Assembly (NCBI RefSeq): GCF_963378085.1 | Contig: NZ_OY726395.1 | Span: 744,001 to 808,000, forward strand | Length of the DNA: 64,000 nt | Source of the DNA: Mycolicibacterium sp. MU0050 | Lineage (GTDB): Bacteria; Actinomycetota; Actinomycetes; Mycobacteriales; Mycobacteriaceae | Direction: 5' to 3' | Part shown: piece after piece, positions 1 to 64,000 of the stretch | How the letters are laid out: the number at the start of each line of letters is the position of its first letter | Position numbering within the stretch: position 1 is the stretch's first letter | Notes under the pieces: model-generated | What the model saw: only the letters and a program-made list of their open reading frames with translations | The model's database searches: none | Told to the model about the DNA's origin: nothing | Translations under genes and position numbers: made by a program

Positions 1-2507
1 GGTCGCACACCTGGCTCCGCGTGCCCGAGGGCATCGATCCGATGGCGCTGAGCAGCGGTGAGCGCTGCATGCAGGTCCGGCTGCCGGGCGGAGGGCTCAT
101 CGACGTGCTGGCGGGCTCGAAGTACGTGGTGGCACCGCTGAGCACGCTGATCGACGCGCCCGGCGTCGCGTACACGGCCTATGCCGGCAGCTCCCTGGAC
201 CTCGCCGTGCCCCTTGAGGAGGCGCAGCTCGCGACCGCTCCCAAGTGGCTGTTCGACGCGACGCTGCCATGCCCGGAACCGCTGACCGCCCTCCGAGGAT
301 GCCTCGCTCCGCGGTCCCGCCGCGCCCTGTCCGAGCTGGACGCGCGGTCGATCGAGCTGACCGCCGAGATCGATCAGGTGCCGTGGGGCGACTGGATCGC
401 TGGTGACCGCAGGCTCAGCCCCACCGGGCAGGTGGACGGCTGCGGCTGCGAGGTCTGGCACTGGACGGACGCCGAGCATGACAAGTCGGTCACCCTTCAC
501 GGTGACTGCGAGATCGGGTCGGGCGCTCACCTGTGGTCGGGCACGATGATGGCGGCGCTGAACCTCGGCGTTCATTGCTCGCGACTGGACTTGGCGTCGG
601 CGCTCCGCGGAGAGTCCCGCAGCCGCGTCGCTGCGAGCGTCGGGATCCGTCTCGGGGGCGAGCAGGAGCTCACCCCGATCGACGCCGATGATCTCGACGA
701 GTCGGCCGACGAGGCCGAGCAGCGGGGTGACCTCACGGCAGCCGCGGAGCTCCGGAAGGCAGCCGCGGTGATGCGCTCCCGTCAGCACGCGGTGGCTCCG
801 AAGGAGGGCGCGGTCTTCGTCGGCGCTGACAGCGTGGTGGGTGCTCCGACCGTCTCGGCGGCTCCCACGCTCACCGTGGTGCAGGGTGGCGGCGACGCGC
901 AGCCGACCGCTGGTGCGGCCGACGGGGCGGACGAGGACACCGCGGTCGAAGCCGACGACATCGACGCGGGCATCCCGCCGGAGAAGCTCGAGGCGTGGGC
1001 CGAGATCAAGCGCCGAGGGTTCAATCCGAACGACCGAGCCGTCTACCCGCTCGGCTTCCACTCGACGCCGGAGATCCTCGAGCACGTCATGGACTACAGC
1101 GACCTGACGCGGGCGACGTTCCACGCCGCGCGCCGGGCGCACGCGGTGCACCCGATCGCGCTGTACCTCAATGACCTGGTCCGGTTCGGCATGCGTCTGC
1201 CCACCGACCTCGGACCGTTCCCGGGGCAGCCGCTCTCAACTTTCGTCGCCGCGGTCGGCCGCTCCGGGACCGGCAAGACGCAGTCCTCGCGTATGAGCGC
1301 TTCGCCGCACGACTGGACTCAGATCGGCCGCGTGACTCGCCCCGGCGCCACTCCCGCCGAGACCGGCGACACCCCGCCGCCGGGGCTGCCGGAGGTGTTC
1401 ATCGGCGTCGGAGCGGAGTCCCTGAACCGCACCCACCGGCTCGGCTCCGGCCAGGTGCTCGTCGACCTGTACGGCGAGATCGAGCCGCTGTACGACGAGG
1501 ACACCGGCAAGGTGATCAAGGGCAAGTCGCAGTTCCGGCCGAACGAGCACTTGGCGCTTCACGTGCACGAGGACGAGATGAGCGCGCTGATCGCCCGCAG
1601 CGGTGGCCCGCAGAGCACGACGATGCAGACGCTGTGCGCGGCGTGGGCGCGCGCCGACATCGGTGATGCGAGCCGCAACGCCGGCACCAAAGCCACCCTG
1701 TCCGGCGACATGGACCCGTACAACCTGTTCCTCACCGGCGGCCTGCAGCCTGCACGGGCCTGGACCTTCTTCCTGACGGCGTCGCTGGGGTTCATTCAGC
1801 GCTTCATCCACGCGGCCGTCACCGACCCGTACCGGGCGGTCGGGTTGCCGGTGCTCGCGGATCCGGGCACCGTCCCGCCGCCGTCGCTCGCCGTCGGCAC
1901 GGCGACCGCGTTCACCCTGTGCGAGAGCATCAAGGCCGCGCAGGCGGAGGCCGAGAAGGACTCCGGCGTCGATGCGCTCGCCGGCTTCTCCGACCTGGAC
2001 TCGCACCTGCTCATGGTCCGGATCCGGCTGGCATGTCTGGTGGCCGCGTACCACGGAACGCTCACCGTCGATGAGCTGTGCTGGGAGCACAGCGGCTGGA
2101 TCATGGAGTACAGCCGCCGCTCGCGCGCCCACGCGGAGGCGGAGAAGGACGGTGCGGCAGCCGATGACGCGGGCGATGTGGAGAAGCTGCGCGCGCACGG
2201 CAAGCGCGTCGCGGCGGCCGACGACGAGAGCCGGGTACGGAGCGCCGCCAACCGGATCCTCGGCAAGCTCGCGGAGGCGGGGGACGCCGGCCTCACCGAG
2301 GGGGAAGCGCGCAAGTGGCTTTCCGGCGTCCGCCGTAACGGGCGCCCGTCAGAGCGAGCGCTGTACGGAGCGGACGCTCTGCGCGTCGTCAAGGCCAGCG
2401 AGGGCGTGACCTTCGACGGCATCCGAATGCGTTTCGCATCGAGCCCGTCGGCGCCGCTGACTGCCGCCCCGGCGATCGGTTCGCTTGGAGGAGCAGCCAC
2501 GGCCTGA
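1..2507 (+). CDS. Primase-polymerase/ATPase replication protein, 5' end cut off
   Basis: The reading frame is open from base 3, so the gene starts outside the window; at least 834 residues are present. The first ~200 residues resemble the end of an archaeo-eukaryotic-type primase-polymerase (the conserved YVVAP stretch, then a Cys/His patch around 435-560). A P-loop ATPase follows: Walker A GRSGTGKT at bases 1255-1278 and a Walker B-like HEDEMS near 1567-1584, as in DUF3987-type helicase/ATPases of plasmids and phages. Inferred role: initiating replication of the element, acting on the repeat region just downstream. Function is assigned by motif order only. Confidence 0.75.
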   Translation, partial: SHTWLRVPEGIDPMALSSGERCMQVRLPGGGLIDVLAGSKYVVAPLSTLIDAPGVAYTAYAGSSLDLAVPLEEAQLATAPKWLFDATLPCPEPLTALRGCLAPRSRRALSELDARSIELTAEIDQVPWGDWIAGDRRLSPTGQVDGCGCEVWHWTDAEHDKSVTLHGDCEIGSGAHLWSGTMMAALNLGVHCSRLDLASALRGESRSRVAASVGIRLGGEQELTPIDADDLDESADEAEQRGDLTAAAELRKAAAVMRSRQHAVAPKEGAVFVGADSVVGAPTVSAAPTLTVVQGGGDAQPTAGAADGADEDTAVEADDIDAGIPPEKLEAWAEIKRRGFNPNDRAVYPLGFHSTPEILEHVMDYSDLTRATFHAARRAHAVHPIALYLNDLVRFGMRLPTDLGPFPGQPLSTFVAAVGRSGTGKTQSSRMSASPHDWTQIGRVTRPGATPAETGDTPPPGLPEVFIGVGAESLNRTHRLGSGQVLVDLYGEIEPLYDEDTGKVIKGKSQFRPNEHLALHVHEDEMSALIARSGGPQSTTMQTLCAAWARADIGDASRNAGTKATLSGDMDPYNLFLTGGLQPARAWTFFLTASLGFIQRFIHAAVTDPYRAVGLPVLADPGTVPPPSLAVGTATAFTLCESIKAAQAEAEKDSGVDALAGFSDLDSHLLMVRIRLACLVAAYHGTLTVDELCWEHSGWIMEYSRRSRAHAEAEKDGAAADDAGDVEKLRAHGKRVAAADDESRVRSAANRILGKLAEAGDAGLTEGEARKWLSGVRRNGRPSERALYGADALRVVKASEGVTFDGIRMRFASSPSAPLTAAPAIGSLGGAATA

Positions 2508-2525
2508 TCGCCCCGTCCGCAACAG

Positions 2526-2557
2526 CCCCGTCACCGTCAAGGTGGCGGGGTTGTTTG
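2526..2557 (+). terminator. Terminator after the replication gene
   Basis: Bases 2526-2535 pair with 2541-2550 (ten pairs including one T-G, loop GTCAA), followed by TTGTTTG. It sits 19 bases after the stop codon of the primase/ATPase gene. Confidence 0.7.
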
Positions 2558-2584
2558 CTACTTCACAGCGTGGTTCAACTTGGA

Positions 2585-2665
2585 GGGTGGAACAGGGGTG
2601 GAACAGGGGGTGGAACAAGAAATGCCTGTTCAGAGGGGGTGGAACGGGGTGGAGCTGTTCCACCC
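2585..2665 (+). repeat. Left iteron array, GGGTGGAACA
   Basis: Copies at 2585-2594, 2596-2605 and 2608-2617 are exact; 2637-2646 ends in G instead of A; 2647-2656 is degenerate. An exact inverted copy lies at 2656-2665, so the array closes in a back-to-back pair. Confidence 0.85.
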
Positions 2666-2696
2666 CCTCCCTCGCAGAATCTCAGCTGTAAGTACC

Positions 2697-2729
2697 TAGA
2701 TAGAAGCTAATACTTCGAACTTCTATCTA
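2697..2729. repeat. AT-rich perfect dyad between iteron arrays
   Basis: TAGATAGAAG at 2697-2706 is the exact reverse complement of CTTCTATCTA at 2720-2729, with a 13-base spacer containing the TTCGAA palindrome. It lies in the only clearly AT-rich stretch of the region, so an unwinding element or initiator site is plausible. Confidence 0.8.
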
Positions 2730-2794
2730 TATCTCTCTACAGGCCTCTAACCAGCTGCTTTAGCGTTTGCAACGCCGCGAGAGTCAGGGGGAGG

Positions 2795-2881
2795 GGGTGG
2801 AACGCTCCACCCTGCTCCACCCCACCTCACCTGCGGTTTCTTGTTCCACCCCCTGTTCCACCCCCATAAGATGTTCCACCC
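2795..2881 (-). repeat. Right iteron array, inverted
   Basis: TGTTCCACCC occurs exactly at 2842-2851, 2854-2863 and 2872-2881, with degenerate TGCTCCACCC at 2813-2822. One forward variant, GGGTGGAACG, is at 2795-2804. The set mirrors the left array. Confidence 0.85.
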
Positions 2882-3562
2882 CCTGCGGCCCGCCGGGGCA
2901 GTCTTGCGAGAGTTGATTTGAAGTCCGAAGTAGATGCGCTCTGTCTGTCGCCGTAGGGGAACACCCCGAAGCTCTACCCGTCGCCGGACCTCGGCGGCGG
3001 CGGGTGGTAGCGCTCATCGATCAGCCGCAGGATGCCGCGCGACGGAGGGCGTCGTGGACACCGGCACGCACGTTTGCGTCTCCAAGTCGGGAGGGGTTCC
3101 CTCTCCCCCCCGCTTCGCGGTGGATGTAGTTAGAAGTCCGTAGGAATGCAGACCCGGCGCGAGAGACTCGGCGAGCTCACCTCGCTGCGCCGGCACCGCC
3201 GACGAGATACCCGCGCCGAGCGCTACCCGTCGAGTACCTGTCGACGCCGAGTGCCGGAGGCCTGACTCCCCGCAGCGGTGGGGTGGCGGCGGCGCCTTCA
3301 CCACCTGTCCGCCGCCGCCGCCCGCGTTCTCCAGCTCGCTCCCCGCGGCGTCAGCACGGGCATCAGTACCCGCGCCGCGACCAACAGCAAACGATCACCG
3401 GCCACGCGCACGCCACCTGGTCCCGGCGTAAGCCATCTCTCGATTCTCTGTTTCAGAGAACATTACCGCAGGTAGAGGCGCCTTTCCTCCTTGCCAGGTA
3501 TCGGTACGGCCAGTAGTATCGGTAGCAACAGGCTGAGCAGTTCCAGCAAACAAGGAGAACCC
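2882..3562. other. Non-coding stretch with promoter-like repeats
   Basis: No convincing gene is seen here. A perfect 7-bp dyad (TTCTCTG TTT CAGAGAA) lies at 3444-3460, and a direct repeat GTATCGGTA occurs at 3498-3506 and 3516-3524, 18 bases apart and just upstream of the next gene's ribosome site. These look like operator or promoter elements for the plus-strand gene run. AAGTCCG occurs in similar surroundings near 2921 and 3132. The rest is featureless. Confidence 0.45.
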
Positions 3563-3937
3563 GTGACCACCACCGAGACCATCACCCTGCCCCCGTCCAC
3601 GCTCACCGATGCGGAGTGGATCGAACAGCACGCCTGGACCGAATCCGCCGGCCGCGCCGCCGTCGCTGTTCTGCTCGACGAGCCCGGCCAGCGGTTCTTC
3701 CAGAAGCTCACCACCGCAGAGGCCGCCGCCGCGTCCTGGTACGCGCGGTTCCGGCAGGCCCGTGAGGTCCGAGGCCTCGACAGGCACGACGCCGCGCTGA
3801 CCGCGTACGACCCCGTCGCGGAGCTCGCTCACGCGGAGCTCGGCGAGGCCGCGGCGAGTGTGCAGGCCACCGTGGATCACTACTGGGCGCTGATCTGCGC
3901 GACGGCCGACGTGCTGCGCGAGAGCGCCACCCTCTGA
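3563..3937 (+). CDS. Hypothetical protein, 124 aa, element-encoded
   Basis: I do not recognise this protein. The GTG start at 3563 is chosen because AAGGAG lies 7 bases upstream; the frame is open further upstream but without a ribosome site. The product is acidic, Ala/Glu-rich and predicted mostly helical (residues 20-120), with no Cys pairs, membrane segment or signal peptide. It is the first gene of the plus-strand run that continues with the small ORF, RuvC-like, glutaredoxin and HTH genes, so a part in element replication or regulation is possible. The dyad and direct repeat upstream may control it. Confidence 0.65.
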   Translation: MTTTETITLPPSTLTDAEWIEQHAWTESAGRAAVAVLLDEPGQRFFQKLTTAEAAAASWYARFRQAREVRGLDRHDAALTAYDPVAELAHAELGEAAASVQATVDHYWALICATADVLRESATL

Positions 3938-4013
3938 CCCACCCCATGCCCCGGCCGCTGCGCCTGCCCTCACGGCGCGGCGGCCGGCACCACCACAGAA
4001 GGAGAACTCGACC

Positions 4014-4106
4014 GTGACCTACACCGGTCCCGCACAGCACCCCGACATCCGCTGGTGGCGACGCCTCCTGCTGACGCTGCGAGCGCGGCGAGAGGCGCGT
4101 CGATGA
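4014..4106 (+). CDS. Small basic protein, 30 aa, coupled to the RuvC-like gene
   Basis: A GTG start at 4014 is preceded by a good AAGGAG site, and the stop TGA (4104-4106) overlaps the ATG of the RuvC-like gene at 4103 in an ATGA arrangement. The peptide has an Arg/Trp-rich centre (IRWWRRLLLTLRARR). It is either a genuine small basic or amphipathic protein or a leader that couples translation into the nuclease gene. The strong ribosome site and exact overlap argue against chance. Confidence 0.5.
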   Translation: MTYTGPAQHPDIRWWRRLLLTLRARREARR

Positions 4107-4735
4107 CCGTTCCCGTCACCCTGCTCAACCCCGCCATCGCCGGCCGCACCGTCGTGGGCTTGGACCTGTCGCTCACCGGCGCAGGTATCGCCTCCCTCGA
4201 CTTGGTGACCGGCGACCTCGACACGGCTGTGCATCGTTCCCCGGCGCCGAAGGTCGACACTCTCGGTGCGCACGTCTCGCGACACCGCGCACTGGTGGAC
4301 GGGATCGTCCAGCAGGCCATCGCCTGCGACCCTGCCCTCGTGGTGGTGGAGGGGCTGCGGTTCTCCGTCTCGGCGCAGGACAGCAGCCTGTCCCGCCGTG
4401 GGTTCCTGTGGTGGGCCGTGGTCGAGGGACTGGTGCACGCCGGCGCGCCCGTGCTGGAGGTCACCCCGAGCCAGATCAAGATGCTCGCCACCGGGAACGG
4501 CGGAGCCTCCAAGGACATGATGGTCGCCGAGTACGCGCTCGCGTGGCCGGACGCCACCCGCGACAAGAACACCCAGGACCGGGCCGACGCCGCGTTCGCC
4601 GCCGCGCTCGGAGCCGCGTACCTGCGCTCCCCGCTGCTCCCGTTCAAGGTGACCGGTAAGCGGCGGCAGGCCCTCGCCAAGCTGGCCGCGCCGAGCACCC
4701 CTCCCCGCATCTGCCCCCGCGGTGCGGTGGCCTGA
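4103..4735 (+). CDS. RuvC-like Holliday junction endonuclease
   Basis: The 210-residue product has the RNase H-fold acidic pattern of RuvC: an Asp in GLDLSLTGAG (residues 19-28), a Glu in VVVEG (about 78-82), and a late DRADAAFAA segment (about 154-162). RuvC-type enzymes cut four-way DNA junctions; phage and plasmid versions resolve recombination or replication intermediates. No ruvA or ruvB is adjacent, as is usual for mobile-element copies. The ATG at 4103 is chosen for its overlap with the upstream small ORF. The C-terminal tail is Pro/Arg-rich and looks disordered. Confidence 0.8.
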   Translation: MTVPVTLLNPAIAGRTVVGLDLSLTGAGIASLDLVTGDLDTAVHRSPAPKVDTLGAHVSRHRALVDGIVQQAIACDPALVVVEGLRFSVSAQDSSLSRRGFLWWAVVEGLVHAGAPVLEVTPSQIKMLATGNGGASKDMMVAEYALAWPDATRDKNTQDRADAAFAAALGAAYLRSPLLPFKVTGKRRQALAKLAAPSTPPRICPRGAVA

Positions 4736-4760
4736 CCCAACCCCTCGAAGGAGACCAACC

Positions 4761-5024
4761 ATGACCATCACTGTCCTGACCCAGCCGAACTGCGCCGCGT
4801 GCAAGTGGGTGACCAAATCGCTCGATGCCGAGGGCATGCCCTACGAGCTGCGGGACGTTCGCGACGATCCCTCTGCCGAAGACCTGCTCGTCGGCATCTA
4901 CCAGCGCCTCCGCCCGGGCATGCACCCGCAGACGCCCGTCACGATCCTCGAAGACCACGGCATCGTCTTCGGCCCGGACATCCGGTCGCGTCTGCGCGAG
5001 CTGCGCCAGGGGACCGCGGCGTGA
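4761..5024 (+). CDS. NrdH-like glutaredoxin
   Basis: An 87-residue thioredoxin-fold protein with a redox CAAC motif (QPNCAACKW, Cys at residues 11 and 14) and the TP-V segment (QTPVTI) that forms the cis-Pro loop. NrdH proteins give electrons to ribonucleotide reductase, and many mycobacteriophages carry them, presumably to support dNTP supply. The ATG at 4761 has GAAGGAG upstream. The stop overlaps the GTG of the next gene (GTGA at 5021-5024), so the two are translationally coupled. Confidence 0.85.
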   Translation: MTITVLTQPNCAACKWVTKSLDAEGMPYELRDVRDDPSAEDLLVGIYQRLRPGMHPQTPVTILEDHGIVFGPDIRSRLRELRQGTAA

Positions 5025-5404
5025 GCGGAACCATCAGGCGTCCCGCACCCGAGGGCGGCACGTTCATCACCCGACCAGCCGCAGCGGAGCTGCGGGGTGT
5101 GACACGGCGGCGCATCGACACCCTGATCCAGCAGGGGAAGCTGCCGGCCTACGAGGTCGCAGGCCGGGTGATGGTGCTCGAAGCCGACGTGCTCGCTCTC
5201 GAGCTGCCGACCGCGCCGCCCGAGGGATGGATCTCCCGCCACGCCGCCGCGAAGATCCTCGGCTGCACACACCGCGCGGTGGGCCTGATGGTGGCGCGCG
5301 GTGATCTGCCGGCCGAGGAGTTCGGCGGCCGCCTGTACCTGCGCGAGGCCGACGTACGCAAAGCCGCGACCCCCCGCCGCGTGATACCGCCGCGTCGCCG
5401 GTGA
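5021..5404 (+). CDS. Tandem helix-turn-helix DNA-binding protein
   Basis: The 127-residue product contains two copies of an excisionase/MerR-type HTH: FITRPAAAELRGVTRRRIDTL (about 14-34) with a following YEVAGRVMVLEADV wing, and WISRHAAAKILGCTHRAVGLM (about 67-87) with FGGRLYLREADV. Such HTH_17 domains occur in excisionases and copy-control proteins of mobile elements. Two domains in one chain could bind a bipartite site. Its start overlaps the glutaredoxin stop by 4 bases. Either a recombination directionality factor or a regulator of the origin is possible. Confidence 0.7.
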   Translation: MSGTIRRPAPEGGTFITRPAAAELRGVTRRRIDTLIQQGKLPAYEVAGRVMVLEADVLALELPTAPPEGWISRHAAAKILGCTHRAVGLMVARGDLPAEEFGGRLYLREADVRKAATPRRVIPPRRR

Positions 5405-5431
5405 ACCCCAGGACAGAAGAGAGAAGGAACC

Positions 5432-5731
5432 ATGACCAACGACGACATGCACCAGCAGCAGATCTCGGGTCAGACAGCAGGCGTGGACCAGGCGGTGCCG
5501 GGTGGCACCCCTGCACCCGCTGCGCCGGCTGATGCGAGCTCGCCGAAGGCTGATCCCGCTCCTGGTGCTCCGGCACCGGTCACGGGTGCAGTCCCGTCAA
5601 CCGGTACGCCGGGCGCTCCGAAGCCCGCTGGCCAGGCCGGACCGAGCTCGGCGGAGTCCACGCAGACCGGCACCGGGCAGTCGCAGCCGTCACCTTCGAC
5701 CAGCGCGCTCGACCCCACGGCCGTGCGCTGA
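5432..5731 (+). CDS. Pro/Ala/Gly-rich disordered protein, 99 aa
   Basis: The ATG at 5432 is preceded by GAGAAGGAAC, a clear ribosome site. The product is low-complexity from end to end (Pro, Ala, Gly, Ser, Thr) without Cys, membrane segments or a signal peptide. I do not recognise it. It is the last gene of the plus-strand run and is followed at once by a terminator, which supports its being real. The composition suggests a linker or scaffold-like product rather than an enzyme. Confidence 0.6.
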   Translation: MTNDDMHQQQISGQTAGVDQAVPGGTPAPAAPADASSPKADPAPGAPAPVTGAVPSTGTPGAPKPAGQAGPSSAESTQTGTGQSQPSPSTSALDPTAVR

Positions 5732-5744
5732 CACGAGCAGCAGA

Positions 5745-5780
5745 ACACCCCGTAGCCCAATCGGTTGCGGGGTGTCTCTG
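5745..5780 (+). terminator. Terminator closing the plus-strand run
   Basis: ACACCCCG at 5745-5752 pairs with CGGGGTGT at 5768-5775, then CTCTGTGT. It separates the plus-strand genes from the convergent minus-strand genes ending at 5805. Confidence 0.65.
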
Positions 5781-5804
5781 TGTCGGTGGGGTCAGCGTCC
5801 GATC

Positions 5805-5885
5805 CTAGTCACGGTCGCGCTCCTCGTCGTCCCACCGTTCGCCGTCGTCGTGGACGTCTTCGTTGTCGTACACGGGTCCGGTCAT
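5805..5885 (-). CDS. Very small acidic protein, 26 aa
   Basis: The ATG at 5885 overlaps the TGA of the upstream minus-strand gene (bases 5882-5885 read ATGA), and the frame ends at a TAG at 5805-5807. About half of the residues are Asp or Glu (for example DDGERWDDEERDRD). The exact coupling and extreme composition suggest a real small protein, perhaps a DNA mimic or an accessory peptide; the function is unknown. Confidence 0.4.
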   Translation of the reverse strand: MTGPVYDNEDVHDDGERWDDEERDRD

Positions 5886-6109
5886 GCGTTCGTCCCCTCC
5901 CGCTGCGCCGTGATGTAGGCGGGATCGGAGGCGGTCACCGCAGCGGCCATGAAGTCCCGTGCCACCCGCAGCGCGGTCACAGCTTGGCTGTACCCGTCGG
6001 CGGAGCTGTCGAGCTCCTGGAACTCATTCAGGAGTGCGCGCACTTCATGCAGCAGTTCGGGCGGTGTGTCTTCGACGTCGGGCGGTTCAGTCCAGGTCGA
6101 CTCGTTCAT
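5882..6109 (-). CDS. Hypothetical protein, 75 aa
   Basis: The ATG at 6109 begins a short acidic, mostly helical protein (ESTWTEPPDVEDTPPELL near the start, then a helix with Leu repeats through residues 20-60). I do not recognise it. It overlaps the 26-aa ORF downstream by 4 bases, so they likely form one transcription unit. No strong ribosome site is seen. The frame could extend further upstream, but those residues are Arg/Cys-rich and look like non-coding translation. Confidence 0.45.
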   Translation of the reverse strand: MNESTWTEPPDVEDTPPELLHEVRALLNEFQELDSSADGYSQAVTALRVARDFMAAAVTASDPAYITAQREGTNA

Positions 6110-6164
6110 GGGGCGAGCATGTCGGCGGTGCCGACAAGATGGTGCGCGCGGCGCGGGTTCGGGC

Positions 6165-6509
6165 CTACACCTCGTGCAGCAGCACAACCGTGTTGCCGAT
6201 GGGATCGCTCACCCACCAACCGGCGCCGTCCCGTGTCCGCTCCGGCAGCGCGTAGGCCCGGTCCATCAGTCGCTGCACCGCGTCGTCCATGTCCGGGCCG
6301 TGGAACTCCAGACGCGTCGCCGTGTGCGGCCGTGACCCCCTCGGGTAGAGCTCCATCACCAACCCGTCGGCACCAGTGACTGACCAATGCCGGGGACCAT
6401 CGCCATGCTTCTCGGCGACGGGCTCCGCGTCGAGGATCGCCCCGTAGAACGCCGCGGCACGGTCGAGGGTCGGCGGCGGGACGTACAGGACGATCAGCGA
6501 CAGTTTCAT
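6165..6509 (-). CDS. VOC-fold (glyoxalase/bleomycin-resistance-like) protein
   Basis: A 114-residue single-domain VOC protein: N-terminal strand KLSLIVLYV, AAAFYGAIL helix, then ATRLEFHGPDMDDAVQRL and the closing GWWVSDPIGNTVVLLHE strand typical of this superfamily. Members bind a divalent metal for isomerase or dioxygenase chemistry, or bind drugs; which applies here cannot be told. Its ATG at 6509 overlaps the stop of the Cys-rich gene upstream (ATGA), so the two are co-translated. Confidence 0.7.
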   Translation of the reverse strand: MKLSLIVLYVPPPTLDRAAAFYGAILDAEPVAEKHGDGPRHWSVTGADGLVMELYPRGSRPHTATRLEFHGPDMDDAVQRLMDRAYALPERTRDGAGWWVSDPIGNTVVLLHEV

Positions 6510-6835
6510 CGGGTCGACCCCGGCACCATCTCAGCTTGTGGAGCGATCCGCAGTTCGCCGCGGGCCTCCTGCTCCCGCAGCTCCCGCTGCTTCTCCTCAG
6601 GCAACGTGTCGAAGTGCTCCTTGGCGATGACCGCCGAGCCCGGGACCGGGCCGAACCCTGGGCTGGGTGTCGGGTGCACGTCAGGGCAGTCCGCCACACA
6701 GCAGCCGCACTCGTCGTAGCCGGAGAGGTCAGGCGACTCGCTGCGCAGTGACGGGTTGACGCACCGGCCGTCCTCGGAGCCGATGTGGTCGCGGCGTGGA
6801 CAGTCGCAGCGCTCGACGGGCGCGGACTCGGTCAT
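6506..6835 (-). CDS. Cys-rich small protein, 109 aa
   Basis: The ATG at 6835 gives a protein whose first ~55 residues carry eight Cys (CDC, C, CGCC, C) plus His, a likely zinc-binding region. A Pro-rich link follows, then a charged helix around EEKQRELREQEARG. I do not recognise the family. Earlier in-frame codons exist, but this start fits the Cys-rich domain boundary. It overlaps the VOC gene by 4 bases, suggesting joint expression of the pair. Confidence 0.6.
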   Translation of the reverse strand: MTESAPVERCDCPRRDHIGSEDGRCVNPSLRSESPDLSGYDECGCCVADCPDVHPTPSPGFGPVPGSAVIAKEHFDTLPEEKQRELREQEARGELRIAPQAEMVPGSTR

Positions 6836-6883
6836 GACCTGGAGAGTAGGCCGGAGCAGTGACACGGAGCGAGCGGTTTTCGA

Positions 6884-7591
6884 CTAGCGCCAGGACGATG
6901 CCGCCGCGCGTTTCCCCGGCAGGTCCGCGCGTACATCCAGCAACGCATCAGCGACTCCTGGCAGCGCTTGCCCGCCGAACATCTCCGCGGCGCTGACCAC
7001 GCCGCACAGCTCCTGGTACGTCGACTCCACCGTCACCAGCGGCCGCAGCTTCTGCACCGCCGCGGCCAGCCGGTCCCGCTCCGCCGTCAGGGCCTCGACC
7101 ACACCGGGCAACTGGCCCGTGCTCATCGCCTCCGCGGCCTGAACCATCACCGCCAGCGCCTCGTCCGTGGTGTCCGGCCGAAGCAGCCCGGACAGGTGCA
7201 TCACCGCGGAGGTCACGCGCTCCCGCACTTCGGCGGCGTGGTCAGCTCGGTCCGACAGGTCGGCTTCCACGCTCGCCCACAGCTCCGCCACGCCATCCAG
7301 CCCCCGCGCTTGCACCTCCACGGCGGCTGCCCGTGCGCCCACGATCGCGCCCCGCAGCGCGGTGCGGCAGGATTCCAGCGCGGTGTACGCGACCTCACGG
7401 GCGTCCTCCCACACGCCGTGCCCGAACGTGAACTCCAACAGGCCGGCCAGCTGATCCGCAGCCTCGGCCAGGCGATCGTCATGGGTGCCGGGCCCCATCT
7501 GAACCGTGGGGACGTCGTCGACGAGGTCCTCGTCCCAGTTCCGGTAGTCCTCAGTCACGGTCGTCCTCGGTGTCGTCATGGCCGGCACCAT
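6884..7591 (-). CDS. Hypothetical helical protein, 235 aa
   Basis: The product is Ala/Leu/Glu/Arg-rich and predicted nearly all helical, with long stretches suited to coiled coils (about residues 35-215: AADQLAGLLEF, AVEVQARGLDGVAELW, AERDRLAAAVQKL). There is no signal peptide or membrane segment. I do not recognise it. The start at 7591 has GGGA and AGG upstream; a second ATG at 7579 (MTTPRTT) is also possible. It is divergent from the recombinase across a 348-base gap, the position where many integrative elements keep a regulator or excision partner. Confidence 0.6.
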   Translation of the reverse strand: MVPAMTTPRTTVTEDYRNWDEDLVDDVPTVQMGPGTHDDRLAEAADQLAGLLEFTFGHGVWEDAREVAYTALESCRTALRGAIVGARAAAVEVQARGLDGVAELWASVEADLSDRADHAAEVRERVTSAVMHLSGLLRPDTTDEALAVMVQAAEAMSTGQLPGVVEALTAERDRLAAAVQKLRPLVTVESTYQELCGVVSAAEMFGGQALPGVADALLDVRADLPGKRAAASSWR

Positions 7592-7939
7592 GCCTGCGAT
7601 CCCGGCGGAGACAGGTGCGGGGCGCCGCCTCCACCCCGAATCCGCAGCTCAAACCCAACCCGCGTTACCGACGAGAATTGCGGCCCACCTCTTCCCGCAC
7701 CCTCCTCGTCCTCCGTTTCCCCAGGCCGAATCCCCCTCTCCACCAGCCCCCGCACAGTCACTCGCGATGGATGCGCGCGGGGCTACGAGAAATTGGATTC
7801 CCGCACATGGCAGGCCGGTGAGCTGGGGAAACGGGCGGGGAAGCGTGTGGATTCTCGGTGGTTGGGGCGGCTGATCCGGGGTGTCCGTACTCGCGCCGCG
7901 TACCTGCGCTGCGGGGGTGTCGGGCCTACCTTCCGCGCC
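7592..7939. other. Divergent intergenic region upstream of the recombinase
   Basis: No gene is supported in these 348 bases. They must carry the promoters for the minus-strand helical protein and the plus-strand recombinase. I see no tRNA-like core, long dyad or iteron here. Confidence 0.5.
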
Positions 7940-9073
7940 ATGATCCTTCCCGCAGTCACAGCCGGTGCGCAGCCGCCGGACCTCCCCACCGATGTGGTGG
8001 AACGGATCCGCATCGCCACCATCGACTCACAGTCCGAGGGAACCCGCCGCGCGTACAGCTCGGGCTGGCGACGGTTCGAGGGCTGGTGCCGGCGCAACGG
8101 GTACGAGGCACTGCCCGCGCATCCGACGGTGATCGCCGCGTACCTCGTCGACGCCGCCGAGACGGTCAACGAGAACGGTGAGCGCGCGTACTCCACGGTG
8201 ACGCTCAGCAAGTGGACCGCCGCGATCTTCGATCGGCACCGCCGCGCGGGCATGGACCCGAACCCCGCGGCGCACGAACTGGTCCGGCAGACCATGTCCG
8301 GGATCAGGAGGCAGTACGCCAGCCGCGGAGACAGGCCGCGCAAGCCGCGCACCCCTCTACTCACGGACGACGTGGTGCTGCTCGTCACGACGGCCCGTGA
8401 ACAGGTAACCGGTTGGGTCAGCGAGGTCTGCGAGCGGCGTGACTCGGCGCTGCTGTTGATGGGGTTCGCCGGCGCGTTCCGCCGTAGCGAACTCAGTGGA
8501 CTCACGGGAGCTGATGTTGAGCTCCACCCCGCGGACGGTGTCCACGTCCATCTGCGCAAGAGCAAAACTGATCAGCTCGGCGAGGGTGGCACATTCCCGC
8601 TGCCGCGCACGAAGGAATCGCTGCGCTGCCCGGCGTGCGCCTTCGTCCGTTGGGCCGCAGTGGTTTCCACGTTCGAGGACGGCGGCAAGGACGCGGTGAT
8701 CCGGTTGGTCTCAGACTCGCCCGAGTTCGGGAGCCGGCACGTGTGCCGTACACGCGCACCGAAGATCGCCCGCCGCGCGCCGCTGTTCCGGTCGTGTCGC
8801 AACGGGGTCCTGTCGGAGGGTCCGTTGTCGGGTGCCGGTATCCACGCGGTCATCAGGCGGAGAGCGTCGAGGGCCGGATTCGAGCCGGAAGCGGTCGAGC
8901 GCCTGGGCGGGCACTCGTTGCGGGCGGGGTTCGTGACCCAGGCCGCGCGGGCCGGAGCCGACCACCACTCGATCATGCGCCAGACCGGCCACCGAACGCC
9001 GGCGATGGTGACCCGCTACGTGCGTGAGTCGGCGCCGCTGATCGGGAACGCCGTCACCGTGCTGGGACTGTGA
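7940..9073 (+). CDS. Tyrosine recombinase/integrase
   Basis: A 377-residue site-specific recombinase with the full catalytic set: Arg in GAFRRSEL (R181/R182), the beta-hairpin Lys in RKSKTD (K207 or K209), HSLRAG (H325, R328), GHRTP (H351) and the Tyr nucleophile in TRYVRE (Y360). An N-terminal SAM-like core-binding domain covers about 20-130; no phage-type arm-binding domain is obvious. The ATG at 7940 is chosen because the protein fits the family from there; upstream codons look non-coding. It probably integrates the element at tRNA-Phe, although multimer resolution is an alternative given 2.8 kb between it and the attachment site. Confidence 0.9.
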   Translation: MILPAVTAGAQPPDLPTDVVERIRIATIDSQSEGTRRAYSSGWRRFEGWCRRNGYEALPAHPTVIAAYLVDAAETVNENGERAYSTVTLSKWTAAIFDRHRRAGMDPNPAAHELVRQTMSGIRRQYASRGDRPRKPRTPLLTDDVVLLVTTAREQVTGWVSEVCERRDSALLLMGFAGAFRRSELSGLTGADVELHPADGVHVHLRKSKTDQLGEGGTFPLPRTKESLRCPACAFVRWAAVVSTFEDGGKDAVIRLVSDSPEFGSRHVCRTRAPKIARRAPLFRSCRNGVLSEGPLSGAGIHAVIRRRASRAGFEPEAVERLGGHSLRAGFVTQAARAGADHHSIMRQTGHRTPAMVTRYVRESAPLIGNAVTVLGL

Positions 9074-9076
9074 GCG

Positions 9077-9394
9077 TCACGGCGCCTGCCCCAGGAACAC
9101 GGTGGCATCCGTGCCGTTCGTGCCCACAGCCTGACTCCCGTCCACGGACACCTCGAACCCGTTCTCCCGCAGCCGATCCGCCGCGGCCGCGTCCACGGCG
9201 ACGGTGAGGTCGACGTAACGGCTGATCGTCTCCACCACCCGCGCCGTCGACACCACCACGGCGGGGCCGGTGGCCGGCGGGGTGATGCGCCAGCGACCGT
9301 CGCCAAGTTCCTCGGCTGGCACGTTGAGGATCGCGCTCCAGAAGCGAGCGGTGGACTCCCCGTTGTTCGACTGGAGCCGGATCTCGGCGATCAC
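9077..9394 (-). CDS. VOC-fold protein, 105 aa
   Basis: A short glyoxalase-like protein: starts MIAEIRLQSNNGESTARFWSAIL, has the DLTVAVDAAAADRLRENG helix and ends in ATVFLGQ. The fold is recognisable but the metal-ligand residues are not clear, so a binding rather than catalytic role is possible. It ends 3 bases from the convergent recombinase stop. Its start overlaps the stop of the 63-aa ORF upstream by 4 bases, which makes a two-gene unit. Confidence 0.6.
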   Translation of the reverse strand: MIAEIRLQSNNGESTARFWSAILNVPAEELGDGRWRITPPATGPAVVVSTARVVETISRYVDLTVAVDAAAADRLRENGFEVSVDGSQAVGTNGTDATVFLGQAP

Positions 9395-9582
9395 GCTGCG
9401 CCTCCCGCCGGTGGCTCGGCCACGATCATCACCAGGTGCCGCTCGGTCGGCGCTGCCACCACTTCATCCGACGCGGTGATCAACACCGGCGCGTCGAACA
9501 GCAGCGACAGGAACTCGGCCGCCGCCGCGATGTCTGCGGTGCTGGCGCGGATCACGGGACGGGTTGTCGCGGTGTTGCTCAT
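9391..9582 (-). CDS. Small VOC-like protein, 63 aa
   Basis: The sequence IRASTADIAAAAEFLSLLF followed by ERHLVMIVAE resembles the first half of a VOC module, so this may be a split or truncated partner for the VOC gene it overlaps (ATGA at 9391-9394). The ATG at 9582 has only a weak ribosome site. VOC domains form from paired beta-alpha-beta-beta-beta units, so two short proteins could assemble one fold; this is inference. Confidence 0.5.
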   Translation of the reverse strand: MSNTATTRPVIRASTADIAAAAEFLSLLFDAPVLITASDEVVAAPTERHLVMIVAEPPAGGAA

Positions 9583-9778
9583 CCAACGAAGACTGCCACG
9601 TCGATGTGACAGACGTGATCTGGAACATCAAGGAGCGCACCGGTCTTCGGTGATCCTGCAACGAGTCGAGGAGTCGACGCTGGTCCCAGCGATGTTGCTG
9701 GTTCCGGTGCATCTGCAACGGAACGTGCATCGAGGAAATGGCTCGCGCGGTGTCAGTGCAGGCGTCCACACTGGCCGC

Positions 9779-10852
9779 ATGCCGAGCTCAGAAGATCGTG
9801 ACCGTCGCGCCGCAGACCTCCGCGAGCGTGCCGCTCTCGTCCGCCGTGATGGCTGGGAGCCGTACGGAAGCGTCTGGTCGAGCGGTGAGGTTGCCGGAGT
9901 CCGTGCGGTACTCGGTGAGCCGGGGGCGCTCGACGCTGCGGTGGAACTGTGGGCACCGACGCTGTGGGGCGCTGGCCCAGCTGAGGCCGACGCCCGCACC
10001 GGCTACCGGTCGACGAGGAAGTGGTTCGCCGCGGTGGCTCAGGACGACGCCATGGAGATGACCGACGCCGAGAAGGCCAGCCTCGCCGCGAGCAACGCCG
10101 CGATCAGCGACCTCGCCGGCGCGCTGCTTTCGCGAGACCGTGAGGGCGCCGACGCCGCCCTCGCCGCGGCCAGACAGGCGAGCACGAAGCTGGACCTCGA
10201 CTCGTTGCGCGACAAGATCCACATGCCGAAGGACGCTCACGGGTTCGAGGACGGACTGCGTCGGATCATGCGACGGATCCCGGACGGGTGGGGCAGGTGG
10301 ATTTCCTGCTCACGCGGCTGGTACCCGATCATCATCGCTCTCGACCAGGCGCTCGCCGAGATCGACCCTGCATACGAGGTGCATCAGTGCAAGGAGAAGT
10401 TGGGAGGACTCAGGTTCTACTTCGGTGTGTCCGAAGCCGTGTCCGAGGCCGACCACGACCGCATGCGCGAGCTGGTGCGCGAGGCCGAAGCCCGGTGTGC
10501 AGAAGCGTGCGAGCTCTGTGGTGAGCCCGGCGTGAGGCACGCCCGCAGTAGCGGCTGGCTCAAGACGCTCTGCCCGTCGTGCGCCGCGTCTGCGGGATAC
10601 GAGCGACTCGGGGAGCTGGTGAACGACCTCACCGCCGACCGCCACGGCCTGTGGCGCGTGACCTGCCACGGCGACGACCCGGACTCGCACTGGGACATGA
10701 CGCACGGGGAGGTCAGCGTGATCGACGGGGAGAGGTACAGCGGCTTCGAGGTACTGGCCTACCCGTCGGTGCTGCGCACGTGGCGGATCCGGCTCAGCGA
10801 CGGCACCGAGATCGAGTCGGGGTTGATCGCGGCGATCGAGAGGGTCCGATGA
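9779..10852 (+). CDS. Zinc-finger protein of unknown function, 357 aa
   Basis: First gene of a four-gene overlapping cargo operon. Residues ~170-285 contain a block seen widely in uncharacterised bacterial proteins: a GWYPII-ALD-A---IDP segment, KEKLGGLRFYF, then a four-Cys zinc site (CELCG ... LCPSCA). The ~150 residues before it are helical and the tail (VTCHGDDPDSHWDM onward) is a separate beta-rich part. No catalytic motif is seen. The ATG at 9779 is chosen because the sequence upstream looks non-coding. It ends in an ATGA overlap with the next gene. Confidence 0.7.
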   Translation: MPSSEDRDRRAADLRERAALVRRDGWEPYGSVWSSGEVAGVRAVLGEPGALDAAVELWAPTLWGAGPAEADARTGYRSTRKWFAAVAQDDAMEMTDAEKASLAASNAAISDLAGALLSRDREGADAALAAARQASTKLDLDSLRDKIHMPKDAHGFEDGLRRIMRRIPDGWGRWISCSRGWYPIIIALDQALAEIDPAYEVHQCKEKLGGLRFYFGVSEAVSEADHDRMRELVREAEARCAEACELCGEPGVRHARSSGWLKTLCPSCAASAGYERLGELVNDLTADRHGLWRVTCHGDDPDSHWDMTHGEVSVIDGERYSGFEVLAYPSVLRTWRIRLSDGTEIESGLIAAIERVR

Positions 10853-11175
10853 GCGGCAGCGACGTCGTCCGCATCGAACCCCGCGGCGGCACCGTGCTGC
10901 GCATCGAGCACGCGTCGGGTCTGATCCACGACACCGACTTCTCCTACTTGCTTCGAGACAACCCACCGGACAGCGTGTTCGCCGACTTCACCGCGGAGAC
11001 GATCCAGGCCGCTGAACTCGTCGACGGCACCGTGGCGTGGCACCGGCCGGAGGGTCTGGTGGACCTGGCGAACCACGTGATCGAGGAGCACGCAGAGGTG
11101 AACGAGTGCGTCGGCAGCTGCGGGTGGGAGCCCGGCGACACCGTGGTGATCCGGCCCGCGAGCGAGGAACCGTGA
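10849..11175 (+). CDS. DUF2442-like small protein, 108 aa
   Basis: Starts at the ATG in an ATGA overlap with the previous stop and ends in a GTGA overlap with the next start, so its translation is coupled on both sides. The central SVFADFTAETIQAAELVDGTVAWHRPEGLVDL resembles the DUF2442 pattern, in which a Gly-Thr-hydrophobic-Trp strand precedes an Asp-Leu. Such proteins occur in toxin-antitoxin and phage-accessory neighbourhoods. There is no enzyme motif. The similarity is weak and read by eye. Confidence 0.6.
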   Translation: MSGSDVVRIEPRGGTVLRIEHASGLIHDTDFSYLLRDNPPDSVFADFTAETIQAAELVDGTVAWHRPEGLVDLANHVIEEHAEVNECVGSCGWEPGDTVVIRPASEEP

Positions 11176-11504
11176 CCGAGAACGTCGAGTTCCCGCCGCC
11201 GAGGACGGTCGCGGAGCTGCGCCGCCTGCTCGACCAGCTACCGGGGGACGCGTTAATCCTTGTCGACGGGTACGAGGCTGCGTACTCGGCGATCGCAACA
11301 GCCATGCTCACCGAGGTGCAGGAGCTGTCCGGCCGACCGTCCTACCTCGGCCGGTTCGAGCATCCGAGCGATGCGGCGCGTGCGGTCGCCGGTGTCGACG
11401 CCGCGGCGTGGGCGATCAGTGATCCCGGACCGTTGCCGCAGCGGGTGGGCGAGCCCGTGGTGGCACTGGTGCTCCGGCGTGAGGTGCGAGACGCCGATGA
11501 GTAG
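11172..11504 (+). CDS. Hypothetical protein, 110 aa
   Basis: Coupled to the gene before it through GTGA. The product begins with a short helix and LRRLLDQLPGDALILVDGYEAAYSAI, then ends with alternating hydrophobic strands (PVVALVLRREV). The pattern LPGDALILVDG resembles small phage or plasmid proteins that model as an alpha/beta sandwich, but I do not recognise a family. It overlaps the last gene of the operon by 8 bases. Confidence 0.6.
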   Translation: MTENVEFPPPRTVAELRRLLDQLPGDALILVDGYEAAYSAIATAMLTEVQELSGRPSYLGRFEHPSDAARAVAGVDAAAWAISDPGPLPQRVGEPVVALVLRREVRDADE

Positions 11505-11745
11505 GGAGCCGCGCACCCGGGAGACGCGGCTGATGCGCGAGGCTGCAGCCGGCGAACCGGGTCCGGACATGACTGTGGTGGAGCGTGCGGCGGTCGAGTT
11601 TCTCCTGTCCGATGACGTCGAGTTAGACCTGCACACCGCGACGGTCTGGTCAGAGCTGATCGCGGCGGACGTGCCGGCCGAGGACCGGGTGGCGTTCACG
11701 CAGATGTGGATGCGCGAGCTCCGCGACGCGCTGCGGTGGGCGTAA
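11497..11745 (+). CDS. Hypothetical small helical protein, 82 aa
   Basis: Last gene of the four-gene operon. The ATG at 11497 overlaps the preceding TAG by 8 bases. The product is basic at its start (SREPRTRETRLMREAA), then acidic and helical (VERAAVEFLLSDDVELDL, MWMRELRDALRWA). No membrane segment, Cys or known motif is present. As the final small gene it might be an immunity or antitoxin partner of the larger proteins upstream, but that is speculation. Confidence 0.55.
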   Translation: MSREPRTRETRLMREAAAGEPGPDMTVVERAAVEFLLSDDVELDLHTATVWSELIAADVPAEDRVAFTQMWMRELRDALRWA

Positions 11746-11789
11746 CCCGGGGACCGTCACCGTGGGAACATCCTTGCGATCAGCCGCCC

Positions 11790-11810
11790 CGATGACCCAC
11801 CGATGACCCA
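11790..11810 (+). repeat. 11-bp tandem repeat near the attachment site
   Basis: CGATGACCCA occurs twice in tandem with an 11-base period at 11790 and 11801, about 100 bases left of the attachment core. It may be a protein-binding arm of the recombination site. Confidence 0.5.
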
Positions 11811-11904
11811 TTCACCGCGAACCGACCCGTGATCGACGCAGAGAACGCCCAGGTCACGGCGATGAGGCTCGCGAGCTGAGCTGGGAGAATGCCGGGCCGC
11901 CGTT

Positions 11905-11947
11905 CTGAAAAGCGGAAGGTCGCCGGTTCGATCCCGGCCCTGGCCAC
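11905..11947 (+). other. attR: 3' half of tRNA-Phe (GAA), element boundary
   Basis: From 11905 the sequence is the anticodon loop CTGAAAA (anticodon GAA at 11907-11909), the 3' anticodon stem, variable loop, T arm (GCCGG/CCGGC around TTCGATC, 11922-11938), acceptor strand CCTGGCC (11939-11945) and discriminator A. The 5' half is missing: the preceding bases cannot form the anticodon stem and no GGCCAGG acceptor strand is found. A tRNA 3' end repeated at the edge of an element is the classic result of integration into a tRNA gene; the intact tRNA should lie left of the window. Confidence 0.8.
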
Positions 11948-11954
11948 TTCAGAG

Positions 11955-11985
11955 AACCACCTGGTATCGGGTGGTTTTTTCTTTT
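11955..11985 (+). terminator. Terminator of the tRNA-Phe locus
   Basis: AACCACC at 11955-11961 pairs with GGTGGTT at 11970-11976, running into a T-rich tract to 11985. It lies directly after the tRNA 3' end, so it marks native chromosome. Confidence 0.8.
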
Positions 11986-12123
11986 CTCGAGGCGGGGACA
12001 GGCGCCGATGGCCCAGGGCGACCCGTCCCGGATTTGAGGTCGCGGGTGACCGGACGTGTCCGGCGCAGCGGCGTCGCAAACAAGTGACCGGCACCCCCGT
12101 CCGCGGGCAATAAAATCTCGATA

Positions 12124-12417
12124 ATGGATGAGATCGCGCTGAGCAACCCTGGTCTGCAGCACGCCGCGGCGCAACACACCGCGCTCGCCGAGGAGACTGC
12201 CGACGGCATCCCCGCCGGTGGGGCCACCACACCGGGGCAGGCCAGCTCAGTCGCCGTAGCGGCTGCCCACGCCGCCGTCGCCGCCGCAGCAACCGCGCTG
12301 GCCACGCGACTGTCCACGACCGGAGCCAACGTTGCCATCGTCGGAGCCGTCATGACTGAGCACGACCACGCCTCAGCCCAGCAGGTCGCCGCTGTCCACC
12401 CTGCAGCCTGGATGTAG
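12124..12417 (+). CDS. EspC/ESX-type small secreted partner
   Basis: A 97-residue, Ala-rich two-helix protein without Cys. The layout (N-terminal LQHAAAQHTALAEE helix, Gly/Pro turn, then Ala-rich HAAVAAAATALATRL helix and a conserved-looking MTEHDHASAQQV tail) resembles EspC/DUF2580 and WXG100-like partners exported by type VII secretion. Its stop TAG abuts the ATG of the large toxin-like gene at 12418, so the two are co-expressed and probably form the exported heterodimer. Confidence 0.65.
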   Translation: MDEIALSNPGLQHAAAQHTALAEETADGIPAGGATTPGQASSVAVAAAHAAVAAAATALATRLSTTGANVAIVGAVMTEHDHASAQQVAAVHPAAWM

Positions 12418-13689
12418 ATGGCGGCGGTCGGGGGTGCGGGTACCGGTGCGGTGCTGCCCTCCCTGTCGCAGATCCTTCACTGGGAAACCGGGCACCTGAC
12501 GTCGGCTGCTCAGCACTGGGCCTCGATCGCCGAGGGGTGGGAGGACAACTTTTCCATCGCGCACCGGGGGGCGCGCAACCCAGGCGGCACGGGCTGGGAG
12601 GGTGCGGCCGCCGAAGCGACGCAGCAGCGGGCCCTATCCGATCTGTATCGGGTGCGGGGGCTGGCCGACTCCCTGGACGCCGCTGCCGCTGTGGCCCGTC
12701 GAGGTGCTGATGAGATTGCGGCCGCCAAGAGCGCGGCGGTGGATGCGCTGCGCCGTGCCGACGCGGCGGGTTTCGACGTCGGTGAGGATTTGTCGCTGAG
12801 CAGCCGCGAAGGCTTCACCGCAGCCGAGTACCCGGCGAAGTTGGCCGAGGCGCAGGCACTGTCGGCAGAGATCAACACCAGCGCAGCGCAGCTCGCGGCG
12901 GCGGATGCCTCGGTCGCCGCGAAGATCACCACGGCGGTCGCGCCGCTGGGAGAGGTGGCGTTTCCCGAAACAGTCCAACTCGTCGACTTCAAGCAGGGAC
13001 CCACACCGGCGCCGAACCCGAACCCCAAAGATCCGCACGAAAAATATCCGAACCGCAGCGCAGACGGCACGTACGGTCCGGGCAACAGCGGCGACGGAAA
13101 GGCCGCGGAGAAGGCGGCACTGGATCAGCGAGAGCGGGAAACCGGCGTTCCCATCATTCGGCAGCAGGTGCAAGCGACCCACCCCGATGTGGTCAACCCA
13201 AAGACGAAGAATCCCCAGGGCCGCTTCTACGACGGGCTGCAGCCCACCGGTAACCCTGACGAGTACATCGGGCTCGAAGCGAAAACCCATGACGGCGTCA
13301 AACTCACGCGCGAGCAGCAGTCGTTCGACGCGGCGGTCTCACCGGAACGACCGGCGACCGCAACGCTGAACGGCCGCGAAATCACCATTGTCGGTGCCCA
13401 AAAGGTCCATCCTCCGGATGGCTGGGTGCCGCCATCGGCAGGCCAGCCACCCGGTCCCAATGTGAATCAAGGAACCGTTAACGTGCCGACTGAGTCGGGA
13501 CGTCCTGTTCCCGCACCCGGCGGTGCCTCACCCCCCGCACCGACGACGGGGGCCGGCGGGAGCTGGGGTACGCAGCTCACACCGCAGCAGATGATCGACA
13601 GCGACGACCCGGCGCTGCGGGTGGCGGGGCAGGAGATCCGCCGGCGGATGGCCGAGAAAGGGATGATCGATCCCAGCGGGTTGGCCTAA
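12418..13689 (+). CDS. ESX-secreted polymorphic toxin, PD-(D/E)xK-like nuclease C-terminus
   Basis: The 423-residue product begins with a helical WXG100-like domain (W60-E-G62 turn, helices to about 175), a Pro-rich linker (192-225) and then a compact domain (~230-335). The latter has the order Asp (YDG, D272), E-x-K (LEAK, E287/K289) and a downstream EQQ (Q300), as in restriction-endonuclease-fold toxins of polymorphic systems. Predicted role: nuclease delivered by a type VII system against competitors or host nucleic acid. A Pro-rich tail and short helix (385-423) follow. The nuclease assignment rests on motif order only. Confidence 0.65.
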   Translation: MAAVGGAGTGAVLPSLSQILHWETGHLTSAAQHWASIAEGWEDNFSIAHRGARNPGGTGWEGAAAEATQQRALSDLYRVRGLADSLDAAAAVARRGADEIAAAKSAAVDALRRADAAGFDVGEDLSLSSREGFTAAEYPAKLAEAQALSAEINTSAAQLAAADASVAAKITTAVAPLGEVAFPETVQLVDFKQGPTPAPNPNPKDPHEKYPNRSADGTYGPGNSGDGKAAEKAALDQRERETGVPIIRQQVQATHPDVVNPKTKNPQGRFYDGLQPTGNPDEYIGLEAKTHDGVKLTREQQSFDAAVSPERPATATLNGREITIVGAQKVHPPDGWVPPSAGQPPGPNVNQGTVNVPTESGRPVPAPGGASPPAPTTGAGGSWGTQLTPQQMIDSDDPALRVAGQEIRRRMAEKGMIDPSGLA

Positions 13690-14195
13690 TGGGGCGCGGC
13701 ATCCGGTAGATCGAAGTGTCGGCCGTCGGCGGTGTATCCCTCGACCGGGCGAAGCACGTAGCCCGGTGGGATGTCACCGGTCTTGTGGTAACTCATGAAG
13801 AGCTTCCCGGCCTCCTCGGCGTCGAAAACCTCGGCCCGGCTGATCATCTCGTCGCCTCTGGGTAACGGTATCGCCACATCCAACGGCAGATCGTCGTCAT
13901 GCGGATGGCCGATGGTGTAGCGGACCCACTCGGCACCCCATTGTGCGCCGCCAGGTTTGCGGATCTCGACCGTCATCGCTTCCGCACTGCCCGCGGCTTG
14001 GATGTACTGCTCGGTGGCCTGGTTGCGGACCTCTTCGAAACTCTTGCCCTCCGGGAGCGGGTAAAAGAGCAAAAACCAGTTTCCGTTCCTGCCCAGCTGC
14101 CGGAGCGGACCTAGGAACTGCAGCGGGCCCGCTCCACTGTCCATGGTCGCGGCGCCGCCGCTGGTGTACACCATCGCGTGGGTCGGAATTCCCAT
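13686..14195 (-). CDS. Candidate immunity protein for the adjacent toxin
   Basis: A 169-residue cytosolic-looking protein convergent with, and overlapping by 4 bases, the toxin gene. The ATG at 14195 has AAGGTGAT 6 bases upstream. Features: MDSGAGPLQFLGPL, GGAQWGAEWVRYTIG, then EEAGKLFMSYHKTGDIPPGY and LRPVEGY. Placement beside a toxin and the presence of a decayed copy (14224-14283) are typical of immunity genes, though immunity genes are usually on the toxin's strand. The family is not named with certainty; an Imm1-like relation is possible. Confidence 0.55.
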   Translation of the reverse strand: MGIPTHAMVYTSGGAATMDSGAGPLQFLGPLRQLGRNGNWFLLFYPLPEGKSFEEVRNQATEQYIQAAGSAEAMTVEIRKPGGAQWGAEWVRYTIGHPHDDDLPLDVAIPLPRGDEMISRAEVFDAEEAGKLFMSYHKTGDIPPGYVLRPVEGYTADGRHFDLPDAAPH

Positions 14196-14223
14196 GTCGA
14201 TCACCTTAATCGGTGGGTTCCCG

Positions 14224-14283
14224 TCATGTGGGTGGCGATCACGTAGGGCACGCCGACGGCACCCCACTGCGCACCGCCTCGCC
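14224..14283 (-). pseudogene. Decayed second copy of the immunity gene
   Basis: On the minus strand these bases encode RRGGAQWGAVGVPYVIATHMTG, matching RKPGGAQWGAEWVRYTIGHPHDD of the intact gene, and the DNA aligns without large gaps to 13899-13955. No start or full-length frame surrounds it, so it is a fragment. Confidence 0.6.
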
Positions 14284-14419
14284 GAAAGTTGCCTTGTTGT
14301 ACGCATCGCTCGAGTAGCCGCGTCAACAACCCAACCCTCGGCGAGCGGTGGGGCGCGGCCGTCGCCAAAACGTCGACCCAATCCACAACAATCACCGTGC
14401 CGTCTGTCACAGTGTGGCG

Positions 14420-15262
14420 ATGCAATTCTGGTCCGGCACGGCCTTCCTCCCCACCCGCGATCTGACCACCATCGCCACCTTGCTGGACCAGAACGGGTTC
14501 ACCGGGATGTTCACCTCCGACCACCTGATCTACCCGCGGGAGCTGCGCACCCCGTACCCGTTGACCGGGGACAAGCCGCCGTGGCCGCCGGAGACGGAGT
14601 GGCCGGACTCGTGGGTGACCATCGGCGCATTGGCGGCCGTCACCACCCGGCTGCGGTTCTCCAACGCGGTGTACATCGTCGGTGCCCGCCCGCTGCTGGA
14701 GGTGGCCAAGCAGGTCGCCACCGCCGCGGCGCTGTCCGGCGGCCGGGTGGCGCTGGCCATCGGAACCGGTTGGATGCGTGAGGAATTCGAACTGCTCGGT
14801 CAGGATTTCGACAACCGCGGGCCGCGCACCACCGAGATGATCCACGCCCTGCGCGCGCTGTGGCAAGGCGGCTGGGTGTCCTGGCAGGGCGAGCACTACT
14901 CGGTGCCGGAGATCATGCTCGAGCCCCACCCGCCGACCCCGGTGCCCATTCTGTGCGGCGGCGAGTCCGACGTCGCGCTCAAGCGGGCGGCCCGGGATTG
15001 CGACGGCTGGGTGGGCACGTACTACAGCTGGGACGACGCGGTGGCCATCGTCGGCCGGCTCAAGGAGTTCCGGCAGCGGTACGGACGCGCCGACGAGCCG
15101 TTCGAGGTGATCGTCTCGTTGAGCGATCCGCCGTCGGCCGACCTGTATCGGCGCGCCGAGGACATCGGCATCACGGGTGTGATGTGTGCCCCGTGGCGCG
15201 ACGGCCGGTACCGGGAAGGCATCGAGCAATTTGCCAGCGAGATCATCACGCATTGCGGATAA
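14420..15262 (+). CDS. LLM-class F420-dependent oxidoreductase
   Basis: A 280-residue TIM-barrel flavin/F420 enzyme: MQFWSGTAFLP start, FTSDHLIYPREL, TRLRFSNAVYIVGARPLLEVAKQVAT, then LAIGTGWMREEFELLGQDF and the PTPVPILCGGESDVALKRAAR motif. This superfamily uses coenzyme F420 or FMN; mycobacterial members are mostly F420-linked. The ATG at 14420 matches the family N-terminus. It stands alone between the toxin locus and a lipoprotein gene. The substrate cannot be inferred. Confidence 0.8.
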   Translation: MQFWSGTAFLPTRDLTTIATLLDQNGFTGMFTSDHLIYPRELRTPYPLTGDKPPWPPETEWPDSWVTIGALAAVTTRLRFSNAVYIVGARPLLEVAKQVATAAALSGGRVALAIGTGWMREEFELLGQDFDNRGPRTTEMIHALRALWQGGWVSWQGEHYSVPEIMLEPHPPTPVPILCGGESDVALKRAARDCDGWVGTYYSWDDAVAIVGRLKEFRQRYGRADEPFEVIVSLSDPPSADLYRRAEDIGITGVMCAPWRDGRYREGIEQFASEIITHCG

Positions 15263-15323
15263 AGGTTTGACGGGGCCGTAATCGGGCAACAAACTTGCCG
15301 ATAACTACACCCTTGGAGGCGTG

Positions 15324-15605
15324 ATGAACCGCGTGATGACCCTGTTGATTGCCGGCTTTGCTGCTGCTGTGGTGGCGACCGGCTGCTCGTCGGCCGTGAT
15401 GAACCAGGGCGGCGACACCAAGTGCAGCGATTTCACCGCCGCGGACGAGAAGACGCAGAACGAGAACATCACCAAGATGCTCACGGACGAAGGCAAGAAC
15501 GAGCCGTCCAACCTCGAGCTGACCGGTACCCGGGCCGCGGTGCAGACCTGGTGCCAGACCGCGGGCACCCCGGACAGCCCCATCAAGGAGGCCCCGCACC
15601 TCTGA
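15324..15605 (+). CDS. Small secreted lipoprotein, HdeA-like
   Basis: A 93-residue precursor with a signal peptide and lipobox (VVATGC, Cys at residue 21). The mature part has two further Cys (KCSDF and TWCQT) placed as in HdeA-family acid-stress chaperones, where they form a disulfide. The ATG at 15324 is chosen because GGAGG lies 4 bases upstream; the GTG at 15321 is too close to it. It would sit on the outer face of the cell membrane. HdeA similarity is by spacing only. Confidence 0.7.
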   Translation: MNRVMTLLIAGFAAAVVATGCSSAVMNQGGDTKCSDFTAADEKTQNENITKMLTDEGKNEPSNLELTGTRAAVQTWCQTAGTPDSPIKEAPHL

Positions 15606-15613
15606 GTTTCGCC

Positions 15614-15655
15614 GGCCGGCATGGTGCTCACCTCCGCGTGAGCGCCATGCCGGCC
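15614..15655 (+). terminator. Strong hairpin terminator
   Basis: Bases 15614-15631 pair with 15638-15655 (18 pairs, one T-G; loop CTCCGC) without a T tract, a common mycobacterial form. The 238 bases that follow, up to 15893, hold no gene I can support. Confidence 0.75.
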
Positions 15656-15893
15656 GTGTGTCGCCCCGGTCTGCGAATGCGCGGGTCGGCGCGACGAGTA
15701 GCGCGCCGCACCGCCTCGCGCAGCCCCGGACCCGACGCGGTGCACGCCTCGATCCGGTTGTATCACCACGTCGGCGACGACGTCCTGCGCAACGACGGGC
15801 AAGCCACCCCGCCGGTGGCCACCGGGACTCCTCGGGCGCCGCGGACCAGCAAATCGGTCCGCTCCCGCCGATCGCTGGTTAAGGTTTCCGGTT

Positions 15894-16337
15894 ATGGCAG
15901 TCAACGATTCGCGTGAGGTGGTCATCGAGGCGACGCCGGCGGAGATCCTCGACGTCATCGCCGACGTCGAGTCGACGCCGACGTGGTCCCCGCAGTACCA
16001 GAAGGCCGAGATCCTCGAGACCCACGACGACGGCAGGCCGCGTCGGGCCAAGATGACCATCAAGGCCGCCGGACTGACCGACGACCAGGTCATCGAGTAC
16101 ACGTGGACCGACACCAGCGTCAGCTGGACCCTCGTCTCGGCCGGTCAGCTGAAGGCCCAGGACGCCTCGTACACGCTGACGCCCGAGGGCGACAAGACCC
16201 GGGTCCGGTTCGACATGTTGGTGGACCCCTCGGTGCCCATCCCGGGCTTCCTGCTCAAGCGCACGCTGAAGGGCGGCATGGAGACCGCGACCGACGGCCT
16301 GCGCAAGCAGGTGCTGAAGGTCAAGAAGGGCCGCTGA
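15894..16337 (+). CDS. SRPBCC-family protein (first of tandem pair)
   Basis: A 147-residue START-like/polyketide-cyclase-fold protein: SREVVIEATPAEILDVIADVE, TWSPQYQKAEILE, then a TRVRFDMLVDP strand and an amphipathic C-terminal helix (LLKRTLKGGMETATDGLRKQV). These proteins form a deep lipid- or ligand-binding cavity. Position matches M. tuberculosis Rv0856/Rv0857-type genes before dapC (from memory). The second copy lies 70 bases downstream in the same direction. Confidence 0.8.
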   Translation: MAVNDSREVVIEATPAEILDVIADVESTPTWSPQYQKAEILETHDDGRPRRAKMTIKAAGLTDDQVIEYTWTDTSVSWTLVSAGQLKAQDASYTLTPEGDKTRVRFDMLVDPSVPIPGFLLKRTLKGGMETATDGLRKQVLKVKKGR

Positions 16338-16407
16338 GCCCCGACCCGACGGCGGTGCAGCGAAGATTTTGCTGCGGAACCTGCCGCCGGTTACTACCGT
16401 CGAACCC

Positions 16408-16845
16408 ATGGCCGTACGGGCGTCCCGCGAGGTGATGTTCGACGCCTCCCCGAAGGCGATTCTGGACACGCTCGCAGACATCGAAGCCTTGCCGTCGTGG
16501 TCGACGGTGCATCGCAGCGCGGAAGTGCTCGACCGCTATCCCGATGGCAGACCGCACCACGTCAAGACGACGGTCCGACTGCTCGGCGTCACAGACAAGG
16601 AGTTGCTCGAGTACCGCTGGGGTGACAACTGGATGGTGTGGGACGCCCGGCGCACCCTGCAGCAGCAGGGCCAGCACGCGGAGTACAACCTGACCCGGGA
16701 GGGCGACCTGACCCGGGTGCGGTTCGACATCATTGTCGATCCGTCGGCGCCCGTGCCGGCCTTTCTGGTCAAGCGCGCCAAGCGAATTGTGCTCGAGGCC
16801 GCGATCGACCGCCTTCGCAGCCGGGTCACCCGGCACTGGGGCTGA
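16408..16845 (+). CDS. SRPBCC-family protein (second of tandem pair)
   Basis: A 145-residue paralogue of the preceding protein with the same plan: SREVMFDASPKAILDTLADIEALPSW, DGRPHHVKTTV, LTRVRFDIIVDPSAPVPAFLVKRAKR. The start at 16408 aligns with the start of the first copy; an earlier in-frame codon would add an unrelated tail. The pair is a local duplication probably sharing a ligand class. It converges with dapC, whose stop is 27 bases downstream. Confidence 0.8.
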   Translation: MAVRASREVMFDASPKAILDTLADIEALPSWSTVHRSAEVLDRYPDGRPHHVKTTVRLLGVTDKELLEYRWGDNWMVWDARRTLQQQGQHAEYNLTREGDLTRVRFDIIVDPSAPVPAFLVKRAKRIVLEAAIDRLRSRVTRHWG

Positions 16846-16871
16846 CGGGGCAGGACCGCGGCGCGGAGCCG

Positions 16872-18041
16872 TCAGCGCCGCAGGGCGCCCAGGCGTCGGA
16901 TGGCCTCGTCGAGGGTGTCCTCGCGTTTGCAGAAGGCGAAGCGCACCAAGTGGTTCCACTCCGCGAAGTGCGGCCCCGCCGGATCGCAGAATGCCGAGAG
17001 GGGAATGGCCGCGACCCCGACCTGGTGGGGCAGCTGTGAACAGAACTCGGCGCTGTCGTGGTAGCCCAGCGGCCGCGGATCCGCGCACAGGAAGTAGGTG
17101 CCCGAACTCGGATGCACGTCGAAACCGAGGTCGCTCAGCGCCGCCCCGAGCTTGTCGCGGCGGGCCTGCAGCGAATCGCGCAGCGCCGCCACCCAGCGGT
17201 CCTCCGTATTCAGCGCCAGCGCCACCGCGGGCTGGAAGGGGGCCCCGCCGACGTAGCTCAGATACTGCTTGGCGGCGCGCAGCCCGCCGATCAAAGACGC
17301 TGGGCCACAAGCCCATCCGATCTTCCAGCCGGTGCAGTTGAACATCTTCGCCGCGCTGGAGATCGTGACGGTGCGCTCGGCCATCCCGGGGTAGGCCGCC
17401 AGGGGCCGGTGCCGGCCGCCGTCGAACACCAGGTGCTCGTAGACCTCGTCGGTGATCACCAGCAGGTCGTTGTCGATGGCCACGGCCGCCACCTGAGCCA
17501 GCTCGGCCTCGCTGAACACGGTGCCGGTGGGGTTGTGCGGTGTGTTGAGGATCAGCGCCCGCGTGCGCGGACCGATCGCGCGGCGCAGCGCGTCCACGTC
17601 GAGGGCGAACCCGCGGCCGTCGGGAACCAGCGGTGCGGTCACCCGGTGGCAGCCCGCCATCGCCACCACCGGCGCGTACGAGTCGTAGAACGGCTCGATC
17701 ATGGCGACCTCGGAGCCGGGCTCGACCAGCCCGAGGATCGCCGCGGCGATGGCCTCGGTGGCACCCACGGTGACCAGCACCTCGGAATCGAGGTCGTAGT
17801 CGACGCCGAAATGCCGGCTGCGTTGCGCAGCGATGGCTTGCCGCAACTCGGGCATGCCCGGGCCCGGCGGATACTGGTTCACGCCGTCGCGGATCGCCTG
17901 CACGGCGGCCTCGAGCAGCGCCGGCGGGCCGTCCTCGTCGGGGAAGCCCTGGCCCAGGTTCACCGCCCCGACGCGCGCGGCCAGCGCGGACATCTCGGCG
18001 AAGATCGTCACCGCGTAGGGCGTCAGCCTCGAGACCGTCAT
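16872..18041 (-). CDS. dapC: N-succinyldiaminopimelate aminotransferase DapC
   Basis: A 389-residue fold-type I PLP aminotransferase. Visible motifs: NLGQGFPDEDGP near the start, LNTPHNPTG, TDEVYEHLVFDG, the PLP-lysine motif SSAAKMFNCTGWKIGW, and RFAFCKR at the end (substrate-carboxylate Arg). It catalyses the glutamate-dependent step of the succinylase lysine/diaminopimelate route. The order SRPBCC pair then dapC on the opposite strand matches Rv0858c (from memory). The ATG at 18041 is preferred over a codon 45 bases upstream that adds unconserved residues. Confidence 0.85.
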   Translation of the reverse strand: MTVSRLTPYAVTIFAEMSALAARVGAVNLGQGFPDEDGPPALLEAAVQAIRDGVNQYPPGPGMPELRQAIAAQRSRHFGVDYDLDSEVLVTVGATEAIAAAILGLVEPGSEVAMIEPFYDSYAPVVAMAGCHRVTAPLVPDGRGFALDVDALRRAIGPRTRALILNTPHNPTGTVFSEAELAQVAAVAIDNDLLVITDEVYEHLVFDGGRHRPLAAYPGMAERTVTISSAAKMFNCTGWKIGWACGPASLIGGLRAAKQYLSYVGGAPFQPAVALALNTEDRWVAALRDSLQARRDKLGAALSDLGFDVHPSSGTYFLCADPRPLGYHDSAEFCSQLPHQVGVAAIPLSAFCDPAGPHFAEWNHLVRFAFCKREDTLDEAIRRLGALRR

Positions 18042-18152
18042 GAGTACCGAGCGTAGCGGCGCAGGTCCGGGCGTGGATTGCCGCACAACGGCGCCGCGGG
18101 CAACCGTTAATGTCCTTACCGGTATGCAAGGTCGGCGTTTCAGGGGGCTTCA

Positions 18153-19241
18153 GTGACGGACACCAGCATCGACAACCTCGAGGCCCGGTATCTGGCGGCA
18201 CGGGACCCGGCCGAGGCGCTACAGACCGCCGAAGCCCTGCTGGAGGCGCGAAGGAGCGAACTCGGGGCCACGCATCCCGACACCGTGACCACCGCGGTGG
18301 CGGCGGCGACGTGGAGGTTTCACTCCGGCGACGTCGCGGGCGGGGTCGAGCAGTTGCGCGCGCTGCTGCCCACCGTGGTCGCGGTGCTCGGCGCCGACGA
18401 TCTGGGCACGTTGGCCGCCCGCCACATCGTGGCGTCCTATCCCGACGGCGCCGACCCGTCGCCCGCCCGGCGCCTGGTCGGCTGGCTCGAGCTCTACGCC
18501 GACGAGCAGCGGGTCCTCGGCGCCGACCATCCGACGACGTTGGCCGCCCGCAACCAGATCGCCCTGTTGCGGCGCGAACTCGGCGACCGCATCGGCGCCC
18601 GCGACGAATCCGCGGCCGTGGTCGAGGCGCAACGCCGCGTCCTGGGGGAGACCCACCCGGACACCCTCACGGGCCGGCTCAGTGCGGCGATGTGTCTGGG
18701 GGAGGCCAGCGACGGCGCCGCGGCGCTGGCCGCGATCAACGCGCTGATCCCGCTGTTGGGAGCGGCGTTCGGCTACGACCACCAGAACACCCTCGCGGCG
18801 CGCCAGACCAGCGCGCTGTGGAGCGCCGAGGACGGCGGCGATCTGCTCGAGCGGTTCTCCGAGTGGGAGGTGCTGGTCGAGGATCTGACCGGCGCGCTGG
18901 GGGAGCGCCACCCGCTGACAGTGGCCGCGGTGGCGGCCCGCGATGAGCACCGGGACCAATGGGAGCAGCAGGGCCACGAGGCGGCCGGCCTGCTGGCCGG
19001 CGTGGTCGATGCCAAGCGGGAGGCGGGACGGACGTTGCGCGCCGACGGTCCGGGGTCGGTGGCCCATCTGCGCTGCCGCTACGACCTGGCCCAGCGGTTC
19101 CTGCGCGGGCTGCGCTTCGAAGCCGCTCAGCGGCACGCCGAGGCGTTGATCGCCGACAGCAGTACCGCGCTGGGCGACGATCACGAGCTGACGGTGGCCG
19201 CCCGTCGGCTGCTCGACGAGATCGCCGAGCGGTGGGACTGA
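18153..19241 (+). CDS. Tetratricopeptide-repeat protein
   Basis: A 362-residue Ala/Leu-rich protein with at least four repeats of the type LGxxHPxTLxAR: LGATHPDTVTTA (39-50), LGADHPTTLAAR, LGETHPDTLTGR and FGYDHQNTLAAR, with a weaker last copy LGDDHELTVAAR. This is the TPR_10/12 pattern that forms protein-binding solenoids. No enzymatic or membrane domain is present, so it would be a cytosolic scaffold. The GTG at 18153 starts the conserved part. Its partners are not evident from the neighbours. Confidence 0.7.
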   Translation: MTDTSIDNLEARYLAARDPAEALQTAEALLEARRSELGATHPDTVTTAVAAATWRFHSGDVAGGVEQLRALLPTVVAVLGADDLGTLAARHIVASYPDGADPSPARRLVGWLELYADEQRVLGADHPTTLAARNQIALLRRELGDRIGARDESAAVVEAQRRVLGETHPDTLTGRLSAAMCLGEASDGAAALAAINALIPLLGAAFGYDHQNTLAARQTSALWSAEDGGDLLERFSEWEVLVEDLTGALGERHPLTVAAVAARDEHRDQWEQQGHEAAGLLAGVVDAKREAGRTLRADGPGSVAHLRCRYDLAQRFLRGLRFEAAQRHAEALIADSSTALGDDHELTVAARRLLDEIAERWD

Positions 19242-19269
19242 CCGGCGAGCAGCGGAAATGCTTCCGAAT

Positions 19270-20646
19270 TCAGGCTTTCCACACTGTCTTGAGATTGCAG
19301 AATTCTCGGATGCCCTCGGCGGCCAGTTCGCGCCCGTAGCCGGAATCCTTGATCCCTCCGAACGGCAGCTCCGGGTATGAGACCGTCATGCCGTTGAGGA
19401 AAACTGCGCCCGCCTCCAGATTTCGAACGAACCAGTCATGCTCGGCATCATCGTTGCTCCACACCGACGAGCTCAACCCGAACGCCGTTTGATTCGCGAT
19501 GCGCACGGCCTCGTCCCGGTTGCCGACGCGATACACCGACGCGACGGGGCCGAAAGCCTCCTCCCGCACAATGCGCATGTCGTCGGTCAGTCCGGCCAGT
19601 ACCGTGGGCGGGTAATACCACCCCGGGCGGTCAGGCGCGGAACCCCCGGCGAGTAACTGGGCGCCCTTGGCCACCGCGTCGTCCACCAAGCCGCTGACCG
19701 CAGCGCGGCCGGACTCGGTGCTCAGTGGGCCGACGTCGGTGGACTCGTTCATCGGATCACCGACCACGAGGTCGTTCATCTTGTCGGTGAACAGGTCCAC
19801 GAATTCCTCATACACCTCCGTGTGGATGATGAATCGCTTGCCGGCTATGCAGGATTGGCCATTGTTGGACACTCGGGCCGCGACCGCGACCGTCGACGCG
19901 GCATCCAGATCGGCGCTGGGCATCACGATGAATGGGTCCGAGCCTCCGAGTTCCAGCACCGCCTTCTTGAGCTGACGCCCGGCGGTCGCCCCCACGGCCC
20001 GCCCCGCCGACTCGGATCCGGTCAGGGTGACGGCCTTGACGCGGCGATCCTCGATCACTGCGGCGACTTCGCTCGACTCGACGAGCAGCGAACGCAGTGA
20101 GCCGTCCGGATAGCCGCCCCTGGTGAAGAGTTCATCGAGATAGAGCGCGGACTGCGGAACATTCGGCGCGTGCTTCAGCAACCCGGCGTTGCCAGCCATC
20201 AACGCCGGTGCGGCGAACCGGATCACCTGCCACAGTGGGTAATTCCAGGGCATCACTGCAAGCACTACGCCCAACGGTTGCCACACCGTGCCGGCCGCAG
20301 ATGCGGATACGGTCGACGGGTCCGCGAGGTGCTGCGGGGACAAAAAGGCTTCGGCGTTGTCGGCATAGAAGCGGATGCTCTTGACGCATTTGACGACTTC
20401 GGCGCGCGCCTGCCGGATCGGCTTACCCATTTCGAGGGTGATCATCGCGGCCGTCGAATCGATTTCTGAGTCAAGCAGGTCGGCCGTCGCGTGCATCCAA
20501 GCGGCGCGTTGGCTGAAGGAGGTTTCACCCAAGGTCCGGGCAGCTTCGCATGCCTCTGCGATTCGGCGCTGCACCTCGGCGTCGTCATGTGGTGCAAACT
20601 TCTCGACGACCTCGCCTGTCGCCGGATTGGTGGTAGCGATTGTCAT
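19270..20646 (-). CDS. Succinate-semialdehyde-type aldehyde dehydrogenase
   Basis: A 458-residue NAD(P)+-dependent aldehyde dehydrogenase: MPWNYPLWQV, LTGSESAGRAVG, catalytic Glu in LELGGSDPF (E232) and nucleophile Cys in NNGQSCIAGKR (C266). Length and the short N-terminus match GabD1-type mycobacterial enzymes that oxidise succinate semialdehyde, though other short semialdehydes are possible. The ATG at 20646 has AAGAAGAGAG upstream. It is divergent from the E1/E2 operon across the TTGGATCCAA operator pair, so it is likely co-regulated. Confidence 0.8.
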   Translation of the reverse strand: MTIATTNPATGEVVEKFAPHDDAEVQRRIAEACEAARTLGETSFSQRAAWMHATADLLDSEIDSTAAMITLEMGKPIRQARAEVVKCVKSIRFYADNAEAFLSPQHLADPSTVSASAAGTVWQPLGVVLAVMPWNYPLWQVIRFAAPALMAGNAGLLKHAPNVPQSALYLDELFTRGGYPDGSLRSLLVESSEVAAVIEDRRVKAVTLTGSESAGRAVGATAGRQLKKAVLELGGSDPFIVMPSADLDAASTVAVAARVSNNGQSCIAGKRFIIHTEVYEEFVDLFTDKMNDLVVGDPMNESTDVGPLSTESGRAAVSGLVDDAVAKGAQLLAGGSAPDRPGWYYPPTVLAGLTDDMRIVREEAFGPVASVYRVGNRDEAVRIANQTAFGLSSSVWSNDDAEHDWFVRNLEAGAVFLNGMTVSYPELPFGGIKDSGYGRELAAEGIREFCNLKTVWKA

Positions 20647-20802
20647 GAATTCTCTCTTCTTGGTGCGGTGTGGCTGAACATCGGGCCGGCGGGTTCTCGG
20701 TCCCGGCCGCGCCGGGTGCGCCGGGGTCAACCCTCATGGCTCCCGAATGCGGTGCGGTTCGGCCGACCCGTCCGGGTCCAACTGACGCGTGGATCACCGG
20801 AA

Positions 20803-20812
20803 TTGGATCCAA
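20803..20812. promoter_or_regulatory. Operator 1 of island regulon
   Basis: A perfect palindrome TTGGATCCAA in the divergent promoter region. Its centre is 63 bp from operator 2, about six helical turns, so a regulator could bind both on one face. Confidence 0.7.
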
Positions 20813-20865
20813 ACACTGAGCACCATACGGGATTGCGAGGAACAATCTCAGTCCTAGTAGCCAAA

Positions 20866-20875
20866 TTGGATCCAA
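20866..20875. promoter_or_regulatory. Operator 2 of island regulon
   Basis: TTGGATCCAA extended to a 12-bp palindrome, ATTGGATCCAAT (20865-20876), 67 bp upstream of the E1 start codon. The likely ligand is the GntR protein encoded at 31930-32625. Confidence 0.7.
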
Positions 20876-20942
20876 TAAAGGTAGTGTGTGACCCGAGCCA
20901 CGCGCCGACTGTGGGGTCGGCCGACCGCTGGAGAAGAGGTTT

Positions 20943-23129
20943 ATGTCCGCCGAATGCCGTTTGGAAACGGGATCTGAATGGATCGAACTTTCCACCACCC
21001 AAGATGACTGGAAGGCCGCGGACCCGGCGCTTCTGGGGACCATGCTCGCCGAGTTGCACCTGATCCGGGCCTTCGAGGAAACCGTGCTTGAACTCGCGGC
21101 CGAAGGTTTGGTCCACGGACCCGCTCACTCCAGCATCGGCCAGGAGGGTGGCGCGGTGGGATCCATCGTCGGCCTGCGGCCGACCGATGGGGTGAACGGC
21201 TCGCACCGCGGGCACCACCAATTTCTTGCGAAGGTGCTGACCTATGTGTCCGGAGGGGTGATCGACCCCGCCGCGCCCGTCACGCCAGAGGTGTCGGACG
21301 TGCTGCAACGGACACTCGCCGAGATCCTCGGATTGGCTCAAGGCTATTGCCGCGGCCGCGGCGGTTCGATGCACCTGCAGTGGTTCGAGGCGGGGGCGTT
21401 GGGGACCAACGCCATCGTCGGTGGCGGCGTACCCATGGCGGCCGGCAATGCCTGGGCCCAAAAGCACAGTTCCACAACCGATGTCACGATCAGCTACTTC
21501 GGAGATGGCGCCAGTCAGATCGGCTCGGTGCTCGAATCCATGAACTTGGCAGCCGCTTGGAAACTGCCGGTGTGCTTCTTCATCGAGAACAACCTCTACG
21601 CGGTGGCCACGCACGTCGAAGAGATCACCGCAGATTCGCGCCTGTCGGTGCGGGGGCAGGGATTCAGTATTCCCGGCTGGCGGGTCGACGGGATGGACCC
21701 GCTGGCTGTGTACTTGGCCACCGAACGGGCTGCCGAACGGATGCGCAACGGCGATGGTCCGGCGATCGTCGAGGCCGAGGTGTATCGGTTTTTCCACCAG
21801 AATGGGCCGTACCCGGGTAGTGCCTTCGGTTACCGCGACAAGGCCGAGGAGGCGCAGTGGCGCGCTCGGGATCCGCTGGATATGACTGCTGCGCAGATGA
21901 TCAACCTAGGTCTGATCGACGAGGCTGGTGTCACAGATCTGCGTCGTCGGGCGCAGGAAGCGATGACCGCCGCGGCTTCCGCCCTGCTGGAGGTCGACCC
22001 GGAATCGGCCGGCAAGCGCCGTATCCGGCCCGAACTGTGGCCCGATCCGAGCTTCGTCGACGTGGGTGTCCGTGGTGATGCCAGCGAGCTTCAATCCTTG
22101 CCCGTACTGGATCCGACCGAGCACGAAGGGGACTGGCGCAAACTGAAGTTCGTCGACGCCGTCGCCGGGGTGATGGATCGTCGGATGGCGACCGACGAAC
22201 GCATCGTGGTCTTTGGTGAGGACGTCCACCGACTGAACGGCGGCACCAACGGTGCCACCAAGGGGCTGGCGAAGTACGGCGACACCCGTCTGGTCGGTAC
22301 ACCGATCAGTGAGAATGCGTTCATCGGACTCGGTGGCGGCCTGGCACTGGACGGTCGGTTCCGACCGGTCGTCGAGTTCATGTATCCCGACTTCATGTGG
22401 GTGGCGGCAGACCAGGTGTTCAACCAGGTCGGCAAGGCGAGGCACATGTTCGGTGGAGATAACTCGGTCCCCCTGGTGCTGCGAACCAAAGTCGCAATGG
22501 GGACCGGGTACGGCTCCCAGCACCTGATGGATCCGGCTGGAATCTTCGTCACAAGCCCAGGGTGGCGGGTGGTGGCACCCTCTACCGCTGCGGATTACGT
22601 CGGCTTGATGAATGCGGCCCTGGCGCTGGACGATCCGGTCCTGGTGATCGAGCATGTCGACCTCTACGGCATCGCCGACCGCGTCCCCGAAGGGGATCTC
22701 GACTACATCATTCCGCCGCGTCGGGCAGCCGTCCGCCGCGTCGGCACGGAGGTCACCGTCATCAGCTACCTCTCGATGGTCGCCCGGTGCCTCGAGGCAA
22801 TCGAACAGACACACGTTGACGGAGAGGTGATCGACTTGCGTTGGCTCGACCGCGCGTCGATCGACTGGGAAACCATCGAGGCAAGTGTCCGCAAGACGAA
22901 CGCGGTGTTGATCGTCGAGCAGGGCGCCCGCGGAACTTCTTACGGCGGATGGTTGGCCGACGAGGTCCAGCGCAGGCTTTTCGACTGGCTGGATCAACCT
23001 GTGGAGCGGGTGTCGGGTGGGGAAGCATCACCGAGCATTTCCCGGGTGTTGGAACGTGCGGCCTTCGCCGGCACGAGTGAGATCGTCGATGGTCTTGAGA
23101 AGATCTCGCGTGGGATGGGCAAGCGCTGA
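20943..23129 (+). CDS. 2-oxoacid (acetoin-type) dehydrogenase E1, alpha and beta fused
   Basis: A 728-residue thiamin-diphosphate enzyme. Residues 1-~370 are the E1-alpha part, with the ThDP-magnesium motif GDGASQIG through ENN (about 186-215) and GGSMHL. Residues ~395-728 are the E1-beta part (VVFGEDV, GTPISENAFIGLG, DPVLVIEHVDL). The two are separate proteins in most such complexes. Together with E2 downstream it would decarboxylate a 2-oxoacid or cleave a diketone such as acetoin, giving an acyl-CoA. No E3 gene is nearby, so a chromosomal lipoamide dehydrogenase must be borrowed. Confidence 0.85.
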   Translation: MSAECRLETGSEWIELSTTQDDWKAADPALLGTMLAELHLIRAFEETVLELAAEGLVHGPAHSSIGQEGGAVGSIVGLRPTDGVNGSHRGHHQFLAKVLTYVSGGVIDPAAPVTPEVSDVLQRTLAEILGLAQGYCRGRGGSMHLQWFEAGALGTNAIVGGGVPMAAGNAWAQKHSSTTDVTISYFGDGASQIGSVLESMNLAAAWKLPVCFFIENNLYAVATHVEEITADSRLSVRGQGFSIPGWRVDGMDPLAVYLATERAAERMRNGDGPAIVEAEVYRFFHQNGPYPGSAFGYRDKAEEAQWRARDPLDMTAAQMINLGLIDEAGVTDLRRRAQEAMTAAASALLEVDPESAGKRRIRPELWPDPSFVDVGVRGDASELQSLPVLDPTEHEGDWRKLKFVDAVAGVMDRRMATDERIVVFGEDVHRLNGGTNGATKGLAKYGDTRLVGTPISENAFIGLGGGLALDGRFRPVVEFMYPDFMWVAADQVFNQVGKARHMFGGDNSVPLVLRTKVAMGTGYGSQHLMDPAGIFVTSPGWRVVAPSTAADYVGLMNAALALDDPVLVIEHVDLYGIADRVPEGDLDYIIPPRRAAVRRVGTEVTVISYLSMVARCLEAIEQTHVDGEVIDLRWLDRASIDWETIEASVRKTNAVLIVEQGARGTSYGGWLADEVQRRLFDWLDQPVERVSGGEASPSISRVLERAAFAGTSEIVDGLEKISRGMGKR

Positions 23130-24376
23130 TGGCCACCGTGGTGCGAATGCCAGAAGTGTTGGCCGACACCAGTGAAGCCACCATCCAATCTTGGCTGGTG
23201 GCGGTCGGCGACGAAATCGCCATCGGTGATCCGATCGCAGAGATCGAAACGGACAAGGCGGTTGTGGAGTACGCCGCCGAGGTCGCGGGGATTCTGTCCC
23301 AACTGTTGGTTGAGCCTGGGACGTCGACCGCCGTGGGCAATCCGATCGCGGTAGTGACGAGTCCGGGTGAGGACGATGCCGATATCGATCCGGGGTTGGG
23401 GGCCGCCGCGACTCCGCTGGAGCCTGCTTCGTCGACCGCCACTGCGAAGGGTGAAGAAGAGGCGACGGGTGAAGAGGCGAAGCCAGAACCTGTCGAGGCT
23501 CCCGGTCGACGGATGTTTGCAACACCGTTGGTGCGAAAGATCGCCCGGGAAAAGGGAATTGACCTAACCGAGGTCACGGGTACCGGGCCCGGCGGGCGAA
23601 TCGTACGTCGCGACGTCGACCGGTTGCCCGAAAGGCGGCCAGCGGTCGTCCCGCCACCAGCACTGCGTCCGGACGAGCCAGCGGTTTCTGCGCCCGAGGG
23701 CGTCGTTGACGTGCCGTTGTCGGGGATGCGTAAGGCCATCGCGCGGCGCCTCACCGAGAGCAAGACCACGGTGCCCCATTTCTACGTCACCGCCGAGTGC
23801 CGAATCGATGCGCTCCTCGAGCTCAGGGCGACTGTCAACGGATCCTCCACAGTGAAAATTTCGGTGAACGACTTTGTCCTCAAGGCGGTTGCCGGCGCTC
23901 TGCTCGAGGTCCCGGAGGCCAATGCGATTTGGAACGGCGATTCGATCCGGCGGTTCCAAAGTGCCGACGTCGCGGTGGCTGTCGCGGTGGACGGCGGCCT
24001 GGTGACACCGGTACTGCGCGGGGTGGAGCGGCTTCCGGTCTCAATGATTTCGGCCCAGGTCGCGGATTTCGCGGAACGCGCCCGGGGCGGTCGCATCCAG
24101 CAGGGTGAACTCGAAGGCGGGAGCTTCTCGGTTTCCAACCTCGGCATGTACGGGGTGACGGAGTTCTCGGCGATCCTCAATCCACCGCATTCGGGGATCC
24201 TCGCGGTCGGCGCTGCAACTCAGCGACCGGTTGTGGTCGACGGCGAGTTGACGGTCGGGTCGATGATGACCGTGACGCTGTCGGCCGACCATCGCGTCAT
24301 CGACGGGGCGGTAGCCGCGCAATGGATGGCGGCCTTTGTCCGAAGAATCGAGAACCCGATGACGATTCTGATATGA
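23129..24376 (+). CDS. Dihydrolipoamide acyltransferase E2
   Basis: A 415-residue E2 with domains in order: one lipoyl domain (ETDKA, Lys about residue 43), an acidic/Ala linker, a peripheral-subunit-binding domain (ATPLVRKIAREKGIDL, about 130-165) and the acyltransferase core ending with the catalytic SADHRVIDG (His about 387). It moves the acyl group made by E1 to coenzyme A. The start overlaps the E1 stop by one base (TGATG). It has one lipoyl domain, whereas the housekeeping mycobacterial E2 has two, which fits a dedicated catabolic complex. Confidence 0.9.
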   Translation: MATVVRMPEVLADTSEATIQSWLVAVGDEIAIGDPIAEIETDKAVVEYAAEVAGILSQLLVEPGTSTAVGNPIAVVTSPGEDDADIDPGLGAAATPLEPASSTATAKGEEEATGEEAKPEPVEAPGRRMFATPLVRKIAREKGIDLTEVTGTGPGGRIVRRDVDRLPERRPAVVPPPALRPDEPAVSAPEGVVDVPLSGMRKAIARRLTESKTTVPHFYVTAECRIDALLELRATVNGSSTVKISVNDFVLKAVAGALLEVPEANAIWNGDSIRRFQSADVAVAVAVDGGLVTPVLRGVERLPVSMISAQVADFAERARGGRIQQGELEGGSFSVSNLGMYGVTEFSAILNPPHSGILAVGAATQRPVVVDGELTVGSMMTVTLSADHRVIDGAVAAQWMAAFVRRIENPMTILI

Positions 24377-24573
24377 ACGCCCGCGAGTTGGCCGCGCGGG
24401 TCGCGGCCCGATCAAGGTTCCGTCTCGGCCGGCGTGGAGCTACCCGCGGACGGTCCCGTTGGGCAGCGATGTGGTGCCTGTGCGATTCCGACCTCGATGA
24501 CCCGCGCTGGAGCCAGGATGCCGGCGCAACAACTTTGTCAGTTTCTTTCATGAACATGACCTGGGAGCGGTGA
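24373..24573 (+). CDS. Small basic ORF between E2 and the ABC importer
   Basis: A 66-residue frame that starts in an ATGA overlap with the E2 stop and ends in a TGATG overlap with the next gene. The product is Arg-rich at first (AARVAARSRFRLGRRG), then has WCLCDSD and a hydrophilic tail. I do not recognise it. Perfect joints at both ends argue for translation, perhaps mainly as a coupler between the complex genes and the transporter genes. It may also be the worn remnant of a larger gene. Confidence 0.45.
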   Translation: MNARELAARVAARSRFRLGRRGATRGRSRWAAMWCLCDSDLDDPRWSQDAGATTLSVSFMNMTWER

Positions 24574-25688
24574 TGACTCGAAACCCCCTCGCGCGCTTGA
24601 TCGGAGCAGCGGTCCTGATGACGGCGTCGATCGGATGCTCTTCGGGCTTGCACGACGTCGCTACGGCGGGTGTCGACCAAGCCATCACCGACATCTCCGC
24701 CTACGAGGAGGCAGCCAGGGAGGCCATGAGACCGGTTGCGGCCTGGCCCGGCCCTGTCGGTGGTCCGCCGGCTCAACCGGGAGTCAAGATCATGTGGATC
24801 GCGTGCGGGTTCGCCGCCGAGGGTTGTAAAGGGCCCGCGGAGGCCGCCGCGGATGCTGCTGACGCACTCGGGTGGGAGTTGCGTGTCGTCGACGGTCAAC
24901 TCGATCCTCGTATCTACAACCGGGCGGTCAGCGAGGCCGTCGACCAGGGCTACGACGCGGTGGTCCTCAATGCGATATCGGTGGATGCGGTGGCTGGTGC
25001 CGTGCAACGTGCCAGGGCCGCGGGGGTCGTGGTGGGTAGTTGGGACAGCGGTAACAATCCGAGTCCGAGTGGAGTCAGCTTCGAGGTAGATCAACCAATC
25101 GCCCAACAGGGCCACAACATGGTCAACTACATGGTCTGGAAGTCCGGTGGGAACACCAAGGCATACGTGACCGAAGCGCCCGAATTCAATGTGGTCCGGG
25201 GATGGATCCAGGGCGCCCGTGAGGCGCTAGAGACTTGTGACACTTGCGAAATCGTTCGCGAGGACAAGTTCACCGCGACGGAGGCCGCGACCCGTGTCCC
25301 GACACTGATGGTATCCGCCCTGCGGGAGAACCCGCAGATCAATACGGTGATCGGCGCTTACGACGCAGCCCTGCTCAGTGCCTTACCGTCCATTCGGGGA
25401 GCAGGATTCCATCGCGTGCGGGTGGGTGGGTTCAACGGCATCGCCCCGTGGCTCCAACTGATCCGTGACGGCCAGGCCAACGTCACGTCTGCTGTGCCGA
25501 TGAAGTGGGGTGCCTGGGCAGCCTTCGACAACGTGAACCGACTCTTGGCCGGCGAGGAGATTCCACTCCAGAACCTGCCCACCCGTCTGATCGCCACCGA
25601 GAACATTGCCGAGATTCCGCAGCAAGGGCAGTGGGAAGGCGACCTCGACTATGCGGCGGAGTACCGGCGGATCTGGAGCGCCTCGTGA
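24573..25688 (+). CDS. ABC-importer substrate-binding lipoprotein, sugar-type
   Basis: A 371-residue lipoprotein: lipobox TASIGC with Cys at residue 22, then a periplasmic-binding-protein type I fold (KIMWIACGF, YDAVVLNAISVDAVAGAVQRARAAGVVVGSWD, TVIGAYDAALLSAL). The class normally binds sugars, polyols or related small molecules outside the membrane for the adjacent ATPase and permease. The ATG at 24573 has GGAG 6 bases upstream. The stop overlaps the ATPase GTG (GTGA). Presence within a degradative operon suggests it imports the pathway substrate. Confidence 0.8.
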   Translation: MTRNPLARLIGAAVLMTASIGCSSGLHDVATAGVDQAITDISAYEEAAREAMRPVAAWPGPVGGPPAQPGVKIMWIACGFAAEGCKGPAEAAADAADALGWELRVVDGQLDPRIYNRAVSEAVDQGYDAVVLNAISVDAVAGAVQRARAAGVVVGSWDSGNNPSPSGVSFEVDQPIAQQGHNMVNYMVWKSGGNTKAYVTEAPEFNVVRGWIQGAREALETCDTCEIVREDKFTATEAATRVPTLMVSALRENPQINTVIGAYDAALLSALPSIRGAGFHRVRVGGFNGIAPWLQLIRDGQANVTSAVPMKWGAWAAFDNVNRLLAGEEIPLQNLPTRLIATENIAEIPQQGQWEGDLDYAAEYRRIWSAS

Positions 25689-27187
25689 CCGCGACCGAAG
25701 TCATCGTCGGCTCCGCGCTGTCGGCCGAATCGGTGAGCAAGCGATTCGGCGAGAACGTGGCACTTGACGACGTATCCCTGGAGATCCCAGCAGGAACGGT
25801 CCATGCGCTGGTCGGCATGAACGGTTCGGGCAAGTCGACATTGGTGAAGATCCTGGCGGGCTTCTATCAGCGCGACGCAGGGCACATCGCCGTCCGCGGG
25901 GTCGCGGAAGACTTCTGCGACAAGATCGCGTTCGTCCACCAGGACCTCGCCCTGGTGGAGTCCCTGACGGTGTTGGAGAACCTCAGCCTTGGGCACCGCA
26001 TCCCGATGCGCTGGGGGCGTATCGACCGAGATCGCGAGCGAGACGCGGTCATCGAGGCACTGAGACCATTTCAGCTCGAGCAGACGATCGACGTTGCCGT
26101 TGACCGGCTGACGAAGGCAGAGAAGACGATCATCGCGATTGCTCGTGCACTCCGTGCCGATGCCGGCTGTTCGCTGCTGGTGCTGGACGAGCCGACGTCC
26201 ACGCTGCCGGCGCGGGAGACACAACGTTTGCTCGACGTCATCGTTCAATGCGCCCAGTCGGGATTGGGCGTCCTGTTCATCTCGCACAGGTTCGGCGAAG
26301 TGATGAAAGTGAGCGATTCAGTGACCGTGCTACGGAACGGGAGTGTGGTGTGCAGTTCGCCGACCTCTGAGCTCTCGATCGATCGGATCGTCAAGGAAAT
26401 GGGTGGCACCGGCGGACAGTTGGTGGACGTCGGCCGAACTGGCCACGCCGAGACGCAGACTTTCCGCGGTGGTTCAGTTATGAGTGCCCGGAGGCTGAGC
26501 GGGCAGACTCTCCGCGACATAGATCTGGATGTACATCCGGGCGAAATTGTCGGTGTGGCCGGGGTTCTGGGTAGCGGTGTCGAGGAACTGGGACGGTTAC
26601 TCAGTCGCAGGCAAGAGCCCTCCGCAGGGACCGTCAGGCTCGGCGATGCCGAGATCGCCCGACACTCCCGCCGGGTGGGTTTCGTGCCGGCCAACCGCGC
26701 AAGTCACGCCGTTCTCACCGGTCTCACCACCCGCGAGAATGCCACCGTATCCGATGCCAGGCGGCACCTCTCCCGAGGGAGAATCGACGTCCGCAGTGAA
26801 CGGGTACGGACACACGATCTGTTCGCCGCGATGGGGGTGCACCCCCTCGATACCGAGATCGACATGCTCGCTCTGTCCGGTGGCAATCAGCAGAAGGTGC
26901 TCATCAGCCGGTGGCTGGCCGTCGATCCCGATGTCTTGGTGGCAGACGAGCCAACGCAGGGCGTCGATGTGTACGCCAAGGGCGAGATCCTGGCCAAGTT
27001 GCGTCAGCATGCCGCTGCAGGTCTTGCCGTCGTGCTGATCAGCGGGGAACCGGAAGAGATAGCCGCTGCCTGTGACCGGATGTTGGTCATCAACCACGGA
27101 CGGATCCAAGCCGAGTTCCCGTCGCCCGTGGACGTTTCGTCGGTACTAGCGGAGATGCACAAGGGAGATGGTCATGGTCACAGCTGA
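25685..27187 (+). CDS. ABC-importer ATPase with two nucleotide-binding domains
   Basis: A 500-residue RbsA/XylG-type ATPase. Domain 1 has Walker A GMNGSGKST (44-52) and Walker B LLVLDEPTS, but its signature is a degenerate LTKAEKTIIAI. Domain 2 keeps the signature LSGGNQQKV (about 396) and VADEPTQGVD but has a degenerate Walker A (GVLGSGVEE). One consensus site can therefore be completed across the two halves, as is common in this carbohydrate-type family. It powers import by the permease encoded next, whose start overlaps its 3' end. Confidence 0.85.
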   Translation: MTATEVIVGSALSAESVSKRFGENVALDDVSLEIPAGTVHALVGMNGSGKSTLVKILAGFYQRDAGHIAVRGVAEDFCDKIAFVHQDLALVESLTVLENLSLGHRIPMRWGRIDRDRERDAVIEALRPFQLEQTIDVAVDRLTKAEKTIIAIARALRADAGCSLLVLDEPTSTLPARETQRLLDVIVQCAQSGLGVLFISHRFGEVMKVSDSVTVLRNGSVVCSSPTSELSIDRIVKEMGGTGGQLVDVGRTGHAETQTFRGGSVMSARRLSGQTLRDIDLDVHPGEIVGVAGVLGSGVEELGRLLSRRQEPSAGTVRLGDAEIARHSRRVGFVPANRASHAVLTGLTTRENATVSDARRHLSRGRIDVRSERVRTHDLFAAMGVHPLDTEIDMLALSGGNQQKVLISRWLAVDPDVLVADEPTQGVDVYAKGEILAKLRQHAAAGLAVVLISGEPEEIAAACDRMLVINHGRIQAEFPSPVDVSSVLAEMHKGDGHGHS

Positions 27188-28175
27188 CGTAACGACGCGA
27201 CAGCACATCCCGCCGCCCAGGGAATGGGGACGTCGGGTGGCGAGTTTCGCGGTGGTAGGGCTGATTGCCCTACTGGTGTTCGTGTTCAGCGCTTTACGGC
27301 CGGACACGTTCGCGACGGCCGCTAACGCCCAGACCATTCTGGTGGAAAGCGCCGTCCTGACCATCCTGAGCCTCGCGGTCATGGTCCCGCTGATCGTCAA
27401 CGAGTTCGATTTGTCTTTGGCGGCGGTGCTCGGGTTGGCTGCGATGTTGGCCGCCGGACTGCCCGCCAGACAGGGGTTCAGCGTTGGATTGACCTTGGTG
27501 ACGATCTTTGCCGTGGCGCTCGCGGTGGGAGCGGTGCACGCGTGGCTCATCGTCCGACTCAATCTGCCATCGTTCGTGGTAACTCTAGGTACCAATTCGG
27601 TTCTGGCGGGGCTGATTCTGTTGTACTCCGGCGGTGCGGTGGTCTATGAGGCCATTCCCGACGGCATCAGGATCATCGGTACTGCTTCCGTTGCTGGGAT
27701 CGGGATGCCGATCTTGCTGATGGCGGCGATCGCCGCGTTGCTGTGGTTCATGTTGACACAACGTCCTGTCGGCCGGTTTTTCTACGCCGTTGGCGCCAAC
27801 GAGACCGCCGCGAGGTTGGCCGGCGTACCGACGGCCCGAATCCGAGTGTTGGCGCTGGTCGGTGCGCCGATGCTGGCCGCCGTTGCGGGGCTGGTTCTGA
27901 CGGCTCGCGTCGGATCGGCGAATCCAACGTCTTACAGCGCGTTCTTCCTGCCCGCTTTCGCCGCCGCCTTCCTGAGCTTGGCAGCGTTCCAGATCGGCAA
28001 ATTCAACCCGTTGGGGGTGGTCGCGGCGGTGTACTTGCTTGCGGTTGGCGTCGCAGGGCTATCGCAACTGGGAGTGCCTTCCTGGGTTGATCCGGTGTTC
28101 AACGGCGCTGCGCTAGTCGTCGCCATCGCCCTGTCGCGGTTGACCGCTGACCGTCGAACGGCCGGCGCCGTGTAG
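27174..28175 (+). CDS. ABC-importer permease, RbsC/XylH type
   Basis: A 333-residue integral membrane protein with about nine hydrophobic segments and the family loop GANETAARLAGVPTARIRVLAL (about 205-226), which contacts the ATPase. It forms a homodimeric channel for the sugar-class importer. The ATG at 27174 is chosen because AAGGGA lies 7 bases upstream; the ATG at 27168 is too close. The gene overlaps the ATPase gene by 14 bases. Confidence 0.85.
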   Translation: MVTADVTTRQHIPPPREWGRRVASFAVVGLIALLVFVFSALRPDTFATAANAQTILVESAVLTILSLAVMVPLIVNEFDLSLAAVLGLAAMLAAGLPARQGFSVGLTLVTIFAVALAVGAVHAWLIVRLNLPSFVVTLGTNSVLAGLILLYSGGAVVYEAIPDGIRIIGTASVAGIGMPILLMAAIAALLWFMLTQRPVGRFFYAVGANETAARLAGVPTARIRVLALVGAPMLAAVAGLVLTARVGSANPTSYSAFFLPAFAAAFLSLAAFQIGKFNPLGVVAAVYLLAVGVAGLSQLGVPSWVDPVFNGAALVVAIALSRLTADRRTAGAV

Positions 28176-28228
28176 TCGCCGATGCCCAATCCCGAGCACG
28201 AGTCGTTCCGATAGAGACAGGAATTGAA

Positions 28229-28717
28229 ATGCAACCGTCATTGCCGTCGTCCAAAGTCGATCAGTTGGGTTTTCTGGTGCCCGACCTGAAGATCGGTGTG
28301 CAACATTGGACAGCCGCACTCAACGTTACCGACTGGCGCGTCTACACCTACTCCCCGGACATGGCGGGAACACGGTTCTCCTACCGAGGGCAGGCGGGAG
28401 AATTCACCATGCGGCTCGCCCTTGCCAATACGGTTCCGCAGATCGAACTCATTCAACCGATTGCCGGACCCAGCCTGTATCACGACTGGATTGCCCAGCG
28501 TGGCTACGGCTTTCATCATGTCGGATTCTTCGTACCCTCGATCACCGACACTGTCGATGAGTATCGCGCATCCGGGCTCGAGCCGGCCCAGACCGGCAGC
28601 GGTTACGGCGTCGACGGTGACGGCGGGTTCGCCTATTACGAAATGGAGGACCAGCTCGGAACAGTTGTCGAATTCATCGAGGTACCTGCGAATCGCCGGC
28701 CCAGCGAAACGCTGTGA
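28229..28717 (+). CDS. VOC-family protein of the catabolic operon
   Basis: A 162-residue protein with two VOC halves: VDQLGFLVPDLKIGVQHWTAAL and GYGFHHVGFFVPSITDTVDEYRASG, closing with QLGTVVEFIEV. The His in the first half is replaced (QLGFLV) but HHVGF and the final Glu are typical metal ligands, so metal-dependent isomerase, epimerase or hydrolase chemistry is plausible. The ribosome site is AGGA 8 bases upstream. Its position after the importer suggests it acts on an early pathway intermediate. Confidence 0.7.
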   Translation: MQPSLPSSKVDQLGFLVPDLKIGVQHWTAALNVTDWRVYTYSPDMAGTRFSYRGQAGEFTMRLALANTVPQIELIQPIAGPSLYHDWIAQRGYGFHHVGFFVPSITDTVDEYRASGLEPAQTGSGYGVDGDGGFAYYEMEDQLGTVVEFIEVPANRRPSETL

Positions 28718-28794
28718 ACCAGCTACCTGACCGCGGCGCCCAGCCGGGCGCGGTCGGTCTTCTATCCCCGACCCATTCACAACAAGGAGTATTC

Positions 28795-29283
28795 ATGGAC
28801 ACGACACTCGAGACGCTCAGCCGCCGGGTCGCCCGCATCGAGGCCGCCGACGAAATCCGGCGGTTGAAGCTTCGTTACGCAGCGGCGTGTGACGACAACT
28901 ACCCGCCGGACGTCATCGCACCGATGTTCACCGAGGACGCAATCTGGGATGGCGGCGAGCGGTGGGGACGTCATAACGGGCGCGAGGCAATCCGAGCCTT
29001 CTTCGCCGGTGCCAGCGACACCATCACCTTCGCGCTGCACCTGATGATCGGCGGAGACATCGAGGTCGACGACAACGCGACGTCCGCCAAGGGCTTTTGG
29101 CAGCTGTATGAGCCGGTCGCCGTCGTCGATGGCGATCAGAAGTTCTCGGCGGTGATGGCGGGCATTTATCACGATGACTACGTGCTCACCGACGAGGGAT
29201 GGAAATTCTCCGTCGTCCGGCTCGATTGGGCGATGCAGGCGCGGCTCGACCGCGGTTGGCACAACGGCCGCTTCCACCTCTGA
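28795..29283 (+). CDS. SnoaL/NTF2-like protein
   Basis: A 162-residue cone-fold protein of the SnoaL type: a helical start EAADEIRRLKLRYAAACDD, MFTEDAIWDGGERWGRHNGREAIRAFF, then beta strands up to FSVVRLDW. Members include dehydratases, isomerases and dioxygenase small subunits. The His/Asp pattern (IWDGG, HLMIGGDI) would allow a dehydratase or hydratase role. AAGGAG lies 5 bases before the ATG at 28795. It is part of the same operon as the amidase downstream. Confidence 0.75.
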   Translation: MDTTLETLSRRVARIEAADEIRRLKLRYAAACDDNYPPDVIAPMFTEDAIWDGGERWGRHNGREAIRAFFAGASDTITFALHLMIGGDIEVDDNATSAKGFWQLYEPVAVVDGDQKFSAVMAGIYHDDYVLTDEGWKFSVVRLDWAMQARLDRGWHNGRFHL

Positions 29284-29305
29284 TCGCAGAACCAAGGAGA
29301 GCATG

Positions 29306-30850
29306 ATGACCAGTCCGTGGACCAATGCGGTCGAACGCGTCGCCGCTGCCCTCGGGATTGCCGACGGCGCTTATTACGACGAGGTTCGTGAGGTCGTCCA
29401 CGAGCGCCTCGAAGCCGCCGCGCCGATCGCGGCAGAACTGCGCGGGGCCGCGAATCACGCGCCGTGGCAACGGCCTGAGACGCAGAACGATCCCCTCAAC
29501 GCCATCGTGCGGTGGTGCGACATAGCGCCGACCGGGGAGGGGCCGCTGTCCGGCAGAACTATCTCTGTGAAGGACTCGATCTTCGTAGCCGGGGTCCCGG
29601 CCACCTGCGGCTACAGCGGTCTCGAGGACTTCGTACCTACTGCCCACGCCACGATCGTCGATCGGATCCTGCGTGCGGGCGGCCGGATCGTCGCCACGAC
29701 GAACATGGACTGCTTCGGCTTCGCGGCCTCCGGTGCGACGAGTTCGTATGGCCCGACGCAGAACCCGAACTCGATCGACCATCTGGCCGGGGGTTCATCC
29801 AATGGGGCGGCGGCGGCGTTGTCGTATCCGGGCATCGATATCAGCGTGGGGTGCGACCAGGGCGGATCGATCCGCATCCCCGCTGCGTGGTGTGGCGTGC
29901 TGGGGCTCAAACCGACCCACGGATGGATCCCGTACACGGGCATCGCGGGAATCGACCAGATCATCGACCACACCGGCCCCATGGCACGCTCGGTGAGCGA
30001 CATCGCCGACATGATGGACGTGCTGGTGGGTCGCGACGGTATCGACCCTCGCCAGCCCGAGGTTGTCCCGGAGGCGAGGTTCGGATACCGCGTGCGGAAT
30101 CCGCGCAATAACCTGGAAGGGATCCGGATCGGGGTCCTCGACGAAGGCATGGACCTGACCCGAGAACACGGTGCAACTGACGTGATCGCCGCGGTGGAGG
30201 CCACCTGCCGGGAGCTGAAGGCGATGGGGGCGCAGATCCAGCGGGTCTCGGTGCCGGAGCATCTCACGATCGGCGTTGCATCGTTTGTCTGCAATCTAGA
30301 GGGGATGGCATCGTTGTTGCGCTCCGGCGGTCATGGCTACGGCCACCTCGGCCGATACGATGTGGAGTTCGCGACGCGGTTGAGTGCGGCACTACAGGAC
30401 CGAGCGGACGAGTTGTCGCCCCAGGTCAAAGTCGCGTGGTTGGCGGGCACAACGATGGCCGACACCTACGGCGGCGCTTTGTACGCGGCTGCACGGAATG
30501 CTCTGGCGGACCAGATCGCGGGGTACGCGAAGGTCTTCGCAGACGTCGATATGCTCATCATGCCGACCACACCGTTCGGGCCCTTGCGGACAGCCGATGC
30601 CTCGGGTGCCGACAAGTCGCTCGCCGTTGGCTGGAGCATGTTGGGGAATACGGCGCCGTTCAACGCAACCGGTATGCCGGCGCTGAGCATGCCCGTCGGC
30701 CGATCGAACGGGCTCCCGGTCGGTGCGATGTTGGTTGGGCCGAAGGGGGCCGATGCCGAGCTGCTCGACGTCGCGCGCCTCTACGAAACCACTGTGGGCT
30801 GGGACTTGGCGCCCGAACTCGCGATGGCCGAGCCGGATTGGGAGCGCTGA
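29306..30850 (+). CDS. Amidase (amidase-signature family)
   Basis: A 514-residue serine amidase with the Ser-cisSer-Lys triad motifs: the Lys in SVKDSIFVAG (about 89), the GGSSNGAA segment (about 162-169, cis-Ser) and DQGGSIRIPA (nucleophile Ser about 188). It hydrolyses a carboxamide to acid plus ammonia or amine. The ATG at 29306 is best placed relative to GGAG; the ATG at 29303 is also possible. Beside an LLM monooxygenase and a semialdehyde dehydrogenase it suggests that the pathway substrate contains nitrogen. Confidence 0.9.
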   Translation: MTSPWTNAVERVAAALGIADGAYYDEVREVVHERLEAAAPIAAELRGAANHAPWQRPETQNDPLNAIVRWCDIAPTGEGPLSGRTISVKDSIFVAGVPATCGYSGLEDFVPTAHATIVDRILRAGGRIVATTNMDCFGFAASGATSSYGPTQNPNSIDHLAGGSSNGAAAALSYPGIDISVGCDQGGSIRIPAAWCGVLGLKPTHGWIPYTGIAGIDQIIDHTGPMARSVSDIADMMDVLVGRDGIDPRQPEVVPEARFGYRVRNPRNNLEGIRIGVLDEGMDLTREHGATDVIAAVEATCRELKAMGAQIQRVSVPEHLTIGVASFVCNLEGMASLLRSGGHGYGHLGRYDVEFATRLSAALQDRADELSPQVKVAWLAGTTMADTYGGALYAAARNALADQIAGYAKVFADVDMLIMPTTPFGPLRTADASGADKSLAVGWSMLGNTAPFNATGMPALSMPVGRSNGLPVGAMLVGPKGADAELLDVARLYETTVGWDLAPELAMAEPDWER

Positions 30851-30853
30851 CAC

Positions 30854-31870
30854 ATGCAATTCGGTCTGAACCTTCCCACTCACGGTGTGATGAGTCGAGA
30901 CGGGGACGGTAATTGTCGACTGACCAATATCGACCCGAGCGAGATGCGTCCGGTTGAGCGGAGCATCCGCGCGGAGGAACTGGGCTTCCACTCGGTCTGG
31001 CTGAGCGATCACATCGTCACCGAAGCCTTCACCGAGGGAGTTCATCCCGCGAACTCCTCGGGTAAACGGGCCTATCCCGAACGGCCCGTCATGTTGGATG
31101 TCGCCACCACTTTCGGTGCCATCGCCAGCCGGACATCGACGATCAGGTTCTGTCCTACCGTCTACATTGCTCCCTACCGCCACCCGCTCATCACCGCGCA
31201 CGAATGGGCCACGCTCGACGTCCTGTCCGGCGGGCGGGCGATGATGGCCGTGGGTGTTGGTTGGGAGATCGGCGAGTTCGAGGCACTGGGTGCTGATTTC
31301 GAGCGGCGCGGATCCGTGCTCTACGAATGCCTGCAGATATATCGTCAGGCTTGGGAGAACTCGGATATCGCGTTCGACGGAAAGCATTTCCAGATCCACG
31401 GGGTATCAATGGATTTGAAACCCGTCCAGTCGCGGATTCCGATCTGGTATGGGGGGATGTCCGAGATCGCAGCAAAACGGGCAGCCCGGTTGTGTCAGGG
31501 CTTCTATCCGATGTTCCTCGATTCGCGTACGCATCCCGCGGATCTGGATTTCCTCCGGACGGCAATCGTGCGAGAAGCGGTGGCAATTGGGCGTGATCTC
31601 AGCGACTTCACCATGGCTGCTTACTGTCAGGTAGGGCTGCGCTCCGGGTCGGGGACGGGGCCGTCGTCGGCGCGTCCATTCCTGACCGGGACTGCAGAAC
31701 AAATTCTCGATGATCTGAATGTGATGGGGTCCTACGGGTACGAACACGTCACGGTCCAATTCGACTGTCCCAGTGGCACCGCCAGCGAGCATGTCGAGCA
31801 GACCGAGATGTTTGCTGCTCAGGTACTTCCTCACGCGGGACAGATTGCTTCCGTGGCGATCGCTGGGTGA
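30854..31870 (+). CDS. LLM-class monooxygenase of the catabolic operon
   Basis: A 338-residue luciferase-like TIM barrel: MQFGLNLPTHGVM, EELGFHSVWLSDHIVTE, RTSTIRFCPTVYIAPYRHPL, GRAMMAVGVGWEIGEFEALGADF and SRIPIWYGGMSEIAAKRAAR. It uses FMNH2 or F420; no flavin reductase gene is next to it. It starts 3 bases after the amidase stop, the tightest link in the operon. By analogy with pyridine-type pathways, in which an LLM enzyme opens a ring before amide hydrolysis, it may carry out the first oxidative attack; that is inference. Confidence 0.8.
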   Translation: MQFGLNLPTHGVMSRDGDGNCRLTNIDPSEMRPVERSIRAEELGFHSVWLSDHIVTEAFTEGVHPANSSGKRAYPERPVMLDVATTFGAIASRTSTIRFCPTVYIAPYRHPLITAHEWATLDVLSGGRAMMAVGVGWEIGEFEALGADFERRGSVLYECLQIYRQAWENSDIAFDGKHFQIHGVSMDLKPVQSRIPIWYGGMSEIAAKRAARLCQGFYPMFLDSRTHPADLDFLRTAIVREAVAIGRDLSDFTMAAYCQVGLRSGSGTGPSSARPFLTGTAEQILDDLNVMGSYGYEHVTVQFDCPSGTASEHVEQTEMFAAQVLPHAGQIASVAIAG

Positions 31871-31929
31871 CGCGGAGGCAATCGGCAAGCTGATGTCGGC
31901 GACCTCCGCAGTCGTGTTCATCTCGTTCA

Positions 31930-32625
31930 CTACTGCGGAGGTTGATCGAAAAGTTCTGGGTGCTTGGCCAATTCGACGCGAGTGCGCCTGATGTGCCCCA
32001 CCAGACACCGTTCGGCCTCGACAATGTCCCGGTTGATGATGGCGTCGATCAGTAAGCGGTGCTCAGCGTCGATGATCCACTTGCGATCCCTTCCGGCCAG
32101 CCGGGCGAACGCGCGCCGGTAGTGCTGTGTGGTGTTCCAGTATCGGGTGACCATCCCAATCAGTTCGGCGGTGCGGCACCCGCTGTAGGTCAGCAGGTGC
32201 AGTTCCCGATCGAGGACCAGGAATCGGTCGACATCGTCGTTGCGCTCTATCTCCGCTTGGATTTCGGTCAGTCGTTGGTGGTCCTCAGAGGTGAGTCGCG
32301 GAACGCTCTCCTCGAGCGCGAGCGGTTCGATCCGTTCTCGGACACGGTAGATGAAGTCGCATTCGTCGAGGTCCAACTTCGAAACCCACGCACCGCTGTT
32401 GGCCTTGAGTTCGAGGAGCCCCTCGGATTCCAGAATGCGCAGTGCTTCGCGGACCGGCAGCCGGCTCGCATTCATCCGCTGGGCAAGCTCCTCCTGTCGG
32501 ATCCGCTGCCCAGGAAGGACTCGACCGGCGAGAATGTCCTCTCGCAGACTGTCCGAGATACGTTGACTGGCAACCGACGACCCCCTGTTCTCAGGTGATC
32601 CCGGTTTGCCGTCGGTCGCAGTCAT
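31930..32625 (-). CDS. GntR-family transcription regulator, FCD type
   Basis: A 231-residue regulator: winged HTH SLREDILAGRVLPGQRIRQEELAQRMNASRLPVREALRILESEGLL, then an FCD ligand domain with metal-ligand-like Asp and His residues (DRELHLLTY, AEHRLLIDAI). GGAGGAG lies 6 bases before the ATG at 32625, the strongest ribosome site of the island. It follows the hydrolase by 31 bases on the same strand. The two 63-bp-spaced operator pairs are its probable targets, including its own operon. Confidence 0.85.
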   Translation of the reverse strand: MTATDGKPGSPENRGSSVASQRISDSLREDILAGRVLPGQRIRQEELAQRMNASRLPVREALRILESEGLLELKANSGAWVSKLDLDECDFIYRVRERIEPLALEESVPRLTSEDHQRLTEIQAEIERNDDVDRFLVLDRELHLLTYSGCRTAELIGMVTRYWNTTQHYRRAFARLAGRDRKWIIDAEHRLLIDAIINRDIVEAERCLVGHIRRTRVELAKHPELFDQPPQ

Positions 32626-32656
32626 CGCTCTCCTCCCAAGTGTTGTCCGTGTGCGA

Positions 32657-33862
32657 TTACAGCTTGTCAACGAAGGAACGGACCGCGTCGTTGAATTCCA
32701 CTGGATTCTCGATCATGGGGTAGTGCCCTGTCCCTTCGAGTACCGTCACGGAGCTGTCCTTGATCCGGGAGGCAGTAGCGTCGACCATCTCTTGGTTCAC
32801 CAGCCAATCGCCGTCCCCCCGAATCAACAAGACCGGGCTGGTGATGTTCGCCATCTCCGCACGCCTGTCGAATCCGGCGTAACCCGTCAAGTCCGCCGCA
32901 ATGTACTCGGGCGCCACCCTTCTTAGCTGCCAGACTACTTCCCGTGCGCGATCGGGCGGCGTGCGTTTGCCGGTCATGGACCGCGACCACGCCTCCAGGA
33001 TCTGCGGACCGTTGAGGAGAAGCATCTCGAGCAGGAAGGGGCTGACGGTAGGGGTGTAGTCAGCGCCCTCGCAGGACACCACACCGCGGTAGTAGTCGGG
33101 GCGTCGCGATGCCAACTCGAGAACCATGTTCCCGCCCATCGAGCACCCGACGATTATCGGCCGCTCCAGGCCCAGCGCGGCCATGAACGACTCGTTGAAA
33201 TCGGCATGCTGGGTCAGACTCCGGAACGGCCCCCCGCTCGGTTCGCCGGTCTTGCCGTGTCCGGGCGCATCCACGGAGATGACTCGGAAATGGTCGGACA
33301 ACCCCCGGACGACGTGCCGATACATCAGGGTGTCCTGACCTGCGGCGTGGATACACACGATCGGAGCGCCGCTGCCGGCTTCCTCGTAGTACGTCTCGAT
33401 ACCGTTCACATCGACGTAGTGACCAGTGACCGCACGACTGTAGGCGGGAGGAGCCGGAGAAAAGGCGGACTGCGGCTGAGCGTCTGGCCGGGCCGCACGT
33501 GACAGCGCGTGCAGGAACAGCCACAACGCCTTGACGTTCCGGCCGGCTGCGACGGCATTGCCGGCGACGGTCAAGTGTCCCAAAGCCGGCGACGTTGCTT
33601 CGAAGTAGTCGGCCCGGCCGTCAAGGATTCGTTCCCATTCGTGCTCGGGTGCTTCCAGGGAGATATCCGCTCCGGTCGGCAGCGGTCCCTGCGCCGCGCC
33701 GACCGCCTTACCGTCACGTGTATCGACAGCGAAACTGGCGCCTTCGCAACACAACTCGATACGCACCGAGAAGTACTTCGCGGCCGCAGCCCACTCGGTG
33801 TCGTTGTTGAGCTCGTTGAGGAATGCCGTCCAGAAATCGGGACGGGTGAATTCGTTGGGCAT
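32657..33862 (-). CDS. SCP2-like domain fused to alpha/beta hydrolase
   Basis: A 401-residue two-domain protein. Residues 1-~130 resemble a sterol-carrier SCP2-like domain (IELCCEGASFAV, ADISLEAPEHEWERILDGRADYFEA, LTVAGNAVAAGRNVKALWLFLHAL). Residues ~145-401 are an alpha/beta hydrolase with an IHAAGQD oxyanion loop, nucleophile GCSMGG (S241), Asp in GDGDWLV and GTGHYP (H380). It could cleave a C-C or ester bond in a hydrophobic ring-opened intermediate held by the SCP2 part. GGAAGGA precedes the ATG at 33862; the operator pair at 34.0 kb lies upstream. Confidence 0.8.
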   Translation of the reverse strand: MPNEFTRPDFWTAFLNELNNDTEWAAAAKYFSVRIELCCEGASFAVDTRDGKAVGAAQGPLPTGADISLEAPEHEWERILDGRADYFEATSPALGHLTVAGNAVAAGRNVKALWLFLHALSRAARPDAQPQSAFSPAPPAYSRAVTGHYVDVNGIETYYEEAGSGAPIVCIHAAGQDTLMYRHVVRGLSDHFRVISVDAPGHGKTGEPSGGPFRSLTQHADFNESFMAALGLERPIIVGCSMGGNMVLELASRRPDYYRGVVSCEGADYTPTVSPFLLEMLLLNGPQILEAWSRSMTGKRTPPDRAREVVWQLRRVAPEYIAADLTGYAGFDRRAEMANITSPVLLIRGDGDWLVNQEMVDATASRIKDSSVTVLEGTGHYPMIENPVEFNDAVRSFVDKL

Positions 33863-34001
33863 ATCGAGATGTCCTTCCGCGCGTCATCGGGAGTTGGCTC
33901 GGCAGCAGCCGTATGCGGGGGGCATTGCGACGCGAGGTCGGCAGCAGCAGAGGGTCTAACCTGTGAGTCACTGAGATGTGACGTATCGCACGAATAAGTT
34001 A

Positions 34002-34011
34002 TCGGATCCAA
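34002..34011. promoter_or_regulatory. Operator 3 of island regulon
   Basis: TCGGATCCAA (one change from TTGGATCCAA) within ATCGGATCCAATTGG, about 140 bp upstream of the hydrolase start. Centre 63 bp from operator 4. Confidence 0.6.
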
Positions 34012-34064
34012 TTGGCTGCGTCAAGGCGCCAGAAGCGCTGCAAATTGCCTCGGGTCGAGCATGG

Positions 34065-34074
34065 GTGGATCCAA
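34065..34074. promoter_or_regulatory. Operator 4 of island regulon
   Basis: GTGGATCCAA; on the minus strand it reads CCAAATTGGATCCA, identical over 14 bases to operator 2. Pair spacing equals that of operators 1 and 2. Confidence 0.65.
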
Positions 34075-34101
34075 TTTGGTGCCACGGCTCCGGTGGGCGC
34101 C

Positions 34102-34572
34102 CTATTCTTGTCGCGTCTCCATGCCGGGCGGCACGACTCGCAGTTTCGCCGCGATCCGGGTCAGCGCCGCCAAATCTGCCGCAGTCAACGGGTCCAGGAC
34201 CAGTTCGCGCACCGCGTGTAGATGGATTGGGGCAGCCTCGGTCACCAGGCCATAGCCGGTGTCGGTGAGGGAGGCGATCGTGTACCGGCCGTCGTCGGGA
34301 TCTCGCGACCGGGTCGCCCAGCCCCGGGTCTCGAATCTGCTGACCACATTGGACAGTCGGGACAGCGACCCGCTGGCAAGGAATGCCAAGTCGCTCATCC
34401 GGATCCGCCGGTTCGGAGCCTCGGAGATGTGGCTGAGGACCAGGTACTCGAAAAGGGTGAGGCCGACCGGACGCAGGGGTGCTTCGAGTTTGTTTGGAAG
34501 CAGCAGCATGAGCGCGACCAGTCCGGTCCACGCGTCCTTCTCCGGCGGTGTCAGCCAGCGGGTCTCCTCCAT
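34102..34572 (-). CDS. MarR-family transcription regulator
   Basis: A 156-residue winged-HTH regulator: LRPVGLTLFEYLVLSHISEAPNRRIRMSDLAFLASGSLSRLSNVVSRFETRGWATRSRDPDDGRYTIASLTDTG is the classic MarR core with the DPDDGR wing. The ATG at 34572 is preferred to the ATG at 34590, which lies inside the operator palindrome. It is divergent from a RidA-like gene across two ACTTCA-N4-TGAAGT palindromes, so it probably represses itself and ridA. The inducer is unknown. Confidence 0.85.
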   Translation of the reverse strand: MEETRWLTPPEKDAWTGLVALMLLLPNKLEAPLRPVGLTLFEYLVLSHISEAPNRRIRMSDLAFLASGSLSRLSNVVSRFETRGWATRSRDPDDGRYTIASLTDTGYGLVTEAAPIHLHAVRELVLDPLTAADLAALTRIAAKLRVVPPGMETRQE

Positions 34573-34579
34573 GGCAATG

Positions 34580-34627
34580 ACTTTACGCATGAAGTAATCC
34601 GGTGTACGTTCACTTCATGCGTGAAGT
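34580..34627. promoter_or_regulatory. Twin palindromic MarR operator
   Basis: ACTTCA-TGCG-TGAAGT is perfect at 34612-34627; ACTTTA-CGCA-TGAAGT at 34580-34595 has one mismatch. Centres are 32 bp apart, about three turns. The outer 11 bases also form an exact inverted repeat (34585-34595 with 34612-34622). Confidence 0.75.
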
Positions 34628-34643
34628 CAAAAAGGGTCGAGAT

Positions 34644-35054
34644 GTGCAGCTGGTCGTGACGCCGGGGGCGGGTGAGAAACTGTTCGGTCGGTTGCACTAC
34701 AGCCAGGCCGCTCGGTTCGGGAACCGGGTGGAGATATCGGGCCAGGGGGGCTGGGACGACGACTTGAACATCCCGGGGTCGCTGGAGGAGGAAATCGTGA
34801 CGGCATTCGATAACGTCGAGCGGACGCTGGCTGCGGTCGGTGCGACCTGGCGGGACGTTGTGCACGTGAACTCCTACCACGTCATCATCCCGCCGGACGG
34901 CACGTTCCAAGCGCACAACGTCGTGATGGCGGATCAGTACCGCAAGCGGATGGGCGGCGACCGCGCGCCCGTCTGGACCCAGACCGGCGTCACCGCGCTC
35001 GGCTTGCCGGAAATGCGGGTCGAGATCCGGGCGACCGCCATCCTGGAGGGCTGA
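34644..35054 (+). CDS. RidA/YjgF-family protein
   Basis: A 136-residue RidA-like protein: HYSQAARFGNRVEISGQGGWDDDLNIP and an AFDNVERTLAAVGATWRDVVHVNSYHV core, GLPEMRVEIRATAIL at the end. The Arg in VEIRA is the usual carboxylate-binding residue of enamine/imine deaminases. The GTG at 34644 has AAAGGG 7 bases upstream; the ATG at 34617 would place the operator inside the gene, though a leaderless start there is possible. It may detoxify reactive imines from amine or amide catabolism. Confidence 0.75.
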   Translation: MQLVVTPGAGEKLFGRLHYSQAARFGNRVEISGQGGWDDDLNIPGSLEEEIVTAFDNVERTLAAVGATWRDVVHVNSYHVIIPPDGTFQAHNVVMADQYRKRMGGDRAPVWTQTGVTALGLPEMRVEIRATAILEG

Positions 35055-35088
35055 CGTCCTCTCGCGCTCCAGCCCCCATATCGCACTG

Positions 35089-35122
35089 GCAGTCCTCCCA
35101 ACCAAGTGGTTGGGAGGACTGC
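35089..35122. promoter_or_regulatory. 16-bp perfect inverted repeat upstream of fadA
   Basis: Bases 35089-35104 are the exact reverse complement of 35107-35122, with a 2-base centre and no T tract. The core CCAACCAAGTGGTTGG is operator-like, resembling TetR-type fatty-acid regulator sites; it may also end ridA transcription. Confidence 0.6.
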
Positions 35123-35215
35123 TAGGCTGGCGGATCAGGGGACTACCCTCCGCTGCGGAACGCCGGGTCTCGGCGAGCCGCAGAACCCAACCTGAACAGG
35201 ACCTGGAGCAACTAC

Positions 35216-36427
35216 ATGTCCGAAGAAGCCTTCATCTACGAGGCCATTCGCACACCGCGCGGTAAGCAGCGGGGCGGGGCGCTCAACGAAATCAAGCCGA
35301 TCAGCCTGGTCACCGGACTGATCGACGAAATGCGGTCGCGGTATCCGGATCTGGACGAGAACCTGATCAGCGACGTCATCCTCGGTGTGGTCTCCCCGGT
35401 GGGAGATCAGGGCGCCGTCCTCGCGCGCACCGCGGTGCTGGCCGCCGGGATGCCCGACACCGTCGGTGGGGTGCAGATCAACCGGTTCTGCGCCTCCGGG
35501 CTCGAAGCGGTCAACATGGCCGCCCAGAAGGTGCGCTCGGGCTGGGACGACCTGGTCTACGCCGGTGGCGTGGAGTCGATGAGCCGGGTGCCGATGGGCT
35601 CCGACGGCGGGGCCTGGGCCACAGACCCGGACACCAACTACCGGGTGGGCTTCGTGCCGCAGGGCATCGGTGCGGACCTGATCGCCACCATCGAGGGGTT
35701 CTCGCGCGAGGACGTCGACGCCTACGCTGCCCGGTCGCAGGAGCGGGCTGCCGCGGCGTGGTCGGGCGGTTACTTCGCCAAGTCGGTGGTCCCGGTGCGT
35801 GACCAGAACGGTCTGGTCGTGTTGGACCACGACGAGCACATGCGTCCCGGTTCGACGGTGGAAAGCCTCGGCAAGCTCAAGACCGCCTTCGACGGCGTCG
35901 GGGCGATGGGCGGCTTCAACGATGTGGCGCTGCAGAAGTACCACTACGTGGAGAAGATCAACCACGTCCACACCGGCGGTAACTCCTCGGGCATCGTCGA
36001 CGGCGCCGCGCTGGTGCTGATCGGCTCGGAGAAGGCCGGCACCTCGCAGGGCCTGACCCCGCGGGCGCGTGTGGTGGCCACCGCCACCAGCGGTGCCGAT
36101 TCGGTGATCATGTTGACCGGTCCGACCCCGGCCACCCAGAAGGTCCTGGACCGCGCCGGGCTGACCGTCGATGACATCGACCTGTTCGAGCTCAACGAGG
36201 CCTTCGCGTCGGTGGTGTTGAAGTTCCAGAAGGATCTGAACATTCCCGACGAGAAGCTCAACGTCAACGGTGGCGCCATCGCGATGGGCCACCCGCTGGG
36301 CGCCACCGGCGCCATGATCACCGGAACCATGGTCGACGAGCTCGAGCGTCGCGGTGCCCGGCGTGCGCTGATCACGCTGTGTGTCGGCGGCGGCATGGGC
36401 GTGGCCACCATCATCGAGCGCGTCTGA
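35216..36427 (+). CDS. fadA: Acetyl-CoA acyltransferase (thiolase) FadA
   Basis: A 403-residue degradative thiolase. Signature residues: nucleophile Cys in [11 protein letters not shown] (about residue 92), [16 protein letters not shown] (His about 360), and CVGGGMGVA (second Cys about 390). It cleaves 3-ketoacyl-CoA in the last step of beta-oxidation and pairs with the FadB multifunctional protein encoded 25 bases downstream to form the trifunctional complex. The order dapC ... fadA-fadB matches Rv0859-Rv0860 (from memory), except that the catabolic island has been inserted before fadA. Confidence 0.9.
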
Positions 36428-36452
36428 GCTGCGGATAAAGGACTGAAAAGAC

Positions 36453-38600
36453 ATGGCAGAGAACACCATCCAGTGGGACAAGGATGCCGACGGCATCGTC
36501 ACGCTGACGTTGGACGACCCGACCGGCTCGGCCAACGTGATGAACGAGCACTACAAGGAATCGATGCACAACACCGTGGATCGCCTTGTGGCCGAAAAGG
36601 ATTCGATCACCGGTGTCGTCATCACCAGCGCGAAGAAGACCTTCTTCGCCGGCGGTGACCTCAAGGGCATGATGAACGTCGGCCCAGAGGACGCCGCGGC
36701 GTCCTTCGCCGAGGTCGAGTTCATCAAGGCCGACCTGCGCAAGCTGGAGACCCTCGGCAAGCCCGTGGTGGCGGCGATCAACGGTGCGGCGCTCGGCGGA
36801 GGCCTGGAGATCGCGCTGGCGTGCCACCACCGCATCGCGGCCGACGTCCGCGGCTCGGTGATCGGCCTGCCCGAGGTCACCCTGGGCCTGCTGCCCGGCG
36901 GGGGCGGCGTGGCCCGCACCGTCCGGATGTTCGGCATCCAGAAGGCCTTCATGGAGATCCTGAGCCAGGGCACCCGATTCAACCCGACCAAGGCCAAGGA
37001 GGTCGGCCTGGTCGACGAACTCGTGGGCTCTGTCGAGGAATTGGTCCCCGCGGCCAAGGCCTGGATCAAGGCCAACCCCGAGGCTCACACCCAGCCGTGG
37101 GATACCAAGGGCTACAAGATGCCCGGCGGCACTCCGTCCTCGCCGGGCCTGGCCGCGATCCTGCCGTCGTTCCCGGCACTGCTCAAAAAGCAGCTCAAGG
37201 GTGCGCCGATGCCGGCGCCGCGGGCGATCCTCAACGCCGCCGTCGAGGGCGCGCAGGTCGATTTCGACACCGCCAGCCGCATCGAGAGCCGCTACTTCAC
37301 CTCGCTGGTGACCGGGCAGACCGCCAAGAACATGATCCAGGCGTTCTTCCTCGACCTGCAGGCCATCAACGGCGGCGCATCGCGGCCCGAGGGCATCGCC
37401 AAGCAGGAGATCAAGAAGATCGGTGTCCTGGGTGCGGGCATGATGGGCGCCGGTATCGCCTACGTGTCGGCCAAGGCCGGCTATGACGTTGTCCTCAAGG
37501 ATGTCTCGCTGGAAGCGGCGCAGAAGGGCAAGGCGTACTCGGAGGGCCTGGAGGCCAAGGCGCTCAAGCGCGGCAAGACCACCGAAGAGAAGTCCGCGGC
37601 GCTGCTGGCGAAGATCCACCCCACCGCGGACGCCGCGGACCTCAAGGGTGTCGACTTCGTGATCGAGGCCGTGTTCGAAAACCAGGAACTCAAGCACAAG
37701 GTGTTCCAGGAGGTCGAGGACATCGTCGAGCCGAACGCGCTGCTCGGGTCGAACACCTCCACCCTGCCGATCACCGGTCTGGCGACCGGGGTGAAGCGCC
37801 AGGAGGACTTCATCGGGATCCACTTCTTCAGCCCCGTCGACAAGATGCCGCTGGTGGAGATCATCAAGGGCGAGAAGACCTCCGACGAGGCACTGGCCCG
37901 GGTGTTCGACTACACGCTGGCCATCAAGAAGACCCCGATCGTCGTCAACGACAGCCGCGGCTTCTTCACCAGCCGGGTCATCGGCACGTTCGTCAACGAG
38001 GCGCTGGCGATGCTCGGCGAGGGGGTGAACCCGGCCAGCATCGAGCAGGCCGGCGCCCAGGCCGGGTACCCGGCCTCGCCGTTGCAGCTGTCCGACGAGC
38101 TCAACCTCGAGCTGATGCAGAAGATCGCCACCGAGACCCGCAAGGCGACCGAGGCCGCCGGCGGCACCCACGAGGCGCATCCGGCCGAGGCCGTCGTCAA
38201 CAAGATGATCGAGATCGGTCGTCCGTCGCGGCTCAAGGGCGCGGGCTTCTACGAGTACGTCGACGGCAAGCGGGTCGGCCTGTGGCCGGGCTTGGCTGAG
38301 ACGTTCAACTCGGGCAGCTCGGACATCCCGCTGCAAGACATGATCGACCGGATGCTGTTCGCCGAGGCGCTCGAGACCCAGAAGTGCCTCGACGAGGGCG
38401 TGCTGACCTCCACCGCGGATGCCAACATCGGCTCCATCATGGGGATCGGCTTCCCGCCCTACACCGGCGGCAGCGCCCAGTTCATCGTGGGTTACCAGGG
38501 TGAGCTCGGTGTCGGCAAGGAAGCCTTCGTCGCCCGCGCCAAGCAGTTGGCCGAGCGTTACGGCGAACGCTTCAACCCGCCGGCGTCGCTGACCAAGTAG
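36453..38600 (+). CDS. fadB: FadB: enoyl-CoA hydratase/3-hydroxyacyl-CoA dehydrogenase
   Basis: A 715-residue multifunctional enzyme. The N-terminal crotonase part has AAINGAALGGGLEIALACHHRIA (oxyanion glycines) and LPEVTLGLLPGGGG with the catalytic Glu. After a linker, the dehydrogenase part begins at about residue 310 with the NAD-binding GVLGAGMMGAGIAYVSA and includes IGIHFFSPVDKMPLVEI (catalytic His). With FadA it forms the alpha2-beta2 complex that carries out three beta-oxidation steps. AAAGGA lies upstream of the ATG at 36453. Confidence 0.9.
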   Translation: MAENTIQWDKDADGIVTLTLDDPTGSANVMNEHYKESMHNTVDRLVAEKDSITGVVITSAKKTFFAGGDLKGMMNVGPEDAAASFAEVEFIKADLRKLETLGKPVVAAINGAALGGGLEIALACHHRIAADVRGSVIGLPEVTLGLLPGGGGVARTVRMFGIQKAFMEILSQGTRFNPTKAKEVGLVDELVGSVEELVPAAKAWIKANPEAHTQPWDTKGYKMPGGTPSSPGLAAILPSFPALLKKQLKGAPMPAPRAILNAAVEGAQVDFDTASRIESRYFTSLVTGQTAKNMIQAFFLDLQAINGGASRPEGIAKQEIKKIGVLGAGMMGAGIAYVSAKAGYDVVLKDVSLEAAQKGKAYSEGLEAKALKRGKTTEEKSAALLAKIHPTADAADLKGVDFVIEAVFENQELKHKVFQEVEDIVEPNALLGSNTSTLPITGLATGVKRQEDFIGIHFFSPVDKMPLVEIIKGEKTSDEALARVFDYTLAIKKTPIVVNDSRGFFTSRVIGTFVNEALAMLGEGVNPASIEQAGAQAGYPASPLQLSDELNLELMQKIATETRKATEAAGGTHEAHPAEAVVNKMIEIGRPSRLKGAGFYEYVDGKRVGLWPGLAETFNSGSSDIPLQDMIDRMLFAEALETQKCLDEGVLTSTADANIGSIMGIGFPPYTGGSAQFIVGYQGELGVGKEAFVARAKQLAERYGERFNPPASLTK

Positions 38601-38609
38601 CACGAGCGC

Positions 38610-38643
38610 AAGGCGCCCCCGACCCGGCGGTCGGGGGCGCCTT
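38610..38643 (+). terminator. Terminator after fadAB
   Basis: A perfect 15-bp stem (38610-38624 with 38629-38643) around CGGC, just after the fadB stop and before a convergent gene. Confidence 0.8.
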
Positions 38644-38670
38644 CGTCGTTACGGGCGCCGTCCGGTCGTT

Positions 38671-39096
38671 TCAGAAGCCGCCGAGGTCGGCGGACAGCCA
38701 GTGCTGCGGGCGCATCCAGATGGCCACGGTCTCGCCGTGCTCGCGGCGTGCCATCTCCAGGTAAGGCTCCACGGCCTCCGGTGGGAGATAGCGCTTGGTG
38801 ACCTCGATGAGTTGCTCGTCGGTGCCCGGTTCGATCCGGCTCACCGGCCCGTCGACGGAGACGTAGCGGACGGTCGGTTCGACCCGGTCGACCATCAGGG
38901 AGAAATGGCCGACCGCCTCGATCAACCGGTGTTTTCGAGATCCGGCCCCCGTCAGCAGCCACGGCTCGCCGCCGGGCTGGTACTGATACCAGATCGGGAC
39001 CGTCAGGGGTCCCCGCTGGTCGCCGGCAGCCACCGAAAAGGCGGCGACGTGCGGCTCCGACAGAAACTGTTCGCGTTCTTCTCGGGTGAGAGCCAT
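38671..39096 (-). CDS. PNPOx-like flavin/F420-binding protein
   Basis: A 141-residue split-barrel protein: SEPHVAAFSVAAGDQRGPLTVPIWYQYQPGGEPWLLTGAGSRKHRLI and RYVSVDGPVSRI follow the pyridoxamine-phosphate-oxidase fold seen in FMN- or F420-dependent reductases of mycobacteria. The ATG at 39096 begins the conserved region; the frame continues upstream as non-coding. It is divergent from an LLM oxidoreductase only 66 bases away, so the two may share promoter control and cofactor. The substrate is unknown. Confidence 0.75.
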   Translation of the reverse strand: MALTREEREQFLSEPHVAAFSVAAGDQRGPLTVPIWYQYQPGGEPWLLTGAGSRKHRLIEAVGHFSLMVDRVEPTVRYVSVDGPVSRIEPGTDEQLIEVTKRYLPPEAVEPYLEMARREHGETVAIWMRPQHWLSADLGGF

Positions 39097-39162
39097 CACC
39101 TCAGCGTAGGTCGGCCGGTGTCGCGGTTCCGGCGAATGGCTCAGGGGGGTACGGTCGGCTCC

Positions 39163-40155
39163 ATGCGCTTCGGATTGTTCATCCCGCAGGGCTGGCGACT
39201 CGATCTGGTGGGTATTGATCCCGCGGAGCACTGGGCGGTGATGCGCGAGCTTGCGCAATACGCCGACGACAGTCCGGCGTGGGACTCGCTGTGGGTGTAC
39301 GACCACTTCCACACAGTGCCGACCCCGACGGCCGAGGCGACGCACGAGGCGTGGTCGCTGATGGCGGCGTACGCGGCCAGCACCTCGCGGATCAAGCTGG
39401 GGCAGATGTGTACAGCCATGAGCTACCGCAACCCGGCGTACCTGGCGAAGGTCGCGGCGACCACGGACATCATCTCCGGCGGCCGGGTCCAGATGGGGAT
39501 CGGCGGCGGCTGGTACGAGCACGAATGGCGTGCCTACGGTTACGGGTTTCCTTCCGCGGGTGAGCGATTGGCGCGTCTCGACGAGGGCGTGCAGATCATG
39601 CGCGACGCCTGGCGCGACGGCATCGTCAGCTTCGACGGCAAGCACTACCAGGTCGACGGGGCTATCGTTCAACCGAAACCGCTGCAGGACAACGGGATTC
39701 CGCTGTGGATCGCCGGCGGCGGGGAGAAGGTAACGCTGCGCATCGCCGCGAAGTATGCCCAGTACACGAACTTCACCTCCGAGCTTGCGGGCTTCGAGCA
39801 CAAGTCGAAGGTGCTCGCAGCGCACTGCGCCGACGTCGGCACGGACTTCGACGCCATCGTGCGGTCGGCGAACATCAACGCCTTCGTCGGTGCCTCCGAG
39901 GCGGACGTCAAGGAGCGGATGGGCCGGGTGCACGCCCGGATCAGCGGGCTGTCCGGGGAGGCGGCGGCCGACGCGATGATCAACTCGATGAAGGGCCCGG
40001 AGTCCGGCAGTGGGACGCCGGAGCAACTCGTGGAGGCCCTGGGCCGGCTGCGCGACCTCGGCTGCGAGTACGTGATCTGCTACTTCCCCGAGGCGGCCTA
40101 CGACCGCTCCGGCGTCGAACTCTTCGAACGCGAAGTCATCCCCGCACTCACCTGA
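39163..40155 (+). CDS. LLM-class F420-dependent oxidoreductase
   Basis: A 330-residue TIM-barrel enzyme: MRFGLFIPQGWRLDL, DSLWVYDHFHTVPTP, SRIKLGQMCTAMSYRNPAYLAK, GRVQMGIGGGWYEHEWRAYGYGFPSAGERLARL and NGIPLWIAGGGEKVTLRIAAKYA. These match the F420-linked LLM clade rich in mycobacteria. The ATG at 39163 aligns with the family N-terminus. The gene stands between the PNPOx-like gene and a hairpin repeat; no operon partner follows within 190 bases. Confidence 0.8.
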   Translation: MRFGLFIPQGWRLDLVGIDPAEHWAVMRELAQYADDSPAWDSLWVYDHFHTVPTPTAEATHEAWSLMAAYAASTSRIKLGQMCTAMSYRNPAYLAKVAATTDIISGGRVQMGIGGGWYEHEWRAYGYGFPSAGERLARLDEGVQIMRDAWRDGIVSFDGKHYQVDGAIVQPKPLQDNGIPLWIAGGGEKVTLRIAAKYAQYTNFTSELAGFEHKSKVLAAHCADVGTDFDAIVRSANINAFVGASEADVKERMGRVHARISGLSGEAAADAMINSMKGPESGSGTPEQLVEALGRLRDLGCEYVICYFPEAAYDRSGVELFEREVIPALT

Positions 40156-40195
40156 GTAACCCGCGAAACCTGACACTCCCGCGAGCTAACACTCC

Positions 40196-40257
40196 CGCGA
40201 GCGTGCAAGTCCCCGGCCGACACGCCGGTACATTTCCGTGCTTTGCGCACGCTCGCG
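40196..40257. repeat. Hairpin repeat element, copy A
   Basis: CGCGAGCGTGC (40196-40206) is inverted as GCACGCTCGCG (40247-40257), enclosing CCCCGGCCGACACGCC. Copy B near 41.95 kb shares the ends and the GGCCGACAC core, so this is a dispersed intergenic repeat. Confidence 0.65.
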
Positions 40258-40345
40258 CTGATGAGAATGGGCTTTCCGCTTTTCGCTAACAGTATTGTAC
40301 GATTCCGAAAGCGCATTATTGGTCACGACTGCGGAGGATCTGTAC

Positions 40346-40759
40346 ATGCAGAAAGCGCTCGCGCCCGAGATCTCGACCTGGCCTGAGGAGAACCCGCAGC
40401 TGATCGGTAGTCAGTGCGGCAACTGCTCGGCCACCGTGTTCCCGGTTCAGGATCACTGCCCCAAGTGCAGCAGCGCGGAGATGTCCGAGACGCTGTTGCC
40501 CCGGCGCGGCACCGTGGTCGCGTGGACCACGCAGGGCTTCCCGCCCGGTGCCCCCTACGCCGGCCCGACGGGCAAGGACTTCGTGCCGTTCGGGGTGGGC
40601 CTGGTCCAGCTCGGCGACGTGATCCGCGTCGAGGGGCGGCTGACTGAAAACGACCCCGCCAAGCTGAAGTTCGGCCAGGAGGTCGAGCTCACGATGATCC
40701 CGTTCACCACCGACGAAGACGGCAACGAGGTCGTCACGTTCGCGTTCCAGCCGGTCTGA
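40346..40759 (+). CDS. OB-fold/zinc-ribbon (DUF35) thiolase partner
   Basis: A 137-residue protein with a rubredoxin-like zinc ribbon (CGNCSATVFPVQDHCPKC, residues 28-45) followed by an OB-fold (RRGTVVAWTTQGFPPG, GVGLVQLGDVIRVEGRL). DUF35 proteins bind acyl-CoA and assemble with thiolase-like or MaoC-like enzymes in steroid and fatty-acid breakdown. GGAGG lies 8 bases upstream of the ATG at 40346. Its stop is 11 bases before the thiolase gene, which supports a two-protein complex. Confidence 0.85.
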   Translation: MQKALAPEISTWPEENPQLIGSQCGNCSATVFPVQDHCPKCSSAEMSETLLPRRGTVVAWTTQGFPPGAPYAGPTGKDFVPFGVGLVQLGDVIRVEGRLTENDPAKLKFGQEVELTMIPFTTDEDGNEVVTFAFQPV

Positions 40760-40770
40760 GGAGCACTGCG

Positions 40771-41916
40771 ATGACTAATGACGTTGCCATCATCGGCGTC
40801 GGCCTGCACCCGTTCGGCCGCTTCGACAAGCCGGCCGTGCAGATGGGTGCCGAGGCCATCCGGCTGGCGCTCGCCGATGCCGGCGTGGAGTGGAAGGACA
40901 TCCAGTTCGGCTTCGGCGGCAGCTACGAGGTGTCCAACCCGGACTCGGTGACCCGCCTGGTGGGTCTGACCGGCATCACCTTCACCAACGTCTTCAATGC
41001 CTGTGCCACCTCGGCCAGTGCCATCCAGCAGACGGCCGACACCATCCGGCTGGGCAAGTACGACATCGGCGTCGCCGTCGGCCTGGACAAGCATCCGCGC
41101 GGCGCGTTCACCGATGACCCGGCCAAGCTGGCCCTGCCGCAGTGGTACGCCGAGAACGGCCAGTTTGTCACCACCAAGTTCTTCGGCATGAAGGCCAACA
41201 AGTACATCCACGACCACAACATCAGCCAGGAGACCCTGGCGCGGGTGGCCAACAAGAACTTCCGCAACGGCGAACTGAACCCGAATGCCTTCCGGCGCAA
41301 GCCCATTTCGGTCGAGGAGATCCTCAACTCGCCGGCGCTGAACTACCCGCTGACGCAATACATGTTCTGCGCGCCCGACGAGGGTGCCGCCGCGGTGATC
41401 ATGTGCCGCGGCGATATCGCGCACAAGTTCACCGACAAGCCGGTCTACGTGCGGGCCAGCGAGATTCGGACCCGCACCTTCGGCGCCTACGAGGTGCACG
41501 CCACGTCGGCTCCGCTGGACTCCGATCCCGCGCCGACGGTGTACGCCGCCAAGGCCGCCTACGAGATCGCCGGCATCGGTCCCGAGGACGTCGACATCGC
41601 CCAGTTGCAGGACACCGACGCCGGCGCCGAGGTCATCCACATGGCCGAGACGGGGCTGTGCAAGGACGGCGAGCAGGAGAAGATGCTGGCCGAGGGCGCC
41701 ACCGAGATCGGCGGCTCCATCCCGGTGAACACCGACGGCGGTCTGATCGCCAATGGCGAGCCCATCGGTGCGTCCGGCCTGCGTCAGATGCACGAACTCG
41801 TCCGTCAGCTGCGCGGCGAGGCCGGCGAACGCCAGGTGCCGGGGCAGCCCCGCGTCGGCCTGGCTCAGGTTTACGGCGCGCCCGGTACCGCCTCGGCGAC
41901 CATCCTGTCGCTGTAG
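40771..41916 (+). CDS. SCP-x-type thiolase/lipid-transfer protein
   Basis: A 381-residue thiolase-fold protein: VAIIGVGLHPFGRF, nucleophile-position Cys in NVFNACATSASAIQ (about 89), DIAQLQDTDAGAEVIHMAETG, and NTDGGLIANGEPIGASGLRQMHEL. This is the SCP2-thiolase/Ltp group, which in actinobacteria performs thiolytic or retro-aldol cleavage of acyl-CoA side chains, usually with a DUF35 partner as found directly upstream. The His motif of classical thiolases is replaced by EPIGASG, as is typical for this group. The substrate class (steroid, fatty acid) is undecided. Confidence 0.85.
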   Translation: MTNDVAIIGVGLHPFGRFDKPAVQMGAEAIRLALADAGVEWKDIQFGFGGSYEVSNPDSVTRLVGLTGITFTNVFNACATSASAIQQTADTIRLGKYDIGVAVGLDKHPRGAFTDDPAKLALPQWYAENGQFVTTKFFGMKANKYIHDHNISQETLARVANKNFRNGELNPNAFRRKPISVEEILNSPALNYPLTQYMFCAPDEGAAAVIMCRGDIAHKFTDKPVYVRASEIRTRTFGAYEVHATSAPLDSDPAPTVYAAKAAYEIAGIGPEDVDIAQLQDTDAGAEVIHMAETGLCKDGEQEKMLAEGATEIGGSIPVNTDGGLIANGEPIGASGLRQMHELVRQLRGEAGERQVPGQPRVGLAQVYGAPGTASATILSL

Positions 41917-41928
41917 GAGGCGAGCCCG

Positions 41929-42017
41929 CTCGCGCGAACGTGCGCAGACCCGGCCGACACCGCGGTGTGTCGGCCGGGGACGCCCCTGCAAGCGGGGGAC
42001 CCCAGCACGCTCGCGAG
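41929..42017. repeat. Hairpin repeat element, copy B
   Basis: The ends (CGCGCGAACGTGC from 41930; GCACGCTCGCGAG at 42005-42017) are imperfect inverted repeats; inside, CCGGCCGACAC (41950-41960) pairs with GTGTCGGCCGG (41967-41977). It fills the gap after the thiolase gene. Confidence 0.65.
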
Positions 42018-42061
42018 TAGTGGCGCGATGAGTTTCTCCGCTCGCGCCGGTCAGTACCGGC

Positions 42062-42535
42062 ATGCTGAAAATCACGCCCTGTCTCTGGTTCGACGGCACC
42101 CTCGAAGAGGCCGCCGAGTTCTACACCTCGATTTTTCCCAACTCGTCCATCGAGGCCTACGGTCGCGCCACCGAAGCGGGCCCCGGCCAACCCGGTGATC
42201 TGCTCTACGGCACCTTCGTGCTGGACGGAAACCGTTTCCTCGCGATCAACGGCGGCCCGGAGTTCCAGTTCAGCGAGGCGGTGTCCTTCGAGGTGCGCTG
42301 TGCCGACCAAGCCGAGGTCGACCATTACTGGTCGCGATTGGTCGATGGCGGCGAGGAGTCGCAGTGCGGCTGGCTCAAGGACCGCTACGGACTCAGTTGG
42401 CAGATTGTGCCGGAACGGCTCTACGAGCTCATTGAGCACCCCGACCGCGCGATCGCCGCGGCCGCGACCACCGCGATGTACGGCATGCGCAAGATCGTGG
42501 TGGACGATCTGGAGGCCGCGGTCGCGAAGGTGTGA
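42062..42535 (+). CDS. PhnB-like VOC protein
   Basis: A 157-residue protein of the PhnB/3-demethylubiquinone-methyltransferase-like VOC group: ITPCLWFDGTLEEAAEFYTSIFPNSSIE, then FLAINGGPEFQFSEAVSFEV and GWLKDRYGLSWQIVPERLYEL. PhnB-type proteins are mostly uncharacterised dimers without proven metal activity. It ends 7 bases before the convergent xpb stop. It is a single-gene unit, and the hairpin repeat precedes it. Confidence 0.75.
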   Translation: MLKITPCLWFDGTLEEAAEFYTSIFPNSSIEAYGRATEAGPGQPGDLLYGTFVLDGNRFLAINGGPEFQFSEAVSFEVRCADQAEVDHYWSRLVDGGEESQCGWLKDRYGLSWQIVPERLYELIEHPDRAIAAAATTAMYGMRKIVVDDLEAAVAKV

Positions 42536-42541
42536 ACGGCC

Positions 42542-44191
42542 TCAGATCGCGGGGCCCAGCAGGTCGTCGGCGTCCTGGATGAGGTAGCCGTAGCCCTGCT
42601 CGGCCAGGAAGCGCTGCCGGTGCGCGGCGTACTCGGCGTCGAGGCTGTCGCGGGCCACCACCGAGTAGAAGACCGCGCCGCCGCCGTCGGCCTTCGGGCG
42701 CAGCAGCCGGCCCAGGCGCTGCGCCTCCTCCTGGCGAGACCCGAAGGTGCCCGAAACCTGAACGGCCACCGCGGCTTCCGGCAGGTCGATGGAGAAGTTG
42801 GCCACCTTGGAGACCACCAACGTGCGGATCTCACCGGTGCGGAACGCGTCGAACAGGGCCTCGCGTTCGGCGGTCTTGGTGGAGCCCTGGATCACCGGCG
42901 CGTCCAGTTCCGCACCGAGTTCCTCGAGCTGATCGAGGTAGGCGCCGATCACCAGCGTCGGCTCCTTGGGATGGCGCTCCAGGATGGACTTCACCACCGC
43001 GATCTTCGAGTGCGCGGTCGAGCACAGCTTGTACCGCTCCTCGGGCTCGGCGGTCGCGTAGAGCATCCGCTCGTTGTCGGTGAGGGTCACGCGGACCTCG
43101 ATGCATTCGGCCGGGGCGATCCAGCCCTGCGCCTCGATGTCCTTCCACGGCGCGTCGTAACGCTTCGGGCCGATCAGGCTGAACACGTCGCCCTCGCGGC
43201 CGTCCTCGCGGATCAGGGTGGCCGTCAGCCCCAGCCGCCGCCGCGACTGCAGATCGGCGGTCATCCGGAACACCGGCGCCGGCAACAGGTGTACCTCGTC
43301 GTAGATGATCAGCCCCCAGTCGCGGCTGTCGAACAGTTCCAGGTGCTTGTACTCGCCCTTGGTGCGACGGGTGATCACCTGATAGGTGGCGATGGTGACC
43401 GGCCGAATCTCCTTGCGTTCCCCGGAGTATTCGCCGATCTCCTCCTCGGTCAGCGACGTCCGCGCGATCAACTCGCGCTTCCACTGCCGGCCCGCGACGG
43501 TGTTGGTCACCAGGATCAGCGTGGTGGCGCCTGCCTTGGCCATGGCCGCCGCACCGACCAGCGTCTTGCCGGCGCCGCAGGGCAGCACCACCACGCCCGA
43601 GCCGCCCGCCCAGAACGATTCGGCGGCCATCTCCTGGTAGTCGCGCAGCTCCCAGCCGTCCTGATCCAGGGCGATGGGATGCGCCTCACCGTTGACGTAA
43701 CCCGCCAGATCCTCGGCGGGCCAACCGATCTTGAGCAGCATCTGCTTGACGCGGCCACGCTCGCTGGGGTGCACGACCACGGTGTCGTCGTCGATGCGGG
43801 CGCCCAGCATCGGGGCGATCTTCTTGTTGCGCAACACCTCTTCGAGCACCGCGCGGTCCAGGCTGACCAGGGTGAGCCCGTGCACGGGACTCTTGACCAG
43901 CTGCAGGCGCCCGTAGCGGGCCATCGTGTCGACGATGTCGACCAGCAGCGGTTGCGGCACCGCATAGCGGGAGAAGGTGACCAGCGCGTCGACCACCTGC
44001 TCGGCGTCGTGGCCGGCCGCGCGGGCGTTCCACAGCGCCAGCGGGGTGATCCGGTAGGTGTGGATGTGCTCCGGGGCGCGTTCGAGTTCGGCGAAGGGCG
44101 CGATCGCCGCGCGTGCGTCGTCGGCCTGCTCGTGGTCCACCTCGAGCAACACCGTCTTGTCGGACTGCACGATCAGGGGTCCATCGGTCAC
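42542..44191 (-). CDS. xpb: XPB/Ercc3-type DNA repair helicase
   Basis: A 549-residue SF2 helicase: Walker A LPCGAGKTLVGAA, DEVH box (IIYDEVHLLPAP), LGLTATLIREDGREGDVF, VIQGSTKTAEREALF and the Q-R-GR motif EEAQRLGRLLRPK. The N-terminal domain (1-~180) matches the mycobacterial XPB damage-recognition region. 3'-to-5' unwinding is known for the mycobacterial enzyme. The GTG at 44191 has AAGGGGG upstream, whereas the GTG at 44200 overlaps that site. It is syntenic with Rv0861c (from memory). Confidence 0.9.
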   Translation of the reverse strand: MTDGPLIVQSDKTVLLEVDHEQADDARAAIAPFAELERAPEHIHTYRITPLALWNARAAGHDAEQVVDALVTFSRYAVPQPLLVDIVDTMARYGRLQLVKSPVHGLTLVSLDRAVLEEVLRNKKIAPMLGARIDDDTVVVHPSERGRVKQMLLKIGWPAEDLAGYVNGEAHPIALDQDGWELRDYQEMAAESFWAGGSGVVVLPCGAGKTLVGAAAMAKAGATTLILVTNTVAGRQWKRELIARTSLTEEEIGEYSGERKEIRPVTIATYQVITRRTKGEYKHLELFDSRDWGLIIYDEVHLLPAPVFRMTADLQSRRRLGLTATLIREDGREGDVFSLIGPKRYDAPWKDIEAQGWIAPAECIEVRVTLTDNERMLYATAEPEERYKLCSTAHSKIAVVKSILERHPKEPTLVIGAYLDQLEELGAELDAPVIQGSTKTAEREALFDAFRTGEIRTLVVSKVANFSIDLPEAAVAVQVSGTFGSRQEEAQRLGRLLRPKADGGGAVFYSVVARDSLDAEYAAHRQRFLAEQGYGYLIQDADDLLGPAI

Positions 44192-44278
44192 GTGCGCCAC
44201 CCCCTTGTCATCGCAGTGCGTTGGTACCGCCGGCGGGAGGACCCCAGCGCGGCCTCGTCTTCGGCGTGCATTTCTCCA

Positions 44279-46546
44279 TTATCCCGACTCCGCCGACATG
44301 ACCGAGGTCACTCGGTGGACGGCGAAATCGCGGACCCGGCCGGCGGCGGTGTCGAAGGCGGTCAGTTGCCCGCCGCGCACGTGGATCGGGGACACCACCC
44401 GCTGCGTGGAGACCCCCGCGGCGTCGGTGTAACCGAGCACCACCGAGGTCTGGTGCAGGGCGGCCTGCTGCAGCAGGGCGATCGTGCGGGCCGGGTCCAG
44501 CCGCGCCGTCCCGGCGGTGCCGTCGTGCACCTTGCGCAGCACCGAGACGATGGACGAGAGCGTGTCCCGGTTCGGGGCGTGGGGCGCCGGGCGGAAGAAC
44601 CGGCGGTGGGTGGGCACCGGCACCCGGCCGCTGCGCGAGCGCAGATCCACGATGGTGCCGGTGGAGTCCTCGGCGGCCGGTGCCAGGCCCGCCGAGCGCA
44701 GCGCGGCCAGCAGGTCGGCGATGGGGGCCTGCGAGACCGCGACCGTGGGCGCCAGCAGCCGCAGATCCAGCTGGGCGACGGCCGGGGCGGCGACGGCCTG
44801 GGCCAACAGCGTGGGGTCCTCGCACCGCACGAACGACGACGCGATGCCCACCCGCAGCTGTCCGTGCCGCCGGGCGACGTCGTCGATCAGATACGTCAAC
44901 CCCTGCGGCACCGGAGTCTTGGAGTGCTTGGCGAAGAACGCATGCAACTGCCCGGGAGTGCGGCCGGTGTCGAGCGCGTTGCGGATGGAGGCCTCGCCCA
45001 CCCGGTACACCATGGCGGCGCCGGCGGATTCCACCTCGGCGACGGCGGCCAGTTCCTCGGCGAGGTCGCGGTCCAGCGGCCCCGGGACCACCACGGTCAG
45101 GTCGGCCTGCACCAGAAAGTGGTCGACGGGGGCGGGCAGCGCCTTGGCCATCGCCGCGATCGCGGCCTCCGGCCCGTCGGACAGCAGGGCGCGCGCCGGG
45201 GAGGTGATGGCGCCGCGACCGAGCAGGCCGACGGCGTGGGCCTCTTCGAGCAGCTGCGCGACGGGAGCGGGCTGCAGCCGGGCCGACCACCGCGGCCGGC
45301 GCCAGATCATGGCGCGCGAGGCCTCCGCGGCATCCACCGAGGTGCCGGGTTTGAACTCGGCCAGCGTGGTCAACAGCAGCCGTCGATCCAGCGGCGCGGC
45401 GGTCGAGTAGAGCGAATCCGACAGCGCGGCAAACGGTTTGCCGTCCGGGCCGCGGTGCCCGATCAGGCTGGGCCGGGCGGGCAGATCCTGCCAGGTGCTG
45501 GCGAGCAGATGCCAGCGTTCGGCGGTCGGGGCCTCGATGAACCGGTCGGCGGCCACGGTGGGCGCCCAGTACGGTCCCTCCGGCCCGTCCTCCGGCTCGG
45601 GGTCGGGCATGCCGTTGGCGATGAGTCCGGCCGCCGACGCGATCTCCAAGATCAGCGCCAGGCGACCTTCGCCGATCCCGGTCTGCTTGGCCAGCCGCTT
45701 CATGTCCCGGATCCCGAGGCCGCCGCTGCGAAGCTCGGGCACCGGCGTGGTGCCCAGGGTGTCGATCACCACCTCGAACTCGCGCAGCAGGTCGATGATG
45801 GCGCCCGCGCCCGCGGCGTCGATCGCCTTCGCGGTCGGCGGCTTGGCGGGGGCGACGGGCTGCGGTGCGGTGAACTCCGCCGGTCCGGGATGTTCGCCGC
45901 GCAGCAGCTGGCCGACCTGCCGGGGCAGGATCACCGTGTCGCTGTCGAGCTGCCGCAACAGCCCGGCGGCCAGCAGCCGTTGCACCGGGCGGTCCGGCGC
46001 AGTGCCGGGGGCCGCGTCGCGGGTGCGGCCCACCGGCGATCCGTCGAGCAACCGGTCCAGCAGTTCGCGTTGGGGGGCGTCGAGCGACTCCAGGCGCGCC
46101 GTCAGCTCCGCGGGGTCGGCCGCGGCATCCTCCAGCACCACCTGGCCGGGATACCAGGGCAGTCCCGCCGTCGCCTCGGCGGCGACCCGTACCGCCGCGG
46201 CGTCACCCCACACCAGCGCCCGGTCGCGCAGGTCGTCCAGAGCCGTCTGGATCGCGTCCTGCGGAGCCCGCTCGCCGATCAGCGCGACCAGCTTGCTCAC
46301 GGGTACGGGTGCCGCGTCGGCCTGCAGCACCAGGAGGGCATCGAGCACCGCCAGCCGCAGGAAGTCCAGGTCATCGGTGGCGGCCTTGACCGATTGCCGG
46401 GCCTGCGCGCGCGCCGCGAGCGCCGAAATGCTGCCCGGCGGCGGCTGCGCGAGGTCCGGCCGCAACTCCAGCAGCCGGATCAGCCGCTCGTCGTCCGAGT
46501 CGGCCAGCCAGACGCCCAAGGGCACGCCCGGGGTGTGTTCGGTCAT
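44279..46546 (-). CDS. Helicase-associated XPB/Ssl2-like N-terminal domain protein
   Basis: A 755-residue protein without Walker motifs. It opens with GVWLADSDDERLIRLLELRPDLAQPP, contains several winged-helix-like segments (LDALLVLQADAAPVPVSKL, GIRDMKRLAKQTGIGEGRLALILEIA) and a C-terminal part LRSRSGRVPVPTHRRFFRP through VHRVTSV with a WYL-like flavour. It matches the large Rv0862c-type protein beside xpb (helicase XPB/Ssl2 N-terminal domain family). Probable role: a partner of the repair helicase encoded 88 bases downstream. The ATG at 46546 is set by the family N-terminus. Confidence 0.8.
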   Translation of the reverse strand: MTEHTPGVPLGVWLADSDDERLIRLLELRPDLAQPPPGSISALAARAQARQSVKAATDDLDFLRLAVLDALLVLQADAAPVPVSKLVALIGERAPQDAIQTALDDLRDRALVWGDAAAVRVAAEATAGLPWYPGQVVLEDAAADPAELTARLESLDAPQRELLDRLLDGSPVGRTRDAAPGTAPDRPVQRLLAAGLLRQLDSDTVILPRQVGQLLRGEHPGPAEFTAPQPVAPAKPPTAKAIDAAGAGAIIDLLREFEVVIDTLGTTPVPELRSGGLGIRDMKRLAKQTGIGEGRLALILEIASAAGLIANGMPDPEPEDGPEGPYWAPTVAADRFIEAPTAERWHLLASTWQDLPARPSLIGHRGPDGKPFAALSDSLYSTAAPLDRRLLLTTLAEFKPGTSVDAAEASRAMIWRRPRWSARLQPAPVAQLLEEAHAVGLLGRGAITSPARALLSDGPEAAIAAMAKALPAPVDHFLVQADLTVVVPGPLDRDLAEELAAVAEVESAGAAMVYRVGEASIRNALDTGRTPGQLHAFFAKHSKTPVPQGLTYLIDDVARRHGQLRVGIASSFVRCEDPTLLAQAVAAPAVAQLDLRLLAPTVAVSQAPIADLLAALRSAGLAPAAEDSTGTIVDLRSRSGRVPVPTHRRFFRPAPHAPNRDTLSSIVSVLRKVHDGTAGTARLDPARTIALLQQAALHQTSVVLGYTDAAGVSTQRVVSPIHVRGGQLTAFDTAAGRVRDFAVHRVTSVMSAESG

Positions 46547-46601
46547 CGTGACCAGGGTAAAGCAGCCACCGTGACGCACGAAGATTCCATGACCTGTCAC
46601 A

Positions 46602-46805
46602 ATGGCACTCGTGGCTGACATCGCTGAGACCAACAAGGGCCGCTACGTCGATCCAGGCTGGCCGACCACCGACCCCGACGACCACGCCGTGAGCGAACTG
46701 GCGACGGACCGCACCGGAGCACTCTCGCCGTTCGGTGAGATCACGTTCCCGGTCCCCGCCGAGGAACTGCCTTACGTGCACCCGGTCACCGTCGTCAACA
46801 GATAA
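46602..46805 (+). CDS. Conserved small protein, 67 aa (Rv0863-like)
   Basis: A short acidic protein, [61 protein letters not shown] in outline, divergent from the helicase-associated gene and 2 bases upstream of moaC. The position matches Rv0863 (from memory). It has no membrane segment, Cys or catalytic motif. The tight link to moaC suggests co-expression with the molybdopterin genes, though this does not prove a shared pathway. A GTG at 46611 is an alternative start. Confidence 0.7.
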
Positions 46806-46807
46806 CG

Positions 46808-47293
46808 GTGGTCAGGGGCTCCGGTTCCCAGCCGCTCTCGCACCTCGATGAGCGGGGTGCCGCCCACATGGTCGACGTCAGCGACAAGGACGTCACCAAG
46901 CGCACCGCCGTCGCCTCGGGTGTCCTGCACACCACCGCCGAGGTCGTTAACCTGATCTCGGCCGGCGGGCTGCCCAAGGGCGACGCGTTGGCCACCGCCC
47001 GGGTGGCGGGCATCCTGGCGGCCAAGCGCACCAGCGATCTGATTCCGCTGTGCCATCACTTGGCCCTGACCGGCGTCGACATCGACTTCGAGGTCGCCGA
47101 CGCCGCGGTGGTGGTGACCGCCAGCGTGCGCACCACCGACCGCACCGGTGTCGAGATGGAGGCGCTGACCGCGGTGAGCGTCGCGGCGCTGACCGTCTAC
47201 GACATGATCAAGGCCGTCGACCCGGCCGCCCGCATCGACGACATCAAGCTGCTCACCAAGGCCGGTGGCCGTACGGGAGAATGGCGCAGGTGA
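46808..47293 (+). CDS. moaC: Cyclic pyranopterin monophosphate synthase MoaC
   Basis: A 161-residue MoaC: HLDERGAAHMVDVSDKDVTKRTAVASG, ATARVAGILAAKRTSDLIPLCHHL (active-site Lys/His region), VRTTDRTGVEMEALTAVSVAALTVYDMIKAVD and the terminal GGRTGEW. It converts 3',8-cyclo-GTP to cyclic pyranopterin in molybdenum-cofactor synthesis. It is first of the overlapping moaC-mog-moaE set; mog starts within its last codons. The GTG at 46808 lacks a clear ribosome site, so translation may depend on the gene before it. Confidence 0.9.
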   Translation: MVRGSGSQPLSHLDERGAAHMVDVSDKDVTKRTAVASGVLHTTAEVVNLISAGGLPKGDALATARVAGILAAKRTSDLIPLCHHLALTGVDIDFEVADAAVVVTASVRTTDRTGVEMEALTAVSVAALTVYDMIKAVDPAARIDDIKLLTKAGGRTGEWRR

Positions 47294-47769
47294 CCCGCAC
47301 CGGCCGCATCGTCATCGCCTCGACGCGGGCCGCCACCGGCGTCTACGACGACCGCAGCGGCCCGTTGATCGCCGAATGGTTTGTCCAGCAAGGCTTTTCG
47401 GACCCCGAGATCGTCGTGGTGCCCGACGGTGAACCGGTGGGCCGCGCGCTGCGGATCGCGGTCGACGACGGCGTGGACCTGGTGATCACCTCCGGTGGCA
47501 CCGGCATTTCCCCCACTGACGAGACGCCGGCGCAGACCGCGGCGGTGCTCGACTTCGAGATCCCCGGCCTGGCCGATGCGATCCGCCGCTCGGGCCTGCC
47601 GAAGGTGCCCACCTCGGTGCTGTCCCGGGGGGTGTGCGGCGTCGCCGGCCGGACCCTGATCGTGAACCTGCCCGGCTCGCCCGGCGGCGTGCGCGACGGG
47701 CTCGGGGTGCTCACCGATGTCGTGCCGCATGCCCTGGACCAGCTGGCCGGGAAGGATCATCCGCGATGA
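47290..47769 (+). CDS. mog: Molybdopterin adenylyltransferase-type protein Mog/MoaB
   Basis: A 159-residue protein with the MPT-binding GTSGG-like loop ([21 protein letters not shown]) and the [29 protein letters not shown] segment, both diagnostic. It adenylates molybdopterin before molybdenum insertion. The GTG at 47290 is preferred: it overlaps the moaC stop as GTGA and matches the start of the M. tuberculosis protein as I recall it; an ATG at 47281 would add three residues. Confidence 0.9.
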
Positions 47770-48191
47770 CCGTCGTGTTGCGCGCCGCACTGACCGAGGC
47801 GCCGATTCTGCTGTCCGAGCACGAAGCGTTGGTGGCCCACGAGGCCGCCGGCGCGGTGGTCGGTTTCGCCGGGGTGGTCCGCAATCACGACGGCGGCCGA
47901 GAGGTGCTGCGGCTCGAGTACTCCGCGCACCCGCTGGCCGAACAGACCATGGCCGAGGTGTTGGCCGAGGCGGCTGCGGAGGCCCGCGGGGTGCGGGCGC
48001 TGGCCGCCAGCCATCGGGTGGGGCCGCTGCAACTCGGTGACGCCGCCCTGGTGGCTGCCGTGGCCGCCGATCACCGGCAGGCCGCCTTCGAGGTGTGCGC
48101 CCGGTTGGTCGACACCATCAAGGAGCGGCTGCCGGTCTGGAAGCACCAGTTCTTCGCCGACGGCACCGACGAGTGGGTCAACTGCGCCTGA
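47766..48191 (+). CDS. moaE: Molybdopterin synthase large subunit MoaE
   Basis: A 141-residue Moa[90 protein letters not shown]. The Lys residues in [11 protein letters not shown] contact the MoaD C-terminus and precursor. It builds molybdopterin with MoaD, whose gene lies 2 kb away beyond rpfA on the other strand. The ATG overlaps the mog stop (ATGA). A bidirectional terminator follows. Confidence 0.9.
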
Positions 48192-48237
48192 GATTGGGTT
48201 GGCGCGGAACCCGGCTGGTTCGGCCCTGGCCGAAAAT

Positions 48238-48280
48238 GCAGCCAGGGTCGTTGATCTCGAGGACCAACGACCCTGGCTGC
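48238..48280. terminator. Bidirectional terminator between moaE and rpfA
   Basis: Bases 48238-48253 are the exact reverse complement of 48265-48280 (16-bp stem, 11-base loop), placed between two convergent genes. Confidence 0.8.
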
Positions 48281-48300
48281 AATCTCGGCTGGGGAACCGC

Positions 48301-49941
<1,641 letters not shown>

Positions 49942-50152
49942 ATCAGGAAAGGGAGGGTTCGCCGCTCGGTAGCACTCGGCTGGCCAGAGACGACGGTAAC
50001 GGGTGTCAGGCCCCGCGTCATCTTTTCCCCAACGCGGCGTTTCCGCAGGTGGCAAACCTTAAAGGGACTCTAAATGCCCAAGTCGGACGGTGGTTAACGC
50101 AGGTCAGTTCGGGCCGCCGGCGGCCGAATCGCGGGCCGTGATCAATCCGTTA

Positions 50153-50168
50153 TGTGACACAAATCACG
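50153..50168. promoter_or_regulatory. CRP-like binding site
   Basis: TGTGA-N6-TCACG closely matches the mycobacterial CRP (Rv3676-type) consensus TGTGA-N6-TCACA. It lies about 430 bp upstream of the rpfA start, beyond the riboswitch, and just past the moaD stop. CRP control of rpfA is established in M. tuberculosis. Confidence 0.65.
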
Positions 50169-50169
50169 A

Positions 50170-50439
50170 TTATCCGCCGGCAAAGGGCGGTAGGACGTCG
50201 AGGGTCTGGCCGGCGATCAACGTTCCGTCGAGGTCACGCACGGCAACGCCGTCGAGCAGGTAGGAGCACCGGGCCAGCACCCGAGCCAACTCCGCATCAC
50301 GCTCGGACAGGGTGTCGACGACGTCGCGCACGCTCGCGCCGGAATGAATCTCGAGGACTTCTTGTTCTGTGCCGGCGGCCGCGCTCGCGGCCGCGAAGTA
50401 GCGGACCGTCACCGAAATTGCCGTTCGTACGTCGGTCAT
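50170..50439 (-). CDS. moaD: Molybdopterin synthase sulfur carrier MoaD
   Basis: An 89-residue ubiquitin-fold ThiS/MoaD protein: VTVRYFAAASAAAGTEQEVLEI, SVRDVVDTLSERDAELARVLARCSYLLDGV and the obligatory C-terminal Gly-Gly (PPFAGG), which is activated as a thiocarboxylate. The ATG at 50439 is chosen for AGGTGG 5 bases upstream; it starts 1 base after the moaA stop. It partners with MoaE to put sulfur into the pterin. A GTG at 50448 would add three residues and overlap moaA. Confidence 0.9.
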   Translation of the reverse strand: MTDVRTAISVTVRYFAAASAAAGTEQEVLEIHSGASVRDVVDTLSERDAELARVLARCSYLLDGVAVRDLDGTLIAGQTLDVLPPFAGG

Positions 50440-50440
50440 C

Positions 50441-51493
50441 TCATCCACCTATCGCACTCATGGGGCGTGCCGGCTGCACGAAGCTGGGGTCGTTGATGCC
50501 GTGCCCCGCGGCCTTCTGCCACATCGCCGATCGCCAGGCCGCTTCGATGGCGTCGTCGCCGGAGCCGTCGCGCAGCAGGCTGCGCAGGTCGGTCTCGCGG
50601 GTCGCGAAAAGACAATTGCGTACCTGCCCGTCCGCGGTCAGCCGAGTGCGGTCACAGGCCGCGCAGAACGCCTCGGACACCGAGGCGATCACCCCGACCG
50701 TGGCCGTCCCGCCGTCGACGCGCCACAGCTGCGCCGGCGCCGAGCCGCGCGGTGCGGGGTCCCGGGTGAGCGTGAAGTGCCGGCGCAGCGTCTCGAGGAT
50801 CTCGGCGGCGGTCAACACGCTGCCCCGTTGCCAGCTGTGCCCCGCGTCCAGCGGCATCTGCTCGATGACCCGCAACTGGTAGTCGTGCTCCAGGCAGAAC
50901 CGCAGCAGCGCCACCACGTCGTCGCGGCCGGTCTCGGGGTCCAGGACGGCGTTGACCTTCACCGGCCGTAACCCGGCGCGCTGCGCGGCCGCCAGCCCGG
51001 CGATCACGTCGTCCAGCCGGTCGCGACGGGTGATGGCCTCGAAGTGGGCGGCATCAACGGTGTCGAGCGAGACGTTGACGCGGTCCAGGCCGGCGTCGGC
51101 CAGGGCCTGGGCCTGCCGGTGCAGCGCGACGCCGTTGGTGGTCAGGGCGATCTGCGGCCGCGGCGACAGCGCCGCGGTGGCGGTGATCACCCGTCGCAGG
51201 TCCTTGGCCAGCAGCGGTTCGCCCCCGGTGAACCGGATGTTGGTGATGCCCAGCCGGGTGACCGCGATGCGCAGCAGCCGCACCAGCTCGTCGGTGCTGA
51301 GCACCTCCTCGGAGCCCAACCAGTCCAGCCCCTCGGCGGGCATGCAGTAGGTGCAGCGCAGGTTGCACCGATCGGTCAGCGACACCCGCAGATCCGTGGC
51401 CACCCGGCCGAAGGTGTCGATCAGCGGCCCGTCGGCCGGGGCCTCGCCCACGGGTCGGAACACCGACGGCAGTCCCAGGGGAGTCACCGTCAT
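50441..51493 (-). CDS. moaA: GTP 3',8-cyclase MoaA
   Basis: A 350-residue radical-SAM enzyme: the first cluster motif CNLRCTYC (about 44-51) followed by MPAEGLDWL, GGEPLL for SAM binding, and the C-terminal cluster Cys set (FCAACDRTRLTADGQVRNCLF). The C-terminal GG tail (SAIGG) is essential in MoaA. It makes 3',8-cyclo-GTP, the substrate for MoaC. The start at 51493 overlaps the stop of the membrane-protein gene upstream (ATGA), so the three minus-strand genes form an operon. Confidence 0.92.
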   Translation of the reverse strand: MTVTPLGLPSVFRPVGEAPADGPLIDTFGRVATDLRVSLTDRCNLRCTYCMPAEGLDWLGSEEVLSTDELVRLLRIAVTRLGITNIRFTGGEPLLAKDLRRVITATAALSPRPQIALTTNGVALHRQAQALADAGLDRVNVSLDTVDAAHFEAITRRDRLDDVIAGLAAAQRAGLRPVKVNAVLDPETGRDDVVALLRFCLEHDYQLRVIEQMPLDAGHSWQRGSVLTAAEILETLRRHFTLTRDPAPRGSAPAQLWRVDGGTATVGVIASVSEAFCAACDRTRLTADGQVRNCLFATRETDLRSLLRDGSGDDAIEAAWRSAMWQKAAGHGINDPSFVQPARPMSAIGG

Positions 51494-51897
51494 GCCGGCA
51501 GTCCGATGCGGTCGTGGCGGGCCTGGTCCACCGGCACGATGTCCTTGCCCAGCGGCAGCAGCGAGATCGGGATCATCTTGAGATCGGCCAGCGCCAGCGG
51601 GATGCCGATGATCGTGACGGCCATCGCGATGGCGCTCAGCAGATGCCCCAGCGCCAGCCACCAGCCGAACAGGATGATCCAGACGATGTTGCCCACCAGC
51701 GCCCCGGGGCGGGTTCCGGGCTTGTCGACGACGGTCCGGCCGAAGGGCCACAGCGCGAACGCCGCGATGCGCAGGGCCGCGAAGCCGAACGGGATGGTGA
51801 TGATCAACACGAAGGAGATCAGGGCGGCGAGCAGGTATCCCAGGGCCAGCCACAGGCCGCCGAAGATCAACCAGATCACGTTCAGTATCAGGCGCAT
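51490..51897 (-). CDS. YccF-family inner-membrane protein
   Basis: A 135-residue protein made of two repeats of the YccF domain: LNVIWLIFGGLWLALGYLLAALISFVLIITIPFGFAALRIAAFALWPFGRTVV and VGNIVWIILFGWWLALGHLLSAIAMAVTIIGIPLALADLKMIPISLLPLGKDIV. Four membrane segments are predicted. The function is unknown; E. coli YccF is similar. Position matches Rv0870c (from memory). It is the first gene of the operon with moaA and moaD, although no functional link to molybdopterin is evident. Confidence 0.85.
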   Translation of the reverse strand: MRLILNVIWLIFGGLWLALGYLLAALISFVLIITIPFGFAALRIAAFALWPFGRTVVDKPGTRPGALVGNIVWIILFGWWLALGHLLSAIAMAVTIIGIPLALADLKMIPISLLPLGKDIVPVDQARHDRIGLPA

Positions 51898-51975
51898 CTC
51901 TCCTCCAGCGGTATGGCCAGACTACCGAGTTAACACGGATGTTGGTGGCGGGGTCAGCCGAGTAGGATCATCCGT

Positions 51976-52039
51976 CAGTGCGCCCTGCGCAGGCGGGGCG
52001 CACTGTTCTGTGACGGTGGAGGCCGCCCCTGGGGCGGCC
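51976..52039 (+). promoter_or_regulatory. Two stable hairpins in the cspB leader
   Basis: CAGTGCGCCC (51976-51985) pairs with GGGCGCACTG (51996-52005), and GGCCGCCCC (52021-52029) with GGGGCGGCC (52031-52039). Both lie directly upstream of the cspB start, so they may form a regulated 5' leader. Confidence 0.5.
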
Positions 52040-52061
52040 CTAAGACAAGCGGGTGAGACCA

Positions 52062-52475
52062 GTGCCGACCGGCCGGGTGAAGTGGTATGACGCCGAGAAG
52101 GGCTTCGGCTTCCTGTCTCAGGAGGAGGGCGAGGACGTCTACGTCCGCTCATCCGCGCTGCCCGCAGGCGTGGAAACGCTCAAGGCCGGGCAACGGGTCG
52201 AATTCGGGGTCGCCGCCGGCCGGCGCGGTCCGCAGGCGCTCAGCGTGAAGCTGATCGATCCGCCGCCGAGCCTGTCGCGGACCCGGCGGGAGGCCGCCGG
52301 CCCGCCGGAACGCAAACACTCACCCGACGAACTGCACGGCATGGTCGAGGACATGATCACGCTGCTCGAGGGCACCGTGCAGCCGGAACTGCGCAAGGGG
52401 CGCTACCCGGACCGCAAGGTCGCGCGGCGGGTGTCCGAAGTGGTCAAGGCGGTTGCGCGCGAACTCGACGCGTAA
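52062..52475 (+). CDS. cspB: Cold-shock-like nucleic-acid-binding protein CspB
   Basis: A 137-residue protein with an N-terminal cold-shock domain (residues 1-~67: [15 protein letters not shown] with the RNP1-like KGFGF, and VYVRSSAL as RNP2), longer than CspA-type proteins because of a conserved C-terminal extension ([46 protein letters not shown]). The extension is characteristic of the mycobacterial form Rv0871. The GTG at 52062 is chosen because homologues begin VPTG; a GTG at 52053 is the alternative. It likely binds single-stranded RNA or DNA. Confidence 0.88.
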
Positions 52476-52503
52476 ATCGGCGTGAGGTGGGCATGCTGGT
52501 GGT

Positions 52504-53520
52504 ATGCCTGATTCGTACGTAGCCCGCGGCGGCGAATTCAACCGCGACACCAACTACATCACCAGCCGGATCACCGCCGACGGTCGAGACGGCTACCCGG
52601 TGGAACCCGGACGGTACCGGCTGATCGTCGCGCGGGCCTGCCCGTGGGCGAACCGGGCGATCATCGTCCGCCGCCTGCTGGGACTCGAAGACGTTCTCTC
52701 CATTGGGTTCTGTGGACCCACGCACGACGAGCGCAGCTGGACCTTCGACCTGGACCCGGGCGAGGTCGACCCGGTGTTGAAGATCCCGCGGCTGCGTGAC
52801 GCCTACCTGAAGCGGTTCCCCGATTATCCGAAGGGCATCACGGTCCCGGCGATCGTCGAGGTTTCCACGGGCGAGGTCGTCACCAACGACTTCGCGCAGA
52901 TGACGCTGGATCTGTCCACCGAGTGGACCGCGCATCACCGGCCCGGGGCGCCGCAGCTGTATCCCGAGCCGCTGCGCGACGAGATCGACGAGGTGGCCCA
53001 GCGGATCTACACCGAGGTCAACAACGGTGTCTACCGCTGTGGGTTCGCCGGCAGCCAGGACGCCTACGACGCCGCCTATGACCGGTTGTTCACCGCGTTG
53101 GACTGGCTCACCGAACGGTTGAGCGGGCAGCGCTACCTGGTCGGTGACACCATCACCGAAGCCGACGTGCGGTTATTCACCACGCTGGCCCGGTTCGACC
53201 CGGTCTATCACGGCCACTTCAAATGCAACCGGCACAAGCTGGCGGAACTGCCGGTGCTGTGGGCCTACGCCCGCGACCTGTTTCAGACACCGGGGTTCGG
53301 CGACACCGTCGACTTCGTCCAGATCAAGCAGCACTACTACCTGGTGCACACCGACGTCAACCCCACCGGCATCGTGCCGAAGGGCCCCGAGCTGTCCAGT
53401 TGGTTGACCCCGCATGGTCGAGAAGAACTGGGCGGCAGGCCATTCGGTGACGGCACCCCGCCCGGGCCGACGGCACAGGGCGAACGGGTGCCCGCCGGGC
53501 ACGGCGCCGGTCCTGGCTAG
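52504..53520 (+). CDS. Xi-class glutathione-transferase-like (S-glutathionyl-hydroquinone reductase type)
   Basis: A 338-residue protein with ARACPWANRAIIVRRLLGLE, the CPWA active-site motif (Cys about 46) of Xi-class/ECM4 enzymes, and a C-terminal helical GST domain (NNGVYRCGFAGSQDAYDAAYDRLFTALDWLTERLSGQRYLVGDTITEADVRLFTTLARFDPVYHGHFKCN). In E. coli this class reduces glutathionyl-hydroquinones; mycobacteria lack glutathione, so a mycothiol analogue is likely. The last ~25 residues are Pro/Gly-rich and disordered. Confidence 0.82.
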   Translation: MPDSYVARGGEFNRDTNYITSRITADGRDGYPVEPGRYRLIVARACPWANRAIIVRRLLGLEDVLSIGFCGPTHDERSWTFDLDPGEVDPVLKIPRLRDAYLKRFPDYPKGITVPAIVEVSTGEVVTNDFAQMTLDLSTEWTAHHRPGAPQLYPEPLRDEIDEVAQRIYTEVNNGVYRCGFAGSQDAYDAAYDRLFTALDWLTERLSGQRYLVGDTITEADVRLFTTLARFDPVYHGHFKCNRHKLAELPVLWAYARDLFQTPGFGDTVDFVQIKQHYYLVHTDVNPTGIVPKGPELSSWLTPHGREELGGRPFGDGTPPGPTAQGERVPAGHGAGPG

Positions 53521-53529
53521 GCTCTGGGT

Positions 53530-54300
53530 ATGGCTCTGCTTGGTGCGCACGTCGACTCCGCTGATCCACTGGCCGCCGCGGCCGCGCGCGACGCCGAGGT
53601 GGTGCAGTTCTTCCTGGGGGACCCGCAGGGCTGGAAGAAGCCGGCCGAGCATCCGCACGCCGATGCGCTGCGCGACAGTGAAGTGGCGATCTACATCCAT
53701 TCGCCGTACGTCATCAACGTCGCGTCGACCAACAACCGCATCCGGATCCCCAGTCGCAAGATCCTGCACCAGCATGCCGAGGCCGCGGCCGCGATCGGCG
53801 CCAAGGGGCTGGTGGTACACGGCGGGCACGTCACCGCCAAGGACGATCCGCAGGCCGGTATCGAGAACTGGCGCAAGCTGTTCGAACGCGCGGAGGAGTC
53901 CGGTGGCTTCCCGCTGCCGATCCTGATCGAGAACACCGCCGGCGGCGACAATGCGATGGCCCGCCGGTTCGACCGGTTGGCCATGCTGTGGGACGCCGTC
54001 GGGCAGTACGAGCCGGGGTTCGTGCTCGACACCTGCCATGCCTGGGCGGGCGGTGAGGAACTCGCCGACATCGCCGACCGGGTCAAGGCCATCACCGGGC
54101 GCATCGACCTGGTGCACGCCAACAATTCGCGCGATGCCTTCGGTTCGGGCGCGGACCGGCACGCCAACTTCGACGCCGGGACCTTCGACTCGGAGCTGAT
54201 CGCCTCGGTGTGCCGGGACGCCGGGTGCGACGTGGTCATCGAAACCCCCTCCGACGGGCACGCCGCCGATCTGGAGTTCCTCCGGAAAAGCTTGGCCTAG
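53530..54300 (+). CDS. Deoxyribonuclease IV-type AP endonuclease
   Basis: A 256-residue TIM-barrel xylose-isomerase-like protein whose metal-ligand segments follow endonuclease IV: GAHV (His 7), IYIHSPYVINVA, GLVVHGGHV, ILIENTAGG, FVLDTCHAWAGGEEL, DLVHANNSRDAFGSGADRHANFDAG and VIETPSDG. Nfo enzymes cut at abasic sites using three zinc ions. It starts 9 bases after the GST stop, so they may be co-transcribed. It ends in a 4-base overlap with the convergent DUF2771 gene. Confidence 0.85.
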   Translation: MALLGAHVDSADPLAAAAARDAEVVQFFLGDPQGWKKPAEHPHADALRDSEVAIYIHSPYVINVASTNNRIRIPSRKILHQHAEAAAAIGAKGLVVHGGHVTAKDDPQAGIENWRKLFERAEESGGFPLPILIENTAGGDNAMARRFDRLAMLWDAVGQYEPGFVLDTCHAWAGGEELADIADRVKAITGRIDLVHANNSRDAFGSGADRHANFDAGTFDSELIASVCRDAGCDVVIETPSDGHAADLEFLRKSLA

Positions 54301-54818
54301 TCGGTATTCGGCGCCGGCGCCGCGCGCTGCTCCCAGACGGTGCGCACCGACCATTCCGCGTGCGGTATCTCGCGGATCTCCCCGTCGACCTCCACCAGCG
54401 TCGGCAGTTGCACGGCCAGCCCGGTCAGCCGCCCGCGCTGCGGGTCCACCGTCGGGATGGTCACCGCCAGTCGCTCGCCGGGCGGGAACGTGAAGATCTG
54501 GTCCTTGTCGATCTCCTCGTAGGCCAGGATGAGCCGCCACGGCGCCGAGCCGATGGCCGACGGCACCGAAAGTTGCACCGGGTCACTGTGATTGACCACC
54601 AGCTCGCCCTGCGCCCCGCCCTCGAAGCACTCGTTGAGGTTCACCACGTTGCAGTACAGGTAGGGGCCCACCCGCACCAGGTCGCCATGGCTGAAGGCGC
54701 TGATCTCCGGCAACGACGGGCCGCCGTCGTCGCGGGTCAGCAGCCACGCCGCAACCCCGGCGCCCCCTGATGCCAGCACCACCGCGGCGCTGATCAGCAC
54801 GATCATGACCCGTTTCAT
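54297..54818 (-). CDS. DUF2771-type exported protein
   Basis: A 173-residue protein with one N-terminal membrane segment or signal anchor (MKRVMIVLISAAVVLASGGAGVAAWLL) and a beta-rich exported domain with two Cys (LYCNVVNLNECFEG) likely joined by a disulfide. It resembles the DUF2771 proteins of actinobacteria and the Rv0875c position. The ATG at 54818 overlaps the MFS gene stop as ATGA, so the two are coupled. The function is unknown; envelope-associated activity is likely. Confidence 0.8.
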   Translation of the reverse strand: MKRVMIVLISAAVVLASGGAGVAAWLLTRDDGGPSLPEISAFSHGDLVRVGPYLYCNVVNLNECFEGGAQGELVVNHSDPVQLSVPSAIGSAPWRLILAYEEIDKDQIFTFPPGERLAVTIPTVDPQRGRLTGLAVQLPTLVEVDGEIREIPHAEWSVRTVWEQRAAPAPNTD

Positions 54819-56533
54819 TCGCGGTCTCCCACCTGTGACCACACCCTTGTCTCGTCGCGTCCGGCACCGTCCTGCACCACCTTGACCGGGCGGTTACCGC
54901 CGAGCCCCGGAATCAACGATGCGCCATGGAAACTCAGCACGGTCTGGGCCAGGCCCGGGATCAGCACCGCGCTGATCGCCGTGAAGCCCACCCACAGATC
55001 GGTATAGACCAGAACCCCGATGGCGCCGCCGAGGACCCAGGCCAGCTGCAGCACCGATTCGGACCGGCCGAACGCCGAGGCCCGGGATTCCTCGGGCAGG
55101 TCCTGCTGCAGCGAGGCGTCCAGGGAGGCCTTGGCGATGGCGCTCGCACCTGAGGTGACCAGCGTCGCGACCGCCACGACCAACAGGTTGCCGGTGACCG
55201 CGGCCAGCAGCGCCACGCCGGTGACCGCGATGGCGCAGCGCACCACCAGCACCGCCGGCCGGCCCAGCTTGAGCCGCGCGGCGGTGAAGTTGCCGGCGAA
55301 GTTGCCCACCCCGGCCGCGGCGCCGATGAGACCCAGGATGGCCAGCTGCTGCCAGCCGGTCGCGTCGTGGGATTTCGCGACGAAGGCGGGGTAGAGGAAC
55401 AAAAAGCCCACCATCGCCTTGACGGTGCAGTTACCCCACAGCGCGGTGATGACGTTGCGGCCCAGGGGCTGTCGCGGGGCGCGGGCGGGCGCCTGGGCGG
55501 CGGGTTCGGGCCGGCGCCGCAGCGTCTCGCCATAGCGGTCGGAGTCGTGGTAGCTCAGCGTCGCCGGGACCTCACCGGCGGTGACCTCCACCCAGCGCGG
55601 AATCTGCATCGACAGCCAGATCCCCGCGACCGAGACCGCCACCAGCACGTAGAGCGCACCGGGCAGGCCGAAGAGGCTGGTCAAGCCGTACTCCACGCCG
55701 GCGGCGATGCCGCCGCCGACGATGGTGCCGCCGAGCAGCCCGAACATCGTCAGCCGGGAGTTGACCCGCACCAGGTCGATGCTCGGGGGCATCACCCTGG
55801 GGGTGACGGCGCTGCGCAACACCGTGAACGATTTGGACAGCACCATCATCCCGAGCGCGCAGGGATACAGCACCCACGACGGGAAGCTGCCGGTGGCGCC
55901 GTCGTAGTTGGCGATCAGCACCACCGCCAGGGCGGTGCGCAGCCCGAAGGAGCCGGCCAACGCCACCCGGCGGCCGTGCTGCAGCCGGTCCAGCGCCGGC
56001 CCGATCAGCGGGGCGATGACGGCGAACGGGGCGATGGTGATGAGCAGGTACAGCGCGACCCGGCTCTTGGATTCGGCGGTCGCCGCCGCGAAGAACAGCG
56101 TGTTGGCCAGCGCGACGGCCATGGCGGCGTCGACGGCGAAGTTGGCCACCACCGGCCAGGTGAGCGCGGTCAGACCGGACTTGTCGGCGCCGTCGGCCGT
56201 GGCGGCACGATGGACCAGGCCGTACATCCGGGTGCCCATCTCCCGGCTGCGCATCGCGGCCGCGCGGGTGACGGTGATGCGCGCGGCGTCGTCGTCGGCC
56301 GGGTCCGACTCCGCGCGGGGCGGGCTGGTGCGGCGGTCGTCGTCGAGCGGCGGCAGGTACCGGTTGCTGCTCGGACTCGAGCGGGGGGAGCGCGGCGGGT
56401 CGCTGGGGTAATTCGCCATGCCGGGATGCTCGTCGGCCGGGCGGCGACGGGGCCCCTGCGGGGTGCCGCGCCGAGTGCCGGAACGGGGCCGCGGGCGGTC
56501 CCCGTAACGCGGATCATCTCGACGCCCTGACAC
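54815..56533 (-). CDS. MFS transporter with disordered N-terminus
   Basis: A 572-residue protein. The first ~105 residues are Arg/Pro/Ser-rich and cytosolic; ~12 membrane segments follow (from LTWPVVANFAVDAAMAVALANTLFFAA to the last near 530). The GPALDRLQHGRRVALAG loop matches the MFS inter-helix A motif. It fits the Rv0876c-type predicted transporter, whose substrate is unknown. The GTG start at 56533 is the longest choice; an internal start before the membrane part cannot be excluded. It is co-translated with the DUF2771 gene. Confidence 0.8.
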   Translation of the reverse strand: MSGRRDDPRYGDRPRPRSGTRRGTPQGPRRRPADEHPGMANYPSDPPRSPRSSPSSNRYLPPLDDDRRTSPPRAESDPADDDAARITVTRAAAMRSREMGTRMYGLVHRAATADGADKSGLTALTWPVVANFAVDAAMAVALANTLFFAAATAESKSRVALYLLITIAPFAVIAPLIGPALDRLQHGRRVALAGSFGLRTALAVVLIANYDGATGSFPSWVLYPCALGMMVLSKSFTVLRSAVTPRVMPPSIDLVRVNSRLTMFGLLGGTIVGGGIAAGVEYGLTSLFGLPGALYVLVAVSVAGIWLSMQIPRWVEVTAGEVPATLSYHDSDRYGETLRRRPEPAAQAPARAPRQPLGRNVITALWGNCTVKAMVGFLFLYPAFVAKSHDATGWQQLAILGLIGAAAGVGNFAGNFTAARLKLGRPAVLVVRCAIAVTGVALLAAVTGNLLVVAVATLVTSGASAIAKASLDASLQQDLPEESRASAFGRSESVLQLAWVLGGAIGVLVYTDLWVGFTAISAVLIPGLAQTVLSFHGASLIPGLGGNRPVKVVQDGAGRDETRVWSQVGDRE

Positions 56534-56621
56534 GACCTCGATTGTTCCCTATTTCGTTCCAGTGGCGCGTCCAGGTAACCGGTGTGGCTCCCACGTCGCT
56601 GCTGAGGCAGTATTGACGGTG

Positions 56622-57464
56622 ATGGACAGCGTGACCGAAACCACCGATCGACCCGTTGCGGAGCCCAGCGCCGAGGTGACCGAAGCCCTGGCGGCCGTGC
56701 TCAACGGCGCGGTCGAGGCCGCGCGCGAGGCGGTCGAGGACTTCAGCGGCGGCACGGTCGGTGAATACCTGGGGGTCAGCTACGAGGACCCGACGGCGGC
56801 CACCCATCGTTTCCTGGCGACCCTGCCCGGTTACCGCGGCTGGCAGTGGGCGGTGGTGGTGGCCGCCTACCCCGGCGCCACCCGCGCCACCATCAGCGAG
56901 GTGGCCCTGGTGCCCGGGCCCACCGCGTTGCTGGCCCCGGAGTGGGTGCCGTGGGAGGACCGGGTCCGCCCGGGGGACCTGGGCCCCGGCGACCTGTTGG
57001 CGCCGCCGGCCGACGACCCGCGGCTGGTGCCCGGTTACCGGCTCACCGGGGACCCGGACATCGACGAGACCGCCGCGGAGATCGGGCTGGGTCGGCGACA
57101 GGTGATGAGCGCCTGGGGCCGCGCCGACGCGGCGCAGCGTTGGCACGACGGCGATTTCGGCCCGTCGTCACCGATGGCGCGCGCCACCAAGCGGGTCTGC
57201 CGGGACTGCGGCTACCTGCTGCCGCTGGCCGGATCGCTGGGCACCATGTTCGGGGTGTGCGGCAACGAGATGGCCGCCGACGGACACGTGGTCGACTTCG
57301 AGTACGGCTGCGGCGCCCATTCCGACACGCCAGCACCCGCCGGCGGCGCGGGGTCACCGCAGTTCGACCCCTACGACGACGGCGTCCTCGAGGTCGCGGC
57401 CACGCCGAACCCGGAGCAGTCCGACGAGCCGACCGTCATCAACCCCGTTCCACCGCCGCTTTGA
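56622..57464 (+). CDS. DUF3027 protein with zinc-binding C-terminus
   Basis: A 280-residue protein: a helical N-terminus (EALAAVLNGAVEAAREAVEDF), then the DUF3027 core TVGEYLGVSYEDPTAATHRFLATLPGYRGWQWAVVVAAYPG ... EVALVPGPTALLAPEWVPWEDRVRPGDLGPGDLL, and a zinc ribbon (CRDCGYLLPLAGSLGTMFGVCGNE, GCGAH). DUF3027 is found throughout actinobacteria and is uncharacterised. The ATG at 56622 matches the Rv0877-type start. It is divergent from the MFS gene; its last 26 bases overlap the convergent SRPBCC gene. Confidence 0.8.
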   Translation: MDSVTETTDRPVAEPSAEVTEALAAVLNGAVEAAREAVEDFSGGTVGEYLGVSYEDPTAATHRFLATLPGYRGWQWAVVVAAYPGATRATISEVALVPGPTALLAPEWVPWEDRVRPGDLGPGDLLAPPADDPRLVPGYRLTGDPDIDETAAEIGLGRRQVMSAWGRADAAQRWHDGDFGPSSPMARATKRVCRDCGYLLPLAGSLGTMFGVCGNEMAADGHVVDFEYGCGAHSDTPAPAGGAGSPQFDPYDDGVLEVAATPNPEQSDEPTVINPVPPPL

Positions 57465-57900
57465 TTCGCTGCAGCGACTCGTTCATCCCGTCGACGAGTT
57501 CCTGCTCGAAGCTCGTCACTCCGCCCATCAGCTTGTCGACCAACAGGTTCGACACCGCCGAGGTGCCGTTCTCGGCGTGGCGCGACTCGATCACCCGGGT
57601 GCCGCCGCCGGCGGTGGGTTCCAGCTCGTAGCTCCACACGCTGCGGTTGGCGTCGACCTTGAACGCCAGCTTCTGCTCCGGGACGACTTCGGTGACGGTG
57701 CACGTGGTGGGCCAGACCATGAACTTGCCCCGCCGGTTGAGGTTCAGCGTCCGGGTGCCGGGTCGCACCGCCCCGAGGGGCTTCATCACGCGGCACTGGG
57801 GGCTCCACTCGGGCATCCGGCTCAGGTCGGAGATCGCCTCCCACACCTTGGATACCGGCGCGTCGATGGTGATCTCGGTTTGCAGCAGTGGTGCGGCCAT
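57439..57900 (-). CDS. SRPBCC-family (polyketide cyclase/START-like) protein
   Basis: A 153-residue START-like protein: [120 protein letters not shown] precedes the ATG at 57900. It binds a hydrophobic ligand in most relatives. The 3' end overlaps the DUF3027 gene on the other strand by 26 bases, so this is a gene-dense convergent joint. Confidence 0.8.
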
Positions 57901-57920
57901 GGTTTCTCCTTGTTTCGGAT

Positions 57921-58196
57921 TCAGCGGTTTTCGGTGGTGTGTGGTCCGTCGACGAGCCCGGTCTGGGCCCCGCGGGCGCCGCGGCGGGCGGCGCTGCGCT
58001 GCCACAGGAACACCGACGTCCCGAGGACCCCGGTGGCGAGGCCGGCCAGGCAGATGGGCCGCCAACTCTCGAGCGCGGGAACGGTGAAGGCGGCCACGGT
58101 CGCCAGCAACCACAGCAACGCCCCGACGCCGATGACCCGCCAGGGTTCGGTCAGCGCGGCGGGCAGCGGCGGCGGTTCGGGAGTTTCGGCGGTCAT
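57921..58196 (-). CDS. DUF2530 small membrane protein
   Basis: A 91-residue protein with two membrane segments ([20 protein letters not shown] and [18 protein letters not shown]) and the conserved end [16 protein letters not shown] that defines DUF2530 in mycobacteria. The ATG at 58196 is chosen over the TTG at 58205. It lies 20 bases upstream of the SRPBCC gene on the same strand and is divergent from marR. The function is unknown. Confidence 0.8.
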
Positions 58197-58289
58197 CGGG
58201 TCCAACGTATCGGATACCTCGATTTAGGTAGACGGTCTTTTCATTGGGCGGTGGGTAAAGGTGCTGCTGAAGTATTGTTTCTCCTCGTG

Positions 58290-58718
58290 ATGGATGTCGA
58301 TAACCGCCTGGCGGGCGATCTTTCGCTGGCGGTGATCCGGCTGGCGCGGCAGTTGCGGTTTCGGCGTCCGGATTCGCCGGTGTCGCTGTCCCAGCTGTCC
58401 GCACTGTCCACGCTGTACAAGGAGGGTGCGATGACGCCGGGAGCCCTCGCCATCCGCGAGCGGGTGCGGCCACCGTCGATGACCCGGGTCATCGCGGCGC
58501 TGGCGGAAATGGGCCTGGTGGTCCGGACCCCGCATCCCATCGACCGCCGTCAGGTGCTGGTGTCGGTGTCCGACACCGGCGTGGAGTTGGTGGAGACGGA
58601 GCGTCGCGAGAGCCAGGCGTGGTTGCAGCGCCGGTTGGGCGCGCTGGACTCGGACGAGCGGGCGGTGCTGCTGCGCGCAGCAAAGCTGATGTCGAGCATC
58701 GTCGACGAAACCGCGTGA
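58290..58718 (+). CDS. MarR-family transcription regulator (Rv0880-like)
   Basis: A 142-residue MarR protein: [95 protein letters not shown]. The ATG at 58290 fits the start of the M. tuberculosis Rv0880 protein. Its stop overlaps the GTG of the rRNA methyltransferase gene, so the two are co-expressed. Drug- and redox-responsive control has been reported for Rv0880-type regulators, but the ligand here is unknown. Confidence 0.85.
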
Positions 58719-59533
58719 CCGTCAACGTCGTTGACGTCGAGGACGCGGGGGACCCCCGGCTCGACGATTTCCGTGATCTGAATTCGGTGGACCGCCGGCC
58801 GGACCTGCCCACCGGTCGAGGGTTGGTGATCGCGGAGGGGGTGCTGGTGGTCCAGCGGATGCTGGCCTCGCGGTTCTCGCCGCACGCCCTGTTGGGGACG
58901 GCGCGCCGGCTGGAGGAATTGCGCGCCGATCTGCAGGGCACCGCCATCCCGTACTACCGGGTCGACGCGACCCTGATGGCCGAGGTCGTCGGGTTCCACC
59001 TGAATCGCGGGGTGCTGGCCGCCGCGCGACGGCCGGGCGAGCTGACGCCGGCCGCGGTGGTCGAGAACGCGCGCACGCTGGCGGTGCTCGAGGGCGTCAA
59101 CGATCACGAGAACCTCGGGTCCATCTTCCGCAACGCCGCGGGTCTCGGTGTCGACGGCGTGGTCTTCGGGGCCGGTTGCGCCGACCCGCTGTATCGGCGC
59201 GCGGTACGGGTGTCGATGGGCCACGCGCTGCTGGTGCCGTTCGCGAAGGCGCAGTGCTGGCCGGCGGATCTGACCATGTTGCGCGAGAAGGGGTTTCGGC
59301 TGCTCGCCATGACACCGGACGCCGCGGCCGCCTCGCTGGCGAGCGCCATGACCGAACTGGCCGGCGACCGGGTGGCCATTCTGGTCGGCGCGGAGGGGCC
59401 GGGGCTGACCGAGACCACCATGCGCGCCAGCGATGTGCGGGTCCGCATCCCGATGGCCCGGGGCACCGATTCGCTCAACGTGGCCACCGCCGCGGCGCTG
59501 GCGTTCTATGAACGGGCCCGCTGCCACGGTTAG
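58715..59533 (+). CDS. SpoU-family RNA 2'-O-methyltransferase
   Basis: A 272-residue SPOUT enzyme: an N-terminal RNA-binding part ([21 protein letters not shown]), then the knotted MTase core with [29 protein letters not shown] (motif 1), [13 protein letters not shown] (motif 2) and [24 protein letters not shown] (motif 3). It methylates 2'-hydroxyls of tRNA or 23S rRNA; the exact site is unknown. The GTG start overlaps the marR stop as GTGA. It is syntenic with Rv0881. Confidence 0.88.
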
Positions 59534-59542
59534 GGTGCCACC

Positions 59543-59815
59543 GTGACTGAGGAACCCACGCCCTGGGGCACCGGGCTGACCGCGGCGGCGTTCGCCGCCG
59601 CGGTCGTCGCGGCCGCGATAGTGGTGCTGAGTCTCGGCTTGATCCGGGTGCATCCGCTGCTGGCGGTGGGGCTCAACTTGATCGCCGTCGGTGGTTTGGC
59701 GCCCACCGTCTGGGGATGGCGTCGGATCCCGGTGGTGCGGTGGTTCGTCCTGGGCGGTGCGATCGGCGTGGCCGGGGGGTGGCTGGCGCTGCTGGCGCTG
59801 GCCGCCGGCGGCTGA
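59543..59815 (+). CDS. DUF2537 small membrane protein
   Basis: A 90-residue protein with three predicted membrane segments (AAFAAAVVAAAIVVLSLGL, HPLLAVGLNLIAVGGLAPTVWG, VLGGAIGVAGGWLALLALA). The GW-R-IPVVRWF loop is typical of the actinobacterial DUF2537 family. The GTG at 59543 follows the methyltransferase stop by 9 bases in the same direction, so it is probably the last gene of the marR-spoU operon. The function is unknown. Confidence 0.75.
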   Translation: MTEEPTPWGTGLTAAAFAAAVVAAAIVVLSLGLIRVHPLLAVGLNLIAVGGLAPTVWGWRRIPVVRWFVLGGAIGVAGGWLALLALAAGG

Positions 59816-59821
59816 GTCGCG

Positions 59822-60622
59822 TCAGCGGTCGCCGCTGGAGCGCACCCCGAGCAGCACGTCCTCCCATGCCGGCACCGCAGGCCGGCCGCGCTTGGCCCGG
59901 GCGGGCGGGGCCTGGTCGGGGGCCGGTTGCGGTTTCGGTGTGGGGGCCGCCTCGGCCGGGCTGGGAGCCGAACCCTCGAATGCCAGCTGGGCCAGCGGAG
60001 CGACGGGACGCAGCGGGCGGTCGAAGTCGGGGTCGATCAATTCGGTCGCGGTGTCGTCGAGCGCGGTGACGGTGCCGCCGTGCGCGCCGGGGACGTAGCG
60101 GAAGTGCGCGACGTTGTCGGAGCGGCCGGCCTTCCAGGCCAGCTGGACGGTCCAGCGGCCGTCCTCGTTGCGCCAGGCGTCCCAGTTGGTGTTGTCGGGG
60201 TTGAGTCCGCGGTTCACCAACGCGGTGGTGACGGCCTCGAGCAGCGTCAGGACCGCGGGGCCGTCGGCGAGCACCGGGTGCGCGGCGGTGGCGAGCTCGG
60301 CGGCCCGGGCACGTTCCAGCAGGACGGGGTGGGCGAAGCGTTCGATCTTGGCCGGGTCCGCTCCGCTGGCCTCGGCCAGTTGCTCGACGGATGCTCCGGC
60401 GCGGATCCGGGCTTGAATTTCCTTGGGACGCAGCACGCTTCTGACCTCGATGTCGATTTGTGTCTGGCCGACGCGGGAGGCGTCACCACGGACGGCGGCG
60501 CGCAGGCGGTCGTCGAGGCGCAGGCGGAACTTGGTGGGGCCGTCGGAGCTTCCCGGGCCGTCGTCTTCGCAGATGATGTGTCGGCCGTCGACGTCGAGTC
60601 CAACAACTTTCAGATCTCGCAT
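59822..60622 (-). CDS. sepH: Cell-division protein SepH
   Basis: A 266-residue actinobacterial SepH (DUF3071): MRDLKVVGLDVDGRHIICEDDG, KFRLRLDDRLRAAVRGD, LRPKEIQARIRAGASVEQLAEASGADPAKIERFAHPVLLERARAAELA (HTH-like), WTVQLAWKAGRSDNVAHFRYVPGAHGGTVTALDDTATEL. SepH binds FtsZ and promotes its assembly during septation. The C-terminal third is Pro/Ala-rich and flexible. It is syntenic with Rv0883c (from memory). It converges with the DUF2537 gene across 6 bases. Confidence 0.88.
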   Translation of the reverse strand: MRDLKVVGLDVDGRHIICEDDGPGSSDGPTKFRLRLDDRLRAAVRGDASRVGQTQIDIEVRSVLRPKEIQARIRAGASVEQLAEASGADPAKIERFAHPVLLERARAAELATAAHPVLADGPAVLTLLEAVTTALVNRGLNPDNTNWDAWRNEDGRWTVQLAWKAGRSDNVAHFRYVPGAHGGTVTALDDTATELIDPDFDRPLRPVAPLAQLAFEGSAPSPAEAAPTPKPQPAPDQAPPARAKRGRPAVPAWEDVLLGVRSSGDR

Positions 60623-60725
60623 GTCGACCTCCTTGGGATCACCGTGCCGGACCCGCTTGGTGCGGACCTTACTGCAGCCCGATCGTTATCTGGGTGTGAC
60701 ACGCTGGCCGGCGGCCGATTGCGCG

Positions 60726-61937
<1,212 letters not shown>

Positions 61938-62051
61938 CTATGACGTAGCACACAGCGAATTCCTGGCGATCCGGCTATGGAGTTTTGGCGATACCTGCGG
62001 TACCGTTGCTGGACATCAAGCGGCCCGATGTAAACCTCAGGGAGGCTTCAC

Positions 62052-63080
62052 ATGGCACGTACGAAGATGATCCGACGCTGGCGTCGCAATATGGACGTGC
62101 TGGACGACCAGCCGTACGTCGACATGCTCACCACACTGTCCGAGGGGTCGGTGCGGCGGAACTTCAACCCGTATACCGACATCGACTGGGACTCCCCGGA
62201 GTTCGCGGTGACGCCCAACGACCCCCGCTGGGTCCTGACCGACACCGACCCGCTGGGCCGGCACCCCTGGTATCAGGCCCAGCCGCTGGAGCGTCAGATC
62301 GAGATCGGGATGTGGCGGCAGGCCAACGTGGCGAAGGTGGGCCTGCACTTCGAGTCGATCTTGATCCGCGGGCTGATGAACTACGCGTTCTGGGTGCCCA
62401 ACGGGTCCCCCGAGTACCGCTACTGCCTGCACGAATCGGTCGAAGAGTGCAACCACACCATGATGTTCCAGGAGATGGTGAACCGGATCGGGGCCGACGT
62501 CCCCGGCATGCCCCGGATGCTCAAGTGGCTTTCGCCGCTCATCCCGCTGGCGGCCGGTCCGCTGCCCATCGTGTTCTTCTTCGGCGTGCTGGCCGGCGAG
62601 GAGCCCATCGACCACACCCAGAAGAACGTGTTGCGGGAAGGCCGCACCCTGCACCCCATCATGGAACGGGTGATGGCGATCCACGTCGCCGAGGAGGCGC
62701 GGCACATCTCGTTCGCGCACGAATACCTGCGCAAGCGGGTGCCGCACCTGCGGTCGCGTAAGCGCTTCATGCTCTCGCTGCACGTGCCGATCATCATGCG
62801 GGTGCTGTGTTCGGCGATCCTGAAGCCACCGCGCAGCTTCTGGCGCGAGTTCGACATCCCCAAGTCGGTCAAGCGGGAGGTGTTCTTCCGCTCCCCGGAG
62901 GCCCGGCAGATGCTGTCGGAGGTGTTCGCCGATGTGCGGATGCTGTGTCACGACACGGGGCTGATGAACCCGGTCGCCAAGCTGATCTGGCGCCTGTGCA
63001 AGATCGACGGCGCGCCGTCGCGCTACCGCAGTGAGCCGCAGCGGGCCCACCTGCGGGTGGCCGAGCAGATCCCGGCCTAG
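62052..63080 (+). CDS. AurF-type diiron oxygenase family protein
   Basis: A 342-residue helical protein of the AurF/p-aminobenzoate N-oxygenase family. Iron-ligand patterns of Glu and His in helical pairs are visible: HFESIL, LHESVEECNHTMMFQEM, GEEPIDH and HVAEEARHISFAHEYL. Such enzymes use a diiron centre to oxidise amines or desaturate. The conserved position next to fprB, a ferredoxin-NADP reductase, suggests an electron donor. It is syntenic with Rv0885 (from memory). GGGAGG lies upstream of the ATG at 62052. Confidence 0.8.
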   Translation: MARTKMIRRWRRNMDVLDDQPYVDMLTTLSEGSVRRNFNPYTDIDWDSPEFAVTPNDPRWVLTDTDPLGRHPWYQAQPLERQIEIGMWRQANVAKVGLHFESILIRGLMNYAFWVPNGSPEYRYCLHESVEECNHTMMFQEMVNRIGADVPGMPRMLKWLSPLIPLAAGPLPIVFFFGVLAGEEPIDHTQKNVLREGRTLHPIMERVMAIHVAEEARHISFAHEYLRKRVPHLRSRKRFMLSLHVPIIMRVLCSAILKPPRSFWREFDIPKSVKREVFFRSPEARQMLSEVFADVRMLCHDTGLMNPVAKLIWRLCKIDGAPSRYRSEPQRAHLRVAEQIPA

Positions 63081-63094
63081 AGCGCGGAGGCCGG

Positions 63095-64000
63095 ATGCCC
63101 CACGTCATCACCCAGTCGTGCTGCAGCGACGGGTCGTGCGTCTACGCGTGCCCGGTGAACTGCATTCATCCGTCACCGGATGAGCCAGGGTTCGCCACCA
63201 CCGAGATGCTCTACATCGACCCGGACGCCTGCGTCGACTGCGGCGCCTGCGTCAGTGCCTGCCCGGTCGGTGCCATCGCGCCGGCGTCCCGGCTGACCGC
63301 GGACGAGCTGCCGTTCATCGAGTTGAACGCCGGCTTCTATCCGCCACGTCCGCCGGGGGAGAAGGTGCCGCCGACGTCCAAGCTGGCCCCGGTGATCCCT
63401 GCGCCGCAGGTGCGCACGGGCCGCACTCCGTTGACGGTTGCGATCGTCGGCTCCGGACCCGCGGCGATGTACGCCGCCGACGAGCTCCTCACGCAGCCCG
63501 ACGTGCGGGTCAACGTGTTCGAGAAGCTGCCCACCCCTTACGGTCTGGTCCGCGCCGGGGTGGCTCCGGACCACCCGAGCACCAAGCGGGTGACCGCGCT
63601 GTTCGACCGGATCACCCGGCACAAGGGCTTCACGTTCTTCCTCAACGTCGAGGTGGGGGAGCACCTGCGGCACAGCGAGCTGCTGGAGCATCATCATGCG
63701 GTGCTCTACGCCGTGGGCGCGCCGAATGACCGCCGCCTCGACATCGACGGGATGGGGCTGCCGGGAACCGGGACCGCCACCGAGCTGGTGGCCTGGATCA
63801 ACGGCCACCCGGACTTCACGGACCTGCCGGTACACCTCGACCACGAACGCGCAGTGGTCATCGGGAACGGCAACGTCGCCCTGGACGTGGCGCGCATCCT
63901 CACCGCCGACCCCGACGCCCTGGCGCGCACCGACATCGCCGACCACGCGCTGGCGCGGCTGCGGGATTCCCGCCTGCGCGAGGTCGTCATCGCGGCCCGG
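63095..64000 (+). CDS. fprB: Ferredoxin-ferredoxin/NADP reductase fusion FprB, 3' end outside window
   Basis: Open from the ATG at 63095 (GGAGG 6 bases upstream) to the window edge, 302 codons so far. The N-terminal ferredoxin domain has Cys sets CCSDGSCVYACPVNC and CVDCGACVSACPVGAI for Fe-S clusters. From about residue 110 the reductase begins with FAD-binding VAIVGSGPAAMYAADELL, PTPYGLVRAGVAPDHPSTK, and the NADPH site VVIGNGNVALDVARIL. It moves electrons between NADPH and ferredoxin-dependent enzymes. It matches Rv0886 at this position. Confidence 0.9.
   Translation, partial: MPHVITQSCCSDGSCVYACPVNCIHPSPDEPGFATTEMLYIDPDACVDCGACVSACPVGAIAPASRLTADELPFIELNAGFYPPRPPGEKVPPTSKLAPVIPAPQVRTGRTPLTVAIVGSGPAAMYAADELLTQPDVRVNVFEKLPTPYGLVRAGVAPDHPSTKRVTALFDRITRHKGFTFFLNVEVGEHLRHSELLEHHHAVLYAVGAPNDRRLDIDGMGLPGTGTATELVAWINGHPDFTDLPVHLDHERAVVIGNGNVALDVARILTADPDALARTDIADHALARLRDSRLREVVIAAR

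Follow-up and report, generated by a model that had tools for sequence, protein, structure and literature searches.

The window, a stretch of 64,000 nucleotides of Mycolicibacterium sp. MU0050, encloses what appears to be a catabolic island. A gene for an aldehyde dehydrogenase of the succinate-semialdehyde type (19270..20646, minus strand; Pfam Aldedh, NCBIfam PRK09406 above cut-off) diverges from that of a fused alpha/beta E1 component of a 2-oxoacid dehydrogenase (20943..23129, plus strand; Pfam E1_dh, Transket_pyr, Transketolase_C). The latter adjoins an E2 acyltransferase gene (23129..24376, plus strand; Pfam 2-oxoacid_dh, E3_binding, Biotin_lipoyl), with which it probably shares one operon. 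Further along, an alpha/beta hydrolase gene (32657..33862, minus strand; Pfam Abhydrolase_1) would be the first of a hydrolase-gntR operon, gntR encoding a GntR/FCD regulator (31930..32670, minus strand; Pfam GntR, FCD). In the ORF list, gntR and the end of the hydrolase gene overlap. A MarR-type gene is found at 34102-34590. The 20 neighbouring ORFs that were scanned include the aldehyde dehydrogenase, E1/E2, an ABC transporter, an amidase, a luciferase-like oxidoreductase and the hydrolase; a Rieske oxygenase, as encoded by vanillate demethylase genes, is absent from them. A literature search on the identity of the pathway (N-heterocycle) gave no usable match.

Palindromes centred on GGATCC start at 20803 and 20866 (pair 1) and at 34002 and 34065 (pair 2), all four where the initial annotation had placed them, and each pair is spaced by exactly 63 bp, both centre-to-centre and start-to-start. 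The two sites of pair 1 read TTGGATCCAA (20803-20812 and 20866-20875), those of pair 2 TCGGATCCAA (34002-34011) and GTGGATCCAA (34065-34074). As candidate operators, with no strand assigned, pair 1 comprises an outer (auxiliary) site, ATTGGATCCAAA (20802..20813), 63 bp from an inner (main) site, the perfect 12-bp palindrome ATTGGATCCAAT (20865..20876), which is called inner by analogy with the E1 promoters of relatives (see below). In pair 2, the inner candidate, ATCGGATCCAAT on the plus strand (34001..34012), is flanked by the putative -35 and -10 boxes, and the outer (auxiliary) one, GGTGGATCCAAT on the plus strand (34064..34075), is 63 bp away. The pairs had been said to bracket the catabolic island. 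However, pair 1 is internal to the island, falling between the gene for the aldehyde dehydrogenase and that for E1. Another two pairs of the same genome are found beyond the left edge of the window, at a distance of 38-42 kb, with spacings of 63 bp (C1:706462/706525) and 62 bp (C1:701908/701970).

Read from the sequence, the likely -10 box of the E1 gene is TAGTGT (20882..20887, plus strand); there is no good -35 box, AGCCAA standing at the expected place. For the hydrolase-gntR operon, the likely -35 and -10 boxes, picked by eye, are TTGACG (34019..34024, minus strand) and TAACTT (33996..34001, minus strand), with a 17-bp spacer. Scanning under strict sigma-70 criteria gave no promoter for any of the three regions covered, those of the E1 and hydrolase-gntR promoters included, and our statement on promoters rests on position counts across relatives.

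With up to two mismatches, the single motif is matched 14 times in the window against 12.7 expected; since this loose motif is not enriched, single matches were not used. At no more than one mismatch, the motif occurs at 23 places across the whole genome (5.22 Mb), from which about 1e-4 exact 63-bp pairs would be expected by chance (23 x 23 / 5.2 million); two were observed. A genome-wide search for pairs listed 33 GGATCC pairs spaced 52-82 bp, of which at least four have A/T-rich palindromic flanks as judged by eye from the matches listed, and these operator-like pairs are spaced by 63, 63, 63 and 62 bp. An origin of the 63-bp pairs in a duplicated segment was rejected since the spacers are unlike each other (12-22 identical of 50-51 bases among the four pairs). 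The exact pair pattern, which overlooks weaker pairs, is matched in 9 of 401 genomes of the family. By eye, the intergenic operator-like matches among those nine are two places in this genome and one in another (G083), the remainder resembling coding DNA or repeats. When 296 genomes of the phylum were searched, this genome alone was returned at E 1e-50.

The gntR product exceeds the cut-offs of both PF00392 (62.8 bits) and PF07729 (73.4 bits), that is, it has a GntR winged helix and an FCD effector domain. Residues D154, H158, H204 and H226 are invariant across 41 aligned relatives and are presumably the FCD metal ligands, as judged from the FCD motif (D/N and three H). Regulators of the VanR group have six effector-domain helices and those of the FadR group seven. 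In the AlphaFold2 model (mean pLDDT 89.7), effector-domain helices are predicted at 101-125, 128-143, 147-161, 168-192, 194-212 and 216-235, with a four-residue turn at 238-241; these six modelled helices are consistent with membership in the VanR group. Foldseek gave the best E-value to Atu1419, of the VanR group (6za3_B of PDB 6za3, TMq 0.57), with higher TMq values for McbR (4p9f, 0.73) and AlkR/VanR (9isw, 0.68).

In relatives, gntR usually adjoins the same fused E1 gene. Seventy loci were taken in, and 62 were left after dropping eight without an E1 start in the stretch (L061, L084, L085, L087, L093, L104, L107 and L108); L017 and L058, with about 30-34% GntR identity, were left out of the counts. 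A pair with no more than six summed mismatches lies upstream of E1 in 56 of the 62 gntR-E1 loci, the other six having weak pairs only. Markov-resampled sequence gave pairs in a mean of 0.42 of 62 loci (maximum 2, 50 runs), and 60 scrambled palindromes in a mean of 0.57 (maximum 15). Three extended stretches of dropped loci, outside the 62, have pairs of 129 (L138), 128 (L139) and 64 bp (L140). L141 and L142, short contigs with 56% GntR identity that come from extended dropped loci and are likewise outside the 62, have no site; neither has either stretch of a Salipiger plasmid on which a 51%-identical regulator (L084) and E1 (L132) are about 12 kb apart. Of E1 stretches that lack a gntR relative, 12 were fetched, and none has a site near E1; these were drawn from 30 plasmid records with E1, outside those taken for gntR, and in two of them the E1 identity is only about 45%.

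This co-occurrence supports the initial attribution of the sites to GntR, and the gntR product is most likely the owner of the GGATCC-centred operators. The adjacency of the MarR-type gene to pair 2 might suggest that the sites belong to this or another regulator. This is very improbable: a MarR relative is present in two of the 70 loci (the window and L056), most of which are only about 3.6 kb long, the 20-kb stretches L055 and L016 carry pairs and no MarR relative, and E1 without gntR goes with no sites.

In relatives' E1 promoters, the inner site falls in the spacer between the -35 and -10 boxes. Position counts were made on 54 loci, omitting the six with weak pairs, L055 and L082. T at -4 together with G at -2 of the inner site was found in 42 of them, and a -10-like yAnnnT box at +18 to +20 in 35, against a background of 3.3%, this range having been picked on the same loci. 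The outer site has no such signature; on its two strands, TTG was counted in 2 and 0 of the 54 loci and the box in 7 and 0, the zeros being those of the divergent strand. The inner site is the better one in 35 loci, equal in 8 and worse in 11. A second comparison of relatives' E1 promoters kept 46 loci, 16 near-duplicates or odd loci being omitted. From these comparisons, the pairs appear to have the layout of a short-range repression loop, with a main operator at the promoter and an auxiliary operator. It is also conceivable that each site serves its own divergent promoter and that the spacing reflects packed promoters. Indeed, a divergent start codon with a ribosome-binding site is seen by eye just beyond the outer site in many loci, and operon-specific double sites are described for FadR-type divergons in the available text of Suvorova et al. 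(PMC4494728). The empty counts on the divergent strand nevertheless make this quite improbable, as do the position of pair 2 of the window, which is not in a divergent region, and the consideration that packing alone would produce no whole-turn steps.

Such steps are evident in the spacings. The 56 pairs are spaced by 52 bp (12 loci), 62-64 bp (26), 67 bp (one), 72-76 bp (14) and 83, 85 and 88 bp, with clusters at 52, 62-64, 72-76 and 83-85 bp that correspond to 5, 6, 7 and 8 turns. The sites of the Rhodococcus opacus 1CP plasmid (L080), for instance, are spaced by 64 bp, and those of Citricoccus sp. SGAir0253 (L083) by 52 bp. Fifty-three of them are at most 2 bp off a whole turn; at 10.5 bp the Rayleigh R is 0.823 (n = 56, mean phase +0.2 bp), and distances to the start codon show far weaker phasing (R = 0.31). 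Among loci fetched after the pattern had been noticed, which belong to the same families as the first set or are their neighbours, 32 of 33 deviate from a whole turn by no more than 2 bp, the uniform expectation being 46%. The relatives are not independent in these statistics. With one representative per 80% GntR identity R is 0.79 (n = 36, nominal p about 1.5e-10), and with one row per 70% it is 0.90 (n = 22). On the GntR tree, the turn number changes at least 15 times (all 62 rows) or at least 10 times (55 firmly labelled rows). The relatedness of many loci, and the tight clades within the 52-bp group, could point to chance or to a single spacing inherited from a common ancestor, but we give this next to no chance in view of the firmly labelled changes and of the persistence of the phase at 70% identity and in the later-fetched loci.

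Pairs at non-E1 promoters of relatives, accepted at no more than four summed mismatches, are spaced by 52, 52, 62, 73 and 73 bp; pairs with five or six mismatches at other distances were not used, nor was a third match of the window at 20977 (112 bp, 3 mismatches), which falls inside coding DNA. The FMN-reductase pair of the window genome has five summed mismatches. The non-E1 site of L016 has a partner at 52 bp (3 mismatches) and also partners at 38 and 43 bp (4 in sum). In L055, the nearest relative (GntR identity 72%), the two sites are near-perfect and stand 67 bp apart, out of phase; L070 has 88 bp in the blind scan and 75 with another site, and L092 has 76 bp. Weaker 21-bp tandem partners are too few for use. 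A Rayleigh scan with free offset had its best period at 11.2, not 10.5, and 33 hand-picked representatives gave 10.86 with free offset (95% CI 10.4-11.3) and 10.54 through the origin (10.49-10.59). Periods of 10.5 and 11 are thus inseparable, and neither is claimed as the helical repeat. Judged by this comparison of sequences, the pairs seem to depend on helical phase, and the whole-turn lock across relatives supports the earlier view that a distance of six turns reflects same-face cooperation of dimers.

This leads to the proposal, to which we assign a probability of roughly 70%, that each pair forms a bipartite operator for the GntR/FCD repressor encoded in the island itself, the dimers of which would cooperate on the same face or form a loop. 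One dimer on the inner site, in the -35/-10 spacer, would keep RNA polymerase off, and a second would occupy the usually weaker auxiliary site upstream. The two would cooperate on one DNA face, or a tetramer would bridge the sites over a tight loop. Sites a whole number of turns apart (six turns, or 63 bp, here) would thus give stronger repression. The targets would be the E1-E2 operon and the hydrolase-gntR operon, the latter by autoregulation; the FMN-reductase/DUF1989 genes, which lie some 38 kb beyond the left end of the window, would probably be repressed too, and a small molecule of the pathway would release the repressor. The initial annotation had the regulator controlling itself and both catabolic promoters. 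The pairs at E1 and upstream of hydrolase-gntR agree with this, while the aldehyde dehydrogenase gene is only a possible second target of pair 1.

The inner site holds a constant place in the promoter. The outer site could therefore be in phase with RNA polymerase instead of with the inner site, and the two cases are inseparable by position. Class I activators act at whole-turn distances. GntR on the outer site would then contact polymerase to activate or hold it, which the poor -35 of the window's E1 promoter might favour. This model is unlikely. GntR-family NanR and Atu1419 are repressors in the available parts of their descriptions, a protein on the inner site would obstruct that very promoter, and in most loci the outer site matches less well than the inner, which fits an auxiliary operator.

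Lambda repressor, a protein unrelated to GntR, was reportedly described at integral turns by Hochschild and Ptashne in 1986. The Caulobacter vanillate promoter has the same motif; vanillate genes stand at that promoter, and none are among the neighbours tested here. Its palindrome is known as the VanR operator. The construct, in the part of its description available, carries the 12-bp palindrome ATTGGATCCAAT, as in pair 1, together with a near-identical second copy, but the copies are 39 bp apart, or 3.7 turns by our count (PMC6538847), which counts against the proposal. Nearest among the described systems is Atu1419 of Agrobacterium fabrum, of the VanR group of FCD proteins (PDB 6z74, 6za3), a tetramer that loops DNA, according to the accessible portion of its account (PMC7797058). 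It resembles the gntR system in its FCD fold and in having short palindromes, of which one falls between the -10 and -35 boxes and another lies at a distance, and its autorepression recalls the autoregulation proposed here; its palindrome is a different one, ATGTATACAT, its sites are 109 and 190 bp apart, and it has about 25% identity to the gntR product. That portion mentions no whole-turn spacing. Double sites at a roughly constant distance, read as cooperative, are described for GntR-family proteins in FadR- and HutC-type divergons (Suvorova et al. 2015, PMC4494728); helical phasing is not treated in the text available, from which "periodic", "same side" and "GGATCC" are absent. The Lac repressor shares the use of an auxiliary operator, and its repression oscillates with spacing at 6-8 turns, but, in the accessible parts of the reports, these short loops come from an engineered spacing series with the LacI tetramer in E. 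coli (PMC5081198, PMC1762422).

As far as the literature available goes, helical phasing of repressor sites is known mainly from such engineered series. Here, it is seen within a single regulator family, across dozens of naturally occurring promoters whose spacings differ by whole turns from one relative to another, which makes cooperation of a small repressor over 52-85 bp directly testable. For regulon finding, the rule would be to require two sites that form an in-phase pair; an operator search with a single palindrome misses the functional unit. More tentatively, and at slightly less than even odds, this FCD/GntR lineage may repress via tight loops with natural spacings of 5, 6, 7, 8 and perhaps 12 turns, having undergone at least 10 phase-keeping changes of turn number. 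If true, evolution would have performed a spacing experiment, and more loci might yield the helical repeat of promoter DNA in living actinobacteria from sequence alone. The spacing that may represent 12 turns, 128-129 bp, is found in three among the closer relatives.

The initial annotation had described four palindromes as two identically spaced pairs, and its positions hold: in pair 1 (20803/20866) and pair 2 (34002/34065) alike the spacing is exactly 63 bp. Pair 1 is flanked by an aldehyde dehydrogenase gene of the succinate-semialdehyde type (19270-20646, minus strand) and by the fused E1 alpha/beta and E2 (20943-24376, plus strand). After E2 come an ABC sugar-type transporter, glyoxalase-like, SnoaL-like and amidase genes and a luciferase-like oxidoreductase, and then, on the minus strand, gntR (31930-32670) and an alpha/beta hydrolase gene, whose listed ORFs share 14 bp. 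Pair 2 lies some 140-210 bp before the hydrolase start.

Loose single matches to the motif are not above chance in the window (14 observed, 12.7 expected), so the finding depends on the arrangement of the sites. TTGGATCCAA occurs with at most one mismatch at 23 places in the whole genome; from these, by our own arithmetic, an exact 63-bp pair is expected by chance at about 1e-4. Two such pairs exist. Among 33 GGATCC pairs 52-82 bp apart, four carry A/T-rich palindromic flanks on reading of the printed matches: pairs 1 and 2, C1:706462/706525 (63 bp) and C1:701908/701970 (62 bp). Since the window begins at C1:744001, the putative regulon reaches outside it. The 706-kb pair, 38 kb left of the window, is a candidate operator pair on the 5' side of an FMN reductase gene (C1:705555-706187, minus strand; 10555-11187 of L004, the fetched stretch left of the window), with a DUF1989 gene (L004 9882-10481) after it. 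The reductase is a possible partner of the luciferase-like oxidoreductase (30854-31870). The 62-bp pair (L004 6907-6980) has no clear target gene; a Mutator-type transposase gene lies 0.7 kb away, and the pair is possibly an orphan left by rearrangement. The amidase, the oxidoreductase, the succinate-semialdehyde-type dehydrogenase, E1-E2 and the distant FMN reductase lead us to guess that the gene set 19270-33862, together with that reductase, serves nitrogen-heterocycle catabolism via an acyloin or a 2-oxoacid.

The gntR product combines a GntR domain with an FCD domain. In its AlphaFold2 model (mean pLDDT 89.7) the effector domain has six long helices, and Foldseek ranks Atu1419, of the VanR group, first by E-value. 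Relatives are unevenly distributed: within the family 5 of 401 genomes have one (E 1e-30), within the class 21 of 394 (1e-45) and across the phylum 1 of 296 (1e-50); four families found in the class search gave 21/197, 24/85, 5/8 and 5/17 (1e-50), some genomes occurring more than once. An E1 relative was present on the stretch in 64 of the 70 gntR loci taken further. In L057 the permease-glyoxalase-SnoaL-amidase-oxidoreductase block is still found next to E1-E2, gntR and the aldehyde dehydrogenase. A GGATCC pair precedes E1 in 56 of 62 E1 loci with gntR, and the recognition helix carries SR[L/I/V/M]P[V/I]R in all 62 regulators. As a control, 30 plasmid records with E1 supplied 12 stretches, each about 10 kb long and lacking a gntR relative; none has a site near E1 (in L130 a weak match lies 2.5 kb off). 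On sequence comparison, then, the GGATCC pairs track the gntR regulator. The rule may fail for one branch, since a Salipiger plasmid has its regulator (L084, 51% identical) apart from E1 (L132), with no site in either stretch. No pair was found at L085 or L087, whose regulators (43-46% identical) are not beside E1, and no site at L141 or L142.

The two best ATTGGATCCAAT matches in the 330 bases before E1 were taken at 62 loci with no spacing rule imposed. Where mismatches summed to six or fewer (56 loci), the spacings were 52 bp (12 loci), 62 (5), 63 (12), 64 (9), 74 (6), 75 (5) and, once each, 67, 72, 73, 76 (L092), 83, 85 and 88, with classes of 5, 6, 7 and 8 turns. Of the 56, 53 are no more than 2 bp from a multiple of 10.5; uniform spacing would give 46%. 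At that period the Rayleigh R is 0.823 and the mean phase +0.2 bp, indicating whole rather than half turns. Leaving the offset free moves the best period to 11.2 (R 0.872). Keeping one row per 90, 80, 75 or 70% regulator identity left n = 43, 36, 32 and 22 with R = 0.79, 0.79, 0.79 and 0.90, the p-values treating loci as independent. On the regulator tree the number of turns shifts 15 times or more with all 62 rows, and 10 times or more with 55 (six weak loci and L055 omitted, L070 taken as 75 bp). Loci fetched after the pattern was noticed, from families already represented, had a pair in 33 of 34 cases, in phase in 32 of 33; the first set had 21 of 23 in phase. Markov-resampled sequence gave a mean of 0.42 such pairs in 62, and 60 scrambled palindromes a mean of 0.57 (maximum 15; largest R 0.52). 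Helical phase is a property of the site pair: R is 0.85 between sites but falls to 0.31 and 0.27 when the distance to the start codon is measured from one site or the other (n = 54). The initial annotation was right in its observation and largely right in its reading; comparison of relatives strengthens the case beyond what it claimed, the spacing taking any of several whole-turn values and not 63 bp alone.

The phasing recurs at other promoters in relatives, where pairs with four or fewer mismatches in sum were taken: they have spacings of 62 bp (L080) and 73 bp (L081, L086) at aldehyde dehydrogenase genes, 52 bp at a transporter (L083) and 52 bp in L016, where the scan value of 42 bp is a poor match and the better 52-bp pair lies further upstream. 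At L070 the blind scan returned 88 bp; a 75-bp partner also exists. L055, whose regulator is nearest to that of the window (72% identity), has sites at -322, -255 and -127 from E1, 67 bp (off phase) and 128 bp apart. Pairs of 129 bp (L138) and 128 bp (L139) occur where E1 is divergent from a window-like hydrolase. Twelve turns make 126 bp at 10.5; a linear fit to the 5-8-turn spacings, indistinguishable from 10.5 through the origin, gives 128.3.

Promoter positions were picked on a subset of these same loci. The inner site has T at -4 and G at -2 in 42 of 54 loci, 29 of them with TTG. A yAnnnT box begins between +18 and +20 in 35 of 54, where the background rate is 3.3%; the inner site therefore lies within the -35/-10 spacer. 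At the outer site TTG occurs in 2 loci (sense) and 0 (antisense), the box in 7 and 0. The inner site matches the consensus better than the outer in 35 loci, equally in 8 and worse in 11. By eye, the inner site lies inside TTGACG-N17-TAACTT at the window's hydrolase promoter and inside TTGACG-N17-TACGTT, whose -10 overlaps the site's edge, at the FMN reductase; the window's E1 promoter has TAGTGT and no good -35. A strict consensus promoter scan found none in any of these three regions. In loci such as L073, L078, L109 and L113 the inner site is about 30 bases before the E1 start, with a -10-like box (by eye) about 10 bases before the start codon, and the E1 mRNA may be leaderless.

The sites, their association with gntR, their phasing and their promoter position are documented across relatives at the level of sequence. 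The gntR product would bind the paired sites, two dimers cooperating on one face or a dimer of dimers bridging over a tight loop; it would repress the target promoters, including its own, until a metabolite of the pathway lifts the repression. The inner site is itself fixed relative to the promoter, so the chief rival reading is that the outer dimer keeps its phase with RNA polymerase and not with the inner dimer.

We take the palindrome in a Caulobacter vanillate-inducible construct to be the VanR operator. It is the same palindrome as here, with a near copy 39 bp away by our own count (PMC6538847). Tetrameric Atu1419 is reported to have palindromes separated by 190 and 109 bp, and electron microscopy showed its loops (PMC7797058). 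Repression by Lac loops of 6-8 turns varies periodically with operator spacing (PMC5081198), and fits put the helical repeat at 10.95-11.60 (PMC1762422). Suvorova et al. interpret constant-distance double sites in FadR-type divergons as cooperative, 'periodic' and 'GGATCC' being absent from their text (PMC4494728). Whole-turn spacing inside one motif is known from MocR, whose direct repeats lie two or three turns from each other (PMC5320631), and from CytR, where large spacers favour whole turns up to a maximum of three (PMC3454398). No report of whole-turn GntR operator pairs was found in the literature searched, whose coverage mostly excludes subscription journals.

A third, weaker GGATC match lies in the E1 coding region, at 20977-20988 in the window (112 bp past the inner site) and at E1 +34 in L078, L109, L113, L114, L115, L117, L118 and L120 (63-64 bp past it); Trp-Ile codons (TGG ATC) may be all that lies behind it. 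L138 (-205/-184), L139 (-242/-221) and L004 (11441/11461) have further weak palindromes 20-21 bp, or two turns, from a main site.
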